A stretch of 57,934 bases of DNA from Deltaproteobacteria bacterium (GCA_031264145.1 JAISEK010000105.1:1-57934); one strand, 5' to 3'; positions 1 through 57,934 are shown, counted from the first letter of the stretch. Notes: generated from the letters alone by a model not told the origin. Program-made: numbers and translations.

Positions 1-723
1 GTCGCGGACGGGGACGTCCCGGCGATGGCGCGAGACTTCATGCGCCTATATTCCAGGATAGCCTACGACGACCACGCGGCCGCCAAACGCCTCTCCATGT
101 TCATCGCCATCGCCCAGGACCCGGGGGCCGAGGTGACGCGGCTTATCGGGCAAGCCGTCGGGAGCGGGGCCATCGTTGACGAGACCGAGAAGATGGCGAG
201 GGCCGTCAACGAGAATGACCATGGGAAGGCCCTTGCCCTCATGGACTCGCTCCTGAAGAGGAGCGGCCAGGGGAAAGAAATCCGCCTGAAGCTGAACGAG
301 AGCTTCTATCGGTCGAACCTGCATTCCTTCCTGCTCGGGGCTGGCCTGAAGGCCAGCCCGGAGATCCATTCCAGCCTGGGCCGGAGCGACCTGGTCATCG
401 AGCACAAGGGCCTGACCTACGTCATCGAGATGAAGGTCGTCGGGAAGGCCTCCCAGGCCGAGACCGCGGCCCAGAATGCCTTGCGGCAGATCGTCGATCT
501 CGGCTACGCCGAACCCTATGGCAATCCCACCATACTCATGTCCCTGGCCGTGGCCGAGGACACGAGGAACATCGCCGCCTGCGCCTTCGTCAAGGGGGGG
601 CAGGCAGAGAGGCTTGAATTCGGGGTTCCTTCAAAAAAACCCAAAAAAACAATGAAGGATAAAACAAACCAAAGCGACCTTTCAGCGGTTTCCCAAGCGA
701 AAAAGACAAAGAAAGGCCCATGA
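1..723 (+). CDS. C-terminal part of an AAA-ATPase-like/PD-(D/E)XK nuclease-domain protein (5' end outside window)
   Basis: The frame is open to the left edge of the window, so this is the 3' part of a longer gene; the first internal ATG is at 25. Seen: a segment around codons 115-150 with the order ...GRSDLVIEHKGLTYVIEMKV..., i.e. an acidic residue, D-L-V-I and then E-M-K, the usual D...ExK core of PD-(D/E)XK folds. This arrangement is typical of the C-terminal domain (DUF1703 type) of the AAA-ATPase-like proteins common in anaerobes, whose function is not established. The last 35 residues are Lys/Ser/Thr-rich and not part of the fold. A remnant of what looks like the N-terminal ATPase half of the same family lies at 47.3-47.65 kb. 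Family assignment is inference from motif order; the ATPase half cannot be checked here. Confidence 0.55.
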   Translation, partial: VADGDVPAMARDFMRLYSRIAYDDHAAAKRLSMFIAIAQDPGAEVTRLIGQAVGSGAIVDETEKMARAVNENDHGKALALMDSLLKRSGQGKEIRLKLNESFYRSNLHSFLLGAGLKASPEIHSSLGRSDLVIEHKGLTYVIEMKVVGKASQAETAAQNALRQIVDLGYAEPYGNPTILMSLAVAEDTRNIAACAFVKGGQAERLEFGVPSKKPKKTMKDKTNQSDLSAVSQAKKTKKGP

Positions 724-852
724 CCGCGAAGAATCCCTGGACCAAACATCCTTTTCCCTGCCGCATAGGCTATGGCTGATGCCCATGTAGACATGAGCTT
801 TACGATTATCCCCCCAGTAAGCCATAGTTCCCGCAAATTTCTCCGCCAACAT

Positions 853-1184
853 TTACGGTATTGGTATATCGACGGGGCAAGCAATCTTGAAGAGCCCATG
901 AACGTCTTTGGCTTTTCCAAAAGCCTCCTGCGGGGTTACCCGGCCCCCATAAATCTTGCGCTTCCGGTCGCGCAGAATCGAAAACATCGAGTTGGGGTCG
1001 TAAGGCGTGTCCTTGAGTTTGTCCTGGATATTCTTGGCCACCGCGCTGGCGATGAACGCCATGAGAAGATGCCCCCGGAAATCGTCCTCACTCTGGACGC
1101 CCGGCGGAAGCATATCCGTGTAGTTCTTGCCGATATAGAAGATCCGCTCAATTTTGATGCTGATGTAAAAAGCCTGCTTTGTTT
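853..1184 (-). pseudogene. transposase C-terminal remnant (IS4/IS1634-like)
   Basis: On the minus strand an open stretch of about 110 codons encodes ...KIERIFYIGKNYTDMLPPGV... followed by FRGHLLMAFIASAV and, near the end, VTPQEAFGKAKDVHGLFKI. This pattern (RIF.I.KN...LP, then FRGH) is familiar from the C-terminus of DDE transposases of the IS4/IS1634 type. A stop codon lies just upstream and no catalytic domain is present, so it is a fragment. It sits beside the nuclease-like gene at the left edge and downstream of the trp operon. The exact IS family is uncertain. Confidence 0.45.
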
Positions 1185-1327
1185 AGATCTGCCAAAATAA
1201 AGGCTTGATAATAAGTCTTAAACCAGGTCGTTTTCAGGCTCTCCAGAGGTTGAGGTTTTTGCATGGGCATCAAAATTAGAAACTAGACCGTCAAAGAAAC
1301 CCGTGGAGGTCCGCGGCCGATGAAGCT

Positions 1328-1344
1328 CGGGCCAAACTGGCCCG
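1328..1344. repeat. short hairpin downstream of trpA
   Basis: Perfect inverted repeat CGGGCC-AAACT-GGCCCG about 30 bases beyond the trpA stop (trpA reads leftward). On the minus strand it is not followed by a T-run, so a factor-independent terminator is not established; it is the only obvious structured element at the end of the trp operon. Confidence 0.3.
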
Positions 1345-1373
1345 TCTTTACCCTAAAACAACCGCTTGACACG

Positions 1374-2192
1374 CTAATAGGCCAGCCAGGGGGCCATGAA
1401 CCCGCGGCAGTCGCCGCCGGCCCCCAGGTGGGCCAGGAGGGCGCTCCCGATGATCACGGCGTCGGGCTCGGCTCCCAGGGCTGCCAGCTGGTCCGGCGAC
1501 TTGATCCCGAAGCCGAGGGCCAGCGGCAGGCCAAAGGCGCGCCTGGCCCGCCCAAGGGTCTGGACGACCTCCTGGGGCAGGCCTTCCCTTACCCCGGTGG
1601 TGCCCAGGACCGAGACCACGTAGACGTAGCCCCCGGCCACCCTGGCGTACCTGGCCATGCGCTCGGGGCTGGTGTTGGGCCCGACCAGGGCGATCGGATC
1701 GAGGGAGGTCCCGGCCAGGGCCCGAAGAAAGGGGCCGTACTCCTCGAGGGGCATGTCGGGGACGATTATGCCGGAGATCCCGGCCTCCTCGGCCTTCCGG
1801 GCGAAATGCGCCAGGCTCTCCTCCACCCTGGCCTGGAGGACGGCCGAGGGGTCGGTCAGCGGCCAGGCGTACTGGAGCAGGGGGTTGGCGTAGCTCATGA
1901 GGACCAGGGGGACGCCCAGCCTTCTGGCCGCCAGGCCGTCCAGTATCCAGGCCAGGTCCACCCCGTCCTCCAGGGCCTTGAGGCTGGCCGCGGCCACGAC
2001 CGGGCCATCGGCCACCGGGTCGGAGAAGGGCACCCCAATCTCTATGACGTCGGCCCCCGACCTCGCAAGTTCCTCCAGGGCCGGCCAGAAGGACTCACGG
2101 TCGGGGAAGCCGCCGGTCAGGAAGGGGATTAGGGCCGGTCGGCCGTTCCGCCGGGCCTCCAGTATGGCGCTGGTCAAGACGCTGGTGGTCAT
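1374..2192 (-). CDS. trpA: tryptophan synthase alpha chain
   Basis: Cleaves indole-3-glycerol phosphate to indole and glyceraldehyde 3-phosphate; acts in the TrpA2B2 complex in the cytoplasm, the last step of tryptophan synthesis. The 272-residue TIM-barrel protein has the signature EIGVPFSDPVADGP with the two catalytic acids at Glu51 and Asp62 (spacing as Glu49/Asp60 of the enterobacterial enzyme), and a C-terminal phosphate-binding stretch GFGIKSPDQL. The ATG at 2192 is chosen because the homology begins at MTTSVLTSAI and GGGAG lies 6 bases upstream; the open frame continues 39 codons further up without similarity. It is the last gene of the operon, 153 bases after trpB, a wider gap than between the other genes. 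Confidence 0.95.
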   Translation of the reverse strand: MTTSVLTSAILEARRNGRPALIPFLTGGFPDRESFWPALEELARSGADVIEIGVPFSDPVADGPVVAAASLKALEDGVDLAWILDGLAARRLGVPLVLMSYANPLLQYAWPLTDPSAVLQARVEESLAHFARKAEEAGISGIIVPDMPLEEYGPFLRALAGTSLDPIALVGPNTSPERMARYARVAGGYVYVVSVLGTTGVREGLPQEVVQTLGRARRAFGLPLALGFGIKSPDQLAALGAEPDAVIIGSALLAHLGAGGDCRGFMAPWLAY

Positions 2193-2345
2193 CTTTATCT
2201 CCCAGGGCCGCCTCCGGCCCTTCGGGGACCTGGACGGCGATGCCCTCGTGCTTGGGTGGCTTGACGTTTGCTGGGCGCCTGGACGGCCCGCTGAGGCCCC
2301 CGGCGGCACCAGGCGAAGGGCTGGGCATTTTGCCGCCTGTCCCGG

Positions 2346-3512
2346 TCAGGCCTGGGGCTGCCCCAGGTAAATGTCCATGTCCTTGTCGCCCCGCCCCGAC
2401 AGGTTGACCATGACCTTGGAGCCCTTCCCCAGGGAGGCATGGCTTTCCAGGACGAAGGCCAGGGCGTGGGCCGACTCCAGGGCCGGGATGATGCCTTCCT
2501 GGGCGCTGAGGGCCCTGAAGGCGGCCAGGGCCTGGGAGTCGTCGGCCATGGCGTACCTGACCCGGCCCGTCTTGGCCAGGAAGGCGTGCTCCGGACCGAC
2601 CCCAGGGTAGTCCAGGCCGGCCGACACGCTGTGGGAGGGCAGGATCTGCCCGTCCGGGGTCTGGAGGAGCATGGATATCTGGCCATGGAGGATGCCCGGC
2701 CGGCCCAGGTTCAGGGGGGCCGAGTTGTGGCAGCCCGGCTCGCCGGTCCCGGCCGCCTCCACCCCGACCAGCCCGACCCCGGGATCGTCCAGGAACCCGT
2801 GGAAGACCCCGATGGCGTTGGAGCCCCCGCCGACGCAGGCCACGACCAGGTCCGGGAGTCCCTCCCCCAGCTCAAGGAACTGGGCCCGGGCCTCCCGGCC
2901 GATGACGGCCTGGAAGTCCCGGACCAGGGTGGGGAACGGGTGGGGGCCGGCGGCCGTCCCGAAGCAGTAGTGGGTGGACCGCTGGTTGGTCAGCCAGTAT
3001 CTCAGGGCCTCGTTTATGGCGTCCTTGAGCGTCCTGGTGCCGTCCCTGACCGGCACGACCTCGGCCCCCAGGAGCCTCATCCGCTCGACGTTTAGCCTCT
3101 GGCGCCCAACGTCCACCTCGCCCATGAATATGACGGCCGAGAGGCCGAGGCGGGCCGCCGCCGCGGCCGTGGCCACGCCATGCTGGCCAGCCCCGGTCTC
3201 GGCCACCAGGGCCTCCTTGCCCATCAGGCGGGCCAGGAGGGCCTGGCCCAGGGTGTTGTTGACCTTGTGGGCCCCCGTGTGGAGCAGATCCTCGCGCTTC
3301 AGCCAGAGCCTCAGGCCCAGCGACTCGGAGAGCCTGGGGCAGAAGGTCAGGGGCGTGGGCCGGCCGGCCCAGCCGGCCAAAAGGGAGGCGTACTCCTCCC
3401 TGAAACCCGCCGTGGGCAGGATAAGCTCCATGGCCCGCTCGAGTTCCTCCAGGGGTGGCATGAGGACCTCGGGCACGAACTGGCCGCCGAATTCTCCGAA
3501 ATAGGCTTGCAT
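2346..3512 (-). CDS. trpB: tryptophan synthase beta chain
   Basis: PLP enzyme that condenses indole with serine to make tryptophan; partner of TrpA. The 388-residue length is normal. Seen: HTGAHKVNN with the PLP-binding Lys83, the glycine-rich phosphate cradle [10 protein letters not shown] near residue 230, and the start [15 protein letters not shown] typical of TrpB1. The start at 3512 is supported by a ribosome-binding site AAGGA 8 bases upstream; an in-frame upstream ATG at 3557 has neither similarity nor a site. It lies 92 bases after trpF and before trpA on the minus strand, all in one operon. Confidence 0.96.
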
Positions 3513-3604
3513 TTTTTGAGTCCTTCCACTTGGGCTGGGCCATTTGCCAGACGGCAAGGGTCCTAATGGTTCGGCGGCCCCGGAAGGCGCCTTCCCCGCC
3601 GTCC

Positions 3605-4231
3605 CTAGTCCCGGCGCCAGGGCAGGATCTCCCCCAGGGCCATGGCGTCCTTGCTGCCGGGGGAACCCTCGAGGCCGGAATTGAGGTCAAAGCCAACGAG
3701 CATGGGGTCCTTGGACGGCCAGGCTGCCCTGGCCCCTGCCGGGTCAAGGCCCCCGGCCAGGAGATATTCCCTGGGGCTCTGGGGAATCTCCGCCCCGATT
3801 CCCCGGCCATGGCCGCCGCCGCCGCCGCCGGCGTCGAAAAGGAAGAGCCCGGCGAATTCCTTCCACAGGTCCATGGCCACCAGCAGATCGTCCCGGGACT
3901 GCCTCTCCGGCCAAAACACCCTGATGACCCTCGCTGGCCCCAGGGCCAGGGCCAGCTCGGCCGTCTGGTCCCCATGGAGCTGCGCCAGATCCAGTCCGGC
4001 CCCGTCCATGATGTCCAGGATCTCCCCCAGGGAGTGGTTGACGAAGACGCCGACCCGCCTGGCCCCCGGCGTGGGCATCAGCCTGGCCTGGTCCGCGGTG
4101 ACCGCCCTGGGGCTCCCCGGGTGGAAGACGAAGCCGCAGAAATCGGCCCCCAGGCTGGCCGCCAGGGCGGCGTCCTGGGCCCTGGCCAGTCCGCAGATCT
4201 TGATTAGCGGTGCCTTTGCCGTTTTCCTCAT
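3605..4231 (-). CDS. trpF: phosphoribosylanthranilate isomerase
   Basis: Amadori rearrangement of N-(5-phosphoribosyl)anthranilate to CdRP, third step from anthranilate. 208 residues, a single TIM barrel. The N-terminal [13 protein letters not shown] carries the catalytic Cys13, and [17 protein letters not shown] is the usual second-strand signature. It is a stand-alone TrpF, not fused to TrpC as in enterobacteria. It starts 32 bases after trpC and is followed by trpB, so it is co-transcribed. Confidence 0.93.
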
Positions 4232-4263
4232 TGCTCCTCCCTTGGCCAGGCCGGGACCGTGCC

Positions 4264-5073
4264 CTAGGCCAGTCCGGCCAGAAGGGCGTCCAGGGCCTTG
4301 CCCGGGTCGCCTGACCGCATGAGGGCCGTTCCCACCAGGACCGCCCCGAAGCCAGCGTCGGCGGCCCTCTTGAGGTCGTCGGCGACCCTCAGGCCGCTGG
4401 CGGCGATATAGGTCTCCCCCGGCTGGGGTGGCTCCTTCCGGGCCATCCCCAGGATGGCCCCGCGATCCACCGCGAGGCTCCCGAGATCCCTTGAGTTGAA
4501 CTGGATGAGGGAAGCCCCCAGCCTGCGCGCCTTGTCCAGCTCCCCGAGGCCGAAGACCTCCACCACGGCCTCCAGGCCGAGGTCGGCCGCAGCCCGGAAA
4601 AGCTCGGCCAGGAGGACGGCATCGGGGGTAAGCCTGACAATCAGCAGGAGGGCCGAGGCCGGCGTCCCGGCCGTCTCCCTGACCTGGAGTGGATCGAATA
4701 TGAAGTCCTTGCGCAGCTCCGGCTTCCCGGCCGCGGCCATCCTTCCCAGGAAGCCCAGATGGCCCTTGAAGAAACGCTCCTCGGTCAGGACCGAGAGGCA
4801 GTCGGCCCCGGAGTAGGCCAGGGCGGCCTCCTCCGGGGACAGGGCCAGGTTTATGTCGCCAAGGCTGGGCGAGGCCCGCTTGTACTCGGCGATGAGGCCA
4901 AGCCCCCTTTTGCGGCGTCCCTCGGAGAGGGCCTCGCCGAAGCCGGGCCTGGGCCCCCCGAATGTACCCCAGTCGGTCCTTTTCCTGAGGCCGGCAAGGG
5001 ATTCCTCCTTTGCCTCCATGAAGGCCCCAAGATCTCCCGCCCCGCCCGGGGGCGGCTTGGCCTGCGCGCCCAT
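4264..5073 (-). CDS. trpC: indole-3-glycerol phosphate synthase
   Basis: Closes the indole ring of CdRP, releasing CO2 and water. Seen: LIAEYKRASPSLGDI (catalytic Lys and phosphate-site residues), SVLTEERFFKGHLGFL, LRKDFIFDPLQV and IQFNSRDL, the canonical order of IGPS motifs. The ATG at 5073 is preceded by GGGAGG 4 bases upstream; an in-frame GTG at 5112, just behind the trpGD stop, would give 13 extra residues and is a real alternative because it would put the two genes almost end to end. About 269 residues, normal for the family. Confidence 0.93.
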   Translation of the reverse strand: MGAQAKPPPGGAGDLGAFMEAKEESLAGLRKRTDWGTFGGPRPGFGEALSEGRRKRGLGLIAEYKRASPSLGDINLALSPEEAALAYSGADCLSVLTEERFFKGHLGFLGRMAAAGKPELRKDFIFDPLQVRETAGTPASALLLIVRLTPDAVLLAELFRAAADLGLEAVVEVFGLGELDKARRLGASLIQFNSRDLGSLAVDRGAILGMARKEPPQPGETYIAASGLRVADDLKRAADAGFGAVLVGTALMRSGDPGKALDALLAGLA

Positions 5074-5115
5074 CTTGCCTCCCGTCTCGCCCCGGTGGCC
5101 GCCGCCGGCCACCGG

Positions 5116-6729
5116 CTAGGCCGCCCGGGGAAGAATCCTTCCCCCGACGCCCGACTCGACCGCCTCCCTGGCCTCCCTGACCCTCTCGGCCATGCTTCCG
5201 CCCTTGAGGAGCCTGAGGGCCAGACCCACGTTGAAGACCAGCATGTCCCTCATCGCCTTGGGGCCGCGGCCGGCCAGGAGTTCCCTGAGAATGGCCGCCC
5301 CCTCTATGGGGTCGGCGATTGCCAGGTCTTCCGGGGAGCAGGCATCCAGGCCGAATTCCCCAGGGTCGAGCGTCAGGGCCGTTATCCTCTGGCCCTCGAC
5401 CAGCCTCACCTGGGCCGGGCCCATGGGGGTCAGCTCGTCGTAGCCGCCGGCCCCGTGGACCACGGCCGCCGTGACCGAGCCCAGCCGGGCCAGGGCCCCG
5501 GCCATCAGGTCCAGGAGCTCGGGCTGGTAGACGCCGATCAGGCGGTGGCTGGGCCTGGCCGGGTTGACCAGCGGCCCCAGGATGTTGAAGAGGGTCCTCA
5601 CCCCCAGCTCGCGCCTGACGGGCATGATGTGCCTGAAGGCCGGATGGAACTGGGGGGCGTAGAGGAACACGAACTTCTCCTTGCCGAGCCGCCGGCCAAG
5701 CTCCTCGGGCGATAGCTCGATGTCGAAGCCCAGGTTCTCCAGGACGTCGGCGCTTCCTGAGCGGGAGGAGACGGAACGGTTGCCGTGCTTGAGGACCATG
5801 TGCCCCAGGGCGGCGCAGGTGAGGGCCGTCCCGGTGGAGCAGTTGAAGGAGAAGCGGTTGTCGCCGCCAGTCCCGACCACGTCCAGGACCGCGCCCGGCA
5901 CCGGGGCCACGGGGGTGGCCCGGTTCAGGACGGCCTGGGCCGCGGCGGCGACCTCGATTGCCGTCTCCCCCTTGGTCCTCAGGGACATGAGGAGGGCCCC
6001 GGCCTGGGCCTGGCTCAGCTCGCCGTCCATGAGCCGCTCGAAGATCTGGGTGGCCATGTCCTCGTCCAGGTCCAGTCCCTGGCCCAGGGCCTCGAAGATG
6101 CGCGAGAGCGGCCTGGGGGTCTCGGCCGGCGGCAGGGCCGCGGCCTTTTCCCTGGCCAGGCCCAGGAAGTTGGCCAGCAGTTCCCGTCCGTCGGGCGTAA
6201 GGACCGACTCGGGGTGGAACTGGACCCCGTGCCAGTTCCTGTCCAGGAACCTCAGGGCCATAATCTCGCCCTCGGGGGTCCGGGCCGCCACCTCCGCCAG
6301 GGCGGCCGGGCCGGGCTCGGTGGACAAAAGCGAGTGGTACCTCCCGGCCTTGAGGGGGCTGGGGAGGCCGGCGAAGACGCCCCGCCCGTCATGCAGGACC
6401 GGCGAGGTCCGTCCGTGCATGACCCGCCCGGCCTGGACCACGGGCATCCCGGCCATCTCGGACAGGACCTGGTGCCCCAGGCACACGCCCAGGACCGGCA
6501 GCCGGCGGCCCTTGTCCCAGAGGGCCCGCAGGAAGGCCTGGCACAGGCCGGCCGCCCTGGGATGGCCCGGGCCTGGGGAAAGGCAGACCAGCCCCAGATC
6601 GTCCCGGCCTGCCAGATCGAGTAGGCCGGGGGCGTCGTTCCTCACCACCAGGGGCTCCTCCCCCAGGGTCTGGAAAGCCTGTGAAAGGTTATACGTAAAC
6701 GAGTCGTAGTTGTCAATCAGCAACAGCAT
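5116..6729 (-). CDS. trpGD: fused anthranilate synthase glutamine amidotransferase / anthranilate phosphoribosyltransferase
   Basis: One 537-residue polypeptide with two enzymes. Residues 1-190 are a class I glutamine amidotransferase supplying ammonia to TrpE: LGVCLGHQ with nucleophile Cys83 and GVQFHPES with His172 and Glu174. From about residue 205 follows anthranilate phosphoribosyltransferase, with the PRPP-binding GTGGDN at 286-291 and KHGNRSVSSRSGSADVL at about 314-330. The start at 6729 (MLLLIDNYDSFTYN) is fixed by homology and lies inside the end of trpE, an overlap of 17 bases, implying translational coupling. The same fusion is well known in enterobacteria; there is no frameshift between the domains. 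Confidence 0.95.
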   Translation of the reverse strand: MLLLIDNYDSFTYNLSQAFQTLGEEPLVVRNDAPGLLDLAGRDDLGLVCLSPGPGHPRAAGLCQAFLRALWDKGRRLPVLGVCLGHQVLSEMAGMPVVQAGRVMHGRTSPVLHDGRGVFAGLPSPLKAGRYHSLLSTEPGPAALAEVAARTPEGEIMALRFLDRNWHGVQFHPESVLTPDGRELLANFLGLAREKAAALPPAETPRPLSRIFEALGQGLDLDEDMATQIFERLMDGELSQAQAGALLMSLRTKGETAIEVAAAAQAVLNRATPVAPVPGAVLDVVGTGGDNRFSFNCSTGTALTCAALGHMVLKHGNRSVSSRSGSADVLENLGFDIELSPEELGRRLGKEKFVFLYAPQFHPAFRHIMPVRRELGVRTLFNILGPLVNPARPSHRLIGVYQPELLDLMAGALARLGSVTAAVVHGAGGYDELTPMGPAQVRLVEGQRITALTLDPGEFGLDACSPEDLAIADPIEGAAILRELLAGRGPKAMRDMLVFNVGLALRLLKGGSMAERVREAREAVESGVGGRILPRAA

Positions 6730-8119
6730 TTTCCGCCTCCCTCGAAGCTCCCCTAAGGGCGGCCAGCATGGCCGCCGCCTTGTCCTGGCACTCCTGCCAT
6801 TCCCTTTGCGGCTCGGAGTCGTAGACCACGCCGGCCCCGGCCCTGAAGAAGGCCCGCCCGCCGCGGGTCCACAGGCCGCGGATGGTGATGCCCAGATCCA
6901 GGTTGACCGAGTCCTTGTCCAGTCCCAGCCAGCCAATGGCCCCGCCGTAGGGCCCGCGATCCAGGCCCTCCATCTCGGCGATGAGCTCCATGGCCCTGAT
7001 CTTCGGGGCCCCGGAAAGCGTCCCGGCCGGGAAGGCCGCCGAGACCACGTCCACGGCCGAGAGGCCTGGGGCGAGGTCGGCCCCCAGGTGGGAGGTCAGG
7101 TGCATGACGTGGGAAAAGCGCTCGACCTCCATGAAGCGCTCGACCTCCACCGAGCCGGGGGCGGCCACCCGGCCCAGGTCGTTGCGGCCCAGGTCGACCA
7201 GCATCACGTGCTCGGACTGCTCCTTGGGGTCGTCGATCAGCTCGGACTCGAACAGATCGTCCTCCACGTCGTCCTGGCCCCGGCGCCTGGTCCCGGCGAT
7301 GGGGCAGAGCCTCAGGCGATTCCCTGAGCAGCTGACCATCACCTCGGGGGAGGAGACCACCAGGGCTATCTCCGGCTCCTGGAGGTAGAACATGTATGGG
7401 GAGGGGTTCAGGCGCCTCAGCCGGCGGTAGACGTCGAAGGGGTCGCCGTCGAAGGGACTCTCGAAGCCGACCGAGAGGACCAGCTGGATGAGCTCGCCCT
7501 GGGCGATGAGGTCCCGGCCCCTGGCCACCATGGCCATGAAGTCCTCCCTTCCGGGGCTCGCGGCAACCTCCAGGGGGCGGCCGCCCTGCCCGGGCAAGGG
7601 CACGGCCAGGTCAAGGGGCCGACCGCCCAGGTCCAGCTCGACCAGGACGTTGTAGGCGTGGTCGAAAAGGAGGACCTTTGCCGGCAGCACCAGGGATGCC
7701 TCGGCCGCCCTGGGGTCGATCGCCCCGGCCAGGCTGGGCTCCGTCAGGGAGGACAGGCCGTAGCCCAGATACCCGTACAGGGCCCTGGTGATGGGGGGAA
7801 GGTCACCGGAGGCCGGGTCGGGCACGATGGACAGCTCGGCCATGACCCCCCTGAGGCCATCCAGGAAGGGCAGCCCCGCGAACCTGGCCAGGTCCCCGAG
7901 GCGGGGGTCCCGCGACTCAAGCCGCAGGAGGCCCTCCCGGCAGCCCAGGCGCATGAGGGCCCCGACGCAGACCAGACTGTAGCGGCCCCACCGGCCGCCG
8001 ACCTCGGCGCTTTCCAGGAGAAGGCCGACGCCGTCCTGGCCGACCTCGCCCAGAAAGGCGCCTATGGGGGTGACCACGTCGCTCTCCAGGAAAACGGCCT
8101 TTTGGCTTAGCTCAATCAT
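6713..8119 (-). CDS. trpE: anthranilate synthase component I
   Basis: Converts chorismate plus ammonia to anthranilate, the committed step. 468 residues. The N-terminal LLLES at 33-37 is the tryptophan-binding motif of feedback-inhibited TrpE. The C-terminal chorismate-binding half has PIAGTRRRG, VDLGRNDLGRVA, LSGAPKIRAMELI and GPYGGAIGW. Start ATG at 8119 with AAGGAG 5 bases upstream. It overlaps trpGD. The gene is preceded by a leader peptide and attenuator (8146-8354), so expression should respond to charged tRNA-Trp as well as to feedback inhibition of the enzyme. Confidence 0.96.
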   Translation of the reverse strand: MIELSQKAVFLESDVVTPIGAFLGEVGQDGVGLLLESAEVGGRWGRYSLVCVGALMRLGCREGLLRLESRDPRLGDLARFAGLPFLDGLRGVMAELSIVPDPASGDLPPITRALYGYLGYGLSSLTEPSLAGAIDPRAAEASLVLPAKVLLFDHAYNVLVELDLGGRPLDLAVPLPGQGGRPLEVAASPGREDFMAMVARGRDLIAQGELIQLVLSVGFESPFDGDPFDVYRRLRRLNPSPYMFYLQEPEIALVVSSPEVMVSCSGNRLRLCPIAGTRRRGQDDVEDDLFESELIDDPKEQSEHVMLVDLGRNDLGRVAAPGSVEVERFMEVERFSHVMHLTSHLGADLAPGLSAVDVVSAAFPAGTLSGAPKIRAMELIAEMEGLDRGPYGGAIGWLGLDKDSVNLDLGITIRGLWTRGGRAFFRAGAGVVYDSEPQREWQECQDKAAAMLAALRGASREAENAVAD

Positions 8120-8145
8120 GAGGACTCCTTTGGCCCGGCCCGGGC

Positions 8146-8178
8146 AAAAAAAAAGCCACGATCAGGTCGATCGTGGCT
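8146..8178 (-). terminator. trp operon attenuator (intrinsic terminator)
   Basis: On the minus strand a perfect 10-bp stem AGCCACGATC/GATCGTGGCT with a 5-base loop is followed at once by nine T. It lies between the leader peptide stop and trpE, 27 bases before the trpE start. The 5' arm (CAGCCACG, 8172-8179) can instead pair with CGTGGTTG (8226-8233) inside the leader ORF, an 8-bp antiterminator with one G-U pair. This is the classical ribosome-stalling attenuator arrangement. Confidence 0.92.
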
Positions 8179-8207
8179 GAAAAATGATAGCTGGGGCTAA
8201 AACTGGC

Positions 8208-8354
8208 TTAGGCCGTATCACCTGGCAACCACGCGGCGACGGTCCACCACCAGCCCCAGCCGGAGGGCAAGGAGCGGGTCGAAGTATGGACGGTGGCCTT
8301 GGGCGTGGTCAAGGTGGAAACCCCTTTCAGGAAAATCAGTCTAGGGCGAATCAT
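8208..8354 (-). CDS. trpL: trp leader peptide (Trp-rich)
   Basis: A 48-codon ORF too short for ordinary gene finding. Its second half reads SGWGWWWTVAAWLPGDTA: five tryptophans, four of them within a five-residue window (W-G-W-W-W), then a stop about 30 bases before the terminator stem. The ATG at 8354 has only a weak ribosome-binding site; a TTG at 8312 preceded by AAAGGGG is an alternative start giving 34 codons. GCTGGGGCT over the Trp codons (8252-8260) is perfectly complementary to AGCCCCAGC just after the stop (8190-8198), giving the protector hairpin. Function as an attenuation leader is inferred from position and these pairings. Confidence 0.88.
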   Translation of the reverse strand: MIRPRLIFLKGVSTLTTPKATVHTSTRSLPSGWGWWWTVAAWLPGDTA

Positions 8355-8378
8355 CCATCACGAGCAGTACGAGGAAGC

Positions 8379-8407
8379 ACGATACGCCACGGGAACATGG
8401 ATGTCAA
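8379..8407 (-). promoter_or_regulatory. trp operon promoter
   Basis: Minus strand: consensus -35 TTGACA (8407-8402), a 17-base spacer and -10 TATCGT (8384-8379). It places the start of transcription about 18 bases before the leader ATG, which fits the attenuator layout. No TrpR-like operator was recognised. Confidence 0.65.
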
Positions 8408-8494
8408 GATCTTTTTTCGCGCCCATGGCCCGGGGCCGCCCCCGGCGGCAGCCGCCAGGCTTCCCAGGACCATTTTGGGAAACAGGCAGGCCTT

Positions 8495-8752
8495 TCAGCC
8501 GCAGCAGCCCGAAGGGGCCTGGTTTGGCTCGCCTGGAACGGCCACCACCTCGGTCACGCCGGGAACGGCGGCCATGATGGCCCTCTCGACGCCGGCCTTC
8601 AAGGTCATCTGGGACATGGGGCAGCCATGGCAGGCCCCCAGCAGCCTCACGGCCACCTTGCCGTCCTTGACATCCACCAGTTCAATGTCGCCGCCGTCGG
8701 CCACGAGGCTGGGACGGACCTTGTTCAGGACCTCTTCGACCTGTGCTCTCAT
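8495..8752 (-). CDS. NifU C-terminal-domain (Nfu-type) Fe-S cluster scaffold
   Basis: 85 residues, a stand-alone Nfu domain: [20 protein letters not shown], then [14 protein letters not shown] with the cluster-binding Cys41 and Cys44, and a [16 protein letters not shown] tail. Such proteins hold a labile [4Fe-4S] cluster between two subunits and pass it to apo-proteins. AAGGAG 8 bases before the ATG supports the start. It ends about 90 bases upstream of the trp promoter, in the same direction, but is probably a separate unit. The protein ends in SGCCG, two extra cysteines of unknown relevance. Confidence 0.9.
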
Positions 8753-9481
8753 CTTCGGATCTCCTTAACTGGATTTGGGCCTAAGGCCACAACCATACGA
8801 TTATCCGCCCCAAAGCGAGCGTCCTTATAAATCTGGAAGGCCAATCCCTCCAGCTCCATCAAGCTTCTTCGGCCATGCCGCTAAACGGAAAGCCCAAACG
8901 TCCCCTGCCGCCTGGCTGCCGCCGACAGGGGCGGGATGCCGGCCGGCCCCGGCACCCTAAAACCAGCCCAGGGGGAAAAGTCCCCGCCTGGCCACGTGCC
9001 CCACCGGCAAAATCCAGGTGGCAATTAGAGCACATTCCAGGCCAATGCACAAGAAAAAATCGAAGCCCCGTGGCCGCTCTGCCAGCCCGCCGGCCAAGGC
9101 AGGACGCGGCCACGGCGGGGCGGCCTCCCCTGGCCGGATGATCCGCCGGCGGGGCCGGGACAGCCACCTTCGCGACCTGGTGGATGGCCGCCTCTACCTG
9201 GGAGCCGCGACCAGTCCCCAGGGAGACACGATTCCGGTCCTTGGGCCGCAGCCCAGGGCCAGGCGCTCACCCAGCCGCTATTTTGGGCCACAGGAGGCCG
9301 GAATCCCGGCCGGGGGGCGGACAGTCCGGCGGTCGCCGCCCGAATCGGCCCAGGCCCTGGCCTTTTGGCCGTCCCATGAAAATTGGCCCGATTGTTGCTT
9401 AGGCACAGGGTAAGGGACCGGCCATTGCCCCAGGGGCCAGGGCCGGTCCCCCGATACCAACCCCAGCCCCGGAGCACAGCC
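8753..9481. other. long GC-rich spacer without a supported gene
   Basis: No ORF here has a recognisable product or a convincing start. The only structure seen is a perfect 10-bp inverted repeat GGGACCGGCC/GGCCGGTCCC (9414-9450, 17-base loop) shortly before the exported protein gene; without a T-run it is more likely a leader structure than a terminator. The promoters of the divergent nfu and 9482 genes should lie here. Confidence 0.4.
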
Positions 9482-10453
9482 ATGAGAAGCCATAACCCCG
9501 AGCCAGCCGGAGACAAGTCCACCAGCCCCCTGGGCCTGACCCTGCTCCCACTACTCGCCGCCGCCATCCTGGCCAGCCTCCTCCAGGCCGCAACGGCCAG
9601 GGGCTCCGAGCCCCTGGATCTGGCCGAGCTGGGCCGCCGGGGCCTGGGCGAGAGGAGCCGCGAGATAATCGTGGCCCAGGCCTTGTCGCACAGGGCCCGG
9701 CCTCCCCTGGAGATAGGCTTCGTCCTGGAGATGGCCTCCTACGGCGGGGACGATCTGGCCCAGGCCTACCTGGAGATGGACGCCGCTACCTCCCAGGAGG
9801 CCGCCTCCCCCCTGCCCCCTGAATCGATGAGGAACCTCATGGCCGCCGGCCTGGCCCCGGCCGATCTCAGAAGCTTCGCCGACTCGTCCAACCCTGCCCT
9901 GAACGGGCAGGATGAGGAGCAGGCCCCCGCTCCGGCCGTCCCTGTGGTCACCTCGCTCCGGGAGGGCCCCAACGCCGAGAGGCCCCTGGAACGCCCGTCC
10001 GCCCCTGAGGCCCCCGGTTCCGTGGCCCCCAGGGCCGCCGACCGTCCGACCGTCGTGGCCGCTGCGAGGCCCCTCGACCTGAGGAGCGTACCCCAGACCC
10101 TGGCCCCCGGCCAAAAGGCCGATCCGGCCAGGCCCCTGCCCGAGGCCCCCGGCCCCTTCTGGACCAGGGCCCCAAGGGGCGATGGGCAGGCCTTCATGGG
10201 CGTGACCGAGCAGGTCAAGGCCGACGGCCACCGCTTCGAGGTCAACACCAACGCCAGGGGCGGCCGGCTGGGGCAGGAAGTCCTGGGACGGCCCTCCGGC
10301 CACAAGGTCAACCGCAGCTACAGCGTCCGACCAGAGCCTGCCGGGGAGGCCACCGCCAACGACTTTGGCCTGACGGGCCAGGATTCCGGCCAGGACCAGG
10401 ATGGGGGCACTTACCCAGTAGAAGAGCCCTACGGCTACTATTCCGGGTATTGA
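9482..10453 (+). CDS. exported proline/alanine-rich protein of unknown function
   Basis: 323 residues. After a positively charged start follows a hydrophobic stretch LGLTLLPLLAAAILASLLQA (about residues 17-36) ending near ATARGSEP, a good signal peptide, so the product is probably periplasmic or outer-membrane associated. Residues 40-130 are predicted mostly helical (repeated LAELGRRGLG, QAYLEMDAAT); from about 140 to 240 the sequence is low-complexity Pro/Ala/Glu; the tail is Gly/Asp/Tyr-rich (EEPYGYYSGY). ATG at 9482 is preferred to an upstream in-frame start at 9383 because the signal peptide then sits at the N-terminus. No family recognised. Confidence 0.6.
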   Translation: MRSHNPEPAGDKSTSPLGLTLLPLLAAAILASLLQAATARGSEPLDLAELGRRGLGERSREIIVAQALSHRARPPLEIGFVLEMASYGGDDLAQAYLEMDAATSQEAASPLPPESMRNLMAAGLAPADLRSFADSSNPALNGQDEEQAPAPAVPVVTSLREGPNAERPLERPSAPEAPGSVAPRAADRPTVVAAARPLDLRSVPQTLAPGQKADPARPLPEAPGPFWTRAPRGDGQAFMGVTEQVKADGHRFEVNTNARGGRLGQEVLGRPSGHKVNRSYSVRPEPAGEATANDFGLTGQDSGQDQDGGTYPVEEPYGYYSGY

Positions 10454-10856
10454 CGATCGCCCGCCAGGCCGCAAAGACGCACGTTGTTCTGGATCTGGCT
10501 ACCGGCGGCAGGACAAGAAGGCGGACCCTGGCCTCGCCTTTCGTCAGCCGATGGGGCCCTGGACCGGAAGCCCTGGGCGGGCCCTAGCCTGGGGCCGGTG
10601 CCCCTTGGCCAGTCCCGCCGGCCCCAGGCCCCGCCGGCAATGACGCCCCCTGGTCCGGAGGAATCCCAGGCGCAGCCGCCCTGGCTGAGGGTCTCAGGCC
10701 TGGGGGGGACGCCTCCAGGGCCCGGTCAGGACAGGGTCCCAGACCAGCGGGCCGGCGTCCCCCGTGACAAAGGGGCTGAGGAATCTCGCCAGGAATGTGC
10801 CGAGCGCCGAAAAATCTGGCCTGCCCTCGACGCGCCTGAGCTTGCCGTAGGCGAAC
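10454..10856. other. spacer without supported gene
   Basis: GC-rich stretch between the exported protein gene and the remnant that starts at 10857. A plus-strand ORF (10484-10900) is open but has the composition of antisense/noncoding GC-rich DNA and no recognisable features. Confidence 0.35.
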
Positions 10857-11219
10857 CTAATGTCCGGCAGCCTGGCCGTGAATATCGCAATACTCCATAG
10901 CCCAATCCTTTGCCTTCATGAACTGGCCCATGTCCCCAGGCTTTATCACCAGACCGTCAAAACTTTCCCCATGACCGAAATAATATCCGGCCAGCCCCTC
11001 AACCAGGGCCTGCTCGACGGCATTGTCGAAGTCCTCCAGCACGTCGTTGAAGGCCTGACTCGTGGAAGCGCAGCGAACGCCGTCCTCCTGGATATAATCG
11101 ATGTTCTCAAATGAATCGATGACCCGGTAGTTGGAGTTCTCGTTGTCCCCCTGGCGTTTGGAGTAAACGTCAACCTCCGTTTCATGCACATAGCCCCCAT
11201 AAAGAGCTGCATGGCCTGC
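10857..11219 (-). pseudogene. truncated protein, weakly AbiEi-antitoxin-like
   Basis: About 120 codons open on the minus strand with protein-like composition unlike the surroundings: LAGHAALYGG, a VDVYSKRQGD segment, then EDGVRCASTSQAFNDVLEDF and ALVEGLAGYYFGHGESF. The order (H-A-A-L near the start, a GVR.....Q...D.L..FD block, then a helical tail) resembles the C-terminal half of AbiEi-type antitoxins, for example that at 24284 (GVRVTDAERTVLDGINDFD). Two stop codons lie directly upstream, and the N-terminal winged-helix part is absent, so this is a remnant. Base composition is lower in GC than the neighbours, suggesting acquired DNA. The family link is tentative. Confidence 0.35.
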
Positions 11220-11634
11220 CAACCGCCCTCATCAAGACCAGGGCCACGGCACATCTGATATATGGTTGGCCGCAAAGCCCAAATTTAGGCGGGAATGGCC
11301 ACGGGCTTGATCTGTGGCCCATGGCTTGCCGGACAAAACAACGTTACCCTGGCTGGCGTAAAAATTCAAAACATCATAGATTGCAATTTTCACCAGACTG
11401 GCACCCACACGCCATCGCCGGCAAGCCAAACGGGCCTGCCGGCCAGCGAAAGGCTCGTGGGCGCCCTGGGGCCAGAACCGCCTGGCGCCGCCGGAAGATC
11501 TTGACCTTGGCCAGGCGATGGCTTAAGGTAAGGCATCATGACATGCCGCCCATGGTCGCCCCCCTGGCGAGGCCGCCACGGCGGCGCCATCTCTTTCGCC
11601 CGACAACGAGACATTGCCCTGGAGACGACCGATT

Positions 11635-13881
11635 ATGTCCCTGCGCCCCACCTCCGAGGAGCCCGGCCTTCGCCGCGCCCTGCCCCTGATACTCATCTGC
11701 CTCGCTTCCTGGCTGAGCCTGGCCGCCCCGCCCCTGGCCGCCCAGGACGGCGATCCCGTTGCCAAGCCAATGCCGCCGGTGCCCGTCCCGCCCCTGACGC
11801 CCCCCCAGGCCTATGAGGTCGAGAGCGTCGAGCTCTCGGTGGACATAGCCGACCAGAGGGCCAGGGTCCTCCTGCGCCAGACCGTCCGCAATACCGGGAA
11901 AGGCCTCATGGAGCTGGACTTCCTGGTGCCGCTGCCCCTGAACGGCTCGGTCAGCGGCCTGGTCCTGGTGGCGGACGGCAAGGAGCTGGCCGGCCAGATT
12001 TATCCAAGGGAGGAGGCCCTCGGGATCTACCAGGAAATAGTCTCCCGGCTCAAGGATCCGGCCCTCCTGGAGTTCGCCGGCCACGGCCTCTTCCGGGCCA
12101 GGGCCTTCCCGGTGGCCAAGGGGGCCAGGGCCACCCTGGACCTGTCCATGGACTATCTCCTGCCCAAGGACGGCGGCCGGGTGGATCTTGACTTTCCCCT
12201 GGCCAACTCCCTGACCCAGGGCCGGACCATCGGGCGGCAGGAAATCACGGTCAGGGTCAGGGGCGAGTCCGTGGGCGGCCTCTTCTCGCCCCAGGACGGG
12301 GTAAGCGTCGAGAGGGGACGGGATCTGGCCACGGCCGGGCTCCGGCTGGACAAGGTGCCCCCCCTGCCGTCGTTCCAGCTCCACTACCAGGAGGACCCAG
12401 GGCCCATGGGCGGCCTGGTCCTGAGCCACAAGCCGGAGAAGGACGAGGACGGCTTCTTCCTGTTCCTGGCCGAGCCCAGGAGCCTCGGCCAGGACGAGGC
12501 CCCAGTGCCCAAGACCGTCATCTTCGTCCTTGACCGCTCCGGATCCATGTCCGGGACCAAGTTCAGGCAGGCCCAGGCCGCCCTGTCCTTCGTCCTGGAG
12601 CGCCTTGGCCCCGATGACGGCTTCGACCTCATCGACTTCTCCTCCGATGTCTCCCTGTGGCGGAAGGAGACAGAGGCCATGACCCCCGAAAACCGCTCCG
12701 AGGCCCTGGAATACGTGAGATCCCTGAGGAGCGGGGGCGGCACCAACATCGAGGGTGCCCTGGAGGCGGCCCTGGGCCTGGCGCTTGGCGACCGGCCGGC
12801 CTATCTGATTTTCCTGACCGACGGGGTGCCCACCTACGGGGAAACGGACGAGTTCCGGCTGGCCGAGAACGCCGGGAAGGGCGACCTGGGCCGGGGGGTA
12901 AGGATATTCTCGTTCGGCGTGGGCAACGACGTGAACGCCCGCCTCCTGGAGCGGCTCTCCCGCCAGTCCAACGGCCAGGCCTCCTTCGTGGCCCCAGAGG
13001 AGGACATCGAGGACAAGGTCGGCTCCTTTTTCGCCAAGCTCACCAACCCGGCCCTGGTCAAGCCGAGCCTCGCGTCCAGCCTTCGGTCCAACCGGCTCAT
13101 CCCCGAGAGGCTCCCGGATCTCTTCGAGGGCTCCCAGCTGACCGTGGTCGGCCGCTACCCAGAGGGCGGCCAGGCCACGCTGACCCTCTCCGGCCAGAAG
13201 GGCCAGGAGCGGCAGGTATTCTCCTACCAGGCCAACCTGGCCCAGGGCCCGACCCAGAACGGCCAGCAGATAGCCCAGCTGTGGGCCCAGAGGCGCATCG
13301 GCCAGATTATAGAGGAGATAGATCTCGCGGCCCAGGCCGTGCCCAACCAGGAGCTGGTCGACGAGCTGGTGGGGCTCTCCAAGGCGTACGGCATCATGAC
13401 CCCGTACACCAGCTTCCTGGCCGTCGAGGACCAGCCCCTGGCCGACGCGGCTGAGCTGGGCAGGATTGCCCAGCGGAACCTCGGCGAGCTGGAGCAGCTG
13501 ACCGGCGAGGACGCCAACTGGCAGAGGGCCACGAAATCGGAACTCGCGGCCGCCGCCACACCAGCCCAGGCCCCGATGGCGATGGAGGCCAAGATCTCCG
13601 GCCTGAGGGCCATGGGCAGGCTGGAGAAGAACCTGGGCGACTCCGCCCTGATCCCGCCGACCATAATCGACGGACGGGCCTTTTTCATGAAGGGGGGCCG
13701 CCTGATCGAGGGAAGCCTCACCGAGGAAGATCTCAGGAAGCTCAAGGCCGTCAAGAGGTTCAGCCCCGAGTACTTCGAGCTGGCCCGACAGCTGGAGCCA
13801 GGGCAGATGGGCTTCCTTACCCAGGCCAGTCCCCTGGCCTTCAGCCTTAAGGGCCAGGGCTTCCTGATCGAGGCCGAGTAG
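11635..13881 (+). CDS. exported VIT and vWA domain protein
   Basis: 748 residues. A Sec signal peptide (ALPLILICLASWLSLAAPPL, about residues 15-34, cleavage near LAAQ) is followed by a VIT domain (roughly 50-190, with REEALGIYQEIVSRLKDPAL) and a von Willebrand A domain (about 290-470) whose MIDAS motif DRSGSMSG and later TNIEGAL and FLTDGVP provide the metal-binding residues. This is the inter-alpha-trypsin-inhibitor-like architecture found in exported bacterial proteins, probably for adhesion or protein-protein contact; substrate unknown. ATG at 11635 has GGAG upstream; a TTG at 11614 is an alternative. No C-terminal sorting or membrane anchor was seen. Confidence 0.85.
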   Translation: MSLRPTSEEPGLRRALPLILICLASWLSLAAPPLAAQDGDPVAKPMPPVPVPPLTPPQAYEVESVELSVDIADQRARVLLRQTVRNTGKGLMELDFLVPLPLNGSVSGLVLVADGKELAGQIYPREEALGIYQEIVSRLKDPALLEFAGHGLFRARAFPVAKGARATLDLSMDYLLPKDGGRVDLDFPLANSLTQGRTIGRQEITVRVRGESVGGLFSPQDGVSVERGRDLATAGLRLDKVPPLPSFQLHYQEDPGPMGGLVLSHKPEKDEDGFFLFLAEPRSLGQDEAPVPKTVIFVLDRSGSMSGTKFRQAQAALSFVLERLGPDDGFDLIDFSSDVSLWRKETEAMTPENRSEALEYVRSLRSGGGTNIEGALEAALGLALGDRPAYLIFLTDGVPTYGETDEFRLAENAGKGDLGRGVRIFSFGVGNDVNARLLERLSRQSNGQASFVAPEEDIEDKVGSFFAKLTNPALVKPSLASSLRSNRLIPERLPDLFEGSQLTVVGRYPEGGQATLTLSGQKGQERQVFSYQANLAQGPTQNGQQIAQLWAQRRIGQIIEEIDLAAQAVPNQELVDELVGLSKAYGIMTPYTSFLAVEDQPLADAAELGRIAQRNLGELEQLTGEDANWQRATKSELAAAATPAQAPMAMEAKISGLRAMGRLEKNLGDSALIPPTIIDGRAFFMKGGRLIEGSLTEEDLRKLKAVKRFSPEYFELARQLEPGQMGFLTQASPLAFSLKGQGFLIEAE

Positions 13882-13912
13882 CCGTCGGAAGCCGAAAGGA
13901 GCTGGCCGGGAA

Positions 13913-14356
13913 TTGTTTCTCGTCTTCTGCCTCTGGGCCATGGCGGCCCTCCAGTCCCCGGCCGGCCAATATGCCCGGCCCGGCCCGGCCATTACCTGGC
14001 AGGGCCGGGCTCTTCTGGCCGCCAGGCCCAATCCCCAGAACAGGGGCAACTGTTTCCAGTGGAAGCGGTGCCGGGGGGAGACCATCGGCAACATGTGGAT
14101 CGGGGACCCCGGTTTCTGCGGCCCCCTGGGCGGCAAGAGCTGGAAGGCCCCCGATGGCCGCTGCCTGGATCTTCTGGAGGCCCCCTGGTCAGTCGACCCC
14201 GGGACCCTGCCCCCGCCACCAGGGCCCCTGGGGGCCTGGCCGGCTCCAGGGGCCGTCTTTCCCGTCTCCCTCTCTCCTGGTCTTCCCCCGGACCTGGTTC
14301 CCGCCCCAAGCCATCCAGCAAACCCATGCGCTCAAGAACTTTTTTTCATAAAATAA
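13913..14356 (+). CDS. small exported Cys-containing hypothetical protein
   Basis: 147 codons starting at TTG 13913, with AAAGGAG 11 bases upstream and only 31 bases after the vWA gene. The N-terminus (LFLVFCLWAMAALQSPAG) looks like a signal peptide. The middle has a compact block with evenly placed Cys, Trp and Gly: NCFQWKRCRGETIGNMWIG, DPGFCGPLGGKSW and DGRCLDL. The last 60 residues are Pro/Gly-rich and could be out-of-gene reading. No family recognised; the operon position makes it a candidate partner of the vWA protein. Confidence 0.4.
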   Translation: MFLVFCLWAMAALQSPAGQYARPGPAITWQGRALLAARPNPQNRGNCFQWKRCRGETIGNMWIGDPGFCGPLGGKSWKAPDGRCLDLLEAPWSVDPGTLPPPPGPLGAWPAPGAVFPVSLSPGLPPDLVPAPSHPANPCAQELFFIK

Positions 14357-14518
14357 CTCCAATTATTGTCCTATTAATATAATATCACCAAAACACTGGC
14401 CTAAAACAGGGCAAAAATTATTTTCCATGGCTATGGACTTTTCGCGCCACATGTTATAGTATCTTTAAAATCTTACCGCCACAAGATCTTGATCGTTAAT
14501 TTTATAAAGGTCCCTCAG

Positions 14519-17236
14519 GTGCCAGTACCCAACCAAATCGCCGAATCCAGCCCGACAGTCCCCCAGGCCTTCCTGCCCGCGCGGCCACCCGAGGAAGGAG
14601 AACTCAAGCCCATCACCCTCAGCCCCCAGGCCTTCCTGATCTTTCCCGGCCATCAGGGCGACTGGCGGGAAAGGCTCTTCGAGCTTTCGGCCGTCCGCGA
14701 GCAGGTCATCGAGCCCAGCCACCGCTTCTGGCGGACCCTGGCCGACGAGCTTCTTTCCAACATCTGCCGCCTCCCGGAGGGGGCCAGCCTGCAGACGTCG
14801 CTCGTCCCGCCACCTCCGGACAGGCTCGCCGCCCTGGTGGACGGGGCGCCGCCCATGCCGGGGGCCGAGTACCTGTCCTCCTTCTCCCTGGTGGTCATCT
14901 GGGGCCACCTGGCCCAGTGGCTGGCCGGGGCGTCAAGGCCCTCGCTGGCCGAGTTTATGGCCAAGAGGGCCCCAAAGTGGCGGCGGGTGGGCCGGGTGAC
15001 CTTCCATCTGGCCGAGAACAAGCTCGACCCGCTGAGGCCCTTCGCCTTCATGGCCACCTTCGTCAACTCCCTGACAAGCGAGGGCCGCGACCGGCACCAG
15101 GCCCTGGGCCAGGCCCTGAAGGAGTACGCCGGGGAGGGGAACCATCCGGGCCTGCTGAACCTCCTGCTTCCCGTCAAGAACGCCTCCGAGAGGCTCCCCT
15201 GGGTGGCCGCCCTGGCCGACAGCAAGGAAATCTACAGGCCCCTGGCATGGACCATCGACATGGCCCACCAGTTCCTCAAGGACATCCCGGTCCTGGAGGA
15301 CAGCGGGCTGACGGTGAGGATTCCAGACTGGTGGCGCAAGCGGCCCCAGGCCAGGCTCAATGTCCAGATCGGCACCGACGAGACGAAGTTTGACCGGACC
15401 AGCCTGATGGACTGGGACGTGTCAATGGCCGTGGGCGACCATATCCTCACACCGGAAGAGATTGAGGAGCTGCTGGCCACGAACGAGAGTCTGGTGTTCT
15501 TCAAGGGCCAGTGGCTCGAGGTCGACTCCGCCCGGCTCAAGGAAGCCCTGGACCACTGGAACACGGCCAAGGCCCAAAGCGGGGGCGAGGGCCTGCCCTT
15601 CATCCAGGCCATGCGCCTTCTGGCCGGCCTCCCGGCCAGCGACAACGCCAAGGACGACCTGCCGGATCCCAGCCCCTGGGTAGTCACGACGCCAGGCCCG
15701 GCCCTGGAGCGCCTGCTGGGCAGCCTCAGGAATCCCATGGAGTCCGAGCCCCCCGAGACGCTCAACGCCGTCCTGCGGCCCTACCAGAAGGAGGGCCTTG
15801 CCTGGCTGTCCCTCCTCTCCGGCCTGGGCCTGGGGGCCTGCCTGGCCGACGACATGGGCCTAGGCAAGACCATCCAGGTCCTGGCCCTCCTTCTGCTCAT
15901 AAAGAAAAAGGACCCCTGGGTCGCCCCGTCCCTGCTGGTGGTCCCGGCCAGCCTCATGGCCAACTGGCGGTCAGAGGCGGCCAGGTTCGCGCCCTCGCTC
16001 CGTCTGGCCACCTGGCACCCCTCTGAGTCCTCCAAGGCCACGCTGCTCAAGTGGGAGGCCGACCCAGAGGCCGTGGCCAAGAAGTTCGATCTGGTCATCA
16101 CCAGCTACGCCCTGGTCGGCCGGAACGTGGAGGCCTTCCTCAAGTTTGGCTGGAACATGGTCATCGTGGACGAGGCCCAGGCCATAAAGAACCCCAGCAC
16201 CGCCCAGAGCCGGGCCGTCAAGCGGCTCCACAGCCAGGTCCGTCTGGCCCTGACCGGGACCCCAATAGAGAACCGCCTGGTCGATCTCTGGTCCCTCTTC
16301 GACTTCCTTAACCCGGGCCTGATGGGCTCACTTACCAGCTTCCAGCGGGTCGTCTCCAGGCTGGAGTCCAGCGAGGACCAGTACGCTCCCATCAGGCGCC
16401 TGGTCGCCCCGTATCTCCTGAGGCGCCTGAAGAGCGACAGCAAAATCATCAACGATCTCCCTGACAAGGTGGAGACGACCCTCCACTGCTTTTTGACGCC
16501 CGGCCAGGCCAAGCTCTACGGCTCGCTGGTCAAGAACCTGGAAAATGGCTTCAGCGAGCTGAAGAACGAAGGCTCAGCCGACAGCGCCAGCATCATGCGC
16601 AACGGCCTGGTCCTCAAGTGCCTGACACAGCTCAAGCAGCTCATAAACCACCCGGCCCAGCTTTTGGGCGACAACGACTGGGACCCCAAGCGCAGCGGCA
16701 AGTTCATGAGGCTTTCCGAGATCTGCAGGGAAATGGCCGAACGCCAGGAGAGGGTCCTGGTCTTTACCCAGTACAAGGAGATCATCCCGGCCCTCGCCGA
16801 TCACCTGGCCACCATCTTCGAGGCCCCGGGCCTGATCCTCCACGGCTCGACCAAGGTCTCAGAGCGCGAGAGGCTGGTGGCCCAGTTCCAGGCCGACGAC
16901 GGCCCCCCCTTCTTCGTCCTCTCCCTGAGGGCCGCCGGCGTGGGCCTGAACCTCACCGCCGCCGGGCAGGTCATCCACTTCGACCGCTGGTGGAACCCGG
17001 CGGTCGAGGACCAGGCCACCGACCGGGCCTACCGCATCGGCCAAAAAAAGAACGTGATGGTCCACAAATGCGTGACCAGGGGGACCCTTGAGGAACGGAT
17101 AGACAATCTTTTGAAGGACAAAAGGGAGCTGGCCGCCGACATCCTCTCGACCAACCAGGAATTCAGCCTGGTCAAGATGGACAACCAGGCCATCCTGAAG
17201 CTTATCAGCCTTGACATCGAAAAGGCCGTCCTATAG
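14519..17236 (+). CDS. SNF2-family DEAD/DEAH-box helicase
   Basis: About 905 residues. A long N-terminal region (to about 420) is followed by the Swi2/Snf2 ATPase: DDMGLGKTIQVLALLLL (Walker A, about 440), VIVDEAQAIKNP (motif II, DEAQ), ALTGTPIENRLVDLWSLFDF (motif III), SLRAAGVGLNLTAAGQVIHF and DRWWNPAVEDQATDRAYRIG (motifs V-VI). Such bacterial proteins translocate on double-stranded DNA; role unknown. GTG at 14519 is chosen because AAAGG lies 8 bases upstream; a TTG at 14489 extends the frame by 10 codons. The next gene, a SWIM zinc-finger protein, begins 8 bases after the stop: a recurrent pairing in bacteria that suggests a shared complex. Confidence 0.92.
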   Translation: MPVPNQIAESSPTVPQAFLPARPPEEGELKPITLSPQAFLIFPGHQGDWRERLFELSAVREQVIEPSHRFWRTLADELLSNICRLPEGASLQTSLVPPPPDRLAALVDGAPPMPGAEYLSSFSLVVIWGHLAQWLAGASRPSLAEFMAKRAPKWRRVGRVTFHLAENKLDPLRPFAFMATFVNSLTSEGRDRHQALGQALKEYAGEGNHPGLLNLLLPVKNASERLPWVAALADSKEIYRPLAWTIDMAHQFLKDIPVLEDSGLTVRIPDWWRKRPQARLNVQIGTDETKFDRTSLMDWDVSMAVGDHILTPEEIEELLATNESLVFFKGQWLEVDSARLKEALDHWNTAKAQSGGEGLPFIQAMRLLAGLPASDNAKDDLPDPSPWVVTTPGPALERLLGSLRNPMESEPPETLNAVLRPYQKEGLAWLSLLSGLGLGACLADDMGLGKTIQVLALLLLIKKKDPWVAPSLLVVPASLMANWRSEAARFAPSLRLATWHPSESSKATLLKWEADPEAVAKKFDLVITSYALVGRNVEAFLKFGWNMVIVDEAQAIKNPSTAQSRAVKRLHSQVRLALTGTPIENRLVDLWSLFDFLNPGLMGSLTSFQRVVSRLESSEDQYAPIRRLVAPYLLRRLKSDSKIINDLPDKVETTLHCFLTPGQAKLYGSLVKNLENGFSELKNEGSADSASIMRNGLVLKCLTQLKQLINHPAQLLGDNDWDPKRSGKFMRLSEICREMAERQERVLVFTQYKEIIPALADHLATIFEAPGLILHGSTKVSERERLVAQFQADDGPPFFVLSLRAAGVGLNLTAAGQVIHFDRWWNPAVEDQATDRAYRIGQKKNVMVHKCVTRGTLEERIDNLLKDKRELAADILSTNQEFSLVKMDNQAILKLISLDIEKAVL

Positions 17237-17244
17237 GAGCTCAC

Positions 17245-18906
17245 ATGTCATGGGGTAGAAGACGCAGAGGCAGCTATGGCGGATACTTCCAACGCCGGCC
17301 CAAGGTTGACCTGGCTAGAATCAAAAAGGAAAACCCAAACATAAAGCCCATCGTCATCGAGGGCCGGACCATCAGCCGGACCTTCTGGGGCAAGGGCTGG
17401 TGCGATCACTTCGAGGGCATGGCCGATTTCGACAACCGCCTGCCCCGCGGCCGGACCTACGCCCGCAACGGCTCGGTCTTCCACCTGGAAATCGGCCCTG
17501 GCAGCATAGTCGCCAACGTGGCCGGCTCAGACGTCTACACGGTGAAGATGGAGGTGGACCCACTGCCCCTGGAGAGCTGGGGGGCCATAATCCAGAAGTG
17601 CCACGGCCGCATCTCGACCATCATCGACCTCCTCAAGGGCCAGTTCTCGCCCGAGGTCATGGAGGTCGTCTGCGACCCCAAAAACGGCCTCTTCCCCACC
17701 GCGAAGGAGATACGCTACAACTGCTCCTGCCCCGACTGGGCCCACCTGTGCAAGCACATCGCCGCCATCTTCTACGGCATCGGCAACCGCCTGGACACCG
17801 AGCCAGAGCTCCTGTTCCTCCTAAGACGAGTCAACCCCAACGAGCTGCTGGCCAGCGGCGCTGAAAGCCTCCTTGACGGCTCCGCCCCCGACAACGGGAA
17901 CGTCCTCAACGGCGACCTGGGGGCCATCTTCGGCATCGAGCTGACCACCCCCCAGCCAGTGGCCACCTCACCGATGAATTCCGCCAAGGAGCCGGCCAAG
18001 AGGGCCGAAGAGACCAAGCCCCCCAGGACCAAGCGTCTGTCCGACCCGCTTTTGACGGAGGCCATAGCCCAGATAGGCCAGTCGAGGAGAGCCCTGGAGG
18101 AAAGATCCTCCGCGGAGCCACCCACGAGGGGCCGGATGACCAAGGGCGAAATCACGAGGCCCTCAGCCGCTATCCAGGCCGCCGCCGAAAAGGCCGCCAT
18201 GGACAAGGCCGCCGCCGAAAAGGCCGCCATGGACAAGGCCGCCGCCGAAAAGGCCGCCATGGACAAGGCCGCCATGGACAAGGACGCCGCCAAAAAGGCC
18301 GCCCTGGAGACCAAGCGGAACAAGGCCACCGAGACGCCACCAACGAGAAGAGGCCGGAAGCCCAAGGTCGAGGCCCCAGGGCTATCCGCAGCCATCCTGG
18401 CCGCCACCGAAAAAGTCGTGGCCGAAAACGCCGTCCAAAAAAGAGCCACCATGGTGGGCAGACGTGACGAGGCCGCCGGGCCCCAGCCAAAAAAGAGAGG
18501 CCGGCCGCCCAAGGCCATGGCCGCACCCACTTCCGTCCCGGCCGGAAAGGCCCCCAGGACCAAGGACCAAGAAAGCCCTGGCGCAAAAGGAAGGGAGCCA
18601 GGCAAGGCCCTGACCGGCCATGAGTATACCCAGGCACTGGATGAGGTAAGGGACTGGCTTAGGGCCATGTATAAGCCCCAAGTCACCGGCAAGACAGATG
18701 GAAAGATTACAGTCCCTGGTTCATCGGCCAAAGCCGCCGTCGGCCCTGCGGCCGCCAAATCCCTGGCTGCCAAAGATGGCGCGGCAAAGACCCCGAACCC
18801 AATAAAAAAGGCGGGAAACGGCCGGAGGATGGGCGACCAAGGGCCGGCCAAGCCAACGGTGGCCAAAAGGCCTGGCCTGGTCATAACCCTGAAGAACAGA
18901 AATTGA
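17245..18906 (+). CDS. SWIM zinc-finger protein with AT-hook-like tail
   Basis: 553 residues. Residues 1-230 form a conserved domain with the SWIM motif CSCPDWAHLCKH: Cys160, Cys162, Cys169 and His171 (CxCx6CxH), expected to bind zinc and to contact DNA or protein. After about 230 the sequence is low complexity, with three perfect 10-residue repeats AAEKAAMDKA and two AT-hook-like cores: RRGRKPK near 367 and KKRGRPPK near 416, the second matching the RGRP core of AT-hooks that bind the minor groove of AT-rich DNA. It is co-transcribed with the SNF2 helicase. The tail is Lys/Ala/Pro-rich, like histone H1-type bacterial tails. Confidence 0.85.
   Translation: MSWGRRRRGSYGGYFQRRPKVDLARIKKENPNIKPIVIEGRTISRTFWGKGWCDHFEGMADFDNRLPRGRTYARNGSVFHLEIGPGSIVANVAGSDVYTVKMEVDPLPLESWGAIIQKCHGRISTIIDLLKGQFSPEVMEVVCDPKNGLFPTAKEIRYNCSCPDWAHLCKHIAAIFYGIGNRLDTEPELLFLLRRVNPNELLASGAESLLDGSAPDNGNVLNGDLGAIFGIELTTPQPVATSPMNSAKEPAKRAEETKPPRTKRLSDPLLTEAIAQIGQSRRALEERSSAEPPTRGRMTKGEITRPSAAIQAAAEKAAMDKAAAEKAAMDKAAAEKAAMDKAAMDKDAAKKAALETKRNKATETPPTRRGRKPKVEAPGLSAAILAATEKVVAENAVQKRATMVGRRDEAAGPQPKKRGRPPKAMAAPTSVPAGKAPRTKDQESPGAKGREPGKALTGHEYTQALDEVRDWLRAMYKPQVTGKTDGKITVPGSSAKAAVGPAAAKSLAAKDGAAKTPNPIKKAGNGRRMGDQGPAKPTVAKRPGLVITLKNRN
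18181..18270 (+). repeat. three perfect 30-bp tandem repeats in the SWIM gene
   Basis: The 30-base unit starting GCCGCCGAAAAGGCCGCCAT is present three times without a mismatch, followed by a shortened, diverged copy. It encodes AAEKAAMDKA. Perfect identity at the DNA level suggests recent slippage, so the copy number probably varies between strains. Confidence 0.95.
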
Positions 18907-19159
18907 CCCTACATGCCGGCCGCCAATGCCAGGCATTCAACAAAAACTCGAGCGAGAAGGCTGCTGGATTGGGCTTGGGACAATTGGCGGCTCCCAAACA
19001 ATATAGACTATTCTATAAGTAAACCAGGATTAATTCCTACAATTAATTGATTCTTTTACACCTACTAATTGTCGATAATTTCATAACGAGACAGTTTCAA
19101 TAGTCATTTTAACCACAAAGACACAAGACAACAGCCCTAAATCGAGGCGGGAGTAATTC

Positions 19160-19830
19160 AACCGGATTATAGAGTCTGTTCCCAGCAAGTCCACTGCGCC
19201 GGCACTCATCCTGCGCGAATGCAAACTGGACAACGGCAAAGCGGTCAAACGGGCATTGGCCAAACTGCCCGGCCTGCCCCGAAAGGCCGTCGAAGACCTC
19301 AAACTGGCCCTTAAGGGCGGCAACCCCATAGACGGCATGTATTTGGGCGATAACGTCGAGTGTGAGGCGTCCATTCCATTTGGGCACGTCAAGGCGACAC
19401 TTGCCGCCATGGAGGGCTTGAATATCCCCTATTTTCTGGAGACCAGTCACCAAGCACTGAAAGAAGCGTGGCCTTGGCTATCATAGCGTAGTGAATCCCA
19501 AGGACACACTGAGGCGACCCTTCTCCGGCCACCTTGCCCTCCGGAGGCTGAATTGAAGACAGGGAACATCGATGGGGATGCCATCTACCCCGCGGTGGAG
19601 TGTCTTTTCGAAAGACGGTAGGAATATCAAGAATCGACTGGCCAAACACCATACGCGCGAAAGAGACTGCATTTGCTTAAATGTTTTATCAGACCATCAT
19701 GGGATAGATGGGGCACCCTTCGCAACGGCTAGGCAGCCGACAAGGTACAGGCGGCCAATTATCCGCCGGGCGTATCCCCCTGACCTGACACGGGCGACCC
19801 GAGGCCATTGCTGCCGGCCTTAGACAACGC
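19160..19830 (+). pseudogene. IS1634-like transposase remnant
   Basis: Frame pieces in order: KSTAPALILRECKLDNGKAV, then AKLPGLPRKAVEDLKLALKG, then ECEASIPFGHVKATLAAMEG (19200-19420), as in the N-terminal third of IS1634-family transposases (LRES...GKV..RTLANLS.LP, then ...GHV.A.L). After a stop a second frame (19572-19740) reads IKNRLAKHHTRERDCICLNV and on to APFATAR, matching the next expected block (IEKRLA.RHL...L.LYDV). Stops and frameshifts make it inactive. A later ORF (19968-20228) may be a further decayed part but is not clear enough to include. Confidence 0.5.
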
Positions 19831-20824
19831 CTGGAGGCAATTTGGCCTGTCCAGGCTGGTCACACGGTTGGCCCAAAAGGCATCGCCGTCCCCAGGTAAA
19901 CCCCAGGCGTTGACTGCATTCCAGCAATACACAATTCCTCGCTCAGGTCATTGGCACCTGGCCAGGATTGCCGAGGGACAGTCTTGACAGGATCAAGGAA
20001 AAGGCACGTGAGGGAGGCCTTTTGGCGGGAATTGACGTTGCACTACGGGGATCCCGAGTCGAGGCAAAACAGCACCCAGGCCTGGAGATCGGACTGAGCC
20101 GACCGAAAGTCTTCCGGAAAAGAATGGCCTATGGCCACAAGGCGCATAGTTTCGGGACGTCGCTGGACGATCTCGCGATGGCCGAAAACCCAGTCACGCC
20201 TTCAAATGTCCAAAGACCCAAAGGATGACGATATTTGAAGCCAAACCAGTCTACTGGCCCCAGTATCAATCGTTCCAACTACCGGATAAATACCGGCTCA
20301 CCGATAAGAACAATCACTTCTCTCGCTAACCAACCTAATTTCCCGACATATTTATGCCTGTTTGCTGTGAACGGCAGCTTGGAGGCACAGGTCCCAAATT
20401 TCCCTCCTGGCCCATAGAAACGGAATATGGCAGGACATGATGCGCCAGGCCCGGTTTGCCGGAACTGGAGGGGGCGACGACTTGTGTCGGTTGAGACAAG
20501 GAAGGCCCATGCCAGACACTTGTGGGCTGGAAGGCTCCCTGAATGGGCTTGCGACCGTCAGGGTCGGGGAAAAAGCCATCACCGCTGATTTGGCCCGTAA
20601 GCGGCCGGCCAGGACTTGGCCAGAACCAGGCCTGTAAAGTGCTTCCCTTCCAGGGGACTGGGACCATGACGCCGCTCCACGGGACGTGGGACGTTTTACT
20701 TTCCCGTTGACCACAATCGTTCGCGGCGTCCCGCCCAAATAAGAATTCCCTGCCCGCGCGTGTGCCCTCAGGGGCGACCAGGAAGGCCTCGATGGGTATT
20801 TCCCGGCCGATTTTCCCTGGCGGC
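19831..20824. other. spacer with decayed sequence
   Basis: Intermediate GC. An open frame at 19968-20228 (starting MPRDSLDRIKEKAREGG) could be the continuation of the IS1634-like remnant, but similarity is too weak to claim. Nothing else is supported up to the flavoprotein gene that ends at 20825. Confidence 0.3.
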
Positions 20825-21451
20825 CTACCCGTCAAGACGTCGGAAAAGCGTCTTGAGGCCGATCCTGTTTTTCAGGGCCAGCAGATACCACATCAGGTTG
20901 GCCGAGGCCTTGTAGAAAAACCTGGGCACGGACGGCTGTGAAAAACGATCCGGCCCGGAGGCCGACTTCATCATGGCCACCGACAAGAGCTCAAGCTCCT
21001 GCAAAAAGACCTTGAAGGGGAAGCGGCCGATGCCGGAGAGATGGGGGATCAGCCCCCCTCCGCCCCAGGCCAGCCCCTGGCCCCACCTGAGGCCCTTTTG
21101 GCGACAAAAATGCCTAAGTATATCCAGGGCCAAGGCATTGTGCCTGGCCTCCCAAAAGCCGTTGTTCAGGACGGCGTAGACGGTCAGGCCACAGAGGCCG
21201 GCCGCGGGCAGCCCTTCCAGGAGATCGACCAGGTGGGAAGGCAGCCCATCGACATACAGTGGGAAGACCAGGGCCAGGGCCCCCGCCCCCTCAAGGCTTT
21301 CGGCCAGCCGCGCCGCACCAAGGCCAGGCGAGCCCAGCGTGATCGTCGGCCCGTCGGAGAGACGCCCGACGGTCCGGGCCAGGGCCCTGGAGATCCTCTG
21401 GCTGGCCCCATCGCCGTCCTTGGGGCTCCCGTTCAAAATCACGACCTTCAT
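20825..21451 (-). CDS. flavodoxin-fold NAD(P)H/FMN oxidoreductase-like protein
   Basis: 208 residues starting MKVVILNGSPKDGDGASQRI, the phosphate-binding loop of the NADPH-dependent FMN reductase/flavodoxin-like family (GSPK.G.S). The middle ALALVFPLYVDGLPSHLVDL matches the second FMN-contact segment (P.Y...P). The C-terminal 70 residues (FFYKASANLMWYLLALKNRI) are an extension with amphipathic/hydrophobic character that might contact the membrane. Electron donor and substrate unknown. Start overlaps the stop of the upstream gene by 4 bases, so the two are translationally coupled. Confidence 0.8.
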   Translation of the reverse strand: MKVVILNGSPKDGDGASQRISRALARTVGRLSDGPTITLGSPGLGAARLAESLEGAGALALVFPLYVDGLPSHLVDLLEGLPAAGLCGLTVYAVLNNGFWEARHNALALDILRHFCRQKGLRWGQGLAWGGGGLIPHLSGIGRFPFKVFLQELELLSVAMMKSASGPDRFSQPSVPRFFYKASANLMWYLLALKNRIGLKTLFRRLDG

Positions 21452-21978
21452 GCCAGTGCCTCGCCAAGCCGGTCCAAGGAGTCAAAAAAACGGACCGAGG
21501 CGTTCGGGGCCATGAAGTTCCTCTGGTTGTGCCTGGCCAGTTCCCTGGCCGTCACCATCTGGGCCTCGTCGAGATCCTGGCCGTAATAGAGATAGGCTAG
21601 GTCCGGGCTCCGGGGGTAGCGCCGCCGGTGCCGCATCTCACCTCCCCTGTCCTCGAAAAACGGGAGTATGAAGCCGATGGAGCGGTCCAACACGGCCTTG
21701 ACCGGGGCGGACAGGCCGCCGAAGACCAGGCGGCTGACAATGGACAGCCTGTCGTGCGCTGGCATCAGGGAAGAGAACGCCGAGGCCCGATCGCCCAGGA
21801 CGCAGCGCCCGGGCGTCCTGACCCAGCAGCCGAAGCAGCCCAGGCAGTGGCGGACCATGGGCAGGGCCGGGAACAGGGTGACCATTTCGGAGGGGGCCGG
21901 AAGATGCTTTTGGGCCTGGCCTGGCTCCAGGTCGTGGAGGATCAGCACCCGGCCGATCTCTCTGTCCTTCCCTGTCAT
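21448..21978 (-). CDS. iron-sulfur flavoprotein-like reductase
   Basis: 176 residues, flavodoxin-like fold with a compact cysteine cluster HCLGCFGCWVRTPGRC: Cys45, Cys48, Cys51 and Cys59, i.e. CxxCxxCx7C. That spacing is the one described for iron-sulfur flavoproteins (ISF) of anaerobes, which carry a [4Fe-4S] cluster beside FMN and handle electron transfer or O2/H2O2 reduction. FGGLSAPVKAVLDRSIGF is the FMN-site segment. The start at 21978 is chosen because the preceding 46 codons lack family-like sequence. The glycine-rich N-terminal FMN loop is poorly conserved, so cofactor binding should be tested. Coupled to the second flavodoxin-fold gene. Confidence 0.7.
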   Translation of the reverse strand: MTGKDREIGRVLILHDLEPGQAQKHLPAPSEMVTLFPALPMVRHCLGCFGCWVRTPGRCVLGDRASAFSSLMPAHDRLSIVSRLVFGGLSAPVKAVLDRSIGFILPFFEDRGGEMRHRRRYPRSPDLAYLYYGQDLDEAQMVTARELARHNQRNFMAPNASVRFFDSLDRLGEALA

Positions 21979-22121
21979 GGCCCCCCCTGGCGGCTTGGCT
22001 TTTTTGTTCCGACGGCGCAGGCCCGTCGAGAACGGGCACCGGCCCGGCGACATTCCCCGGTCGTCAGCCATTCTAGCATATCGGGCCAGGGCCGAGGGCA
22101 TTTTCGCCCCGGCCACCTTCC

Positions 22122-22871
22122 CTATCGGGCCTGGCCCAGGTCAAGGGTCTCGGCCCCCTTTTTCCCTAGGACCCGGATGACTGCCAGGTCCCCTGTCCAG
22201 TCCACCTCCAGTGTCCCTGTGGTCCCATGGTCCATGCAAAGGCCCCTGGCCTGGAAGCCAGCGGCCGTCCGGCTGGACCAGATTTCTATGGCCGACAGCT
22301 CCCGGCAGCCCTCGGGCTCCAAAAGCCCCAGAAAATGCTTGACCAGCCTGGACTCGCGGCCGCGGTAGTCGATGGTCTTTTCGGCCTGCCTCATCCTCTC
22401 GAGATCCTTTCTCAGCCCCAGCATGTCCACCAGGAGCTGCCCGTCGGCATAGGCTACGTCGCCGCCGGCGGGCCAGTGCTCGGGGACTGGCGGCTCCGGG
22501 ACCTCCGACAGACTGAAGCCCAGTCCCATGGCCGCCAGAGCCGCGGCCAATAGCACCGCCACCGCCAGGACGATGGCCCTGGGGCACTTGCGCCTGGCCC
22601 CCACAGTCCGGGGCAGTCCTTCCAGGCCGGAGCCCCAGGGCCGTTCGCTGGCCTGCGACGGGCCAAGGCCAAGACTGCTTACCACCTGGCGGATCAGCCG
22701 ACCCGACGGACCCACGGCGGGACCAGGTCGGCTGGCCGAGGGCAGGGGGCTGGACTGGGGCCTGAACCGCTCAAGGCAGTTCGGGCACCTGAACCAGACG
22801 GCCCCATGGACGTGGCGGCCTGGGGGGTTGAAGCTCAACCTGGCCAGGCATCTGGGACAGACTACTTTCAT
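22122..22871 (-). CDS. zinc-ribbon (MJ0042-type) membrane protein
   Basis: 249 residues. N-terminal zinc ribbon: CPRC (5-8) and CPNC (29-32) in the MJ0042 arrangement with F/W residues between. A Pro/Ser/Gly-rich linker leads to one transmembrane helix (AIVLAVAVLLAAALAAMGLG, about 99-118) and a C-terminal domain of about 125 residues, probably outside the membrane. This architecture is common in deltaproteobacteria; function unknown. It lies 143 bases upstream of the flavoprotein pair in the same direction, so the three may form one unit. Confidence 0.75.
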   Translation of the reverse strand: MKVVCPRCLARLSFNPPGRHVHGAVWFRCPNCLERFRPQSSPLPSASRPGPAVGPSGRLIRQVVSSLGLGPSQASERPWGSGLEGLPRTVGARRKCPRAIVLAVAVLLAAALAAMGLGFSLSEVPEPPVPEHWPAGGDVAYADGQLLVDMLGLRKDLERMRQAEKTIDYRGRESRLVKHFLGLLEPEGCRELSAIEIWSSRTAAGFQARGLCMDHGTTGTLEVDWTGDLAVIRVLGKKGAETLDLGQAR

Positions 22872-24283
22872 TGGCTACCCTGCCTACCCCTGGCCATTCG
22901 GGCTAAGGGCAAATTGCCTCATAAATCAAGATTTTTATTTCACAAATATTAACTAATTAAAATTCTAAAATATTCACAATATCTGCTATTATATAATTTA
23001 TATATAAAAAAGTAAACTTGACCTTAGATCTAATAACATTTAAAATATTAATCCTAATACAAATAATAATAAACTAATAATATACTAATACATACTATAG
23101 TAGTTTATTAAAAATATTTTAAACAAACTCAGAACCATCTGGGCGGTCATGGTAGGAGACGGCGAGAATATGGATCGGCGGAGACCCTACTCGCCTTCGC
23201 TGGGAAGTTCCTTCCGGCACCACATCATCCACAGGGAACGACCTTGGACGAAAAGCCGAGGCCCAGCCAGCACCCCCCCTTACTCAAATTGCCAGTGGCC
23301 CCCTGGATCGCCGTAGTCGCCGAGGAAAAGGACCGAACTGGGCAGTATTCAGCATCGGCTGGTTCGCCGAGCCTCGACAGTCCCGATACTGGCCTGGGCT
23401 GGAGACAACCTGGAGGCGATACCCTGGCTGTGAAGCCGGGATCCAGGATGGCAAAGGCAATCATTTTTCGATCTCGTCATGAATACATCTGGTCCAATCG
23501 GTAAAAGAGACGAGGGGGAGAGTTTGACGGCACTCCGTTGACGGCCACGAAACCTGGCACGATTCCCAAAGTTGGCGCCATGCCTGTCCGTTGAACACGT
23601 ATGTGCCAGCTCTGTTGTGTTGAAAATGGCACACGGTGCTCCCTCGAGTATTTAGATTTTACCGCTCCCTTTGGCATTTGCGGACAGAATCTTGTGTCTC
23701 AAGCCCATATCGTCGATGGAACGGCATCTCGTTGAAACGGCTGGGATACCGCGTCACACTTGAACTTGTCTGGTGGAAAAACTCACAGGCATTGTCACAT
23801 GATGTGGTCCTGCCTGTCATCAGTCGATACGACACGGCGATGACCGTGTCAAATTTCGATTACATGGGATAGGACGATTCCGTTATCTCACAGGATCTTC
23901 CTCGTTTTCCAGGCATTGGGTATCCTCGACTTTTTGGGGGCATCACTGAGGTACTGCTACGCTATCCTGATATTGCATCTTTGCTGGCTTCCAAGACGGT
24001 GCCTTCCAACTCGTGGAAGGCGACGGAAAAACTCGACTTCTCCAAATCAGTTAAACCGTGGATCGCTGCGACTTCTCCCTAGCCGTTCTCGTTCTTGATT
24101 TTGACACTGTATTCATTTGTTTTTTTCTGCCATTGAAATACTTATTTTGCTATGGTCCATTCCGCTGTTTGGTCCGTTTGGGTGTTTGGCGTTAACAACA
24201 GCATCGACCTGGTTTATATTTATAGAATTATCCTTGTTATTTTCAGGGTAATGTGATAATTATAAACCAAAGGCGGCGAGGAC
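22872..24283. other. AT-rich spacer followed by decayed sequence
   Basis: 22920-23130 is extremely AT-rich and has no gene. 23150-24100 has intermediate GC and several short frames; one (about 23920-24080) reads naturally as GITEVLLRYPDIASLLASKT and on to KPWIAATSP but is not recognised. It is best seen as remnant DNA preceding the acquired AbiE locus. Confidence 0.4.
24226..24261. promoter_or_regulatory. inverted repeat upstream of abiEi (candidate autoregulatory operator)
   Basis: AATTATC (24226-24232) and GATAATT (24255-24261) form perfect 7-bp arms, extendable through TATA on both outer sides, 22 bases before the antitoxin ATG. AbiEi antitoxins are known to bind inverted repeats in their own promoter through the N-terminal winged helix; use of this repeat is inferred. 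Confidence 0.45.
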
Positions 24284-25054
24284 ATGAAACACTACGCACA
24301 ACTTTTGAAAATGGGCTGCTTTACCTGGAATGAGCTGAGCGCGGTAATAGGCAACCCGAAAACTGCTGACTCGCTGGCTCGCAGTTACATGAAAAAAGGA
24401 TATATCCAAAGTGTCAAACGCGGCTTATATACGGCGGTTGATTTGGCGACGGGTGAATCATCAGTGAGCAAATTCCGCATTGCCGGGAAAATCACTCCGT
24501 CGTCCTATGTGTCCCATCATGCCGCTTTTGAGTATTTCGGCTGCGCCAATCAAGTATCATACAAAGTTGAAGTTTCTTCCGAAACTGCGTTCGCTTCTTT
24601 TGGGTATGCGGGCATCACTTACGCCTATCTTTCGTCACGCATAAAAGACGGCGTGATAACGCTGCCAGACGGTGTTCGTGTGACCGATGCGGAGCGTACA
24701 GTTCTCGACGGCATAAACGATTTTGACAAGGTAATGGGCTTGGAAGAACTGCTGCGCTGTCTTGCGCTCCTCCCGACGGTCAGGGAAGATACGCTGCTCA
24801 CATATCTCGCCTCATACGGGAAACAGGTCCTATACCAAAAAACAGGCTATATATCGGAGCATTTCAGATACTCTTGGAACTTGAGCGATAGTTTTTTCAC
24901 GGCGTGCGAGTCCCGGATCGGCGAGAGCAAACGGTATCTACACAGGCCTCCGATATATGGAGACCAAAAATACAACCGCCGCTGGCGGCTTATGGTTCCG
25001 CGTGACCTGGGGAGAATCACGAACAAGGGAGTAAATTTCGATGCCGACATATGA
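24284..25054 (+). CDS. abiEi: AbiEi-family type IV antitoxin
   Basis: 256 residues. N-terminal winged-helix-like region (MGCFTWNELSAVIGNPKTAD, KKGYIQSVKRGLYTAV), then SSYVSHHAAFEYFG and GVRVTDAERTVLDGINDFD, the standard block order of AbiEi antitoxins of the AbiE abortive-infection system. AbiEi opposes the nucleotidyltransferase toxin without binding it and represses its own promoter. The frame is intact. GC is visibly lower than in neighbouring genes, as expected of horizontally acquired defence DNA. It overlaps the toxin gene by 14 bases. The partner toxin is broken. Confidence 0.85.
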   Translation: MKHYAQLLKMGCFTWNELSAVIGNPKTADSLARSYMKKGYIQSVKRGLYTAVDLATGESSVSKFRIAGKITPSSYVSHHAAFEYFGCANQVSYKVEVSSETAFASFGYAGITYAYLSSRIKDGVITLPDGVRVTDAERTVLDGINDFDKVMGLEELLRCLALLPTVREDTLLTYLASYGKQVLYQKTGYISEHFRYSWNLSDSFFTACESRIGESKRYLHRPPIYGDQKYNRRWRLMVPRDLGRITNKGVNFDADI

Positions 25055-26014
25055 TAAGGCCGTATTGCACGAGCAGGCGCAGCGGCTCGGCTTTATATCG
25101 GCTCCTTTTGAAAAAATGAACCGGTTGGCGGAGATACTGCGGTTTCTGAACGGTAACGGCGAATTACGGGAAATGCTTGCTCTGAAAGGTGGCACGGCCA
25201 TAAACATGACCATATTCAATCTTCCTAGGCTGTCCGTTGATATCGACTTGGACTTCAGCATGAATCTCACGAGAGACGAGACACGGACGAAGCGCGACAG
25301 AATCAACGAATTGCTTGACCTCTACATGACAGCGGATGGATATGCAAAAAAAGAGAAATCCAAGCGCACGCACATCCTCGATTCCTCTGTGTATTCCTAC
25401 ACGAACGCGGCGAGGAACTCCGACAATGTAAAAGTGGAAATCAATTACTCCATGCGCGCCCATGTGCTTCCTGCCGTTGATATTACCGTGCGTACCTCCG
25501 AGGTTTTCGTCCCCTGCCCTGTTCGCATAGTCTCGCCCCAGTTGAGATATTCGCTAGCAAGATAGTTGCCCTTGCCAACAGAGGCGCAGCGCGTGACCTG
25601 TACGATCTCAACAATATGATAAGCTTTGGGCTGTTCGACGAACATGACATTACTCTGCTTCGCAAGTGTGCGGTTTTCTATCTGGCGGTCTCCGGTGACA
25701 TCTCGGAGCATGGTTTCAATTTTGGGCGGGCAACGGAAATTACGCCGCATAAAATAAAGACTGAACTGTATCCGATGATCCGCAGCATGGAACACTTCGA
25801 TTTGCAGGCGGCACGTGACAGAGTTTTCTCTTTCCTCACTGAACGAATGGCACTGAACGGCAAGGAAGCCGTATTCCTAGAACGGTTCGCATCCGGCAAA
25901 TACGAGCCTGAATTGTTGTTTGATGATGACGAAATACCAAAGCGCATAGAGAATCACCCGATGGCACTGTGGCGAATAGGGCTCATCCGGCAGAAGCGGG
26001 ACGAACGACAGTAA
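25041..26014 (+). pseudogene. abiEii: AbiEii-family nucleotidyltransferase toxin, frameshifted
   Basis: The 5' frame (25041-25565) encodes the nucleotidyltransferase core: LALKGGTAINMTIFNLPRLS followed by VDIDLDFSM, i.e. the GG(T/S)..N and D-x-D catalytic motifs. It then ends at a stop after RIVSPQLRYSLAR. The expected continuation is intact in another frame: VEIFASKIVALANRGAARDL, then YDLNNMISFGLFDEHD, to the normal C-terminus (25542-26014, ENHPMALWRIG). A single change in register near 25534-25542 (CTCGCCCCAGTTGAG) explains both. The joined protein would be about 320 residues, normal for AbiEii. Loss of the toxin with an intact antitoxin is a common decay path; a sequencing error or programmed frameshift cannot be excluded. 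Confidence 0.8.
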
Positions 26015-26714
26015 TCTCACCTCTTCCAGCGGGGTATCGCAACGGTTTGCTGGTTATATAGCCAATGACACGCAAAGGCATTTATGACGAATGGCCATCT
26101 TTTTGCGACACGATTCAGGGCGCATCGAACGACATACCAATCGTCTTGCTTGGGCGACGCTAGAGGCAACCATGCCTACTGACAAAATGATTTGCCACAT
26201 TTGCCAGCGATAGGTCAGAGAAATGCCAGCAGATATGGCAAATATTTGATGTATTGTGTATAATTAGGATACGGAAAGACAACGCTTTGAAGCGTTTGGC
26301 CACGAAACCGCCCTTCACAATTTCTGTATTCGCGATGGCCGTGAGCGCATGCCGGAAGCCCCGGCTACCTTGAGGAAAATACCGCGGCGGCGTAGCGACG
26401 ATGAAGCTGCATTGAGCACACCATCTGGAGAATAGAGCCTGGTGAACAGATCTCAATAATCAATAACTTAAAAATATTGCCATACTTAAAATAATATATC
26501 AATTACTTTATTTTTTTGTTACTTACATAATTATAATCATTAAATATAGCCAATACACACAAGCAATAAATATCACTTCTAAATATATTTTAAAAACAAA
26601 AATAGACCGAAATTCCTGGTGAGCGAGGCATGTGTCCAACCAGTTAAAACGCCAGGCGTTATTCCCGATCCCTTTTGGATGAGAGGATCAAGGCCGGGCC
26701 ATGTTGGCCTTCTC
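26015..26714. other. spacer with AT-rich core
   Basis: No supported gene. 26450-26600 is strongly AT-rich. A minus-strand frame (26160-26456) lacks recognisable features. The spacer separates the AbiE locus from the 3' end of the ABC exporter permease gene. Confidence 0.4.
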
Positions 26715-28493
26715 TCAGACATTATTGGCTTTCCTTCGGGTTGCCCTTGGCTGGTCCTTCATCTCCCCGGCCCTCTGGTCCTCCGGTACCCTGGCGTCCT
26801 CGTCGTAGACCTCCAGGGCCTCCCGGCCCATGCGGTTGGGCCTCCGCCAGAGCTGCCAGGCCAGAATGAGTACCAGGATGGCCATCAAGGGGATGAGGGT
26901 GCCCTCCAGGGGACCCCAGCCGAGCATCCGCCTCTTGATCCTAAGGTAGCGGACGACTGGCCAGGCCGAGAGGCCGATTAGGAGCATCAGGGAAATACTT
27001 GAGGAAACCATGAATATGAGGCCACCGTAGCCAGTGGGCACCTGGGCCAGGTTCTCCGTCTCGAAGCGTGGAAAGCGGGCCCCCAGGCCTACCCCAAGGG
27101 AACAGAGGCCAGGGGTAAGCAGGAGCGTGAGGACGAAGGCCGTGGCCGACATGACCGGGTCTGCGTCCAAAAAACGGTTGGTCAGCCAGGTAAGGACCAG
27201 GGCCACGCCCAGGATCGGCGCCAGCCAGAACCTGAGCTTGTAGTTTACGAATTCCCCCGTCGACATGGGCGAGGACCTTATGAGCCAGTAGGAAAAGCCC
27301 TCGGCCGAGATGGAGGGAAAGGCGAAACGCAGGGAAAGGGTGGCCGAGACCAGGCCCACCAAGCCCACGTTCAGAAAGGCGATGGTATTTTCCAGGAAAA
27401 AAGCCTGGAGCGGGTAGCGCTTCAGGTTCAGGACCGAAAAATTGTAGAGATAGATTATCATCAGGGCACCCAGGAGGAACAGCTGCGACCACTGGGTATG
27501 GTCCCTGAAGAAAATCTTGAAGTCCTTTATGGCCAAGGCCCGCTGCTCGGGCCTCCTCAGGAGCCTGAGGCCCCAGGCCACCATGTTCAGTAGGCCGCCG
27601 ACCCTCTGCCGGCCGGCGCCCTCCTGGCTCTTGTTGTAGCCGACCCAGTAAAGGAAGTGGGCGGCGTAGGAGGCCAAAAGGCCGGAGGCTATGGCCATGG
27701 CCCACAGGAGGGCCAGGTATATGGTCCTGAAGTCACCCTCGCGGCCGCCCAAAAGGGGCCAGAGAAGGTCGGTGGCCCAGGTCGTAGGCAGCATGGGCGA
27801 GGTCGGGGTCTGCAGGGAGGCCAGATACCCGGCCACGTTTTGGAAGCTGTCGGGGTTGACCAGCTGTTCGGGCCGAAGAAGCCTGAAGACCATGTAGAGG
27901 GCCACGAAGGCCAGGATGCCCAGAAGGCTCATTATGTCCCTGGTGCGCCTGGCAGGGAGGACGTTGACCAGGAGGATTACCACCGTCTGGCTGGCAAAGC
28001 CGGCCGTGAGGACCACGGGCGCAGCCGCCGGGACCAGCAGGAGGAAATAGACCGGGGACGCCCCGAAGGTGTAGCCATAGGCGAAGAAGACTGGCAAAAG
28101 GAAGGCCACCGGCATCCAGGCACTTGACATGAGGCTCTGGAGCGAGCGGGCCCAAAATATGCTCTCGCGGTCGACCGGGGCGGCCATGAGAAGGGACAAA
28201 TCCCTGGCCAGGTAAAAACTGGACAGGGCGGTGATGATGGCCGAGAAGATCAGCAGGGCCACCCCCGAGAGCCACAGGAGGTTAAAGGTCTTGTGGGCCA
28301 GGATGTCCCCAAAACCCTCGACAGAGTAGAAGGAGCGGATCATCTTGATCGACAGGAAAAAGAGGGCCGCCCACATGGCCAGGGTAAAGATGGTCAGGGA
28401 AACCAGCTTCACGCGCCCGCCCGGGCCAGGGTCTCTCAGGTAGTTCCGCAGGCCGAAGATGGAGGGCTTGAGGAGAGCCAGGAACTCAGACAT
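26715..28493 (-). CDS. ABC exporter permease (ABC-2-like)
   Basis: 592 residues with many hydrophobic segments (for example TIFTLAMWAALFFLSIKMI near 35-53, ALLIFSAIITALSSFYLA near 85, PVYFLLLVPAAAPVVLTAGF near 150, SIFIG-like segments toward the end), giving about 12 membrane spans. The N-terminal region MSEFLALLKPSIFGLRNYL and the SLLMAAPVDRESIFWARSL segment are typical of putative ABC exporter permeases that pair with a CcmA-type ATPase. The C-terminal 50 residues are charged. The start overlaps the ATPase gene by 8 bases. Substrate unknown. Confidence 0.8.
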   Translation of the reverse strand: MSEFLALLKPSIFGLRNYLRDPGPGGRVKLVSLTIFTLAMWAALFFLSIKMIRSFYSVEGFGDILAHKTFNLLWLSGVALLIFSAIITALSSFYLARDLSLLMAAPVDRESIFWARSLQSLMSSAWMPVAFLLPVFFAYGYTFGASPVYFLLLVPAAAPVVLTAGFASQTVVILLVNVLPARRTRDIMSLLGILAFVALYMVFRLLRPEQLVNPDSFQNVAGYLASLQTPTSPMLPTTWATDLLWPLLGGREGDFRTIYLALLWAMAIASGLLASYAAHFLYWVGYNKSQEGAGRQRVGGLLNMVAWGLRLLRRPEQRALAIKDFKIFFRDHTQWSQLFLLGALMIIYLYNFSVLNLKRYPLQAFFLENTIAFLNVGLVGLVSATLSLRFAFPSISAEGFSYWLIRSSPMSTGEFVNYKLRFWLAPILGVALVLTWLTNRFLDADPVMSATAFVLTLLLTPGLCSLGVGLGARFPRFETENLAQVPTGYGGLIFMVSSSISLMLLIGLSAWPVVRYLRIKRRMLGWGPLEGTLIPLMAILVLILAWQLWRRPNRMGREALEVYDEDARVPEDQRAGEMKDQPRATRRKANNV

Positions 28494-29253
28494 CGCCCGT
28501 CCCGCCTTTCCCGCCCTCCGGTGACTCGATGCCGGTGGTCAATTCCAGGAACAGATCCTCGAGATCGCTGGCCCCGCGCCCGACTGCCCTGCGAAGCTCC
28601 TCCTCGGTGCCCTCGGAGATGAGCCGACCGTGCTGGATGATGCCGATACGGTCGCACAGTCTGGAGGCCAGGCTCATGGTGTGGGTGGAGATGAAGACAG
28701 CCACCCTGTCCTCGAGGGCCAGGGAACGGAAGATGCCCATGACCAGCTTAGCACCCCTGGGGTCCAGGCCGACCATGGGCTCATCGACCACCAGTATCTT
28801 GGGCCGCGGCAGAAGCGCCCCGCTCATGATCAGGCGCTGCTTCATGCCATGGGAGTAGTTCTCGATCAGCTCCTCCCTCCAGTCCCAGAGCTCGAAGAGC
28901 TCCAGGAGTTCCTGGGATCTGGCCTCGGCCTCGGCCCTACGCATGCGGTAGAGGTCGGCAGTGAAGGACAAAAACTCGTGTCCGGAGAGCTTCTCATAGA
29001 GAAAGGGCCTGTCCGGGATATAGCCCAGGATGGACTTGGCCTGCCTCGGCTGGGTAGCAAGATCGAATCCTCCCAGGTGGATGGCGCCGGAACTGGGTGC
29101 CAGGGCCCCTGCCAGCATGCGGATAGTCGTGGTCTTGCCGGCACCGTTGGGCCCCAGGAAGCCATAAATCTCCCCAGGTGGCACGGCAAGGCTCAGGTCA
29201 ATCACGGCCTTGTGTTTGCGATAGTTCTTGTTTACACGTTCCACTTTGATCAT
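28486..29253 (-). CDS. ABC transporter ATP-binding protein
   Basis: 255 residues, CcmA/drug-exporter type. Walker A GPNGAGKTTTIRMLAG (about 34-49), a signature-like YSHGMKQRLIMSGALL (where LSGGQ is replaced by YSHGM, usual in this subfamily), Walker B KILVVDEPMVGLDPRG and the switch histidine in FISTHTMSLA. Energises the permease encoded immediately downstream in an overlapping gene. First gene of the two-gene unit; the spacer upstream (29254-29719) should hold its promoter. Confidence 0.92.
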   Translation of the reverse strand: MIKVERVNKNYRKHKAVIDLSLAVPPGEIYGFLGPNGAGKTTTIRMLAGALAPSSGAIHLGGFDLATQPRQAKSILGYIPDRPFLYEKLSGHEFLSFTADLYRMRRAEAEARSQELLELFELWDWREELIENYSHGMKQRLIMSGALLPRPKILVVDEPMVGLDPRGAKLVMGIFRSLALEDRVAVFISTHTMSLASRLCDRIGIIQHGRLISEGTEEELRRAVGRGASDLEDLFLELTTGIESPEGGKGGTGDV

Positions 29254-29719
29254 ATGTGGCTCTAGTGAACCTGCGCCCTGGGAGGGGCTTGGGCGTGATT
29301 ACGGAGATGGTGCGTTCTTGGGTCCCCGCCCAGGCTCGGATCCGGGTCCGGGCCTATGGGCCAGATCCAGATCCGGAACTAGGCTGTGGACGACCAGGAG
29401 GCCAAGGAACCGGGGAAATGAAGTAATGCCAGATACGTGGCGAAGGCAATTTTAACGCAAAAAAAGACAACAAAATAGCTTGGCGAGAACGACAGACGCA
29501 CGCCCGTTAGCCCAGGTCCGAGAGACAAAGAAGCGGTAAACGGCCATTGGACAAGCGCACGATCCCCCTGACGAGGGGCAAAACTTGTCCCGGCCGCAGC
29601 TCTAGTAGCTCGTATTTTCAAAAATGACTGACAACCACGACTCCATCTCCTGGGCAAACGACGGCATAATCATGTTAGTCTTGGGCATCTTAGCCAGTCC
29701 AATGAAGAAAAACAAGGTA
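29254..29719. other. spacer without supported gene
   Basis: Holds the presumed promoter of the ABC exporter and the 3' flank of the 29720 gene. A minus-strand frame overlapping the next gene's 3' end finishes IIMPSFAQ-like text at about 29602-29700, but nothing supports it as a gene. Confidence 0.35.
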
Positions 29720-30733
29720 CTAGGGCCGTTGCCCTTCCTCGTGGAGCTGGCCAGGCAGCGGCTGGCCTGAGGGCGGAACGTTAGTGACGGCCGGGACCTG
29801 GTTATGGGCCTCACCGGCCTCGTCGCCCCCCTGTGGCCTTGGTGGCCCCCAGGGGCTTGGCTGGCCGTCCCTGGTGACGGCCTTGCCCAGGATGTCCAGT
29901 CCGCCATTTGCCAGAAAAGAGGAGACCAATTCGGCCAAGGGGCCCTGGGTAAGGGCCTCGGTCCCGACACCGCTCCCGGCAAGCTCTCCCCTTATCAGAT
30001 CATATTGGTCAGGCCTGGCCTGGACGAGACCAACTTCCATAACAGGGTTGTACTGTCTCCGAAGGCCGCCCTGTGCATCGATCCACTCTGAACTCTCGGT
30101 CCCCATGAACCTTAGGGTCAGCTTGTATATCTGGAGCTCGTCTGAGATGGTGGTGGCATCCTCTATGACGAGTTCGGCCGGCATGAAGGTCAGGGAGACC
30201 AGGTCAAGCAGGCTCAGGCCCAGTGGCCGGCCAAGCGGCAGGTTGCGCTGGTGTGACAGCCAGGGGACAAGGCCCGAGACCAGGACCGGCCCCGATGGCG
30301 GCAGGGGCACCTCGGCCTGGCGGATCTGGCCCATGAGCCTAAGCTCGCACCTTAGGGTCTGGCCATCGACCGTGGCCGAGGCCTGGCCGTTCACGGCCCC
30401 CATTGGAAGGCTGAAGACGGCGGATACGAGGCGTCCAGCGGAATCGAAGACCGAGTCGGAGTTGGTCCTGATCTGGAGGTCCTGGCCCGAGAAGCTGAGG
30501 TTGATGACCGACTCCTCGGAAATGGAGACCCTGCCGGCCTTGGGATCGGTCCTTATCTCCCTCCTAGCCCAGCCCATGCGCGTTGCGCCCAAGTCAAGGC
30601 CGTAGAAGGACTCCTGGTCAAAGAGGGTAAACAATGAGCCTGGACTGTAGGCGAAATTGCCGGACCAGCCCCACCAGAAGAGGAAGGCCAAAATAGGGAC
30701 CAGGACGGCCAGCTTGAAGGCATGGCGCCTCAT
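29720..30733 (-). CDS. membrane-anchored protein of unknown function
   Basis: 337 residues. One N-terminal hydrophobic segment (LAVLVPILAFLFWWGWSGNF, about 8-27) anchors or exports the protein. The body is beta-rich, with repeated alternation (RVSISEESVINLSFSGQDLQ; QASATVDGQTLRCELRLMG), compatible with a lipid-binding or DUF3108-like beta fold; that link is tentative. The last 60 residues are Pro/Gly-rich and disordered. The ATG overlaps the stop of the PHP phosphoesterase gene by 4 bases, so the two are translated together. Function unknown. Confidence 0.65.
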   Translation of the reverse strand: MRRHAFKLAVLVPILAFLFWWGWSGNFAYSPGSLFTLFDQESFYGLDLGATRMGWARREIRTDPKAGRVSISEESVINLSFSGQDLQIRTNSDSVFDSAGRLVSAVFSLPMGAVNGQASATVDGQTLRCELRLMGQIRQAEVPLPPSGPVLVSGLVPWLSHQRNLPLGRPLGLSLLDLVSLTFMPAELVIEDATTISDELQIYKLTLRFMGTESSEWIDAQGGLRRQYNPVMEVGLVQARPDQYDLIRGELAGSGVGTEALTQGPLAELVSSFLANGGLDILGKAVTRDGQPSPWGPPRPQGGDEAGEAHNQVPAVTNVPPSGQPLPGQLHEEGQRP

Positions 30734-31428
30734 CTGTCGGCGGCCTTGAGGGCCAACCCCTGGGCAAAGGCCGTGGCCTGGGCAATCAGAGCGACGTATT
30801 CCTCGGCCGAGAGCCCGGCCCCCAGGCCGACGGTCCTCTGGAAGTCGGCAGTCATGAGGTCCTCGGGGGCATGGGCATCGGAATTGATCAAAAGCTGGGC
30901 CCCGTTGGCGCGGGCCAGTCTTGCCACCAGGCCGTTGGCGAAGCCATGGCCGCCCCTGGCGGAAAGCTCCAGGAAGACGCCCTTTTCGGCGGCAAGGTTC
31001 GCCTCCCTGGGGGTAAGGAGGCCAGGATGGGCCAGGATGTCGGCCCCGGCCTCTATGGCGGCCATGTTGGTCCCTGGCGCCACCGGCTCGACCGGGCTCT
31101 CACCATGGACGACCACGAAGACGGCCCCCAAAGACCGGGCCCTTTTGACCATATCGGAGATCTGCCCGGGGGGGACGTGGGTAAGCTCGACCCCTGCCAG
31201 GAGCGTCAGGCCGATGGCCCCGGACAGTTCCCTGGCCGCGGCCAGGGCCGCCCCCAGACACTGGCCCAGGTTCGACTGGTCAACGTGGTCGGAGAGGCCC
31301 AGGTAGCGGCAACCCTTCACGAAGGCCCTTCTGGCCAGCTCGGCCGGGGCCAGCTGGCCGTCCGAATGGATGGAGTGGGTGTGTAGGTCAACGACCAGGT
31401 CGGGCCAGGGGGAGCATTCCCCGGACAT
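30730..31428 (-). CDS. PHP-domain phosphoesterase
   Basis: 232 residues. DLHTHSIHSDGQLAPAEL gives the first metal-binding motif (HxH...D) of the PHP superfamily; YLGLSDHVDQ, VVHGESPVEP, ILAHPGLLT and LLINSDAHAP supply the further His/Asp ligands in the expected order. Members hydrolyse phosphomonoesters or nucleic acid ends; histidinol-phosphatase-like activity is possible but there are no his genes here. The start is 3 bases downstream of the stop of the zinc-ribbon gene and the 3' end overlaps the next gene, so it sits in the middle of a three-gene operon. Confidence 0.85.
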   Translation of the reverse strand: MSGECSPWPDLVVDLHTHSIHSDGQLAPAELARRAFVKGCRYLGLSDHVDQSNLGQCLGAALAAARELSGAIGLTLLAGVELTHVPPGQISDMVKRARSLGAVFVVVHGESPVEPVAPGTNMAAIEAGADILAHPGLLTPREANLAAEKGVFLELSARGGHGFANGLVARLARANGAQLLINSDAHAPEDLMTADFQRTVGLGAGLSAEEYVALIAQATAFAQGLALKAADR

Positions 31429-31431
31429 GGG

Positions 31432-31968
31432 TCACCGATTCCCAGACGGCCCGACGTGCATGACCAGGGTCTTGAGAGACTCCTCGAACTGGACCTCGAT
31501 CTTGTTGGGCAGCATCACCCTGGTGACGAAGCCCAGGCCGAACTTGGCGTGGTTCAGGGCCTGGTCCTGCCCGAAATCGCCGTTCAGAGAATATTCCACC
31601 GCCACGGCGTGGCTGAAACGGCTCTTGAACTCGTTCCACTTTTCCCTGTTCTGCTCGCGCTCGTCAACGGCCGCCTTCTTGGCATCCCTGGCCTCACGGG
31701 CCTCCTTGGTTTCCTTGGGCTCTTTCGCCGGCCTGGGTTCCTTGGGCTTGGCCGCAGTAGTAGCCTTGGCCTTGGAGGCGGCAGCCTTCTTCACAGCCGC
31801 CGGGGCCCGGAAGTTGTGCTGGCAGCTGCAGGTGAGGCACAGAACATGCTTGATGGCGTCGTCCTGCATGGAAACAATCCTGTGGTTGGTCACCCGGCGG
31901 CATTTCGTGCACTGGGCGTCGATTTCCCCACCGACTCGCACTTCTTCAAGTGGCTTGGCGAAAGTCAT
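31432..31968 (-). CDS. zinc-ribbon protein with Lys/Ala-rich linker
   Basis: 178 residues. The N-terminal 60 residues hold two cysteine pairs, AQCTKCRRVTNH and CLTCSCQHNF, compatible with a zinc ribbon. Residues about 58-105 are a low-complexity Ala/Lys/Glu linker (KKAAASKAKATTAAKPKEPR), followed by a conserved tail with FSHAVAVEYSLNGDFGQDQA and FVTRVMLPNKIEV. This looks like a conserved deltaproteobacterial hypothetical with nucleic-acid-binding potential. First gene of the operon with the PHP protein. Function unknown. Confidence 0.65.
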   Translation of the reverse strand: MTFAKPLEEVRVGGEIDAQCTKCRRVTNHRIVSMQDDAIKHVLCLTCSCQHNFRAPAAVKKAAASKAKATTAAKPKEPRPAKEPKETKEAREARDAKKAAVDEREQNREKWNEFKSRFSHAVAVEYSLNGDFGQDQALNHAKFGLGFVTRVMLPNKIEVQFEESLKTLVMHVGPSGNR

Positions 31969-32163
31969 TTAGCGCCTCGCAATTTATTGGCCTCGGCCCT
32001 TTTTGGGGGTCGGAAAGAGGTTTGGCATCAAGTCAAAGTCACATGGACAAAGGCAAAGCGGCAACAGGGACCACACGACATGGCTGGAGGATGGGAAAAA
32101 GCCAATTATGGGCATTTTCACGCATATTCGGGATCCATTGGAAAACAGGGGGCCATAAGGAGG

Positions 32164-33537
32164 TCAATTCCTAAGGCTATGGATGGGGGCCGGGATTCGG
32201 CCGCCAAGACTCACGAAGGCCTCGGCCTCGGGGTAGTCCCTGACCTCCATGATGGAGGCCGAGCCCAAAAGCCCCCCGTAATGGACCTTGTCGCCGGCCT
32301 TTTTGCCGGGGACTGGAATCAGGCGGGCGGCCGTGGTCTTATGGTTAATGACCCCGATTGCCATCTCGTCGGCAATCAGGGCGGCCAGAGTGGCCGCCGA
32401 GGTATCGCCGGGCAGTGACACCATGTCCAGGCCCACCGAGCATACGGAGGTCAAGGCCTCGAGTTTTTCCAGCCCAAGATAGCCGGCCTCGGCGGCGGCA
32501 CCGATCCCCAGGTCCTCGGAAACGGGGATGAAGGCTCCCGAAAGACCGCCCACGTGGCTGGAGGCGAAGGCCCCGCCTTTTTTGACCGCATCGTTAAGGA
32601 GGGCCAGCAAAGCCGTCGAGCCGGGGGCACCGATGGCCCTGAGGCCAAATGACTCGAAGATCTCCCCCACCGAGTCGCCGACCTGGGGGGCCGGGGCCAG
32701 AGAGAGATCGACCACGCCGAAAGGCAGATCCAGGGCCGCGGCCACTTCCCGGCCAAGGATCTCGCCGACCCTTGTGACCTTGAAAGCGGTCCGCTTGATG
32801 ACCTCGCTCAATTGCCCGAAGCTAGGCCGCGGCGTCTGCCCCATGGCCCTGTCGATGGCCTTCTTGACCACCCCCGGCCCCGAGACGCCGACGTTAATGA
32901 CCGCATCCGGCTCGCCCAATCCCTGGTAGGCACCGGCCATGAAGGGCATGTCAGGTGGGATGTTGGCGAAGACGACAAGCTTGGCGCAGGCCAGACCGTC
33001 GCTGTCCCTGGAAAGGAGGGCGGTTTCCTTGATGGTCCGGCCCATCAAGGCCACGGCGTCCATGTTGATGCCGTCGCGGCTGGAGGCCACATTGACCGAC
33101 GAGCAGACCCTGGCCGTCTCGGAGAGGGCAGCTGGGATTGAGTCGATCAGGGCAGCGTCGCCCTTGGAGAAGCCTTTCTCGACCAAGGCACCGAACCCTC
33201 CAACGAAATCGACCCCGGCTTCCTGGCCGGCCTTGTCCAGGACCTTGGCCACCTTGACCAACTGGCCGGGATTGAATGGCCCGGCCAGGGCACTTACGGG
33301 GGAGACGGCGATCCTCTTGTTGACTATGGGGATGCCATACTTCTCGCCCACCTGGTCGCAAACCCGGACCAGGTTCTCGGCGTGGCGGCTTATCTTGTCA
33401 AGAATCTTTGCCGAGAGCCGGCCAAGGTCGTCGGAGAGGCAGTCGAGGAGCGAAAGTCCGAGGGTGATGGCCCTGACATCGAGGTGCTCGTTCTTGAGCA
33501 TCTCGATGGTGGCCGTGACTTCTCTGTCGGTCAGCAT
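32164..33537 (-). CDS. UPF0210 (PFL-like, DUF711) family protein
   Basis: 457 residues, full family length. Hallmarks: ENLVRVCDQVGEKYGIPIVN, VDFVGGFGALVEKGFSKGD, SSVNVASSRDGINMDAVALM and VINVGVSGPGVVKKAI. The family is related in fold to glycyl-radical enzymes but lacks a demonstrated activity; it usually travels with an ACT-domain (UPF0237) gene. Here no ACT gene is adjacent, but a double-ACT protein lies at 47839. ATG at 33537 is preferred over upstream in-frame starts because homology begins at MLTDREVTATIEML. Stand-alone unit. Confidence 0.9.
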   Translation of the reverse strand: MLTDREVTATIEMLKNEHLDVRAITLGLSLLDCLSDDLGRLSAKILDKISRHAENLVRVCDQVGEKYGIPIVNKRIAVSPVSALAGPFNPGQLVKVAKVLDKAGQEAGVDFVGGFGALVEKGFSKGDAALIDSIPAALSETARVCSSVNVASSRDGINMDAVALMGRTIKETALLSRDSDGLACAKLVVFANIPPDMPFMAGAYQGLGEPDAVINVGVSGPGVVKKAIDRAMGQTPRPSFGQLSEVIKRTAFKVTRVGEILGREVAAALDLPFGVVDLSLAPAPQVGDSVGEIFESFGLRAIGAPGSTALLALLNDAVKKGGAFASSHVGGLSGAFIPVSEDLGIGAAAEAGYLGLEKLEALTSVCSVGLDMVSLPGDTSAATLAALIADEMAIGVINHKTTAARLIPVPGKKAGDKVHYGGLLGSASIMEVRDYPEAEAFVSLGGRIPAPIHSLRN

Positions 33538-33619
33538 TCTATGGGGACCAGCCTTGGCACCCGGCGAGAGCCCCCTAAGACAAAAAGGGAAAGGGGGCGC
33601 TTGAACCGCCAAGGGCACG

Positions 33620-35094
33620 ACACTTGAGGGTATTTTTCAAATTGACGGGCCCACATGGATGGGGGGATTGAAGAAGCGGGCCGCCTTGACCAAAAAATTA
33701 AATGAAGACAAAATAGAGACTGGCAATTTTCCCCCAAAAAAAAAGCCACCGATTATTATAAACAAAACGTCAAGACTAAGTCAAGATTAAAAAATAATTT
33801 AGGCGACCATAAAACTTCAGCCAAATGATAAATTTACAATAATTTAATAGAATAAATTTAACTATACAATATAAAAATTTGTTATAACTACAATAACTAG
33901 ATTATTTCAAATTTTTAGTTAGCAAAATAATTACAAACTATTTAAAATGCAGCAAAAAATATAAATAGAAAATTAAAATAAATTTAATATATTAAATTTT
34001 ATAAATAATATATATATTTTGAATCATAAAATATTTTACTTTATAAAATACTATATCTTACTTGCAGAGAAAATTACTATTAATGCATTAATATATATAA
34101 AATAATTTGATATATTTTGTCATGCTTAATATATTAGAGTTTGTATTATATATTTAAATATGATTAACATGTAAATATATCAATTATTATTAAAATACTA
34201 TAATTATGTTTAAAAATATAAATTTATTGTTTTATAGTAAAAATAATTTATAATATATTTCAATTTTTATAATATTTAATTAATATAAAATTATTTTATA
34301 AATATTATTATAAATTCAAATAGCCAATAGATTACAAAAATCAGGACTTGATTCTCGGGCCATGCAAGACCATATTAACATTGCCTGTGAAGGGAACCGG
34401 TCTTAGGATAGGCTGATTTCACAATTCTCTAAAGATAACAAGTCAGATTCGATGTTTTACTCGTAAGCCAACCTTTTGGAACGCATGTGCACGCAATAGT
34501 GTCAAGTTGGCTAGTTGGTTGTTATTCCATGATTTATCCACCCTCTTTTTGGCGAGTTCAATTTCGGCACATATTTGAAAACCCTGGGGAGATTTCCTCA
34601 CAGGCTCTCGACACTGGCAACCAGTCCTTGGCCATTTGCTGGCACCTCGGTGATCAAGATGGGCCTTGGGCCTACTGAACCTGGCCCGAGCCGCAATTAT
34701 TGCCATAACTCCGGTTTGAGCATATAGTCAAGGGAAAACGGACAGCGAATCATCGGGCCCGGACCGGGCTAGGATTGGCCTGGCCTTGCGAAGACCGCCC
34801 TCTTTCCCGGCCAACTGTGAACTCCCCTGTGATGTCGGCAATGGGAGGGCCAGCCGTACCTGGGCCCCAGGGAGACCCGATGAGAGGCTTGGCGGGCAGT
34901 AGGGTGGTCTGCGCCACTGGCCGGAGCCGGTCATGGTGGATGCCCAACAACGCTATACAGTGATTTTGTATTAATAAAATTTTATTTGACAACACTATAT
35001 AGTTTTGCTACTGTAAAAAAATAACCACAGGGCCCTGCCCCACCGAGCCAGTCTTCCGTGGCCATGGCCCAACACTTCTGTTAGGAGCTGTGCT
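33620..35094. other. large spacer with extreme AT-rich core (about 33750-34330)
   Basis: No gene. The core is dominated by A/T runs with only rare G/C, in sharp contrast to flanking genes. From 34330 to 34970 composition returns to intermediate GC with no recognisable frame, probably remnant DNA. The last 110 bases hold the promoter of the methyltransferase gene at 35095. Confidence 0.6.
34986..35014 (+). promoter_or_regulatory. promoter of the MeTr-like gene with CTATATAG palindrome in the spacer
   Basis: -35 TTGACA (34986-34991), a 17-base spacer and -10 TACTGT (35009-35014), about 80 bases before the ATG. The spacer contains ACACTATATAG (34992-35002), whose CTATATAG is a perfect palindrome. 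The same ACACTATATAG lies in the spacer of the 37984 promoter. Confidence 0.7.
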
Positions 35095-35913
35095 ATGATA
35101 ATAATAGGCGAAAAAATCAACGGCACCCGCAGAAAGGTGGCCGAGGCCATTGCCAGCCGCAACGAGGACTTCATCAAGGAGCTGGCCCTGAGCCAATTCA
35201 AGGCCGGGGCTTTCTACCTTGATGTCAACGCTGGCACCCTGCCTGCCCGCGAGCCGGAGGATCTGGCCTGGCTGATTGATCTCGTGCACCGGGCCGCCCC
35301 GGAGGCCATCATCTGCCTAGACAGCGCTAACCCGGAGGCCCTGTCGGCCGGGCTGGAGAAGGTCAGCGGCTACAATCCATCAAAGATGATGGTCAACAGC
35401 CTCTCGGGGGAGCAAAAGCGGGTCGAGGGTGTCCTTCCGTTGGCCGCCAAATACAAGTCCGAGCTCATCGTCCTGGCCCTAGACGACAAGGGCATACCGG
35501 CCACGGTCGAGGGGCGGCTCGAGATCATACGGCACCTAGTGGGACTGTGCCGGGAGCAAGGTCTGCCAGACTCCAGCCTGTTCATCGATCCCTTGGTCAT
35601 GACCGTCTCGACCAACGGCCAGGCCGGCCTGATTACCCTGGAGACCATCAAGGCGGTCAAGGCCGAGTTCCCTGAGGCCCACCTTACCTGCGGACACTCC
35701 AACATCAGTTTCGGCATGCCTCTCCGTAGCGTGGTCAACCAGAGCTTCATGGCCCTAACTATCTACGCCGGACTGGATTCGGCCATAACCGATCCCGAGA
35801 ACCGCGACCTCAGGGCGGCCACGCTGGCCACCGAAGCCCTTCTGGGCCTGGACCGGCACTGCCTCAGGTTCAATAGGGCCTTCAGGGCCAAGGCCATCGG
35901 CCCTATCGCCTAA
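35095..35913 (+). CDS. pterin-binding (MeTr/AcsE-like) methyltransferase
   Basis: 272 residues, dihydropteroate-synthase-like TIM barrel. MIIIGEKINGTRRKVAEAI, AGAFYLDVNAGT, CLDSANPEAL and LTCGHSNISFGMPLRSVVNQ are the usual blocks of CH3-tetrahydrofolate:corrinoid methyltransferases (MeTr, AcsE) and of methyltransferase II of O-demethylase systems. Expected role: transfer of a methyl group between a corrinoid protein and tetrahydrofolate in the cytoplasm. GGAG sits 7 bases before the ATG. It has its own promoter (34986-35014) and lies about 0.5 kb upstream of the first UroD-type gene, so it probably provides the folate side of the same pathway. AcsE of the Wood-Ljungdahl pathway is an alternative, but no acs genes are nearby. 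Confidence 0.85.
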   Translation: MIIIGEKINGTRRKVAEAIASRNEDFIKELALSQFKAGAFYLDVNAGTLPAREPEDLAWLIDLVHRAAPEAIICLDSANPEALSAGLEKVSGYNPSKMMVNSLSGEQKRVEGVLPLAAKYKSELIVLALDDKGIPATVEGRLEIIRHLVGLCREQGLPDSSLFIDPLVMTVSTNGQAGLITLETIKAVKAEFPEAHLTCGHSNISFGMPLRSVVNQSFMALTIYAGLDSAITDPENRDLRAATLATEALLGLDRHCLRFNRAFRAKAIGPIA

Positions 35914-36412
35914 CCCAGGGGACCGGCTCCCATGGCTTTGGTCCTTTCTCCCTCGTGTGCCAAACACGGCCTCAGTGCCCTTTTGTGATTATCCAGGGGC
36001 AGGCAAGGTCGTTCCAGTGGCATAAAAACCATTTTCTGGCAATTAGACAGATGTTATCAGAAAAAATATTTTAATATCTTAAATAAAAGCTATATATGAT
36101 CACATTAACACCATTTATTTACATATAAAAATTACTAATATATCGAACATAGTCATTTTAAATTTTAAAGGTGTTTTAACTGGGCATAATCTTTCCCCGA
36201 TACCTTTTTCGGACCTCGGAATAATACGCCCTTCCAGGCCCCAGACCGCACCCGGCTTAAAGTCGGCCAATTTCGTCGGTTCCTCATGTGCCTGGAGGTG
36301 AACCGGGCCAGGGACCCAAAGGGCCTTAGCCGACTTGAGGATCGGCCTGGCCCCAGGGACGCCTTCCTCCTTTCCCGGGCGCCCCCCGGAGGACGCCAGA
36401 CGAGGTCCGCCG
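35914..36412. other. spacer, partly AT-rich
   Basis: 36060-36170 is AT-rich without a gene. From 36240 the frame of the following methyltransferase is open but not similar to its paralogue, so it is treated as untranslated leader. Confidence 0.45.
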
Positions 36413-37738
36413 TTGTCTTGGGAGACCCGCCGAAAAGCGCGCCTGGAAAGGTGGCTCAATCCTCCCGGCCTCACGTTCGAAAGCCAGGAAGCCAAGAACG
36501 ACTATCAGGCCAGGATTACCAGGATGGCCAAGGCCATGACCCTGTCCGGGATCCCTGACAGGGTGCCCCTGCTCCCAAACTACACCTTCATGCCAGCCTA
36601 TGTCCTGGGCTCAAACGCCATGGCGGCCATGAGCGACCAGGACCTGGGCTTTGCCCTGTGGCAAAGGTTTTCCAGGGAATTCCTTCTCGACTCCTACAAC
36701 TTCTACGCCCTGACCTGTCCCATCCCCCTTATGGAGAAGATCCAATACCTGCTGTACCAGTGGCCTGGCCACAAGGGCCTCTCGGAAGACCAGACCTACC
36801 GCTACGTCCCCCGCGACTGGCTGACGTCGCCCAAGAAATACGCCGACATCGCCCTTGACCCTTCTGCCTTTTGGCTGAAGGAGTTCGTGCCCCTGGTCTG
36901 CGGGGCCTTACAGGGCATGTCGCGGATGGAACTGTTCACCGGACTGTCCTGGACCGAGCCGGCGCGGCTGTGCCTGGCCCTGGCCTCCTACGGCAGGGAG
37001 GACGTCCAGGAGGCCATCCGCAACCTGATGGAGGCCGGCAGCCTGGCCCTGGCCTGGGAGAGGAAGGCCGAGGCCTTCGTCGCGCTGCTGGCCGGCCAGG
37101 GCTATCCCTCGTTCGCCGGCGGATTCAGCAAGGCCCCGTTCGATCTGCTGACCGACCAGCTGCGCTCCAGGAGGAACGCACTTCTTGACATTGCCCGCGA
37201 GCCGGAGTCGCTTCTTGAGGCAATTGAGGTCCTTACACCCATGGTGGCCGAGCAGGCCATCAGGGCCATAGACAGGACCGGGAACCCCATCGTCTTCATG
37301 CCCCTGCACACCGGAGATGACGTCCTTATGAGCCCCGGCCAGTTCGAGAGGTTCTACTGGGCCCCCCTCAAGAGGGTCTTCGAGCTCATAATCGAGGCCG
37401 GGGGCCTCCCCCTGGCCTTCGCTGAGGGCAGCTATAAGAGCCGCTGCGACTATTTCCTGGACCTGCCGAGGGGAGGCGTGACCTGGATCATCGACCGCAC
37501 GGACATGGCCTTCCTCAAGCGCCGGGTCGGCCACCACTGCTGCCTGGCCGGGAACGTCCCCGGCTATATGTTCCTTATGGACGATCCCAAAAAGCTGGGG
37601 CTGTATTGCAGGAAGCTCATAGAGGAAGTTGCCCCCGGCGGCGGCTTCATGATGTCTTCGGGCACGGCCCTGGACAAGGCCAACCGGCCCATGGTCCGGG
37701 CCATGATCGAGACCACCCTGGAACACGGCTTCTATTGA
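36413..37738 (+). CDS. uroporphyrinogen-decarboxylase-family methyltransferase (paralogue A)
   Basis: 441 residues, UroD-like TIM barrel as in the corrinoid methyltransferases MtaA, MtbA and CmuA. The TTG at 36413 is chosen because LSWETRRKARLERWL aligns with the N-terminus of the paralogue at 41501 (MSTWQEKRQARFEKWL) and GAGG lies 7 bases upstream; the ATG at 36335 would add 26 unrelated residues. Conserved blocks shared with that paralogue: YQWPGHKG, GGFSKAPFD, FMPLHTGDDVLMSPGQFERF, AFAEGSYKSRCDYF, IDRTDMAFLKRRVG and CCLAGNVPGYM. The HxC zinc motif of MtaA is replaced by an EG.Y motif, with a Cys kept before GNVP, so zinc ligation and substrate probably differ. Likely methyltransferase I, acting on an unknown methylated compound. 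Confidence 0.8.
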   Translation: MSWETRRKARLERWLNPPGLTFESQEAKNDYQARITRMAKAMTLSGIPDRVPLLPNYTFMPAYVLGSNAMAAMSDQDLGFALWQRFSREFLLDSYNFYALTCPIPLMEKIQYLLYQWPGHKGLSEDQTYRYVPRDWLTSPKKYADIALDPSAFWLKEFVPLVCGALQGMSRMELFTGLSWTEPARLCLALASYGREDVQEAIRNLMEAGSLALAWERKAEAFVALLAGQGYPSFAGGFSKAPFDLLTDQLRSRRNALLDIAREPESLLEAIEVLTPMVAEQAIRAIDRTGNPIVFMPLHTGDDVLMSPGQFERFYWAPLKRVFELIIEAGGLPLAFAEGSYKSRCDYFLDLPRGGVTWIIDRTDMAFLKRRVGHHCCLAGNVPGYMFLMDDPKKLGLYCRKLIEEVAPGGGFMMSSGTALDKANRPMVRAMIETTLEHGFY

Positions 37739-38215
37739 TGAGGCCGGATATCCGGGATTGTCGGGCTTGGCAGTGAAATTTCGGAGTTTTTGACTATTTT
37801 TTGGATGAAATTTGCCATATAAACTTATATATCTAATTATATAAATAATTTTTATATAATTATATTTAATAATAGTTATATTATTCTTATAAATATATAA
37901 TTATAAGCAAAATAAATATTATTTAATACCCAGATACCCAGCCTCAGAGCTTGAAAAAATAGAGCCTGGGTCCGAAAAAAGTCTTGACTGAAAAAACACT
38001 ATATAGTATTATGCAATCATCGGCTAAAAAGACGAGCAAACATTCAAAGTGCTTAAGGGCAAACCGGCCCTTAACGGGACCAGCCTAGCTAGAGCGTTGT
38101 CTCCCTGGCCTGGCCACCAGTCCCCTGGAAGGCCGCCAAACCGGCCCAGTTCCACCCCTTCCCCGGCAACCAGCCATGTTTGGCCGCAAGGCCAGGTTGC
38201 CCAAACGAGGTGAGC
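37739..38215. other. AT-rich spacer holding the promoter of the transporter-methyltransferase operon
   Basis: 37790-37930 is extremely AT-rich and gene-free. The promoter at 37984-38012 follows; the leader from there to 38215 is GC-rich. Confidence 0.5.
37984..38012 (+). promoter_or_regulatory. promoter with ACACTATATAG element
   Basis: -35 TTGACT (37984-37989), 17-base spacer, -10 TATTAT (38007-38012). The spacer ends in ACACTATATAG (37996-38006), identical to the element in the 34986 promoter. It is followed about 200 bases later by the MFS gene and then the other methyltransferase genes. Confidence 0.7.
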
Positions 38216-39403
38216 ATGTCTGACGCCCAACACTCGCCCTATCGTTTCGTCATCGTCGTGGTGGTGGCCCTGGCCTCCTTTCTGGGCAACTTCACAATCT
38301 TCCAGATGGCCGGCCTGGCCCCCAAGATTATTGGGCTTGCCTCCCTGACTGGGAGCCAATTCGGCCTGGTCGTTGGCATCTCAATCCTAACGGCGGCCGT
38401 CTTGGGCCTCCCCCTGGGGGCATTGGGCGACCGAGTCGGCGTCAAGCCGGTGGTGACGGCGGCCATGGCCGTGACCATCGCCGGCTGCGTCGGCCGCTAC
38501 CTGGCCACCCCGTCCTTCGGAGCCTACCTCTTCTGGATGTTTTTGGTAGGGGCGACCAACGCCGCCCTGAACGCCAACTTCATCAAGGTACTTGGTGTCT
38601 GGCTGCCCCCGAGCGGCATCGGGGTTGGAGTGGGCTGTTACCTGACCGGCATTGGCCTGGGACAGGCGACGTCCATCGGCATGGGGCCAAGCTTCGAGCT
38701 GATCGGCCCAGCCTTCATGGTCTCCATCGTCCTGGCCGTGGTCGTGGCCGTGGTCTGGCTGGCCCTGATCAGAAACCCGCCCAGCCTTAACAGGGCCCAA
38801 GTCCAGCCTATGATCGCCAGCCTCTCCTACGTGGCCAAAAGGAAGAACGTTTGGATCGGCGGCCTGGGCATCCTTTTCATGCTGGGGACATACGTGTGCC
38901 TGACATCCTTCGCGGCGAATTTCCTTGGCGCAGAAAAAGGTGCCGCCCCAAAGTCGGCCTCGGCCTGCGCCTCGGCCGTGGCCGCCTTCATGCTCGTGGG
39001 CGCCCTCATCGCCGACCGTCTGGCCAGGCTCATGCGCAGCTCGAGGATGTTCCTCTTGGCCTGCGGCCTCATTTCCGGCATGGGGGTCTTTCTGGCGGCC
39101 AAGGTCTCCTTCGGCGCGCTGACGCTCGTCCTCCTCTCCCTGTCCGGCCTGGCCTCGGGGGCCTTCTGCTCCTTCATCCTGTCCCTGCCCATGCTCCTCA
39201 GGGACATCGGGCCGAACTACGCCGGAAGCGCAGGGGGGCTCATCAGCACCCTCCAGTCGTTCGGCGGCTTCCTTTTGCCGACCCTTATCCCCTGGCTGGC
39301 CGGTAACTCCCTGCCGACAGTGATGCTCCTTACGGCCGGCGGCTTCGTCCTGATGGGCCTGGTCACCCTGCCCCTGCCCGAGCTGGTGAGGAAAAGGGGC
39401 TAG
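38216..39403 (+). CDS. MFS transporter
   Basis: 395 residues, 12 hydrophobic spans. GALGDRVGVKPVVTAAMAV between spans 2 and 3 is the MFS motif A (G.L.DR.G.K). ATG at 38216 with GAGG 5 bases upstream. The pattern resembles the NarK/oxalate-formate antiporter side of the superfamily, but substrate cannot be read from sequence. Being first in the unit with two UroD-type methyltransferases and a corrinoid protein, it is the obvious candidate for importing the methylated substrate or exporting the demethylated product. Confidence 0.88.
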   Translation: MSDAQHSPYRFVIVVVVALASFLGNFTIFQMAGLAPKIIGLASLTGSQFGLVVGISILTAAVLGLPLGALGDRVGVKPVVTAAMAVTIAGCVGRYLATPSFGAYLFWMFLVGATNAALNANFIKVLGVWLPPSGIGVGVGCYLTGIGLGQATSIGMGPSFELIGPAFMVSIVLAVVVAVVWLALIRNPPSLNRAQVQPMIASLSYVAKRKNVWIGGLGILFMLGTYVCLTSFAANFLGAEKGAAPKSASACASAVAAFMLVGALIADRLARLMRSSRMFLLACGLISGMGVFLAAKVSFGALTLVLLSLSGLASGAFCSFILSLPMLLRDIGPNYAGSAGGLISTLQSFGGFLLPTLIPWLAGNSLPTVMLLTAGGFVLMGLVTLPLPELVRKRG

Positions 39404-39550
39404 CCGAGATGAGCCCTCCCCTGCGTAGGGCCATCGCACAGACCTTTCCCAAGAATACCTATTTTCGGCCGCAAGTCCCTTGAGGGCCGGGCGTGAAGGC
39501 CAGCGGCGGTGCCTGGCCGGCGCCCTGGCCTGGCAAGAGAGGAGGACTAC

Positions 39551-40795
39551 ATGGTTGACAATAAGGCGCTCTTCGCTGAGCGCCAAAAGAGATACTATGA
39601 CACCATAGCCCTAAGGAAGACCGACCGGGTGCCCATCGTGCCCATGGTCGACACCTTCCCCATCCGCTACTACGGGGCCAAGATGGAGAAGGCCATAAAC
39701 GATCACGGGATACTCGACGATCTGTGGCTGCGGTTCCACGAGGAGTTCCAGCCGGACATCGGCGACACCCCCTACTTCATCAACGGCTTTTTCGGCATCT
39801 CCAGCATCCTCGACTTCAGGCTGCTCAAATGGGCCGGGCACGGCCTGGACGACGACGCCTCCTACCAGTTCGTGGAAGACGAGATGATGCTGCCAGAGCA
39901 GTATGACTGGTTCCTGTCAGATCCCTCCGACTTCATGTTCAGGCACATGTTCCCCAAGGTCTACGGCCGCCTGGCTCCCCTGGCCAAGCTCCCACCTATA
40001 ACTGGCAGCTACTATTTCTTCACCCCGTACATCTGGGCCGCCTTGGCCGACCCGGACATCCAGGACGCCGGCAGGGCCCTGGCCGAGGCCGCCCAGGAGT
40101 CCATGAGCACCCTGGGAAAGATGGCCCACTACCACCAGGCCCTTGCCGAAGCCGGCTGGCCCCTGCCCCAGGGAGCCATGACCCAGGCCCCCCTGGACAT
40201 CGTCGGCGACTACCTGCGCGGCATCAAGGGCATGCTCGTGGACCTGCGCCGGAGACCCGAGAAGCTCTTGGCCGCCTGCGACAAGCTTCTCCCCCACATG
40301 CTGGATCTGGCCATAGGCAACGTGAGGATCTCCGGAATCCCTATATGCTTCATCCCGCTCCACAAATGCATGGACAACTTCATGAGCCAGGCCCAGTTCG
40401 AGAAGTTCTACTGGCCCACGCTCCTTGAGCTCATGAGGGCCCTCGTGGCGGAGAAGATCTCGCCCTACCTTCTGATCGAGGGCGTCTGCGACACCAGGCT
40501 GCCCATAATGATCCGCGACGCCCCCCCTGGCATGTGCGTCTACCATATCGAGAACAGCGACATCTTCGAGGCCAAGAAGCTGGCCCGCGACAAGGTCTGT
40601 CTGCGGGGGAACGTCCCGGCCTCCATTCTCTCGACCGGCACCCCAGACGACGTGCGGGGCTACTGCAAGAGACTCATCGACGAGGTGGCCGTCGGCGGCG
40701 GCTTCATAATGGACACGGCCGTCAACCTGACGGAAGCTAGACCGGAAAACGTCAAGGCCATGTTCGACTACACCAAGGAACATGGCGCATACTGA
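39551..40795 (+). CDS. uroporphyrinogen-decarboxylase-family methyltransferase (paralogue B)
   Basis: 414 residues, the most divergent of the three UroD-type proteins here. Start ATG 39551 with GGAGG 5 bases upstream. Shared blocks: IALRKTDRVPIVPM, LLKWAGHGL, MTQAPLDIVGDYLRG, FIPLHKCMDNFMSQAQFEKF, LLIEGVCDTRLPIM, YHIENSDIFEAKKL, VCLRGNVPASIL and DEVAVGGGFIMDT. As in the paralogues an EG motif takes the place of HxC of MtaA, and a Cys precedes GNVP; here an extra Cys follows EGV. It lies directly upstream of the corrinoid protein gene, so the two are probably cognate partners. Whether it demethylates the substrate or reacts with a carrier cannot be decided. Confidence 0.82.
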   Translation: MVDNKALFAERQKRYYDTIALRKTDRVPIVPMVDTFPIRYYGAKMEKAINDHGILDDLWLRFHEEFQPDIGDTPYFINGFFGISSILDFRLLKWAGHGLDDDASYQFVEDEMMLPEQYDWFLSDPSDFMFRHMFPKVYGRLAPLAKLPPITGSYYFFTPYIWAALADPDIQDAGRALAEAAQESMSTLGKMAHYHQALAEAGWPLPQGAMTQAPLDIVGDYLRGIKGMLVDLRRRPEKLLAACDKLLPHMLDLAIGNVRISGIPICFIPLHKCMDNFMSQAQFEKFYWPTLLELMRALVAEKISPYLLIEGVCDTRLPIMIRDAPPGMCVYHIENSDIFEAKKLARDKVCLRGNVPASILSTGTPDDVRGYCKRLIDEVAVGGGFIMDTAVNLTEARPENVKAMFDYTKEHGAY

Positions 40796-40859
40796 AGGCC
40801 ATGGGGCCTGGCCCCCAAGGCATTTCCAGGGGCCAAGGCCCCTTTAGAAGAGGTAGAAG

Positions 40860-41483
40860 ATGGAAAAGATCACCACGGCCATGGCCGACATGCTTGAAGA
40901 CGAGCTCATGGCCCTGACCGACAAATACCTGGCCGAGGGGAAGGATCCCAAGGCCATTCTGGATGCCTACCAGGCCGGCATGACCGAGGTTGGCAAGCGC
41001 TACGAGGCCGGCGAGTACTTCGTCTCCGAGCTCATCCTGGCCGGCGAGATGATGACCGCCGGGAGCGACAAGATCAAGCCATTCCTGAAGGGTGCCTCGG
41101 AAGCCGGGCCGACGAAGGGTCGGGTCCTCATAGCCACCGTCGAGGGCGACATCCACGACATCGGCAAGAACATCGCCGGGACCATCATGGAGCTGGCCGG
41201 CTACGAGGTCAGGAACCTGGGCGAGGACGTCAAGACCACAAAAATAGTAGAGGAGGTCAAGAACTACAAGCCCAAGCTCGTGGGACTTTCGGGCCTTCTG
41301 ACCCTCGCCTACGACCCCATGAAGGCCGTGGTCGACCAACTCAGGGAGGCCGGCCTCAGGGATCAGGTGAAGGTACTTCTGGGCGGCTCCCAGATTGACG
41401 ATCACATTCTGAAGTACGTCGGGGCCGATGTCTTCGCCAACGACGCCATGACCAACGTCAATTACCTCAATTCCCTGGCCTGA
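40860..41483 (+). CDS. corrinoid (B12-binding) methyl carrier protein, MtaC/MtbC-like
   Basis: 207 residues. Residues 1-85 are the helical cap domain (LAEGKDPKAILDAYQAGM, GEYFVSELILAGEMM), the rest a Rossmann-like cobalamin domain with EGDIHDIGKNI: Asp97, His99 and Gly102 of the DxHxxG motif, where His is the lower cobalt ligand; VGLSGLLTLAYDPM and VLLGGSQID complete the B12 pocket. It accepts a methyl group from a substrate-specific methyltransferase and hands it to the pterin methyltransferase. It lies 64 bases after paralogue B and 17 bases before paralogue C. This is the only corrinoid protein for three UroD-type proteins in the window. No reductive activase (RACE) gene is present here. 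Confidence 0.94.
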   Translation: MEKITTAMADMLEDELMALTDKYLAEGKDPKAILDAYQAGMTEVGKRYEAGEYFVSELILAGEMMTAGSDKIKPFLKGASEAGPTKGRVLIATVEGDIHDIGKNIAGTIMELAGYEVRNLGEDVKTTKIVEEVKNYKPKLVGLSGLLTLAYDPMKAVVDQLREAGLRDQVKVLLGGSQIDDHILKYVGADVFANDAMTNVNYLNSLA

Positions 41484-41500
41484 GGCCAAAGGAGGCTCCC

Positions 41501-42820
41501 ATGTCCACTTGGCAGGAAAAGCGACAGGCCCGCTTCGAGAAGTGGCTTGAGCCCGGGGTGCCCTTTGCCAGCCCCGAGACCAAGGCCGCCTACCAGGGCA
41601 GGGTCCAGAGAATCATAGACGCCATAGAGCTGAGGAAGGCCCCTGACCGGGTCCCCGTCTACCCCAACTACACCTATTTTCCGGCCTACGCCTACGGGTC
41701 CCTACCCAGGGAGGTCATGAGCGACGTCAGGAAGGCGGTCGAGATCTGGGAAAGGTTCGTCAAGGAGTACGGCTTCGACGCCTTCGGAATCATCGGCATC
41801 ATCGCCCCCATCCCGGTCATGGAGGCCCTGGACTACAAGCTCTACCAGTGGCCAGGGCACGGCGGGGTGCCCGAGGACAGCATCTACCGCTACTTCGAGC
41901 ACGACTGGCTGGTCGAGGCCAGGGAGTACGACGACCTGGCCCTCGACCCCACCGACTGGTGGATGAGGCAGTACATCCCCCGCTTCTGCGGGGCCCTCTC
42001 GGGCTTCACCAAGCTCCCCAACTTCACCGAGTTCATGGAGCTGCCGAACCTGGCCGGCTTCCTGGCCCCCTTCGGCCTGCCGGAGGTCCAGGAGAGCCTC
42101 AGGAAGCTCATGGAGGTCGGCTCCATGACCCTCGAGTGGATGGGTGCCGTGGGCGGCCTCATCGGCAAGCTCATCTGCGACGGCTTCCCGACATCGGCCG
42201 GCGGCTTCGCCAAGGCCCCCTTCGACACCCTCTCCGACACCTTCAGGAGCTTCAAGTCGGCCATGCTGGATCTGAGGCGCAACGGTGATCGCATGATCGC
42301 GGCCATGGAGACCCTGGCCCCCCTGGCCATCAAGATGGCCGTCCAGGCCATCGACGGCAGCGGCAACCCCCTGGTCTTCATGCCCCTCCACAAGGGGGCC
42401 GACGGCTTCATGAGCCAGGCCCAATTCGAGAAGTTCTACTGGCCCACGCTCAGGCAGGTCTTCGACGGCATCATCGAGGCCGGCGGGGTCCCGGTGCCCT
42501 TCGCCGAAGGCGGCTACAACCAGCGCATGGACTACATGGCCGAGCTGCCCAAGGGGGCCGTGGCCTGGATGATCGACCGCTCCGACATGAAGGAGCTCAA
42601 AAGGAAGGTCGGCGGCAACTGCTGCCTCATAGGGAACGTGCCCTCCTCCATACTCCACGCCGGCACGCCGGCCGATGTCGACAAGTGCGTGAAGGAGCTT
42701 ATCGACGACATCGCCCCTGGCGGCGGATTCATGCTGGCCACCGGCACCGTGACCGACGAGGGCCGGCCTGAAATGATCAGGGCCATGGTCGAAGCCGGAC
42801 TCAAGTACGGCAAATACTGA
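41501..42820 (+). CDS. uroporphyrinogen-decarboxylase-family methyltransferase (paralogue C)
   Basis: 439 residues, close paralogue of the protein at 36413. Blocks: KAPDRVPVYPNYTYFPAYAY, YQWPGHGGVPEDSIYRYFEH, GGFAKAPFDTLSDTFRSFKS, FMPLHKGADGFMSQAQFEKF, PFAEGGYNQRMDYM, IDRSDMKELKRKVGG, NCCLIGNVPSSIL and GGGFMLATGTV. As in paralogue A, EGGY stands where MtaA has HxC; the conserved Glu, Asp (IDR.D) and Cys are candidate metal ligands. ATG with GGAGG upstream, 17 bases behind the corrinoid protein gene. Followed by a strong hairpin (42869-42907), the probable end of the operon. Confidence 0.85.
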   Translation: MSTWQEKRQARFEKWLEPGVPFASPETKAAYQGRVQRIIDAIELRKAPDRVPVYPNYTYFPAYAYGSLPREVMSDVRKAVEIWERFVKEYGFDAFGIIGIIAPIPVMEALDYKLYQWPGHGGVPEDSIYRYFEHDWLVEAREYDDLALDPTDWWMRQYIPRFCGALSGFTKLPNFTEFMELPNLAGFLAPFGLPEVQESLRKLMEVGSMTLEWMGAVGGLIGKLICDGFPTSAGGFAKAPFDTLSDTFRSFKSAMLDLRRNGDRMIAAMETLAPLAIKMAVQAIDGSGNPLVFMPLHKGADGFMSQAQFEKFYWPTLRQVFDGIIEAGGVPVPFAEGGYNQRMDYMAELPKGAVAWMIDRSDMKELKRKVGGNCCLIGNVPSSILHAGTPADVDKCVKELIDDIAPGGGFMLATGTVTDEGRPEMIRAMVEAGLKYGKY

Positions 42821-42868
42821 GACCATTCCTCCCGAGGAACCTTGGCCCATCTTCGCGGCCCTTCCTCT

Positions 42869-42916
42869 CCCCCAGGCCAGGGGCGCAATCTCCCTCTGGC
42901 CTGGGGGGTTCCTTTT
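42869..42916 (+). terminator. probable terminator of the methyltransferase operon
   Basis: Perfect 12-bp stem CCCCCAGGCCAG/CTGGCCTGGGGG (42869-42880 and 42896-42907) with a 15-base loop, followed by GTTCCTTTT, a short T-rich tail. It stands about 50 bases beyond the last gene. Confidence 0.65.
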
Positions 42917-43339
42917 GCGGACGTACTCACCCCGATAATAGTATCTTCCCTCATCGACCGCATCAGCCAAAAAATGCCGAAACCATCAGCCAAAGCCAAT
43001 TATAGCAATAAATTATATAATATTTATTTTGAATTATATTTTTAGTGTAATAATATATACTAAATTAATATAAAGACAATAAAATATAGTTATTTTTACA
43101 ATTTTAAAAAATAATAGATAAGGCAATCGAGATTTGTCAAAATTATATAGACAGCTTAAATCCAAAACATATCATTGAAATACTAGACATTATAGCAGGT
43201 AGTGGGCAATTCTAGTTGGCAAAATCATTTCTCAGGGTTAGAATGCGAAAATAGACATTGGGGAGGTTGCCTATGACTGCGAGCGAACGAGTATCTTGTC
43301 CAAACGAGGGTTACGTGGATTACAGGAAAACTGGTGGAA

Positions 43340-43500
43340 ATAGCATCACCATTCGTGGCAGTAAGGAGTGTCTATTGCAGTCAAAATCGATGTTTCACCG
43401 TATCACAGTTCAAGTTCATTTTCTTTAGTAGTCGCTTCATTTTGAAAAAAAAACCACAGCTCATCAAGCTCAACTTAAGTCAATTGGAGCGATGGCATCA
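43340..43500 (-). pseudogene. IS1-like transposase remnant (N-terminal block)
   Basis: Minus-strand frame VELDELWFFFQNEATTKENE around 43430-43474, preceded in another frame by a PID-like residue trio. The DELW.F block is the first catalytic segment of IS1-type DDE transposases. Only a short piece survives. Confidence 0.4.
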
Positions 43501-43739
43501 AACCACAGAAGATCTCCTGGCGGTGTTCACCTGCTTCGACGATCACCTGGTTTACCGCCGCTTTAACGTCGCTCTGACACTTACGCCTTCAGCAGCGTGA
43601 TGGATAACCTGATATACTTGGTCAGCCGCCAGGCGCTCCCAAAACAGAGGAGTGTTGGGTTGAGTCAAAGCGTTTTCCTCAAGTCCGGCAATAAAGAAGA
43701 ACCTTATCATGGTTCTTTCAATACTTGGTCGTGGTCTAG

Positions 43740-43835
43740 ATCCATTAACAGACCCTAGCCGTCAACAGCTCGGTGACGCTCCAAATGTGGTCAGTAACCT
43801 TGGCGCACATGGCTGGGTGATTTTTTCAATAGTAC
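43740..43835 (-). pseudogene. transposase C-terminal remnant (IS1-like)
   Basis: Minus-strand frame AMCAKVTDHIWSVTELLT, matching the familiar C-terminal ending P-A-M-A-A-G-I-T-D-H-V-W...ELL of IS1-like transposases. It stops soon after; no complete element or ends were found. Confidence 0.45.
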
Positions 43836-44339
43836 TCAATAAACTATATAGCCTAATTAGATTACAAAATAATCTATTAATATTAATTTAAAATTAAAAA
43901 TATTTTGAAAAAGCCACATTTGTTCTTCTTAAATTAGTCTCATTTAAGCATCAAGTGCTATTTAAACGCTCTATATAAGTAATATTAGTTTCTTTAATTA
44001 AATAATAATCAAAACAAAGGTAAAAAATTTCTTGTTTTCAAATATAATATTTTTATTGTTATAATAATACATATTTTCATGAATATTGTTATTATTAAAT
44101 AATTTATATTAATTCTTATCTGAATTATAAGTTTATAAGGTCTACTTATTAGCTAAGTTCATGGAACAGGGACTTCACGGCAGTATAAATAAACAAGTAT
44201 GCTTGTATAATGATCAAGATCATAAAACTTAAATAAATTTGTATATGTTTTAATATTACTTAACCCAGTAAATATCATATATGCGGCTAACAGTTCATGT
44301 CATCCGATATGCGTATTTAACATCATTATGGTTCGAACA

Positions 44340-44490
44340 TCTATGGCAGTTCAGATCCATTTTTCACATATGCCTGCTTCAATTTCCAGAGCATTGGCGG
44401 CTTTTTTCTTTCTTACATAAGTCTAAAGCTCGTCAAGTTGTAACTCGGTAGGCGTAAGATCATTTTCTGTATAGCCAGTAAGGCTTCCGC
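44340..44490 (-). pseudogene. IS1-like transposase remnant (N-terminal block, second copy)
   Basis: Minus-strand frame ENDLTPTELQLDEL followed, after an in-frame stop in place of the expected Trp, by TYVRKKKAANALEIEAGICE. This is the same TPxELQxDELWTxVxKK block as in IS1-type transposases. It may belong to the same decayed copy as the C-terminal piece at 43.8 kb. Confidence 0.45.
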
Positions 44491-45168
44491 CCGATTAGTG
44501 GCCTTTTTATATATCTATTTATAGTAGTTTTATAGAAATTAGTTGCCCTATAGAAGTATTTAATCCGAATAAATCAACTGATATCAAAATATTAATTATA
44601 TTTGTTTATGTTATGAAATATACAAGTAATTAATAAATTTTATTACAATATAGACAGTACAGAATAATATTATCATGCTTTTTAATATATAGCATTAATA
44701 GTTATGTTACCATATCTTATTACAAAGTTATTTAAGTTTATATCAGCTATAATATATTATATAGACATAAAATTATATTATTATATCTATAAAAGTCTCA
44801 GACGTCAAATTTTATCAATCAAGCTAGGCTACGAACGTCACTAGTGATCCTAGTAAGTATGCCAATTTGATTATCAAAGAATTATAATTTAATTTTTTAT
44901 GAGTATTAAATATATTATAATATATAATTTAATCATAAAAATGTTTATCAAGTAAATTCACTAGTTGTACACTATAAATACTAATTAAAACACTTATATA
45001 AGAAATTAATCATCATATATCTAGTCGTATACGCTCATTTTATTCTTAAATTAGGTAGAAAGGCGAATTTCACATCTCGACGCCGGCTAGGCTTGCCTAG
45101 GCCCAGACGGCGTCGCCAGGAGTCCCTAAAAAGCCCATGCCCTCGTTCCGATACCCACGGAGGACCCA

Positions 45169-46239
45169 GTGACCTCGTTTCTGCCTGGACAGGCACCCCG
45201 CCGCCTGTCGCCCTTCATTTTGGGCCTGGTCCTTTTGGCCGCCCTTTTCCTGGTGGCCCTCGTCTCGCTGTCCAGCGGCTATATGCCCTACACGGCCGGA
45301 GAGATAAAGGACGTCCTCCTATCCCTGATTTCGGACCACGACTCCGGCCTCGCGGAGAACAGGACCATGGTCCTGGTGCAGGTACGGCTTCCCCGGCTCG
45401 TGACCGCCATGGTCTCCGGGGCCGCCCTTGGCCTCTCGGGGGCCGTCTTCCAGGGTCTGCTCCTCAACCCCCTGGCCGACCCCTACACCCTGGGCGTCTC
45501 CTCAGGGGCCGCCTTCGGGGCCTCGGTGGTCATCATGGCCTCGATGGCCATCGGCGGTGCCTCCTTCCTGGCCAGTCCACTGGCCGCGACAATGGGGGCC
45601 TTCGCCTCCTCGGCCCTGACCCTGGTCCTGGTCATCTCCCTGGCCTCGGACGGCGACCGAAGGCTGTCCCCGACCAGCCTGGTCCTTTCGGGGGTCATCC
45701 TCTCGGCCATCCTATCGGCCGGCATCTCGTTCATAAAGTATCTGGCCGGCGACCAGGTCGCGTCCATCATCTTCTGGCTTCTGGGAAGCTTTCAGGCCAT
45801 GACCTGGACCGAGGCCACCCTGGTGATGGGCTTCTTCGTCCCGGCCTTCGCCGTCTGCATGGCCTCGGCCACCGATCTCAATGTCATGACCCTGGGCTTC
45901 AGATCGGCCGAGACCCTGGGCGTGGACACCCGCCGGGTCCGGCTGCGCCTCCTGGCCGCCGCCTCGCTGGCCGCCTCGGCCTCGGTGGCCGTCTCCGGCA
46001 TCATCGGCTTCGTCGGCCTGATCGTGCCCCACCTGGCAAGGCTCCTGGCCGGCCCTGACCACCGTTCCCTTCTACCGCTGTCGACCCTGGCAGGAGCGGT
46101 CCTCCTCCTGGCCGCCGACACCGCCGTGCGGGCCTTTCTACCAGGGGAGATCCCTGTCGGGGTCCTGACTGCCCTCCTGGCCGGGCCGGCCTTTCTGGTC
46201 ATCTTCAGGCGGAAGATGAGGACCCTGGCCGATGCCTAG
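45169..46239 (+). CDS. FecCD/BtuC-type ABC permease
   Basis: 356 residues with about 10 membrane spans. VRLPRLVTAMVSGAALGLSG, AVFQGLLLNPLADPYTLGVS and SGIIGFVGLIVPHLARLL are the standard motifs of permeases importing Fe-siderophores, haem or cobalamin. GTG start with GGAGG 5 bases upstream. The 3' end overlaps the ATPase gene by 8 bases. No binding protein is adjacent; one is found at 57210, beside the B12-regulated chelatase, so cobalamin or a corrinoid is a reasonable but unproven substrate. Confidence 0.92.
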   Translation: MTSFLPGQAPRRLSPFILGLVLLAALFLVALVSLSSGYMPYTAGEIKDVLLSLISDHDSGLAENRTMVLVQVRLPRLVTAMVSGAALGLSGAVFQGLLLNPLADPYTLGVSSGAAFGASVVIMASMAIGGASFLASPLAATMGAFASSALTLVLVISLASDGDRRLSPTSLVLSGVILSAILSAGISFIKYLAGDQVASIIFWLLGSFQAMTWTEATLVMGFFVPAFAVCMASATDLNVMTLGFRSAETLGVDTRRVRLRLLAAASLAASASVAVSGIIGFVGLIVPHLARLLAGPDHRSLLPLSTLAGAVLLLAADTAVRAFLPGEIPVGVLTALLAGPAFLVIFRRKMRTLADA

Positions 46240-47089
46240 TACCGACAAGACGCCCTGGCTCCAGGCTGACGGCCTCTGCTTCAGCCATGGGCCCAGGAGG
46301 GTCGTGGACGATCTGTCCCTGGCCCTGTTCCCTGGCCGGCACTACGTCCTTGCCGGCCCCAACGGGGCCGGCAAGAGCACGGTCCTGGACCTGCTGTCGG
46401 GCCTGAGGAAGCCGGAACGGGGCATCGTCAGTCTCATGGGCCGGGTTCTGGATTCCTACGGGGCCGGCAAGCAGGCCAAGCTGGTGGCCCTGGCCCCCCA
46501 GAACCAAGCCTTTGGCTTCGCCTTCACGGTCAGGGAGGCTGTGCGCCTGGGCCGCAGGCCACACCTGGGCCGCTGGGGCCGCCTGGGCCCGGATGACCAC
46601 CGGGCCGTCGGAGAAGCCATCGAAAGGATGCACCTGGAACCCCTGGCCGACAAGCCAGTCACCACCCTATCGGGCGGGGAAGCCCAGAGGGTCGTCCTAG
46701 CCAGGACCATGGCCCAGGCCACGCCAATCCTCCTCCTGGACGAGCCCTCCAGCAACCTGGACGTGGCCCAGGCCCTGGATCTGATGGCCACCCTGGGCGA
46801 GTTGGCCCAAAACGGGTCCCTGGTGGTGACTGTCAGCCACGATCTTGGACTCGCCGCGACCTTCGCCCAGGAAATGGCCCTCATGCGGGACGGCCGGCTG
46901 GTGGCCGCCGGACCCAAGGAGGAAATCCTCACGCCGGCCCTCCTGGAAAAGGTCTTCGCCGCCGAGGCGGCCGTGAGGCCGGACGACTTCACTGGGGGCC
47001 TGGCGCTGTCTTTCAGGAGGCCCAGGGCGGGCGGACGCGCCGTTTTTACTGATCCGTCTGCGGGCAAAGCCGCGGGCCGGTCCGATTAG
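46232..47089 (+). CDS. BtuD/FepC-type ABC ATP-binding protein
   Basis: 285 residues. Walker A GPNGAGKSTVLDLLSG (about 44-59), Q-loop LAPQNQAFGF, signature LSGGEAQRVVLARTMAQ, Walker B ILLLDEPSSNLDV and switch His in VTVSHDLGLA. Energises the permease encoded just upstream. The C-terminal 40 residues (AGGRAVFTDPSAGKAAGRSD) are an extension with no known motif. Confidence 0.92.
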   Translation: MPSTDKTPWLQADGLCFSHGPRRVVDDLSLALFPGRHYVLAGPNGAGKSTVLDLLSGLRKPERGIVSLMGRVLDSYGAGKQAKLVALAPQNQAFGFAFTVREAVRLGRRPHLGRWGRLGPDDHRAVGEAIERMHLEPLADKPVTTLSGGEAQRVVLARTMAQATPILLLDEPSSNLDVAQALDLMATLGELAQNGSLVVTVSHDLGLAATFAQEMALMRDGRLVAAGPKEEILTPALLEKVFAAEAAVRPDDFTGGLALSFRRPRAGGRAVFTDPSAGKAAGRSD

Positions 47090-47302
47090 GCCACGGTCTG
47101 GCCGGGCGGGATGGAGCCACGCTGGCCGTCGCTTCCGAAAACACTGGGTACCGGGCGGAATGGTTGGCCCGAAACCCTCCCAGGAAAGGGGCAGGTCGCG
47201 GACATTTCCGATGCGCTCGGCAAGTCTAGCCAGTGACGCCTGCCCCATGAATCCACTGACTATCGGCAAGCCACAGGCAAACTTGTATAGTCTCAATGCC
47301 AG

Positions 47303-47650
47303 CTAAGGTCCATGCATGAGCCTCTCGCCGAACGGGATGATGCACGTCTTATAGGCCACGGTGGCGTCGGCCGACACCGGATCCTGGCCTCTCATGCTAT
47401 CGAGGGCAACCGCCAGCTGCTCCCTGAAAAAGCCCTCGAACTCATCCCTGCTAAAGCCGCAGATGCCGGCATACTTTGGGGTCAATGAAATGTCGTTGAA
47501 ATGGTTGAGGCCGGCCGAGAGGCCCATGAAGGATAGCTGGTCACCCCGGCCACGAAAACGAAACGCAGGAACTCATCTATATCCTTGAAGCCAGAGTAAA
47601 AATACTTCAGCAATTCGCTGTTTTTCTTGTTGTTTATGGTCCATCAAAGA
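47303..47650 (-). pseudogene. AAA-ATPase-like (DUF1703 group) remnant
   Basis: Minus-strand pieces in order: KKNSELLKYFYSGFKDIDEF then LRFVFVAGVTSY (about 47540-47640), a frameshift, then FMGLSAGLNHFNDISLTPKY and AGICGFSRDEFEGFFREQL (47303-47530). This is the block order (FVTGVT..., SGLNNL.DLT..P.YA..CGFT..E) of the AAA-ATPase-like proteins with a C-terminal PD-(D/E)XK domain. The 5' and 3' ends are missing. Same family as the gene at the left edge of the window. Confidence 0.6.
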
Positions 47651-47838
47651 CTCCGATAAAGCCAAACCTGTTTTATCTGACACTACTTTCCACCGTCACT
47701 CCAAGAAATCGAAGTGACAAACAAGCCGCCATCATTATATAATTGCGTAAAGTATCGGAAAATGCCGGGGCCAGTTTATCAAGAGCCAGTGACCCACTTC
47801 ACCAGTCACGCCAAGAAAAACAAGGCCCCAGCATCCTG

Positions 47839-48405
47839 TCAGACCCTGTGGATGGCCTCAAAGATGTTCCTGTGCTGGAGGCTTATCTCGACGCCCATCT
47901 CCTCGGCAGTCAAGGACAGGGCCTGCCTGAAGGCACCCTTTTGGACGTTTGCGGGGACAGATATCTCGAGGACCAGGGCCAGTGGCTGGCCATCAGCGGA
48001 GGCCCATCCGGCTGAGTCTATGGTCACGGCCCTCAGGTTCTCTATGTTGGCCTCGAAGCTGGCCACGGTCTTGGTGACCTCGGGGATCACCTGGGGCCCG
48101 TCCGGCCCAAGAATCGTGAGGACATAGGGTTCGGAGGCCACAGGGTGGCTTTCGCCGCCTACGGGCGGTGGGGCTATCCAGTAGGAGAGCCGGTTCCCCT
48201 CCAGACTCTCTGACAAGGCTCCGGACAATTCGTCCAGCGAGACCGTCCCGGGAACCCAGGTCGCGAAAAGGCCGGCGAACTGACCCAGGAGCGTGGTTTG
48301 GCTGACCGAGAGGAGGCGGCAGCCTTTCTGGGCCAGGACATGGCTCACCTGGTGGACGATTCCGGGGCGATCCTGGCCGACGATGGCCACTAGAGCCTGG
48401 TTCAT
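47839..48405 (-). CDS. double ACT-domain protein (GcvR-like)
   Basis: 188 residues, two ACT domains: 1-80 (ALVAIVGQDRPGIVHQVSHV, then LSVSQTTLLGQFAGLFATWV) and about 95-175 (YVLTILGPDGPQVIPEVTKT). The layout is that of GcvR-type regulators of the glycine cleavage system and related amino-acid-sensing proteins; no DNA-binding domain is present. ATG at 48405 with GGAG 8 bases upstream. It lies about 100 bases downstream of aspA in the same direction, so it may be co-transcribed with hydF-aspA. Confidence 0.85.
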   Translation of the reverse strand: MNQALVAIVGQDRPGIVHQVSHVLAQKGCRLLSVSQTTLLGQFAGLFATWVPGTVSLDELSGALSESLEGNRLSYWIAPPPVGGESHPVASEPYVLTILGPDGPQVIPEVTKTVASFEANIENLRAVTIDSAGWASADGQPLALVLEISVPANVQKGAFRQALSLTAEEMGVEISLQHRNIFEAIHRV

Positions 48406-48507
48406 TGGACTTCTCCGATTCATGGGGGAATTTTTGTGGCCATCATGGGCCTTTCCACAGGTCGGGCCCGCCAAGCTTGACTTAACGAGAAAACGGAAAC
48501 AACGCTG

Positions 48508-49863
48508 TCAGTATTTTTCAGCCTGGGCCTCAGCGGCGGCCCGTTCCAGGGCCTCGCGGACCTTATCGGGCTGGCCCTCGTTTTGGGCGATGATCTCAGC
48601 CACGCGGTCATAGCCCAGCCTGGGGACGAAGGACGTGGCGAAGGCCAGGGAGTCCTCCAGGATCCGGGCGCAGCGCCCCGGATCGGGCTCCAGGGCATCG
48701 AGGCATTGACCCCGGAAGATCATGACGGCCCGCTCGAGGATGCCCAGGCTTTCCAGGAGAGACTCGGCTATGAGCGGGGAAAAGGCGTTGAGCTCGAACT
48801 CGCCGTGGGCTGCGGCCATGGTCACGGCCTGGTCGTTGGCCATGACCCTGATGGCCACCTCTATGACCATCTCGGGAATGACCGGGTTGACCTTCCCGGG
48901 CATGATGGTGCTGCCCATCTGCCTCGGGGGCAGCCTTATCTCGCCCAGGCCGCCCCTGGGCCCAGAGTTCATGAGCCGAAGATCTGAGGCTATCTTCATG
49001 AGGTTTACGGCCAGGGCCTTGAGAAGGCCCGAGACCTCGACGAAGACGTCGTTGTTCTGGGTAATGTCCATGGGATACTCGGCCGCAGCCAGGCCCAGGC
49101 CAGTGATCTCCCTAAGGTTTTCCAGTATCCTGAAACGGTAGCGTCTCTCGGCGTTGTCGGAAAGACCCACGGCCGTGCCGCCGATATTGATCTGCCTAAG
49201 CCTTTCCTCAATCTTGTAAAGACGCCAGCGGTCCCTGGCGATGGCCTGGGCATAGGCCCCAAACTCGTCGCCAAGGGTGATGGGGACGGCGTCCATGAGC
49301 TCGGTCCGGCCAAGCTTCCTGATCCCGGCGTACTCGTTCTCCTTTCCCTGCAAGGTTTCCTGGAGGCCAGCGCAGGCCTGGCTCAGGAGCCTCAGGAGTT
49401 CTATGGCCGCTATCCTGAGGGCCGTGGGGTAGACGTCGTTGGTGGACTGGCCGCGATTGACGTCATCGAGGGGGTGGACCAGGCCGTAGCTTCCCAGCGG
49501 CTGGCCCATTATCCTCAGGGCCAGGTTGGCCAGGACCTCGTTGACGTTCATGTTGGTGGAGGTTCCGGCCCCGCCCTGGATGGCGCCGACTATGAACATG
49601 TCCTGGAACATCTCCCGGCCATGCGGGGACAGGATCTCGTCGCAGGCCCGATCAATGGCCTCGAAGACCGGAGCCCTTGGGGGGTCAAGCTTCCGATAGG
49701 CCATGGCCGCAGCCTTCTTGACCTTGACGATGGCCGCGATCAAGCTCCAGTTGGAGGGCGGGAGGCCCAGGTCAAAATTGTCCCTGGCCCGGAGGCTTTG
49801 GAGACCGTAGAGGGCCCCATCGGGCAGGGCCAGCTCGCCCATCCTGTCCCGCTCGACCCTCAT
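48508..49863 (-). CDS. aspA: aspartate ammonia-lyase
   Basis: 451 residues, fumarase/aspartase superfamily. Signature GSTIMPGKVNPVIPEMV carries the conserved loop with the catalytic Ser/Thr; GGAGTSTNMNVNEVLANLA and HPLDDVNRGQSTNDVYPTAL supply the substrate-site residues and distinguish it from argininosuccinate lyase. Aspartase and fumarase are hard to tell apart by sequence; GTSTNMNVNEV favours aspartase. Its ATG overlaps the hydF stop by 4 bases, so it is translated with the hydrogenase maturase. In Desulfovibrio an aspA gene likewise sits among hydrogenase maturation genes (recalled, not checked). Confidence 0.88.
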   Translation of the reverse strand: MRVERDRMGELALPDGALYGLQSLRARDNFDLGLPPSNWSLIAAIVKVKKAAAMAYRKLDPPRAPVFEAIDRACDEILSPHGREMFQDMFIVGAIQGGAGTSTNMNVNEVLANLALRIMGQPLGSYGLVHPLDDVNRGQSTNDVYPTALRIAAIELLRLLSQACAGLQETLQGKENEYAGIRKLGRTELMDAVPITLGDEFGAYAQAIARDRWRLYKIEERLRQINIGGTAVGLSDNAERRYRFRILENLREITGLGLAAAEYPMDITQNNDVFVEVSGLLKALAVNLMKIASDLRLMNSGPRGGLGEIRLPPRQMGSTIMPGKVNPVIPEMVIEVAIRVMANDQAVTMAAAHGEFELNAFSPLIAESLLESLGILERAVMIFRGQCLDALEPDPGRCARILEDSLAFATSFVPRLGYDRVAEIIAQNEGQPDKVREALERAAAEAQAEKY

Positions 49864-51074
49864 AGGTCAAGCTCCCCCAGCTCGGCCAGGACGTGCGGGA
49901 AGACGGAGAGGCTCCTTTTGAGGATGCCCTGCATGTGGGCGATGGCCGTGCCGAAATTGGTCATCGGGATCCCCTGGTCCTGTGATGTCTTGAGCCGGTA
50001 CCTGACCTCCCTCTCGTTTAGCATGCACCCCCCGCAGTGGACCACCAGGGCCAGTCCGGACAGATCCTCGGGGAAGTCGCCCCCGGACGTGTGCCGGAAT
50101 TCCAGCTCGGCCCCGGAGTAGCCCCTAATCCAGCGGGGCAGCTTGACAGTGCCGATGTCGTCGCACTGGCGGTGGTGGGTGCAGCCCTCGGCTATGAGGA
50201 TCCTGTCGCCGTCCCGCAGGGAGTCCAGGGCCATTGCCCCCAAGGCCACCCCCTCCAGGATGCCCTTGTAGCGGGCGAAAAGGATGGAGAACGAGGTCAG
50301 GGGGATGTCCGGCGGGGTGTCGGCGGAAACCTTGGCGAAGACCTGGCTGTCGGTTATGACCAGAGCTGGCCGGCGGCCCAGGCTCCCAAGGACGTCCCTG
50401 AGCTCGAACTCCTTGACCACCACGGCCGCGGCGTCGGCCTCAAGAATGTCCCTGATGGTCTGCTGCTGGGGGAGGATCAGCCGTCCCTTGGGGGCGGCCT
50501 TGTCGATGGGGACCACCAGGACGACTAGGTCCGATGGCCGCACCAGATCGCCGACGATCCTGAGCTTGCCCTCCTCCGTCCTGGCCAGGCCGGCGATGGT
50601 CTCCTTCAGGCGTCCCATGTTGTGGCCGGTCGCCGCGCTCACGTAAATCTCGCCCGGCCCGGGCTCCGGGATCCCTGGAAGGAGGTCGCTCTTGTTCATG
50701 GCCGTCACGTGGGGGATGGCCTTGTCCACGAAGAGGCCCAGTAGCTCCCGGTCGGCACCGGACAGGCCCGAGGCCGAGTCGACCACAAGGACGGCGACGT
50801 CGGTCTTGTTCAGCACCTGCCTGGCCTTCCGGACCCGCTTTTCCCCCAGGCTGCCGACGTCGTCAAGACCAGGGGTGTCTACGATCATCACCGGGCCCAG
50901 GGGCAGAAGCTCCATGGACTTGTAGACCGGGTCGGTGGTCGTGCCCATGACCTCCGAGACGACGGCCAGATCCTGGCCGGTCACGGCGTTGACCAGGCTG
51001 GACTTGCCGGCGTTGCGGCGGCCAAAGAAGCCTATGTGCACCCTGTTGGCCGAGGGAGTGTCGTTCAAACCCAT
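49860..51074 (-). CDS. hydF: [FeFe]-hydrogenase maturation GTPase HydF
   Basis: 404 residues, three domains. GTPase: GRRNAGKSSLVNAV (19-32), MGTTTDPVY, IVDTPGLDD and MNKSD. Then a dimerisation domain and an Fe-S domain with EGCTHHRQ (Cys298, His300) and HCGGC (His346, Cys347, Cys350), the CxH...HCxxC motif that holds the [4Fe-4S] cluster and the [2Fe] precursor. HydF delivers the diiron subcluster to HydA. ATG at 51074 is chosen because GGGGGG lies upstream and homology begins there; an ATG at 51092 is possible. hydE, hydG and the hydrogenase itself are outside the window. Confidence 0.95.
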   Translation of the reverse strand: MGLNDTPSANRVHIGFFGRRNAGKSSLVNAVTGQDLAVVSEVMGTTTDPVYKSMELLPLGPVMIVDTPGLDDVGSLGEKRVRKARQVLNKTDVAVLVVDSASGLSGADRELLGLFVDKAIPHVTAMNKSDLLPGIPEPGPGEIYVSAATGHNMGRLKETIAGLARTEEGKLRIVGDLVRPSDLVVLVVPIDKAAPKGRLILPQQQTIRDILEADAAAVVVKEFELRDVLGSLGRRPALVITDSQVFAKVSADTPPDIPLTSFSILFARYKGILEGVALGAMALDSLRDGDRILIAEGCTHHRQCDDIGTVKLPRWIRGYSGAELEFRHTSGGDFPEDLSGLALVVHCGGCMLNEREVRYRLKTSQDQGIPMTNFGTAIAHMQGILKRSLSVFPHVLAELGELDL

Positions 51075-51625
51075 GCGCGTGCCCCCCACCATATCCGTCC
51101 GGCACCGAGAGGGGCCATGGGCCCATCTCGATTCCTTGTTGTATTCGTTATGGTCAACGAACTCATTTCACGGTCAACACTACAGTTATTGTAGTTGTAA
51201 CTATTAAATCTAAAACAACTGCCAAATTAACAAACTGTTTACCTTTATTATTCATAAAAAAATTTTATCATCATTTATCATAGTTGTAAAGTTTATTTCA
51301 GTGCAGCCCATAGCTTCCCCCGCAAGTAGGAGCCCAGTACCGTGCCGGCACTATGCTCTATTCATTCTTTCGCATCAACGTCGGCACGTTCCTCTTCGCC
51401 TCAACAACCCTTGATGGACATGTAAAAAAACTTGGGTTTTCGCAGTCGCATCAAATATATTTGCTTAAAAAAATGGCAACAGCCTGCCAGGACAATAATA
51501 TGCTGGCTAGGCCGATGAAGCAAATGGTTGAAGATTGCTTGAATAAAGATGATAATATATATCTATCTCATGTCTGCATCATGGCCACATAAGCATTCGC
51601 TTAGGCATGTCTTCACCATCGCGAA
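51075..51625. other. spacer, AT-rich near hydF
   Basis: 51180-51300 is AT-rich; no gene is supported. A short frame at 51353-51592 has no recognisable features. The hydF promoter should lie here. Confidence 0.4.
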
Positions 51626-51865
51626 AAACCATCAACTATTTCGACCGATCCGAGTACACGAAGCGGCCTGGTCGAGGACCTGCCAATCCATCTATACGAC
51701 CTGGGCGCAGGCCACCAGGTCAAGATCCTCGCCGAGGTGCTCATCCCCAGGACCATGGAGTTCGAATTCGCCAGCCTGGGCCTCGTGCCCCTCTCGTTCT
51801 ACAAGAACCGCGGCTACGCCTGCTTCTTGTCCGCTATCTGCCGAAACAATCAGGCAAGCAGGTGG
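51626..51865 (+). pseudogene. tssC: tssC remnant, 5' piece (type VI secretion sheath)
   Basis: A frame with SGLVEDLPIHLYDLGAGHQV, ILAEVLIPRTMEFEFASLGL and VPLSFYKNRGYACFLSAIC. This matches the middle of the TssC large sheath subunit (GLVEDLP.H......K...EV.I...RE.E....GF.PL...KN.DYA.F..A.S). The coding pattern ends abruptly near 51865 and the next expected part of TssC is found 1.4 kb downstream. GC is high here, unlike the insert that follows. Confidence 0.6.
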
Positions 51866-51929
51866 TTGGGGAGCTGGAATAGCTGGCGCAGCTATAGGCA
51901 CTCAAGTTGTTTAGTGGCGCAGTGGCCAC

Positions 51930-52052
51930 TGCGGGAACCCTAGCTGCTCCATTTTTAGGGACAGGGATCGGCGCAATTGTTGGCGGCATAAGCGGCTGTT
52001 TTGCTGGCTATTACGGAGCGGATTTGGTAGATGACCATATTGATGAGGATTG
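51930..52052 (+). pseudogene. glycine-zipper C-terminal fragment (toxin-like)
   Basis: A frame SGAVATAGTLAAPFLGTGIG, then AIVGGISGCFAGYYGADLVD and a short acidic end. Alternating small residues form a membrane-compatible glycine zipper, as at the C-termini of some polymorphic toxins and colicin-like effectors. The preceding part (GWGAGIAGAAIGTQVV) is in another frame, so the gene is frameshifted. Function inferred only from composition and its place before an orphan ORF inside a T6SS remnant. Confidence 0.35.
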
Positions 52053-52054
52053 AT

Positions 52055-52492
52055 ATGAATTTTCCAATAAAAATAAAAAGACGTAAACCTCTCGAATATT
52101 TGCTCAAAAATGGAAAAAATCATCCTCCTCGTCCTTGGGAAGTTGCCGATGGGCTACATCCATATATATTTACCTGCAACCAAGGCGCAGAAGAATTTTG
52201 GCTCTATAATTTATGGATACCGTTTTGGTGTAGGTTGTCGGCAGAGCAAAGGGACGAAATTAAAAATGAGGCCCCTGACGAAATGTGGATAGAGTGGCTT
52301 GATTTAAGCACAAACTCATGTGAAATTTTTCTCCAAGACGAAGAGCTAAAAAAAGACACTGCGCAAGATTCAGCCGAATTAGATCATTACACTTTGATAC
52401 CTAAATATGATTCGATAGGACTATTGGGAGTTCCATTAATTGTGGCTTTGGCGACATTTATATCGTTTTTCCAGCAAGTCTTTTTGTTTTAA
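52055..52492 (+). CDS. orphan ORF, possible immunity-like protein
   Basis: About 145 residues from ATG 52055 (MNFPIKIKRRKPLEYLLKNG), intact, lower in GC than the surroundings. The middle is acidic and aromatic-rich (DEMWIEWLDLSTNSCEIFLQ); the C-terminus is a hydrophobic segment (GVPLIVALATFISFFQQVFL) that could span the membrane. An ATG at 52031 would add 8 residues. It directly follows the toxin-like fragment, the place where an immunity gene usually sits. No family recognised. Confidence 0.5.
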   Translation: MNFPIKIKRRKPLEYLLKNGKNHPPRPWEVADGLHPYIFTCNQGAEEFWLYNLWIPFWCRLSAEQRDEIKNEAPDEMWIEWLDLSTNSCEIFLQDEELKKDTAQDSAELDHYTLIPKYDSIGLLGVPLIVALATFISFFQQVFLF

Positions 52493-52581
52493 AGTCATTA
52501 CCTGCTCTATTTATCAGCACCTTTTGTCTGCAAGCCATTTTTGTTGCAACCTGCGCCAAATACACTATAAAAGTTTTTAAA

Positions 52582-53203
52582 ATGCGTTCCACTGAAATGG
52601 CCTATCGCCTGGCGGTGATTGGCTGTGGATTGGGTTATTTCTCTTCCTTACTTTTGTTCTCTTTTTCCAATTCTGGTCAGGGGCCTATTGAACTCATTAC
52701 AAAAGAACTGTATAGTTTTTCTTCGCAATGTAGGTTTGGTCCAGAGTCTCATGGCCGCAATTGGATGTCTGGTGTGGCTTGGCATGTTCATGTGCATCGT
52801 CGCTTTCGGTGTAATGCTTCAGGTTTGAAAGCCATATTCAGAAGCCAGCGACAACTGGTGCCGGAGGTTGAAGCTTCCACGCCAGCGTTTGGCTGTCAAC
52901 GACAATGGACTAACGCCGTACCAGGAAAAAGATGTCCCATATGACCAAAGCGAATATGAATTGATTGATGGAATTCTTTTACCGAAAAAAGATGACCCAG
53001 TAGGACTTTTACATTTTCTTTATACACCATGTTTAAGCATAATTATTTATTTTGATGAATCAAAAGGATATAATTATATAAATATAATATTAAAAAAAGG
53101 CCTTGGGACTGGAAATATCGGGATTCCATTAAAAATAATCGATCAAGATACAACAAAAAAAATTATAAACAGGTTTTCAAAAAAAAGCTCAAATCAGCAT
53201 TGA
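52582..53203 (+). pseudogene. frameshifted small membrane protein
   Basis: Three frames together read as one protein: MAYRLAVIGCGLGYFSSLLL (52597-52700, a membrane segment), then SLMAAIGCLVWLGMFMCIVA (about 52745-52828, a second membrane segment), then LPRQRLAVNDNGLTPYQEKD and YELIDGILLPKKDDPVGLLH to the end (52868-53203). At least two changes of register separate them. Low GC. Unknown function; part of the insert in the tssC remnant. Confidence 0.45.
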
Positions 53204-53255
53204 ATGTTAATTACTTCACGCAACGGTAAAATAACCTCGCCGCCCGACTCACAGC

Positions 53256-53594
53256 CGCGTCAACGCCAGGCTGCCCTATATCTTCCTTCCCTCTCTTGGC
53301 CCATTACCTCAAGATCTTCAAGCGGGAGAACATCGGCGCCGCCAAAGACCGCCGCCTGCTGGAGCTGGACGACTTGAGCAAGGACCAGGTCACCGAGATG
53401 AAGGGGGATGAAGGACCACAGAGAACGAGTTCCAGTCCTCCCACCCCCTGAGGGAGGCCAGGGTGACGGTGGAGGATATCGGGGACAACCCCGATTTCTT
53501 CAGGGTCAGGCTGTTCATCGTGCCCCATTTCCAGATCGAGGCGATGGACTTCAACCTGTCCCTGGTCTCCCAGCTGCCCAGGACCAAGCCCTGA
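53256..53594 (+). pseudogene. tssC: tssC remnant, 3' piece (type VI secretion sheath)
   Basis: RLPYIFLPS, then LAHYLKIFKRENIGAAKDRR (from 53296), a change of frame near 53405, then HPLREARVTVEDIGDNPDFF and IVPHFQIEAMDFNLSLVSQL to a stop at 53594. These are the C-terminal blocks of TssC (YL..I.RE.IG..., ...PL..A.V.V.D....PG.F.V..F..PHFQ.E....LSLVS.LP). High GC, as in the 5' piece. Confidence 0.65.
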
Positions 53595-53715
53595 ACCAAG
53601 GGGACCTGGTGGCGCCGATGTCCCCCGCCATGAGGCTGGCCGATGCCGCCACCCATTGTCCAGCAGTCATTCCACCTGCGCCTGCCCGGGGACGCCTGGC
53701 GGTCATTCTCGGTCC

Positions 53716-53894
53716 ATGGAGACCGACCTTGATTTCCTAGGCGCCTGATGGAGGAGGAAGGTATCTGGTTCCGTTTCGCGCAGGACGGGAAGGATGTGGT
53801 GTTATTCGGCGACGACCTTGAGAACTGCGTCCGCGGCCTGCCGCTGGTGCCGTTCCGTCCAGATTACGGCCAGGAAAGCGTGGGCTCGGAATGA
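53716..53894 (+). pseudogene. vgrG: VgrG remnant (type VI secretion spike)
   Basis: METDLDFLG, one change of frame, then RLMEEEGIWFRFAQDGKDVV and LFGDDLENC, the beginning of the gp27-like domain of VgrG/TssI (Y.E.D..FL.RLMEEEGI.F.F). It ends at 53894 after about 45 residues. With the tssC pieces it shows that a T6SS cluster once stood here. Confidence 0.55.
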
Positions 53895-53921
53895 CAAAAG
53901 CCAGGGTATCCATGGGCTGCC

Positions 53922-54302
53922 TCAGCCAGGGCCGTGCCTTTCCAGGCACTCGACTCGCAAGACCTTGTTGGCATCGTCCACGAAGACGACGAGGGGCCGG
54001 TGGCTCCTGGCCTCGTCGGGGCCCAGGAGGCCAAAGGCCATGACGATTAGCCGGTCGCCCCTGGCGACCAGCCTGGCCGCCGCCCCGTTGACGCAGACGG
54101 TCCCGCTGCCCTCGGGGCCGCCGATGCAGTAGGTCTCGAAGCGGCCGCCGTTGTCGACGTCGACCACCAAGACCTTCTCGTACTCGCGAAGGCCAGCGGC
54201 CCTGAGGAGTAGCGCGTCGAGGGTGATGCTGCCTACGTAGCCCAGCTCGGTCTGGGTGACGGTCGCTCGGTGGATCTTGGACTTGAGGAGGGAGATCTCC
54301 AT
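53922..54302 (-). CDS. panD: aspartate 1-decarboxylase
   Basis: 126 residues. Makes beta-alanine from aspartate for pantothenate. Synthesised as a pro-enzyme cleaved between Gly24 and Ser25 ([15 protein letters not shown]), producing the pyruvoyl group from Ser25; position 24/25 is the same as in the E. coli enzyme. Further landmarks are [27 protein letters not shown] and [10 protein letters not shown]. Start ATG shares a base with the panC stop (TGATG), so the two genes are coupled. The frame is also open far upstream inside panC, but homology starts here. Confidence 0.93.
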
Positions 54303-55156
54303 CACCTGGCCCCAGGGTCGAAGATGAGATTGTCGATGAGCCGGGTCCGGCCCAGCCACATGGCGGCGGCCACCAGCACCTCGGACTCTATCTGGTCGGC
54401 CTCGGAGAGGGTCTCCGTGTCGACCACCTGGGCGTAGTCCAGCCTGGCCAGTGGCTCGCCGGCCACGGTCCCCTCTATGGCCCCGATAAGCTCCCGGGCC
54501 CTTCTCTCGCCATTGGCGGCCAGTTCCCCGGCCAGGCGCAGGGCCCGGGAGAGGACGGGGGCGGCCCGGCGCTCGGCCGGGTCCAGGTAGGAGTTCCTCG
54601 AGCTCAGGGCCAGGCCGTCGGGTTCCCTCACGATGGGGCAGGGCACGAGCTCCAGGTCCAGGTCCAGGTCCCGGACCATGCGCCGGAGGATGAAATACTG
54701 CTGGGCGTCCTTGAGCCCGAAGTAGGCCCGGTCGGGCTCGGTGATGGCGAAGAGCTTGGCGCAGACCGTGCAGACGCCCTGGAAGTGGTGGGGGCGGGAT
54801 CGGCCGCACAGGACCTGGGACATGGAGGGGAGGCTGACCTGGGTGGCGAAGCCGGGCGGGTACATCTCGCCGGGCTCAGGGCAGAAGACGGCCCCGACCC
54901 CGAGGGACTCGCAGATCGCCAGATCCCGCCCAAGGTCCCTCGGGTAGGCGGCCAGATCCTCGTTGGGCGAGAACTGGGTCGGATTGACGAAGACGGTCAC
55001 CAGCACCTGGCCATTTTCGGCCCTGGCCCTCCTGATGAGGCTCTCATGGCCGGCGTGGAGGAAGCCCATGGTCGGGACCACCCCCACCGACTGGCCCCTG
55101 GCCTTCCAGGTCCTGGCCATTTGCCTGGCAGGGTTTATCGTCCTGAATATTTCCAT
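54302..55156 (-). CDS. panC: pantothenate synthetase
   Basis: 284 residues. ATP-dependent joining of pantoate and beta-alanine via pantoyl adenylate. The HIGH-like HAGH motif lies at 34-37 in [70 protein letters not shown] and ALSSRNSYL (KMSKS-like region) follow in the normal order. ATG with GAGG 4 bases upstream. First gene of the panC-panD unit; panB is not in the window. Confidence 0.95.
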
Positions 55157-55281
55157 TATGCCTCTGGGAAGCTCCGGGCCGTTCGCGCCTGGCCCGCATG
55201 GGGGACAGACTCCGCCCGCGGCGGTGCCCTGGCCGTGACGTGACGTGAATCGTCAGCACAAGGTATTATGAATTTAATTAT

Positions 55282-55310
55282 AGTTTAAAGCAGCTATTTT
55301 ATATTGCCAA
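55282..55310 (-). promoter_or_regulatory. panCD promoter
   Basis: Minus strand: -35 TTGGCA (55310-55305), 17-base spacer, -10 TAAACT (55287-55282) in an AT-rich stretch, about 130 bases before the panC start. A CTATATATAG palindrome (55330-55339) lies immediately upstream of it. Confidence 0.5.
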
Positions 55311-55716
55311 AAAATTACTTTGACATACACTATATATAGGGACGTTTTTTCCGGCCCTATTTTAGCCAAAGCGCAAGGGAACCGCAAGCCGAAAACTGGC
55401 CCTGGGTATTTTCCCCCGGACCACGGCGAGGGCAGGCGGCCCCAAGGCAAGGCTGGTGGGCCCGGAATCAGGGGCAAATTAGGGGCGGCCGGCAATTAAT
55501 TGACATCCGGCCAGCTTGTCTTTATACTTCCTGGTGGCAAGATGCGAAATCGAGAATCCTGAAACCTCCGGCAAGCGACAGGTGGCCGGGGGCCTTTCGG
55601 GGAAGATGTTCCCCCTGGGGAAGGATCGAAACCGCCCAAGGGGCGGCTTGCCTTTTTTCAGACGGCCCTGGCCTCCCCCTGGCGAAAGCCCTGGGCGAGG
55701 GGCCAGGCCGCCAGGC

Positions 55717-55905
55717 TTTCGGGTGCCCAAGGGGCCCAACAGGGAAGACAGTCAAAATCTGTCGCGGTGCCGCCGCTGTGGGCGGGAAGCAGACTCCAGG
55801 GGGCCTGGCCCCAGCCACTGCCGTTTAGGGTGGTCACGTGACCGCCGGTGGGAAGGCGGAGTCCCTGCGTTGACCCGCAAGCCAGAAGACCTGCCCGGAA
55901 AGCCA
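55717..55905 (+). promoter_or_regulatory. cobalamin (B12) riboswitch aptamer
   Basis: The conserved elements appear in order: GGTGCCC (55722-55728), CAACAGGGAAGACAGTCAAA (55737-55756) followed by ATCTGTCGCGG, GCCGCCGCTGTG (55769-55780), GGTGGGAAGGCGGAG (55847-55861) and the B12 box AAGCCAGAAGACCTGCC (55879-55895). This matches the adenosylcobalamin aptamer layout. It precedes the exported chelatase gene cbiK and an expression platform with two strong hairpins. Repression by B12 through the terminator is inferred. Confidence 0.93.
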
Positions 55906-56032
55906 AGGCCCAGGATCCGTCATGACCGGGAGGCAATGCCCCTGGGACGGCCGGGGCCGGGACATGGGCGGACCGGGACGGTCGAGGCTTGCCTCTTTCC
56001 CGGATTCGCCGGCCACGGTAGAAAACGTTGTC

Positions 56033-56068
56033 GCGGCCCCCCATCCCAATGGGGGGCCGCATTTTTTT
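56033..56068 (+). terminator. riboswitch terminator hairpin
   Basis: Perfect 12-bp stem GCGGCCCCCCAT/ATGGGGGGCCGC (56033-56044 and 56049-56060), 4-base loop, then A and seven T. About 130 bases after the B12 box and 50 bases before the cbiK ATG, so it can stop transcription before the gene. Confidence 0.9.
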
Positions 56069-56072
56069 CACC

Positions 56073-56096
56073 TGCCCCCCATTGGGATGGGGGGCA
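56073..56096 (+). promoter_or_regulatory. second hairpin, exact inverse of the terminator
   Basis: TGCCCCCCAT-TGGG-ATGGGGGGCA, a perfect 10-bp stem, 4-base loop, ending just before the GGAAGGAG ribosome-binding site. The 22 bases beginning GCCCCCCATTGGGATGGGGG (56074-56095) are the exact reverse complement of 56036-56057 in the terminator, so the two hairpins can also open and pair with each other over 22 bp. Confidence 0.85.
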
Positions 56097-56118
56097 TCAG
56101 GAAGGAGAAAAAAGACCG

Positions 56119-57111
56119 ATGCTGAAGAAAGTCTGCCTCAACCTGGCGTTCCTGGCCCTTATGGTCATGGTCGCCCAACTGGCCCTGTCCCTGGCGGCCC
56201 AAAAGGCCCAGGCCTTCGAAAGGACCCCCCAGAAGCCGGCCATCGTCCTGGCCGCCTTCGGCACCACTGAGGTCGGGGCCGTCGGCTCCATCCTCAACAT
56301 CAGGGACAAGGTCGCGGCCGCCTTCCCGGACCATGACGTCCACCTGGCCTTCACCTCCAACATCATCCGCTCCATCTGGCACGAGAGGGACTCCGACCGG
56401 GCCTTCAAGAAGGAAAACCCAGGCATTCCCAAGGAGATCTACGGGATCGGCAACGCCCTCACGGTCCTGGCCGGCATCCAGGAGGAAGGGGCCAGGCTGG
56501 TGCTGGTCCAGTCGCTCCACGTCACCGACGGCGAGGAGTACCAGGATCTGGCCAGGCTGGTCTCGGCCCTCTCCGGATACGAGACAGTCAAGCCGGTCCT
56601 TAAGCCCTTCCCCTGGATCGGCATCGGCAAGCCGGCCCTAGGTCTCAAGGATGGCGAGAAGGGAAACATCGACCGGGCCGTCCAGGCCCTGGCCCCCCTG
56701 GCCGAGCGGGCCAAAAACTCCTCAGCGGCGCTGGTCCTGATGGGCCACGGCAACGAGCACATGACCCAGAAGGTCTTCGGAAGACTTGAGAAGGCCCTCC
56801 GCGAGGCCTACGGTCCCCAGGTCTACGTCGGCACGGTCGAGGCCGTCCCCGGGCCAGAGGAAGTCGCCGCGGCCATCAAGGCCTCCAATGACGCCCCCTC
56901 CAAGGTCCTCCTGGCCCCACTGATGATCGTGGCCGGCGACCATGCGAGGAACGACATGGCCGGCGACGAGCCGGACAGCTGGGTCAGCATAATGAAAGCC
57001 GCCGGCCTCGAGTCGGAGTGCTTCCTCGAGGGCCTGGGCTCCAACGACTCCTGGGCCTCCATCTACGTCGAGCACCTTCAGGCCCTGGCACCCACTGTCC
57101 AGGCCAAGTAA
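56119..57111 (+). CDS. cbiK: exported sirohydrochlorin cobaltochelatase (CbiK, periplasmic type)
   Basis: 330 residues. A Sec signal peptide (KKVCLNLAFLALMVMVAQLA, cleavage near AQKAQA-FE, residue 32) precedes a CbiK chelatase domain: IVLAAFGTTEVGA, VQSLHVTDGEEYQDL with a metal-site His, VLMGHGNEH with the second His, and LLAPLMIVAGDHARNDMAGD. Cytoplasmic CbiK inserts cobalt into sirohydrochlorin; an exported CbiK is known from Desulfovibrio and may act in metal or haem handling. ATG at 56119 is preceded by GGAAGGAG; the open frame back to 55516 runs through the riboswitch and is not coding. Expression is expected to fall when B12 is plentiful. Confidence 0.93.
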   Translation: MLKKVCLNLAFLALMVMVAQLALSLAAQKAQAFERTPQKPAIVLAAFGTTEVGAVGSILNIRDKVAAAFPDHDVHLAFTSNIIRSIWHERDSDRAFKKENPGIPKEIYGIGNALTVLAGIQEEGARLVLVQSLHVTDGEEYQDLARLVSALSGYETVKPVLKPFPWIGIGKPALGLKDGEKGNIDRAVQALAPLAERAKNSSAALVLMGHGNEHMTQKVFGRLEKALREAYGPQVYVGTVEAVPGPEEVAAAIKASNDAPSKVLLAPLMIVAGDHARNDMAGDEPDSWVSIMKAAGLESECFLEGLGSNDSWASIYVEHLQALAPTVQAK

Positions 57112-57147
57112 GGACCAGGACGATCAGAAGACCTGGCCTCCCCTGCT

Positions 57148-57194
57148 CCCGGCCGCCTGTCCAGGCGGCCGGGAAGCCGTGGCCCCGGCCACGG
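57148..57194 (+). repeat. two GC-rich hairpins between cbiK and the binding-protein gene
   Basis: CCCGGCCGCCT/AGGCGGCCGGG (57148-57173, 4-base loop, 11-bp stem) and CCGTGG.../CCACGG (57177-57194). No T-run follows, so they are more likely mRNA-stabilising or differential-expression elements than terminators. Confidence 0.5.
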
Positions 57195-57209
57195 GAAATG
57201 GCCCCGACG

Positions 57210-57934
57210 ATGAATGCTCGCGCGACTCGGAGGCCTGGCCAAAAAGCCTGGCTGCTCCTTTTCTCGGCACTGGCCCTGGCGATGGCCGCCTGCCCCACTG
57301 GCCTATGGGCGGGGGAAGGGACGTCCGCCCCAAGGATCATCAGCCTGTACGCGGCCGACACCGAGATCCTGCTCAGGCTGGGGGCCAGGGACGCCCTGGT
57401 TGGCATCTCCCGCCAGGAGACCTACCAGGGTCCTGAGACCCAGGGCTGGGAGAGGCCACCCGAGTTCTCCATCCACGACGACGTGGAGAAGTTCCTGGCC
57501 GCCGCCCCAGACTACATCCTCCTTAGGCCCATGCATCTCTCGGCCAGCCCGGCCCTCTTCGAGACGCTGGCCAACTCGGGCATAAGGCTCTGGAGCAGGC
57601 AATGCTCCCGGGCCGAGGATCTCTACGGCTTCTGGCTGGAACTTGGCCGGATCGCCGGCCGCGAGGAGGAGGCCAGGGCCATGGCCGAGGACTTCAGGGC
57701 CCGGGTGGCGGAACTTTCGGCCCACCCTGGGGGACGCCGCCCAGGGGTCTTCCTGGAGTCCATGCACAGGGAGGTCAAGACCTTCACCCAGGACTCCATC
57801 CCCATCTGGCTGCTGACCCTGGCCGGCGGCCGGAACGTGGCCGCCGACGCCGAGCCGACTGGGCCAGGGCAGATCGTGGCCAATTACGGTCCCGAGAGGC
57901 TTCTGGAAAAGGCCCCGGAGGTGGAGATCCTCAT
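57210..57934 (+). CDS. BtuF-like ABC substrate-binding protein (3' end outside window)
   Basis: 241 codons visible, open to the right edge. Signal peptide with a lipobox-like end (WLLLFSALALAMAAC, Cys about 28), so it may be a lipoprotein. APRIISLYAADTEILLRLGA, DALVGISRQETYQGPE and FLAAAPDYILLRPMHLSASP follow the first-lobe pattern of cobalamin/siderophore-binding proteins (P.RIISL.P..TE.L..LG..D.LVG). It lies 98 bases after cbiK in the same direction and under the same riboswitch. A permease-ATPase pair that could serve it is at 45169-47089. Confidence 0.85.
   Translation, partial: MNARATRRPGQKAWLLLFSALALAMAACPTGLWAGEGTSAPRIISLYAADTEILLRLGARDALVGISRQETYQGPETQGWERPPEFSIHDDVEKFLAAAPDYILLRPMHLSASPALFETLANSGIRLWSRQCSRAEDLYGFWLELGRIAGREEEARAMAEDFRARVAELSAHPGGRRPGVFLESMHREVKTFTQDSIPIWLLTLAGGRNVAADAEPTGPGQIVANYGPERLLEKAPEVEIL

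Follow-up and report, generated by a model that had tools for sequence, protein, structure and literature searches.

Six genes on the + strand, between positions 35,095 and 42,820 of the analysed stretch of DNA (the window, a whole contig of 57,934 nucleotides from a Deltaproteobacteria genome of 4.0 Mb in 198 contigs), were found to resemble the Mtv/Mto kind of corrinoid demethylation system, which has three components, here with three front-end enzymes that would be interchangeable and with methoxylated aromatics as the likeliest substrates, a reading to which a probability of about 0.66 is given. The MFS carrier of such a system would import methylated, most likely methoxylated aromatic, compounds, and UroD1, UroD2 and UroD3 would each bind a different substrate in a UroD-type TIM barrel, exposing its methyl group to attack by the Co(I) of the shared corrinoid carrier protein (CP), with CH3-Co(III)-CP and the demethylated compound as products. 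MeTr would pass the methyl group from CP to tetrahydrofolate (H4F), from which it would enter the Wood-Ljungdahl pathway and reach acetyl-CoA, and a RACo activase, encoded elsewhere, would reduce oxidised Co(II) back to Co(I). Expression of both transcription units would be governed by a palindromic operator, ACTATATAGT, read by a GntR/UTRA protein and its B12-binding partner encoded on contig C197 of the same genome.

Gene content and host

The genes follow one another in the order MeTr, UroD1, MFS, UroD2, CP and UroD3 (Table 1), and the open reading frames, together with the Pfam and NCBIfam matches, bore out the gene set given in a preliminary description of this DNA, namely a MeTr, three UroD-family genes, one CP and one MFS transporter on a single strand. 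All six reading frames are coding-like, with third-position GC of 0.81–0.92 against 60% GC for the whole window. MeTr belongs to PF00809 (E = 8e-19) and exceeds the cut-off of NCBIfam PRK07535, CP combines PF02607 and PF02310, the transporter falls into PF07690, and UroD1, UroD2 and UroD3 match PF01208 with E values of 5e-13, 2e-13 and 8e-23, respectively. The co-occurrence of substrate-specific methyltransferase (MTI), CP and methyl-corrinoid:H4F methyltransferase (MTII) families upholds the earlier assignment to a corrinoid methyl-transfer cluster. UroD1 and UroD3 are 46% identical, whereas UroD2 is 31–34% identical to either, as expected from the description of two close paralogues and one divergent enzyme. 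Orthologues of UroD3 (83–85% identity) were detected in six other genomes from two genera, so the family is conserved.

The start codons were refined to TTG at 36,413 for UroD1 (probable), ATG at 38,213 for the MFS gene and ATG at 39,551 for UroD2. The MFS gene is placed between UroD1 and UroD2, and a 0.4-kb gap with its own promoter sets MeTr-UroD1 apart from MFS-UroD2-CP-UroD3, for which reason the cluster probably comprises two transcription units. No pseudogenes were found by tblastn in the AT-rich gaps. The FecCD-ABC genes that lie beyond UroD3 adjoin the cluster in a related genome (G030) as well, and possibly supply corrinoid.

Table 1. Features of the cluster and its surroundings, with positions counted from the first letter of the window.
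Feature	Position	Strand	Basis
MeTr-UroD1 promoter/operator region	34952..35003	+	Half-conserved GCTATACAGT (34952); perfect palindrome ACTATATAGT (34994-35003) beside TTGACA
MeTr (MTII), methyl-corrinoid:tetrahydrofolate methyltransferase	35095..35913	+	PF00809; PRK07535; best PDB match 4o0q
UroD1, putative substrate-specific corrinoid methyltransferase (MTI), UroD fold, sister of UroD3	36413..37738	+	PF01208; CdmB 9rui (E = 9e-23); tree
MFS-UroD2-CP-UroD3 promoter TTGACT-N17-TATTAT, enclosing candidate operator ACTATATAGT (37998-38007)	37984..38012	+	
MFS transporter, putative uptake of methylated (aromatic) substrate	38213..39403	+	PF07690; 34% identity to Moorella-operon MFS
UroD2, putative MTI of the second lineage	39551..40795	+	PF01208; CdmB 9rui (E = 4e-35); tree; AF2 model
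CP, corrinoid carrier protein, DxHxxG	40860..41483	+	PF02607 and PF02310; best PDB match 4jgi
UroD3, putative MTI, most conserved of the three within the family	41501..42820	+	PF01208; orthologues; AF2 model
FecCD permease and ABC ATPase, siderophore or cobalamin type uptake	45169..47089	+	PF01032; PF00005

The best PDB match of MeTr is 4o0q (E = 3e-66, the next best being 3e-41), which we take to be the MeTr of the same D. hafniense O-demethylase system as CobDH. MeTr keeps the pterin-site (H4F) residues LDS, MVNS, IDP and SNIS when aligned to 4o0q and AcsE. In CP, the motif EGDIHDIGKN corresponds to DxHxxG and both B12-binding domains are present; its best PDB match is CobDH (4jgi, E = 6e-50, followed by 2e-37), which serves as the cobalamin protein in a putative O-demethylase of D. 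hafniense (PMC3727330). These nearest solved relatives of MeTr and CP argue for an O-demethylase. Proximity to 4o0q and 4jgi depends on which proteins have been crystallised.

The host is close to Candidatus Adiutrix, its relatives being termite-gut 'Deltaproteobacteria' and 'Candidatus Adiutrix sp.' bins (Adiutricaceae). Putative acetogens, with the Wood-Ljungdahl pathway and without sulfate reduction, are among the members of this family (PMC9137090). The host genome encodes AcsB, with CODH-like and AcsC-like neighbours (both neighbours assigned by eye). It also has two RACo-type corrinoid activases (PF14574), of 641 and 576 amino acids, on contigs C115 and C128, the cluster itself carrying no activase gene. 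Corrinoid activation and a methyl-H4F sink therefore exist in this organism; the activase and folate pathway on which the preliminary description depended are represented by both RACo proteins, AcsB and the H4F-type MeTr. The retained pterin site, the RACo pair and AcsB, like the termite-gut, putatively acetogenic lineage, speak for O-demethylation, and methoxylated lignin fragments are plausible substrates given that several relatives are putative acetogens. No paper on O-demethylation in Adiutricaceae was found in the open-access literature.

Substrates and sharing of the carrier protein

None of the genes in the window identifies an aromatic compound as the substrate, which counts against the O-demethylase reading. 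Each MTI could instead act on its own non-aromatic O-, N- or S-methyl compound, such as a betaine, a methylated thiol, or a methoxy-sugar or methyl ester derived from pectin or hemicellulose. MFS carriers also import sugars and betaines, and the weak NCBIfam matches of the cluster MFS are galactonate and phosphoglycerate transporters. This explanation is nonetheless unlikely, as the known methylamine and betaine MTIs are of the MttB family, which is absent from the cluster, and the genes that share the operon in Moorella encode Mtv components.

It had also been proposed that several substrate-specific enzymes share one carrier or that one of them acts on a partly demethylated intermediate. The distribution of the genes among related genomes bears on both. 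CP-UroD3 occurs with MeTr in G011, G012 and G013, and UroD2-CP modules occur in G009, G011 and G030. In G030, MeTr-UroD1 is found separately in addition to MFS-UroD2-CP-UroD3-FecCD-ABC, while MeTr, UroD2, CP and UroD3 are all present in G031. G010 retains a 120-amino acid remnant of UroD2 next to an intact CP-UroD3, and in G012, which is 92% complete, UroD3 is the sole MTI of this type, together with CP and MeTr. The modules have thus been recombined, and CPs share 84–96% identity whether their module contains UroD2, UroD3 or both, without sorting by partner, another feature in favour of O-demethylation by exchangeable front ends. Since a nearly identical CP accompanies UroD2 without UroD3 in some modules and UroD3 without UroD2 in others, the sharing of a carrier was corroborated, and the comparison of sequences gives good support to one CP type serving both MTI types.

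An obligatory relay, on the other hand, was not supported, given the gene set of G012. The three MTIs would in that case strip a single polymethylated substrate of its methyl groups one after another, e.g., trimethoxybenzoate to the dimethoxy-hydroxy and then the methoxy-dihydroxy compound, as the co-localisation of the genes, the position of UroD2 and UroD3 on either side of CP and the recurrence of two MTI lineages around one CP in G030, G031 and G010 might suggest. The separability of the modules in G012, G010 and G030 implies that the MTI parts are not mutually dependent, and such a pathway is decidedly unlikely.

The UroD-type methyltransferases

The AF2 models of UroD3 and UroD2 were confident (pLDDT 94.5 and 94.0, respectively), and both enzymes are predicted from them to adopt the UroD/MtaA fold. 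The UroD3 model matched 4wsh (Z = 26.9, 3.3 Å over 314 residues) and 4ay7 (Z = 26.1), and the UroD2 model matched 1r3s (Z = 26.6), in a fold library older than the release of CdmB, which it did not include. By sequence, the closest PDB entry to all three window MTIs is CdmB, a chloromethane methyltransferase, with 26–29% identity; as no other long-form MTI has a solved structure, this rank means little.

A tree of 84 rows was built, covering MtvB-like enzymes, CobDH-linked MTIs and, for CdmB, residues 171–429, with no row for MtoB, OdmB or VdmB. When plasmids were searched for named reference MTIs, a distant protein from Sporomusa termitida was all that was found. In the tree, UroD1 groups with UroD3 in an Adiutricaceae clade (100/100) inside a 42-row clade (100/99), which also includes the long Moorella/Desulfofundulus MTIs and many from Chloroflexota, Acidobacteriota and Myxococcota; UroD2 falls into a different Adiutricaceae clade (100/99). 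Two MTI lineages have accordingly been brought together on one carrier. All window MTIs lie inside a 63-row clade (99/99), sister to the MtvB-like enzymes, in which no biochemically characterised member could be placed. Orthology to MtvB was rejected for UroD1–3 on account of this position, the MtvB-like rows constituting a separate 14-row set (82/83). The branching of the window MTIs outside the MtvB clade counts against the O-demethylase reading.

A histidine in PLHK (His297, UroD3 numbering) was invariant among 61 aligned relatives, and the position of Glu336, in AEG, was occupied by Glu in 59 and by Asp in 2 of the 61. UroD1, UroD2, UroD3 and the MtvB-like enzymes all retain the equivalents of both residues, whereas the single CdmB sequence compared has Trp and Gln in these columns, which again argues for O-demethylation.

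A haloalkane (chloromethane-type) dehalogenating system like CdmBCA, with MTIs that guide small methyl halides to the corrinoid, is improbable. CdmB is the best PDB match of all three MTIs and shows that close relatives can use haloalkanes, which counts against an O-demethylase; haloalkane degraders have MTIs spread across uncharacterised clades of the superfamily (PMC13222342), and a Formimonas MTI sits in the same 63-row clade as the window enzymes. CdmB itself, however, is only 26–29% identical, stands on a long branch outside this clade when placed by its residues 171–429 (the CobDH-linked MTIs also lie outside the clade), lacks the His/Glu pair and has a nearest-PDB rank that carries little information, and a methyl halide needs no MFS carrier.

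The AEG or IEG of the window MTIs aligns with the H-x-C columns of MtaA-type proteins from the same genome. The preliminary description had taken this substitution as evidence against CoM use of the MtaA/MtbA kind and for a distinct zinc site. Its argument about CoM was right; the distinct zinc site was not supported, as the MtvB-like enzymes share the Glu and the upstream His, and zinc has been reported as absent in the Moorella O-demethylase and CdmB and as present in A. dehalogenans enzymes (PMC13222342). Judged by the alignment, the EG motif belongs to the O-demethylase-like group.

Identity with MtaA, MtbA or CmuA (TIGR01463) was rejected, UroD3 scoring 24 bits against a cut-off of 235 and HxC being missing, and so was identity with HemE (TIGR01464), for which UroD3 scored 23 bits against 303 and UroD1 and UroD2 gave no match; in keeping with the earlier assignment, the three are not true uroporphyrinogen decarboxylases. 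A HemE-like tetrapyrrole role, with the cluster serving B12 or haem synthesis as the UroD fold and the neighbouring FecCD-ABC system might hint, is extremely improbable in view of these scores, of the constant linkage to CP and MeTr and of other PF01208 proteins in the genome that score much higher.

Promoters and candidate regulator

The palindrome ACTATATAGT is shared by the promoter regions of both units. Six exact copies occur in the 4.0-Mb genome, two of them at the cluster, against none for the reversed control, and no recognisable methyltransferase gene was seen downstream of the other four. Both arrangements are repeated in G030, with the site pair before MeTr-UroD1 (L052) and the element before MFS-UroD2-CP-UroD3 (L047). 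When 268 kb of family loci were scanned for RCTATATAGY, 10 of 13 sites fell into the 350 bp preceding a MeTr, MFS, MTI, GntR or outer-membrane-protein-like gene, target regions that together account for 8.8% of these loci (P = 6e-9, or 3e-5 without the four sites used in motif discovery, the related loci not being fully independent). No convincing sigma-54 promoter candidate was found near the cluster.

In G004, three sites of the RCTATATAGY type separate MeTr-UroD3 from a divergent pair encoding a GntR/UTRA protein and a B12-binding protein. The orthologous pair of the host (58% and 60% identical) is encoded on contig C197, close to DUF1638 and outer-membrane-protein-like genes, with ACTATATAGC about 0.65 kb before it; this distance, and the fact that C197 is a different contig from that of the cluster, count against the proposed scheme. 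A group of GntR, B12-domain and DUF1638 genes also adjoins the Moorella operon, in whose promoters no conserved ACTATATAGT-like site was seen and ATATATGTATA(G/A)AC recurs. From these sequence associations, the C197 GntR/UTRA protein and its B12-binding partner probably read ACTATATAGT, and it is proposed that the pair controls the cluster in response to the state of the corrinoid or to the substrate. According to the study of Cdm (PMC13222342), that system has no known regulator, and how such systems are regulated is largely unexplored.

Significance

The chemistry is of a known kind, and the three-for-one arrangement, the host lineage and the candidate on-off switch are new or little described; the host is an unexpected one for such a cluster, and three front-end enzymes are a somewhat unusual number. 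New here are the palindrome ACTATATAGT before both units and before family operons and the Chloroflexota arrays with 4–7 MTIs. In contigs L072, L073, L076, L086 and L107, these tandem MTIs of uncultured Chloroflexota come with a single MeTr, and with a single CP wherever the contig extends far enough to show it, a further array in L084 has no MeTr in view, and tree positions indicate that the same paralogues recur in the same order in several arrays, on which no paper was found in the open-access literature. It is tentatively suggested, as a possibility with the balance against it, that many front ends on one carrier are general in anaerobic demethylation (three MTIs of two lineages in Adiutricaceae, 4–7 in Chloroflexota). 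A GntR/UTRA repressor would then act as the switch, through ACTATATAGT in Adiutricaceae, together with a B12-binding partner sensing methylated or oxidised corrinoid.

Were the O-demethylase reading true, termite-gut Adiutricaceae, so far mainly discussed as H2/CO2 acetogens, would also feed on lignin-derived methoxyl groups. The cluster is a natural test of distantly related MTIs sharing one corrinoid carrier, and the palindrome and regulator pair offer a concrete candidate for a pathway class with little-explored regulation, the shared operator and candidate regulator being the most testable new part.

Comparison with known systems

The gene content equals that of a Moorella operon and resembles the Mto operon, both of which favour the O-demethylase reading. 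The genome in question (G054) encodes an AcsE 100% identical to the M. thermoacetica protein and, from this identity and the gene order, is almost certainly that species. It contains two Mtv-like clusters, L203 (MeTr, a 389-amino acid MTI and CP) and L204 (MeTr, a 390-amino acid MTI, CP, MFS, a 447-amino acid MTI, DUF1638, GntR/UTRA and a second B12-binding protein), which by order and position appear to correspond to the genes that PMC13391211 gives as Mtv or Mtv-related, Mothe_c03140-03190 and Mothe_c12950-13030. UroD3 and UroD1 share 43% and 38% identity, respectively, with the 447-amino acid MTI, the 390-amino acid MTI is 79% identical to the other MtvB-like protein, and the MFS proteins of Moorella and the window share 34% identity. 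Desulfofundulus australicus has a comparable gene set (L209). Moorella Mtv thus resembles the window in joining MeTr, MTI(s), CP and MFS in one operon, with the GntR/UTRA and B12-binding pair and DUF1638 beside it, and differs in having one short MtvB-like and one long MTI, whereas the window has three of the long type, from two lineages, and no MtvB orthologue.

The Mto operon of Methermicoccus shengliensis contains two MtoB proteins (MtoB1 and MtoB2) per MtoC, with MtoA, the activase MtoD and MFS transporters, and several of its genes are induced by methoxylated aromatics (PMC8630106); Mto is also known from Archaeoglobus fulgidus (PMC8359953). In contrast to the PF00809 H4F-type MTII of the window, MtoA is MtrH-like and uses H4MPT, and the window has its activase outside the cluster; the likeness concerns MTIs per CP and transporters, MtoB sequences lying outside the comparison. 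CdmBCA of Acetobacterium dehalogenans has a UroD-fold MTI of similar length (429 amino acids), a separate CP and an H4F MTII, but, besides the low identity and replaced residues of CdmB, it has a single MTI and no MFS gene. The D. hafniense proteins are the best PDB matches of CP and MeTr, whereas the Bacillota MTIs beside CobDH-like CPs are outside the clade of the window MTIs. MtaA, MtbA and CmuA share the UroD fold (4ay7, Z = 26) and differ in their HxC zinc motif and in the TIGR01463/MtaA cut-offs, of which the window MTIs fall far short. In Eubacterium callanderi, one of six O-demethylation systems is reported to have two MT-I proteins (PMC12915777). The earlier view of the cluster as an uncharacterised kind was not supported, as the Mtv O-demethylase of Moorella and the Mto O-demethylases of Methermicoccus and Archaeoglobus have the same set of parts, and the Moorella, Mto and Eubacterium callanderi cases make several MTIs per carrier a known design.

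Putative Operator and Cluster Borders

The palindrome RCTATATAGY, a putative operator, recurs across the Adiutricaceae in the promoters of genes for corrinoid methyltransferases, as well as in the promoter of a GntR and B12-binding regulator pair, and these sites possibly mark a family-wide regulon. A second GntR homologue (57%; G000:C139 and L060) adjoins a B12-binding domain, an MtaA-like UroD protein and a CobW protein; the matched frame carries an in-frame TGA.

AT-rich stretches flank the cluster on either side (37% GC upstream and 34% downstream; window, 60%), with no recognisable genes in either, and the downstream stretch contains an additional copy of ACTATATAGC. In a relative (G010:C137), a 120-aa UroD2 remnant adjoins an intact corrinoid protein and UroD3.

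Coordinates of the features (unprefixed, window positions)
Feature	Position	Remark
RCTATATAGY, window	34994-35003; 37998-38007	
RCTATATAGY, other loci	L047:494; L048:5248; L049:4860/4871/4978; L052:6428; L053:4223; L059:2309; L238:5359	
AT-rich flanks	33619-35094; 42821-45168	
ACTATATAGC copy	43843	
Second GntR homologue	G000:C139:19731-20459	
UroD2 remnant	L046:10928-11290	
Second Mtv-like operon	L204:4098-12318	genome G054, probably Moorella thermoacetica
Tryptophan biosynthesis operon	1374-8119	trpA, trpB, trpC, trpGD-like, trpE, by eye
Two overlapping ORFs	24284-25565	
HydF adjoining aspartase-type lyase	48508-51092	
Cobalamin riboswitch RF00174	55717-55901	88.9 bits, close to contig end

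Elsewhere in the window, the two overlapping ORFs resemble, on visual inspection, a type IV toxin-antitoxin pair of the AbiEi/AbiEii kind; their third-position GC is below that of their neighbours.

Comparison with Related Systems

The second Mtv-like operon contains a long-form UroD-type methyltransferase, an MFS transporter, DUF1638 and a GntR/UTRA and B12-binding regulator pair. In Moorella-like genomes, several MeTr genes are preceded by recurring copies of ATATATGTATA(G/A)AC. On Chloroflexota/Dehalococcoidia contigs (L071, L072, L073, L076, L084, L086 and L107), four to seven UroD-type methyltransferases stand in tandem, mostly with one MeTr per array and, where visible, one corrinoid protein, the paralogues following the same order from contig to contig.
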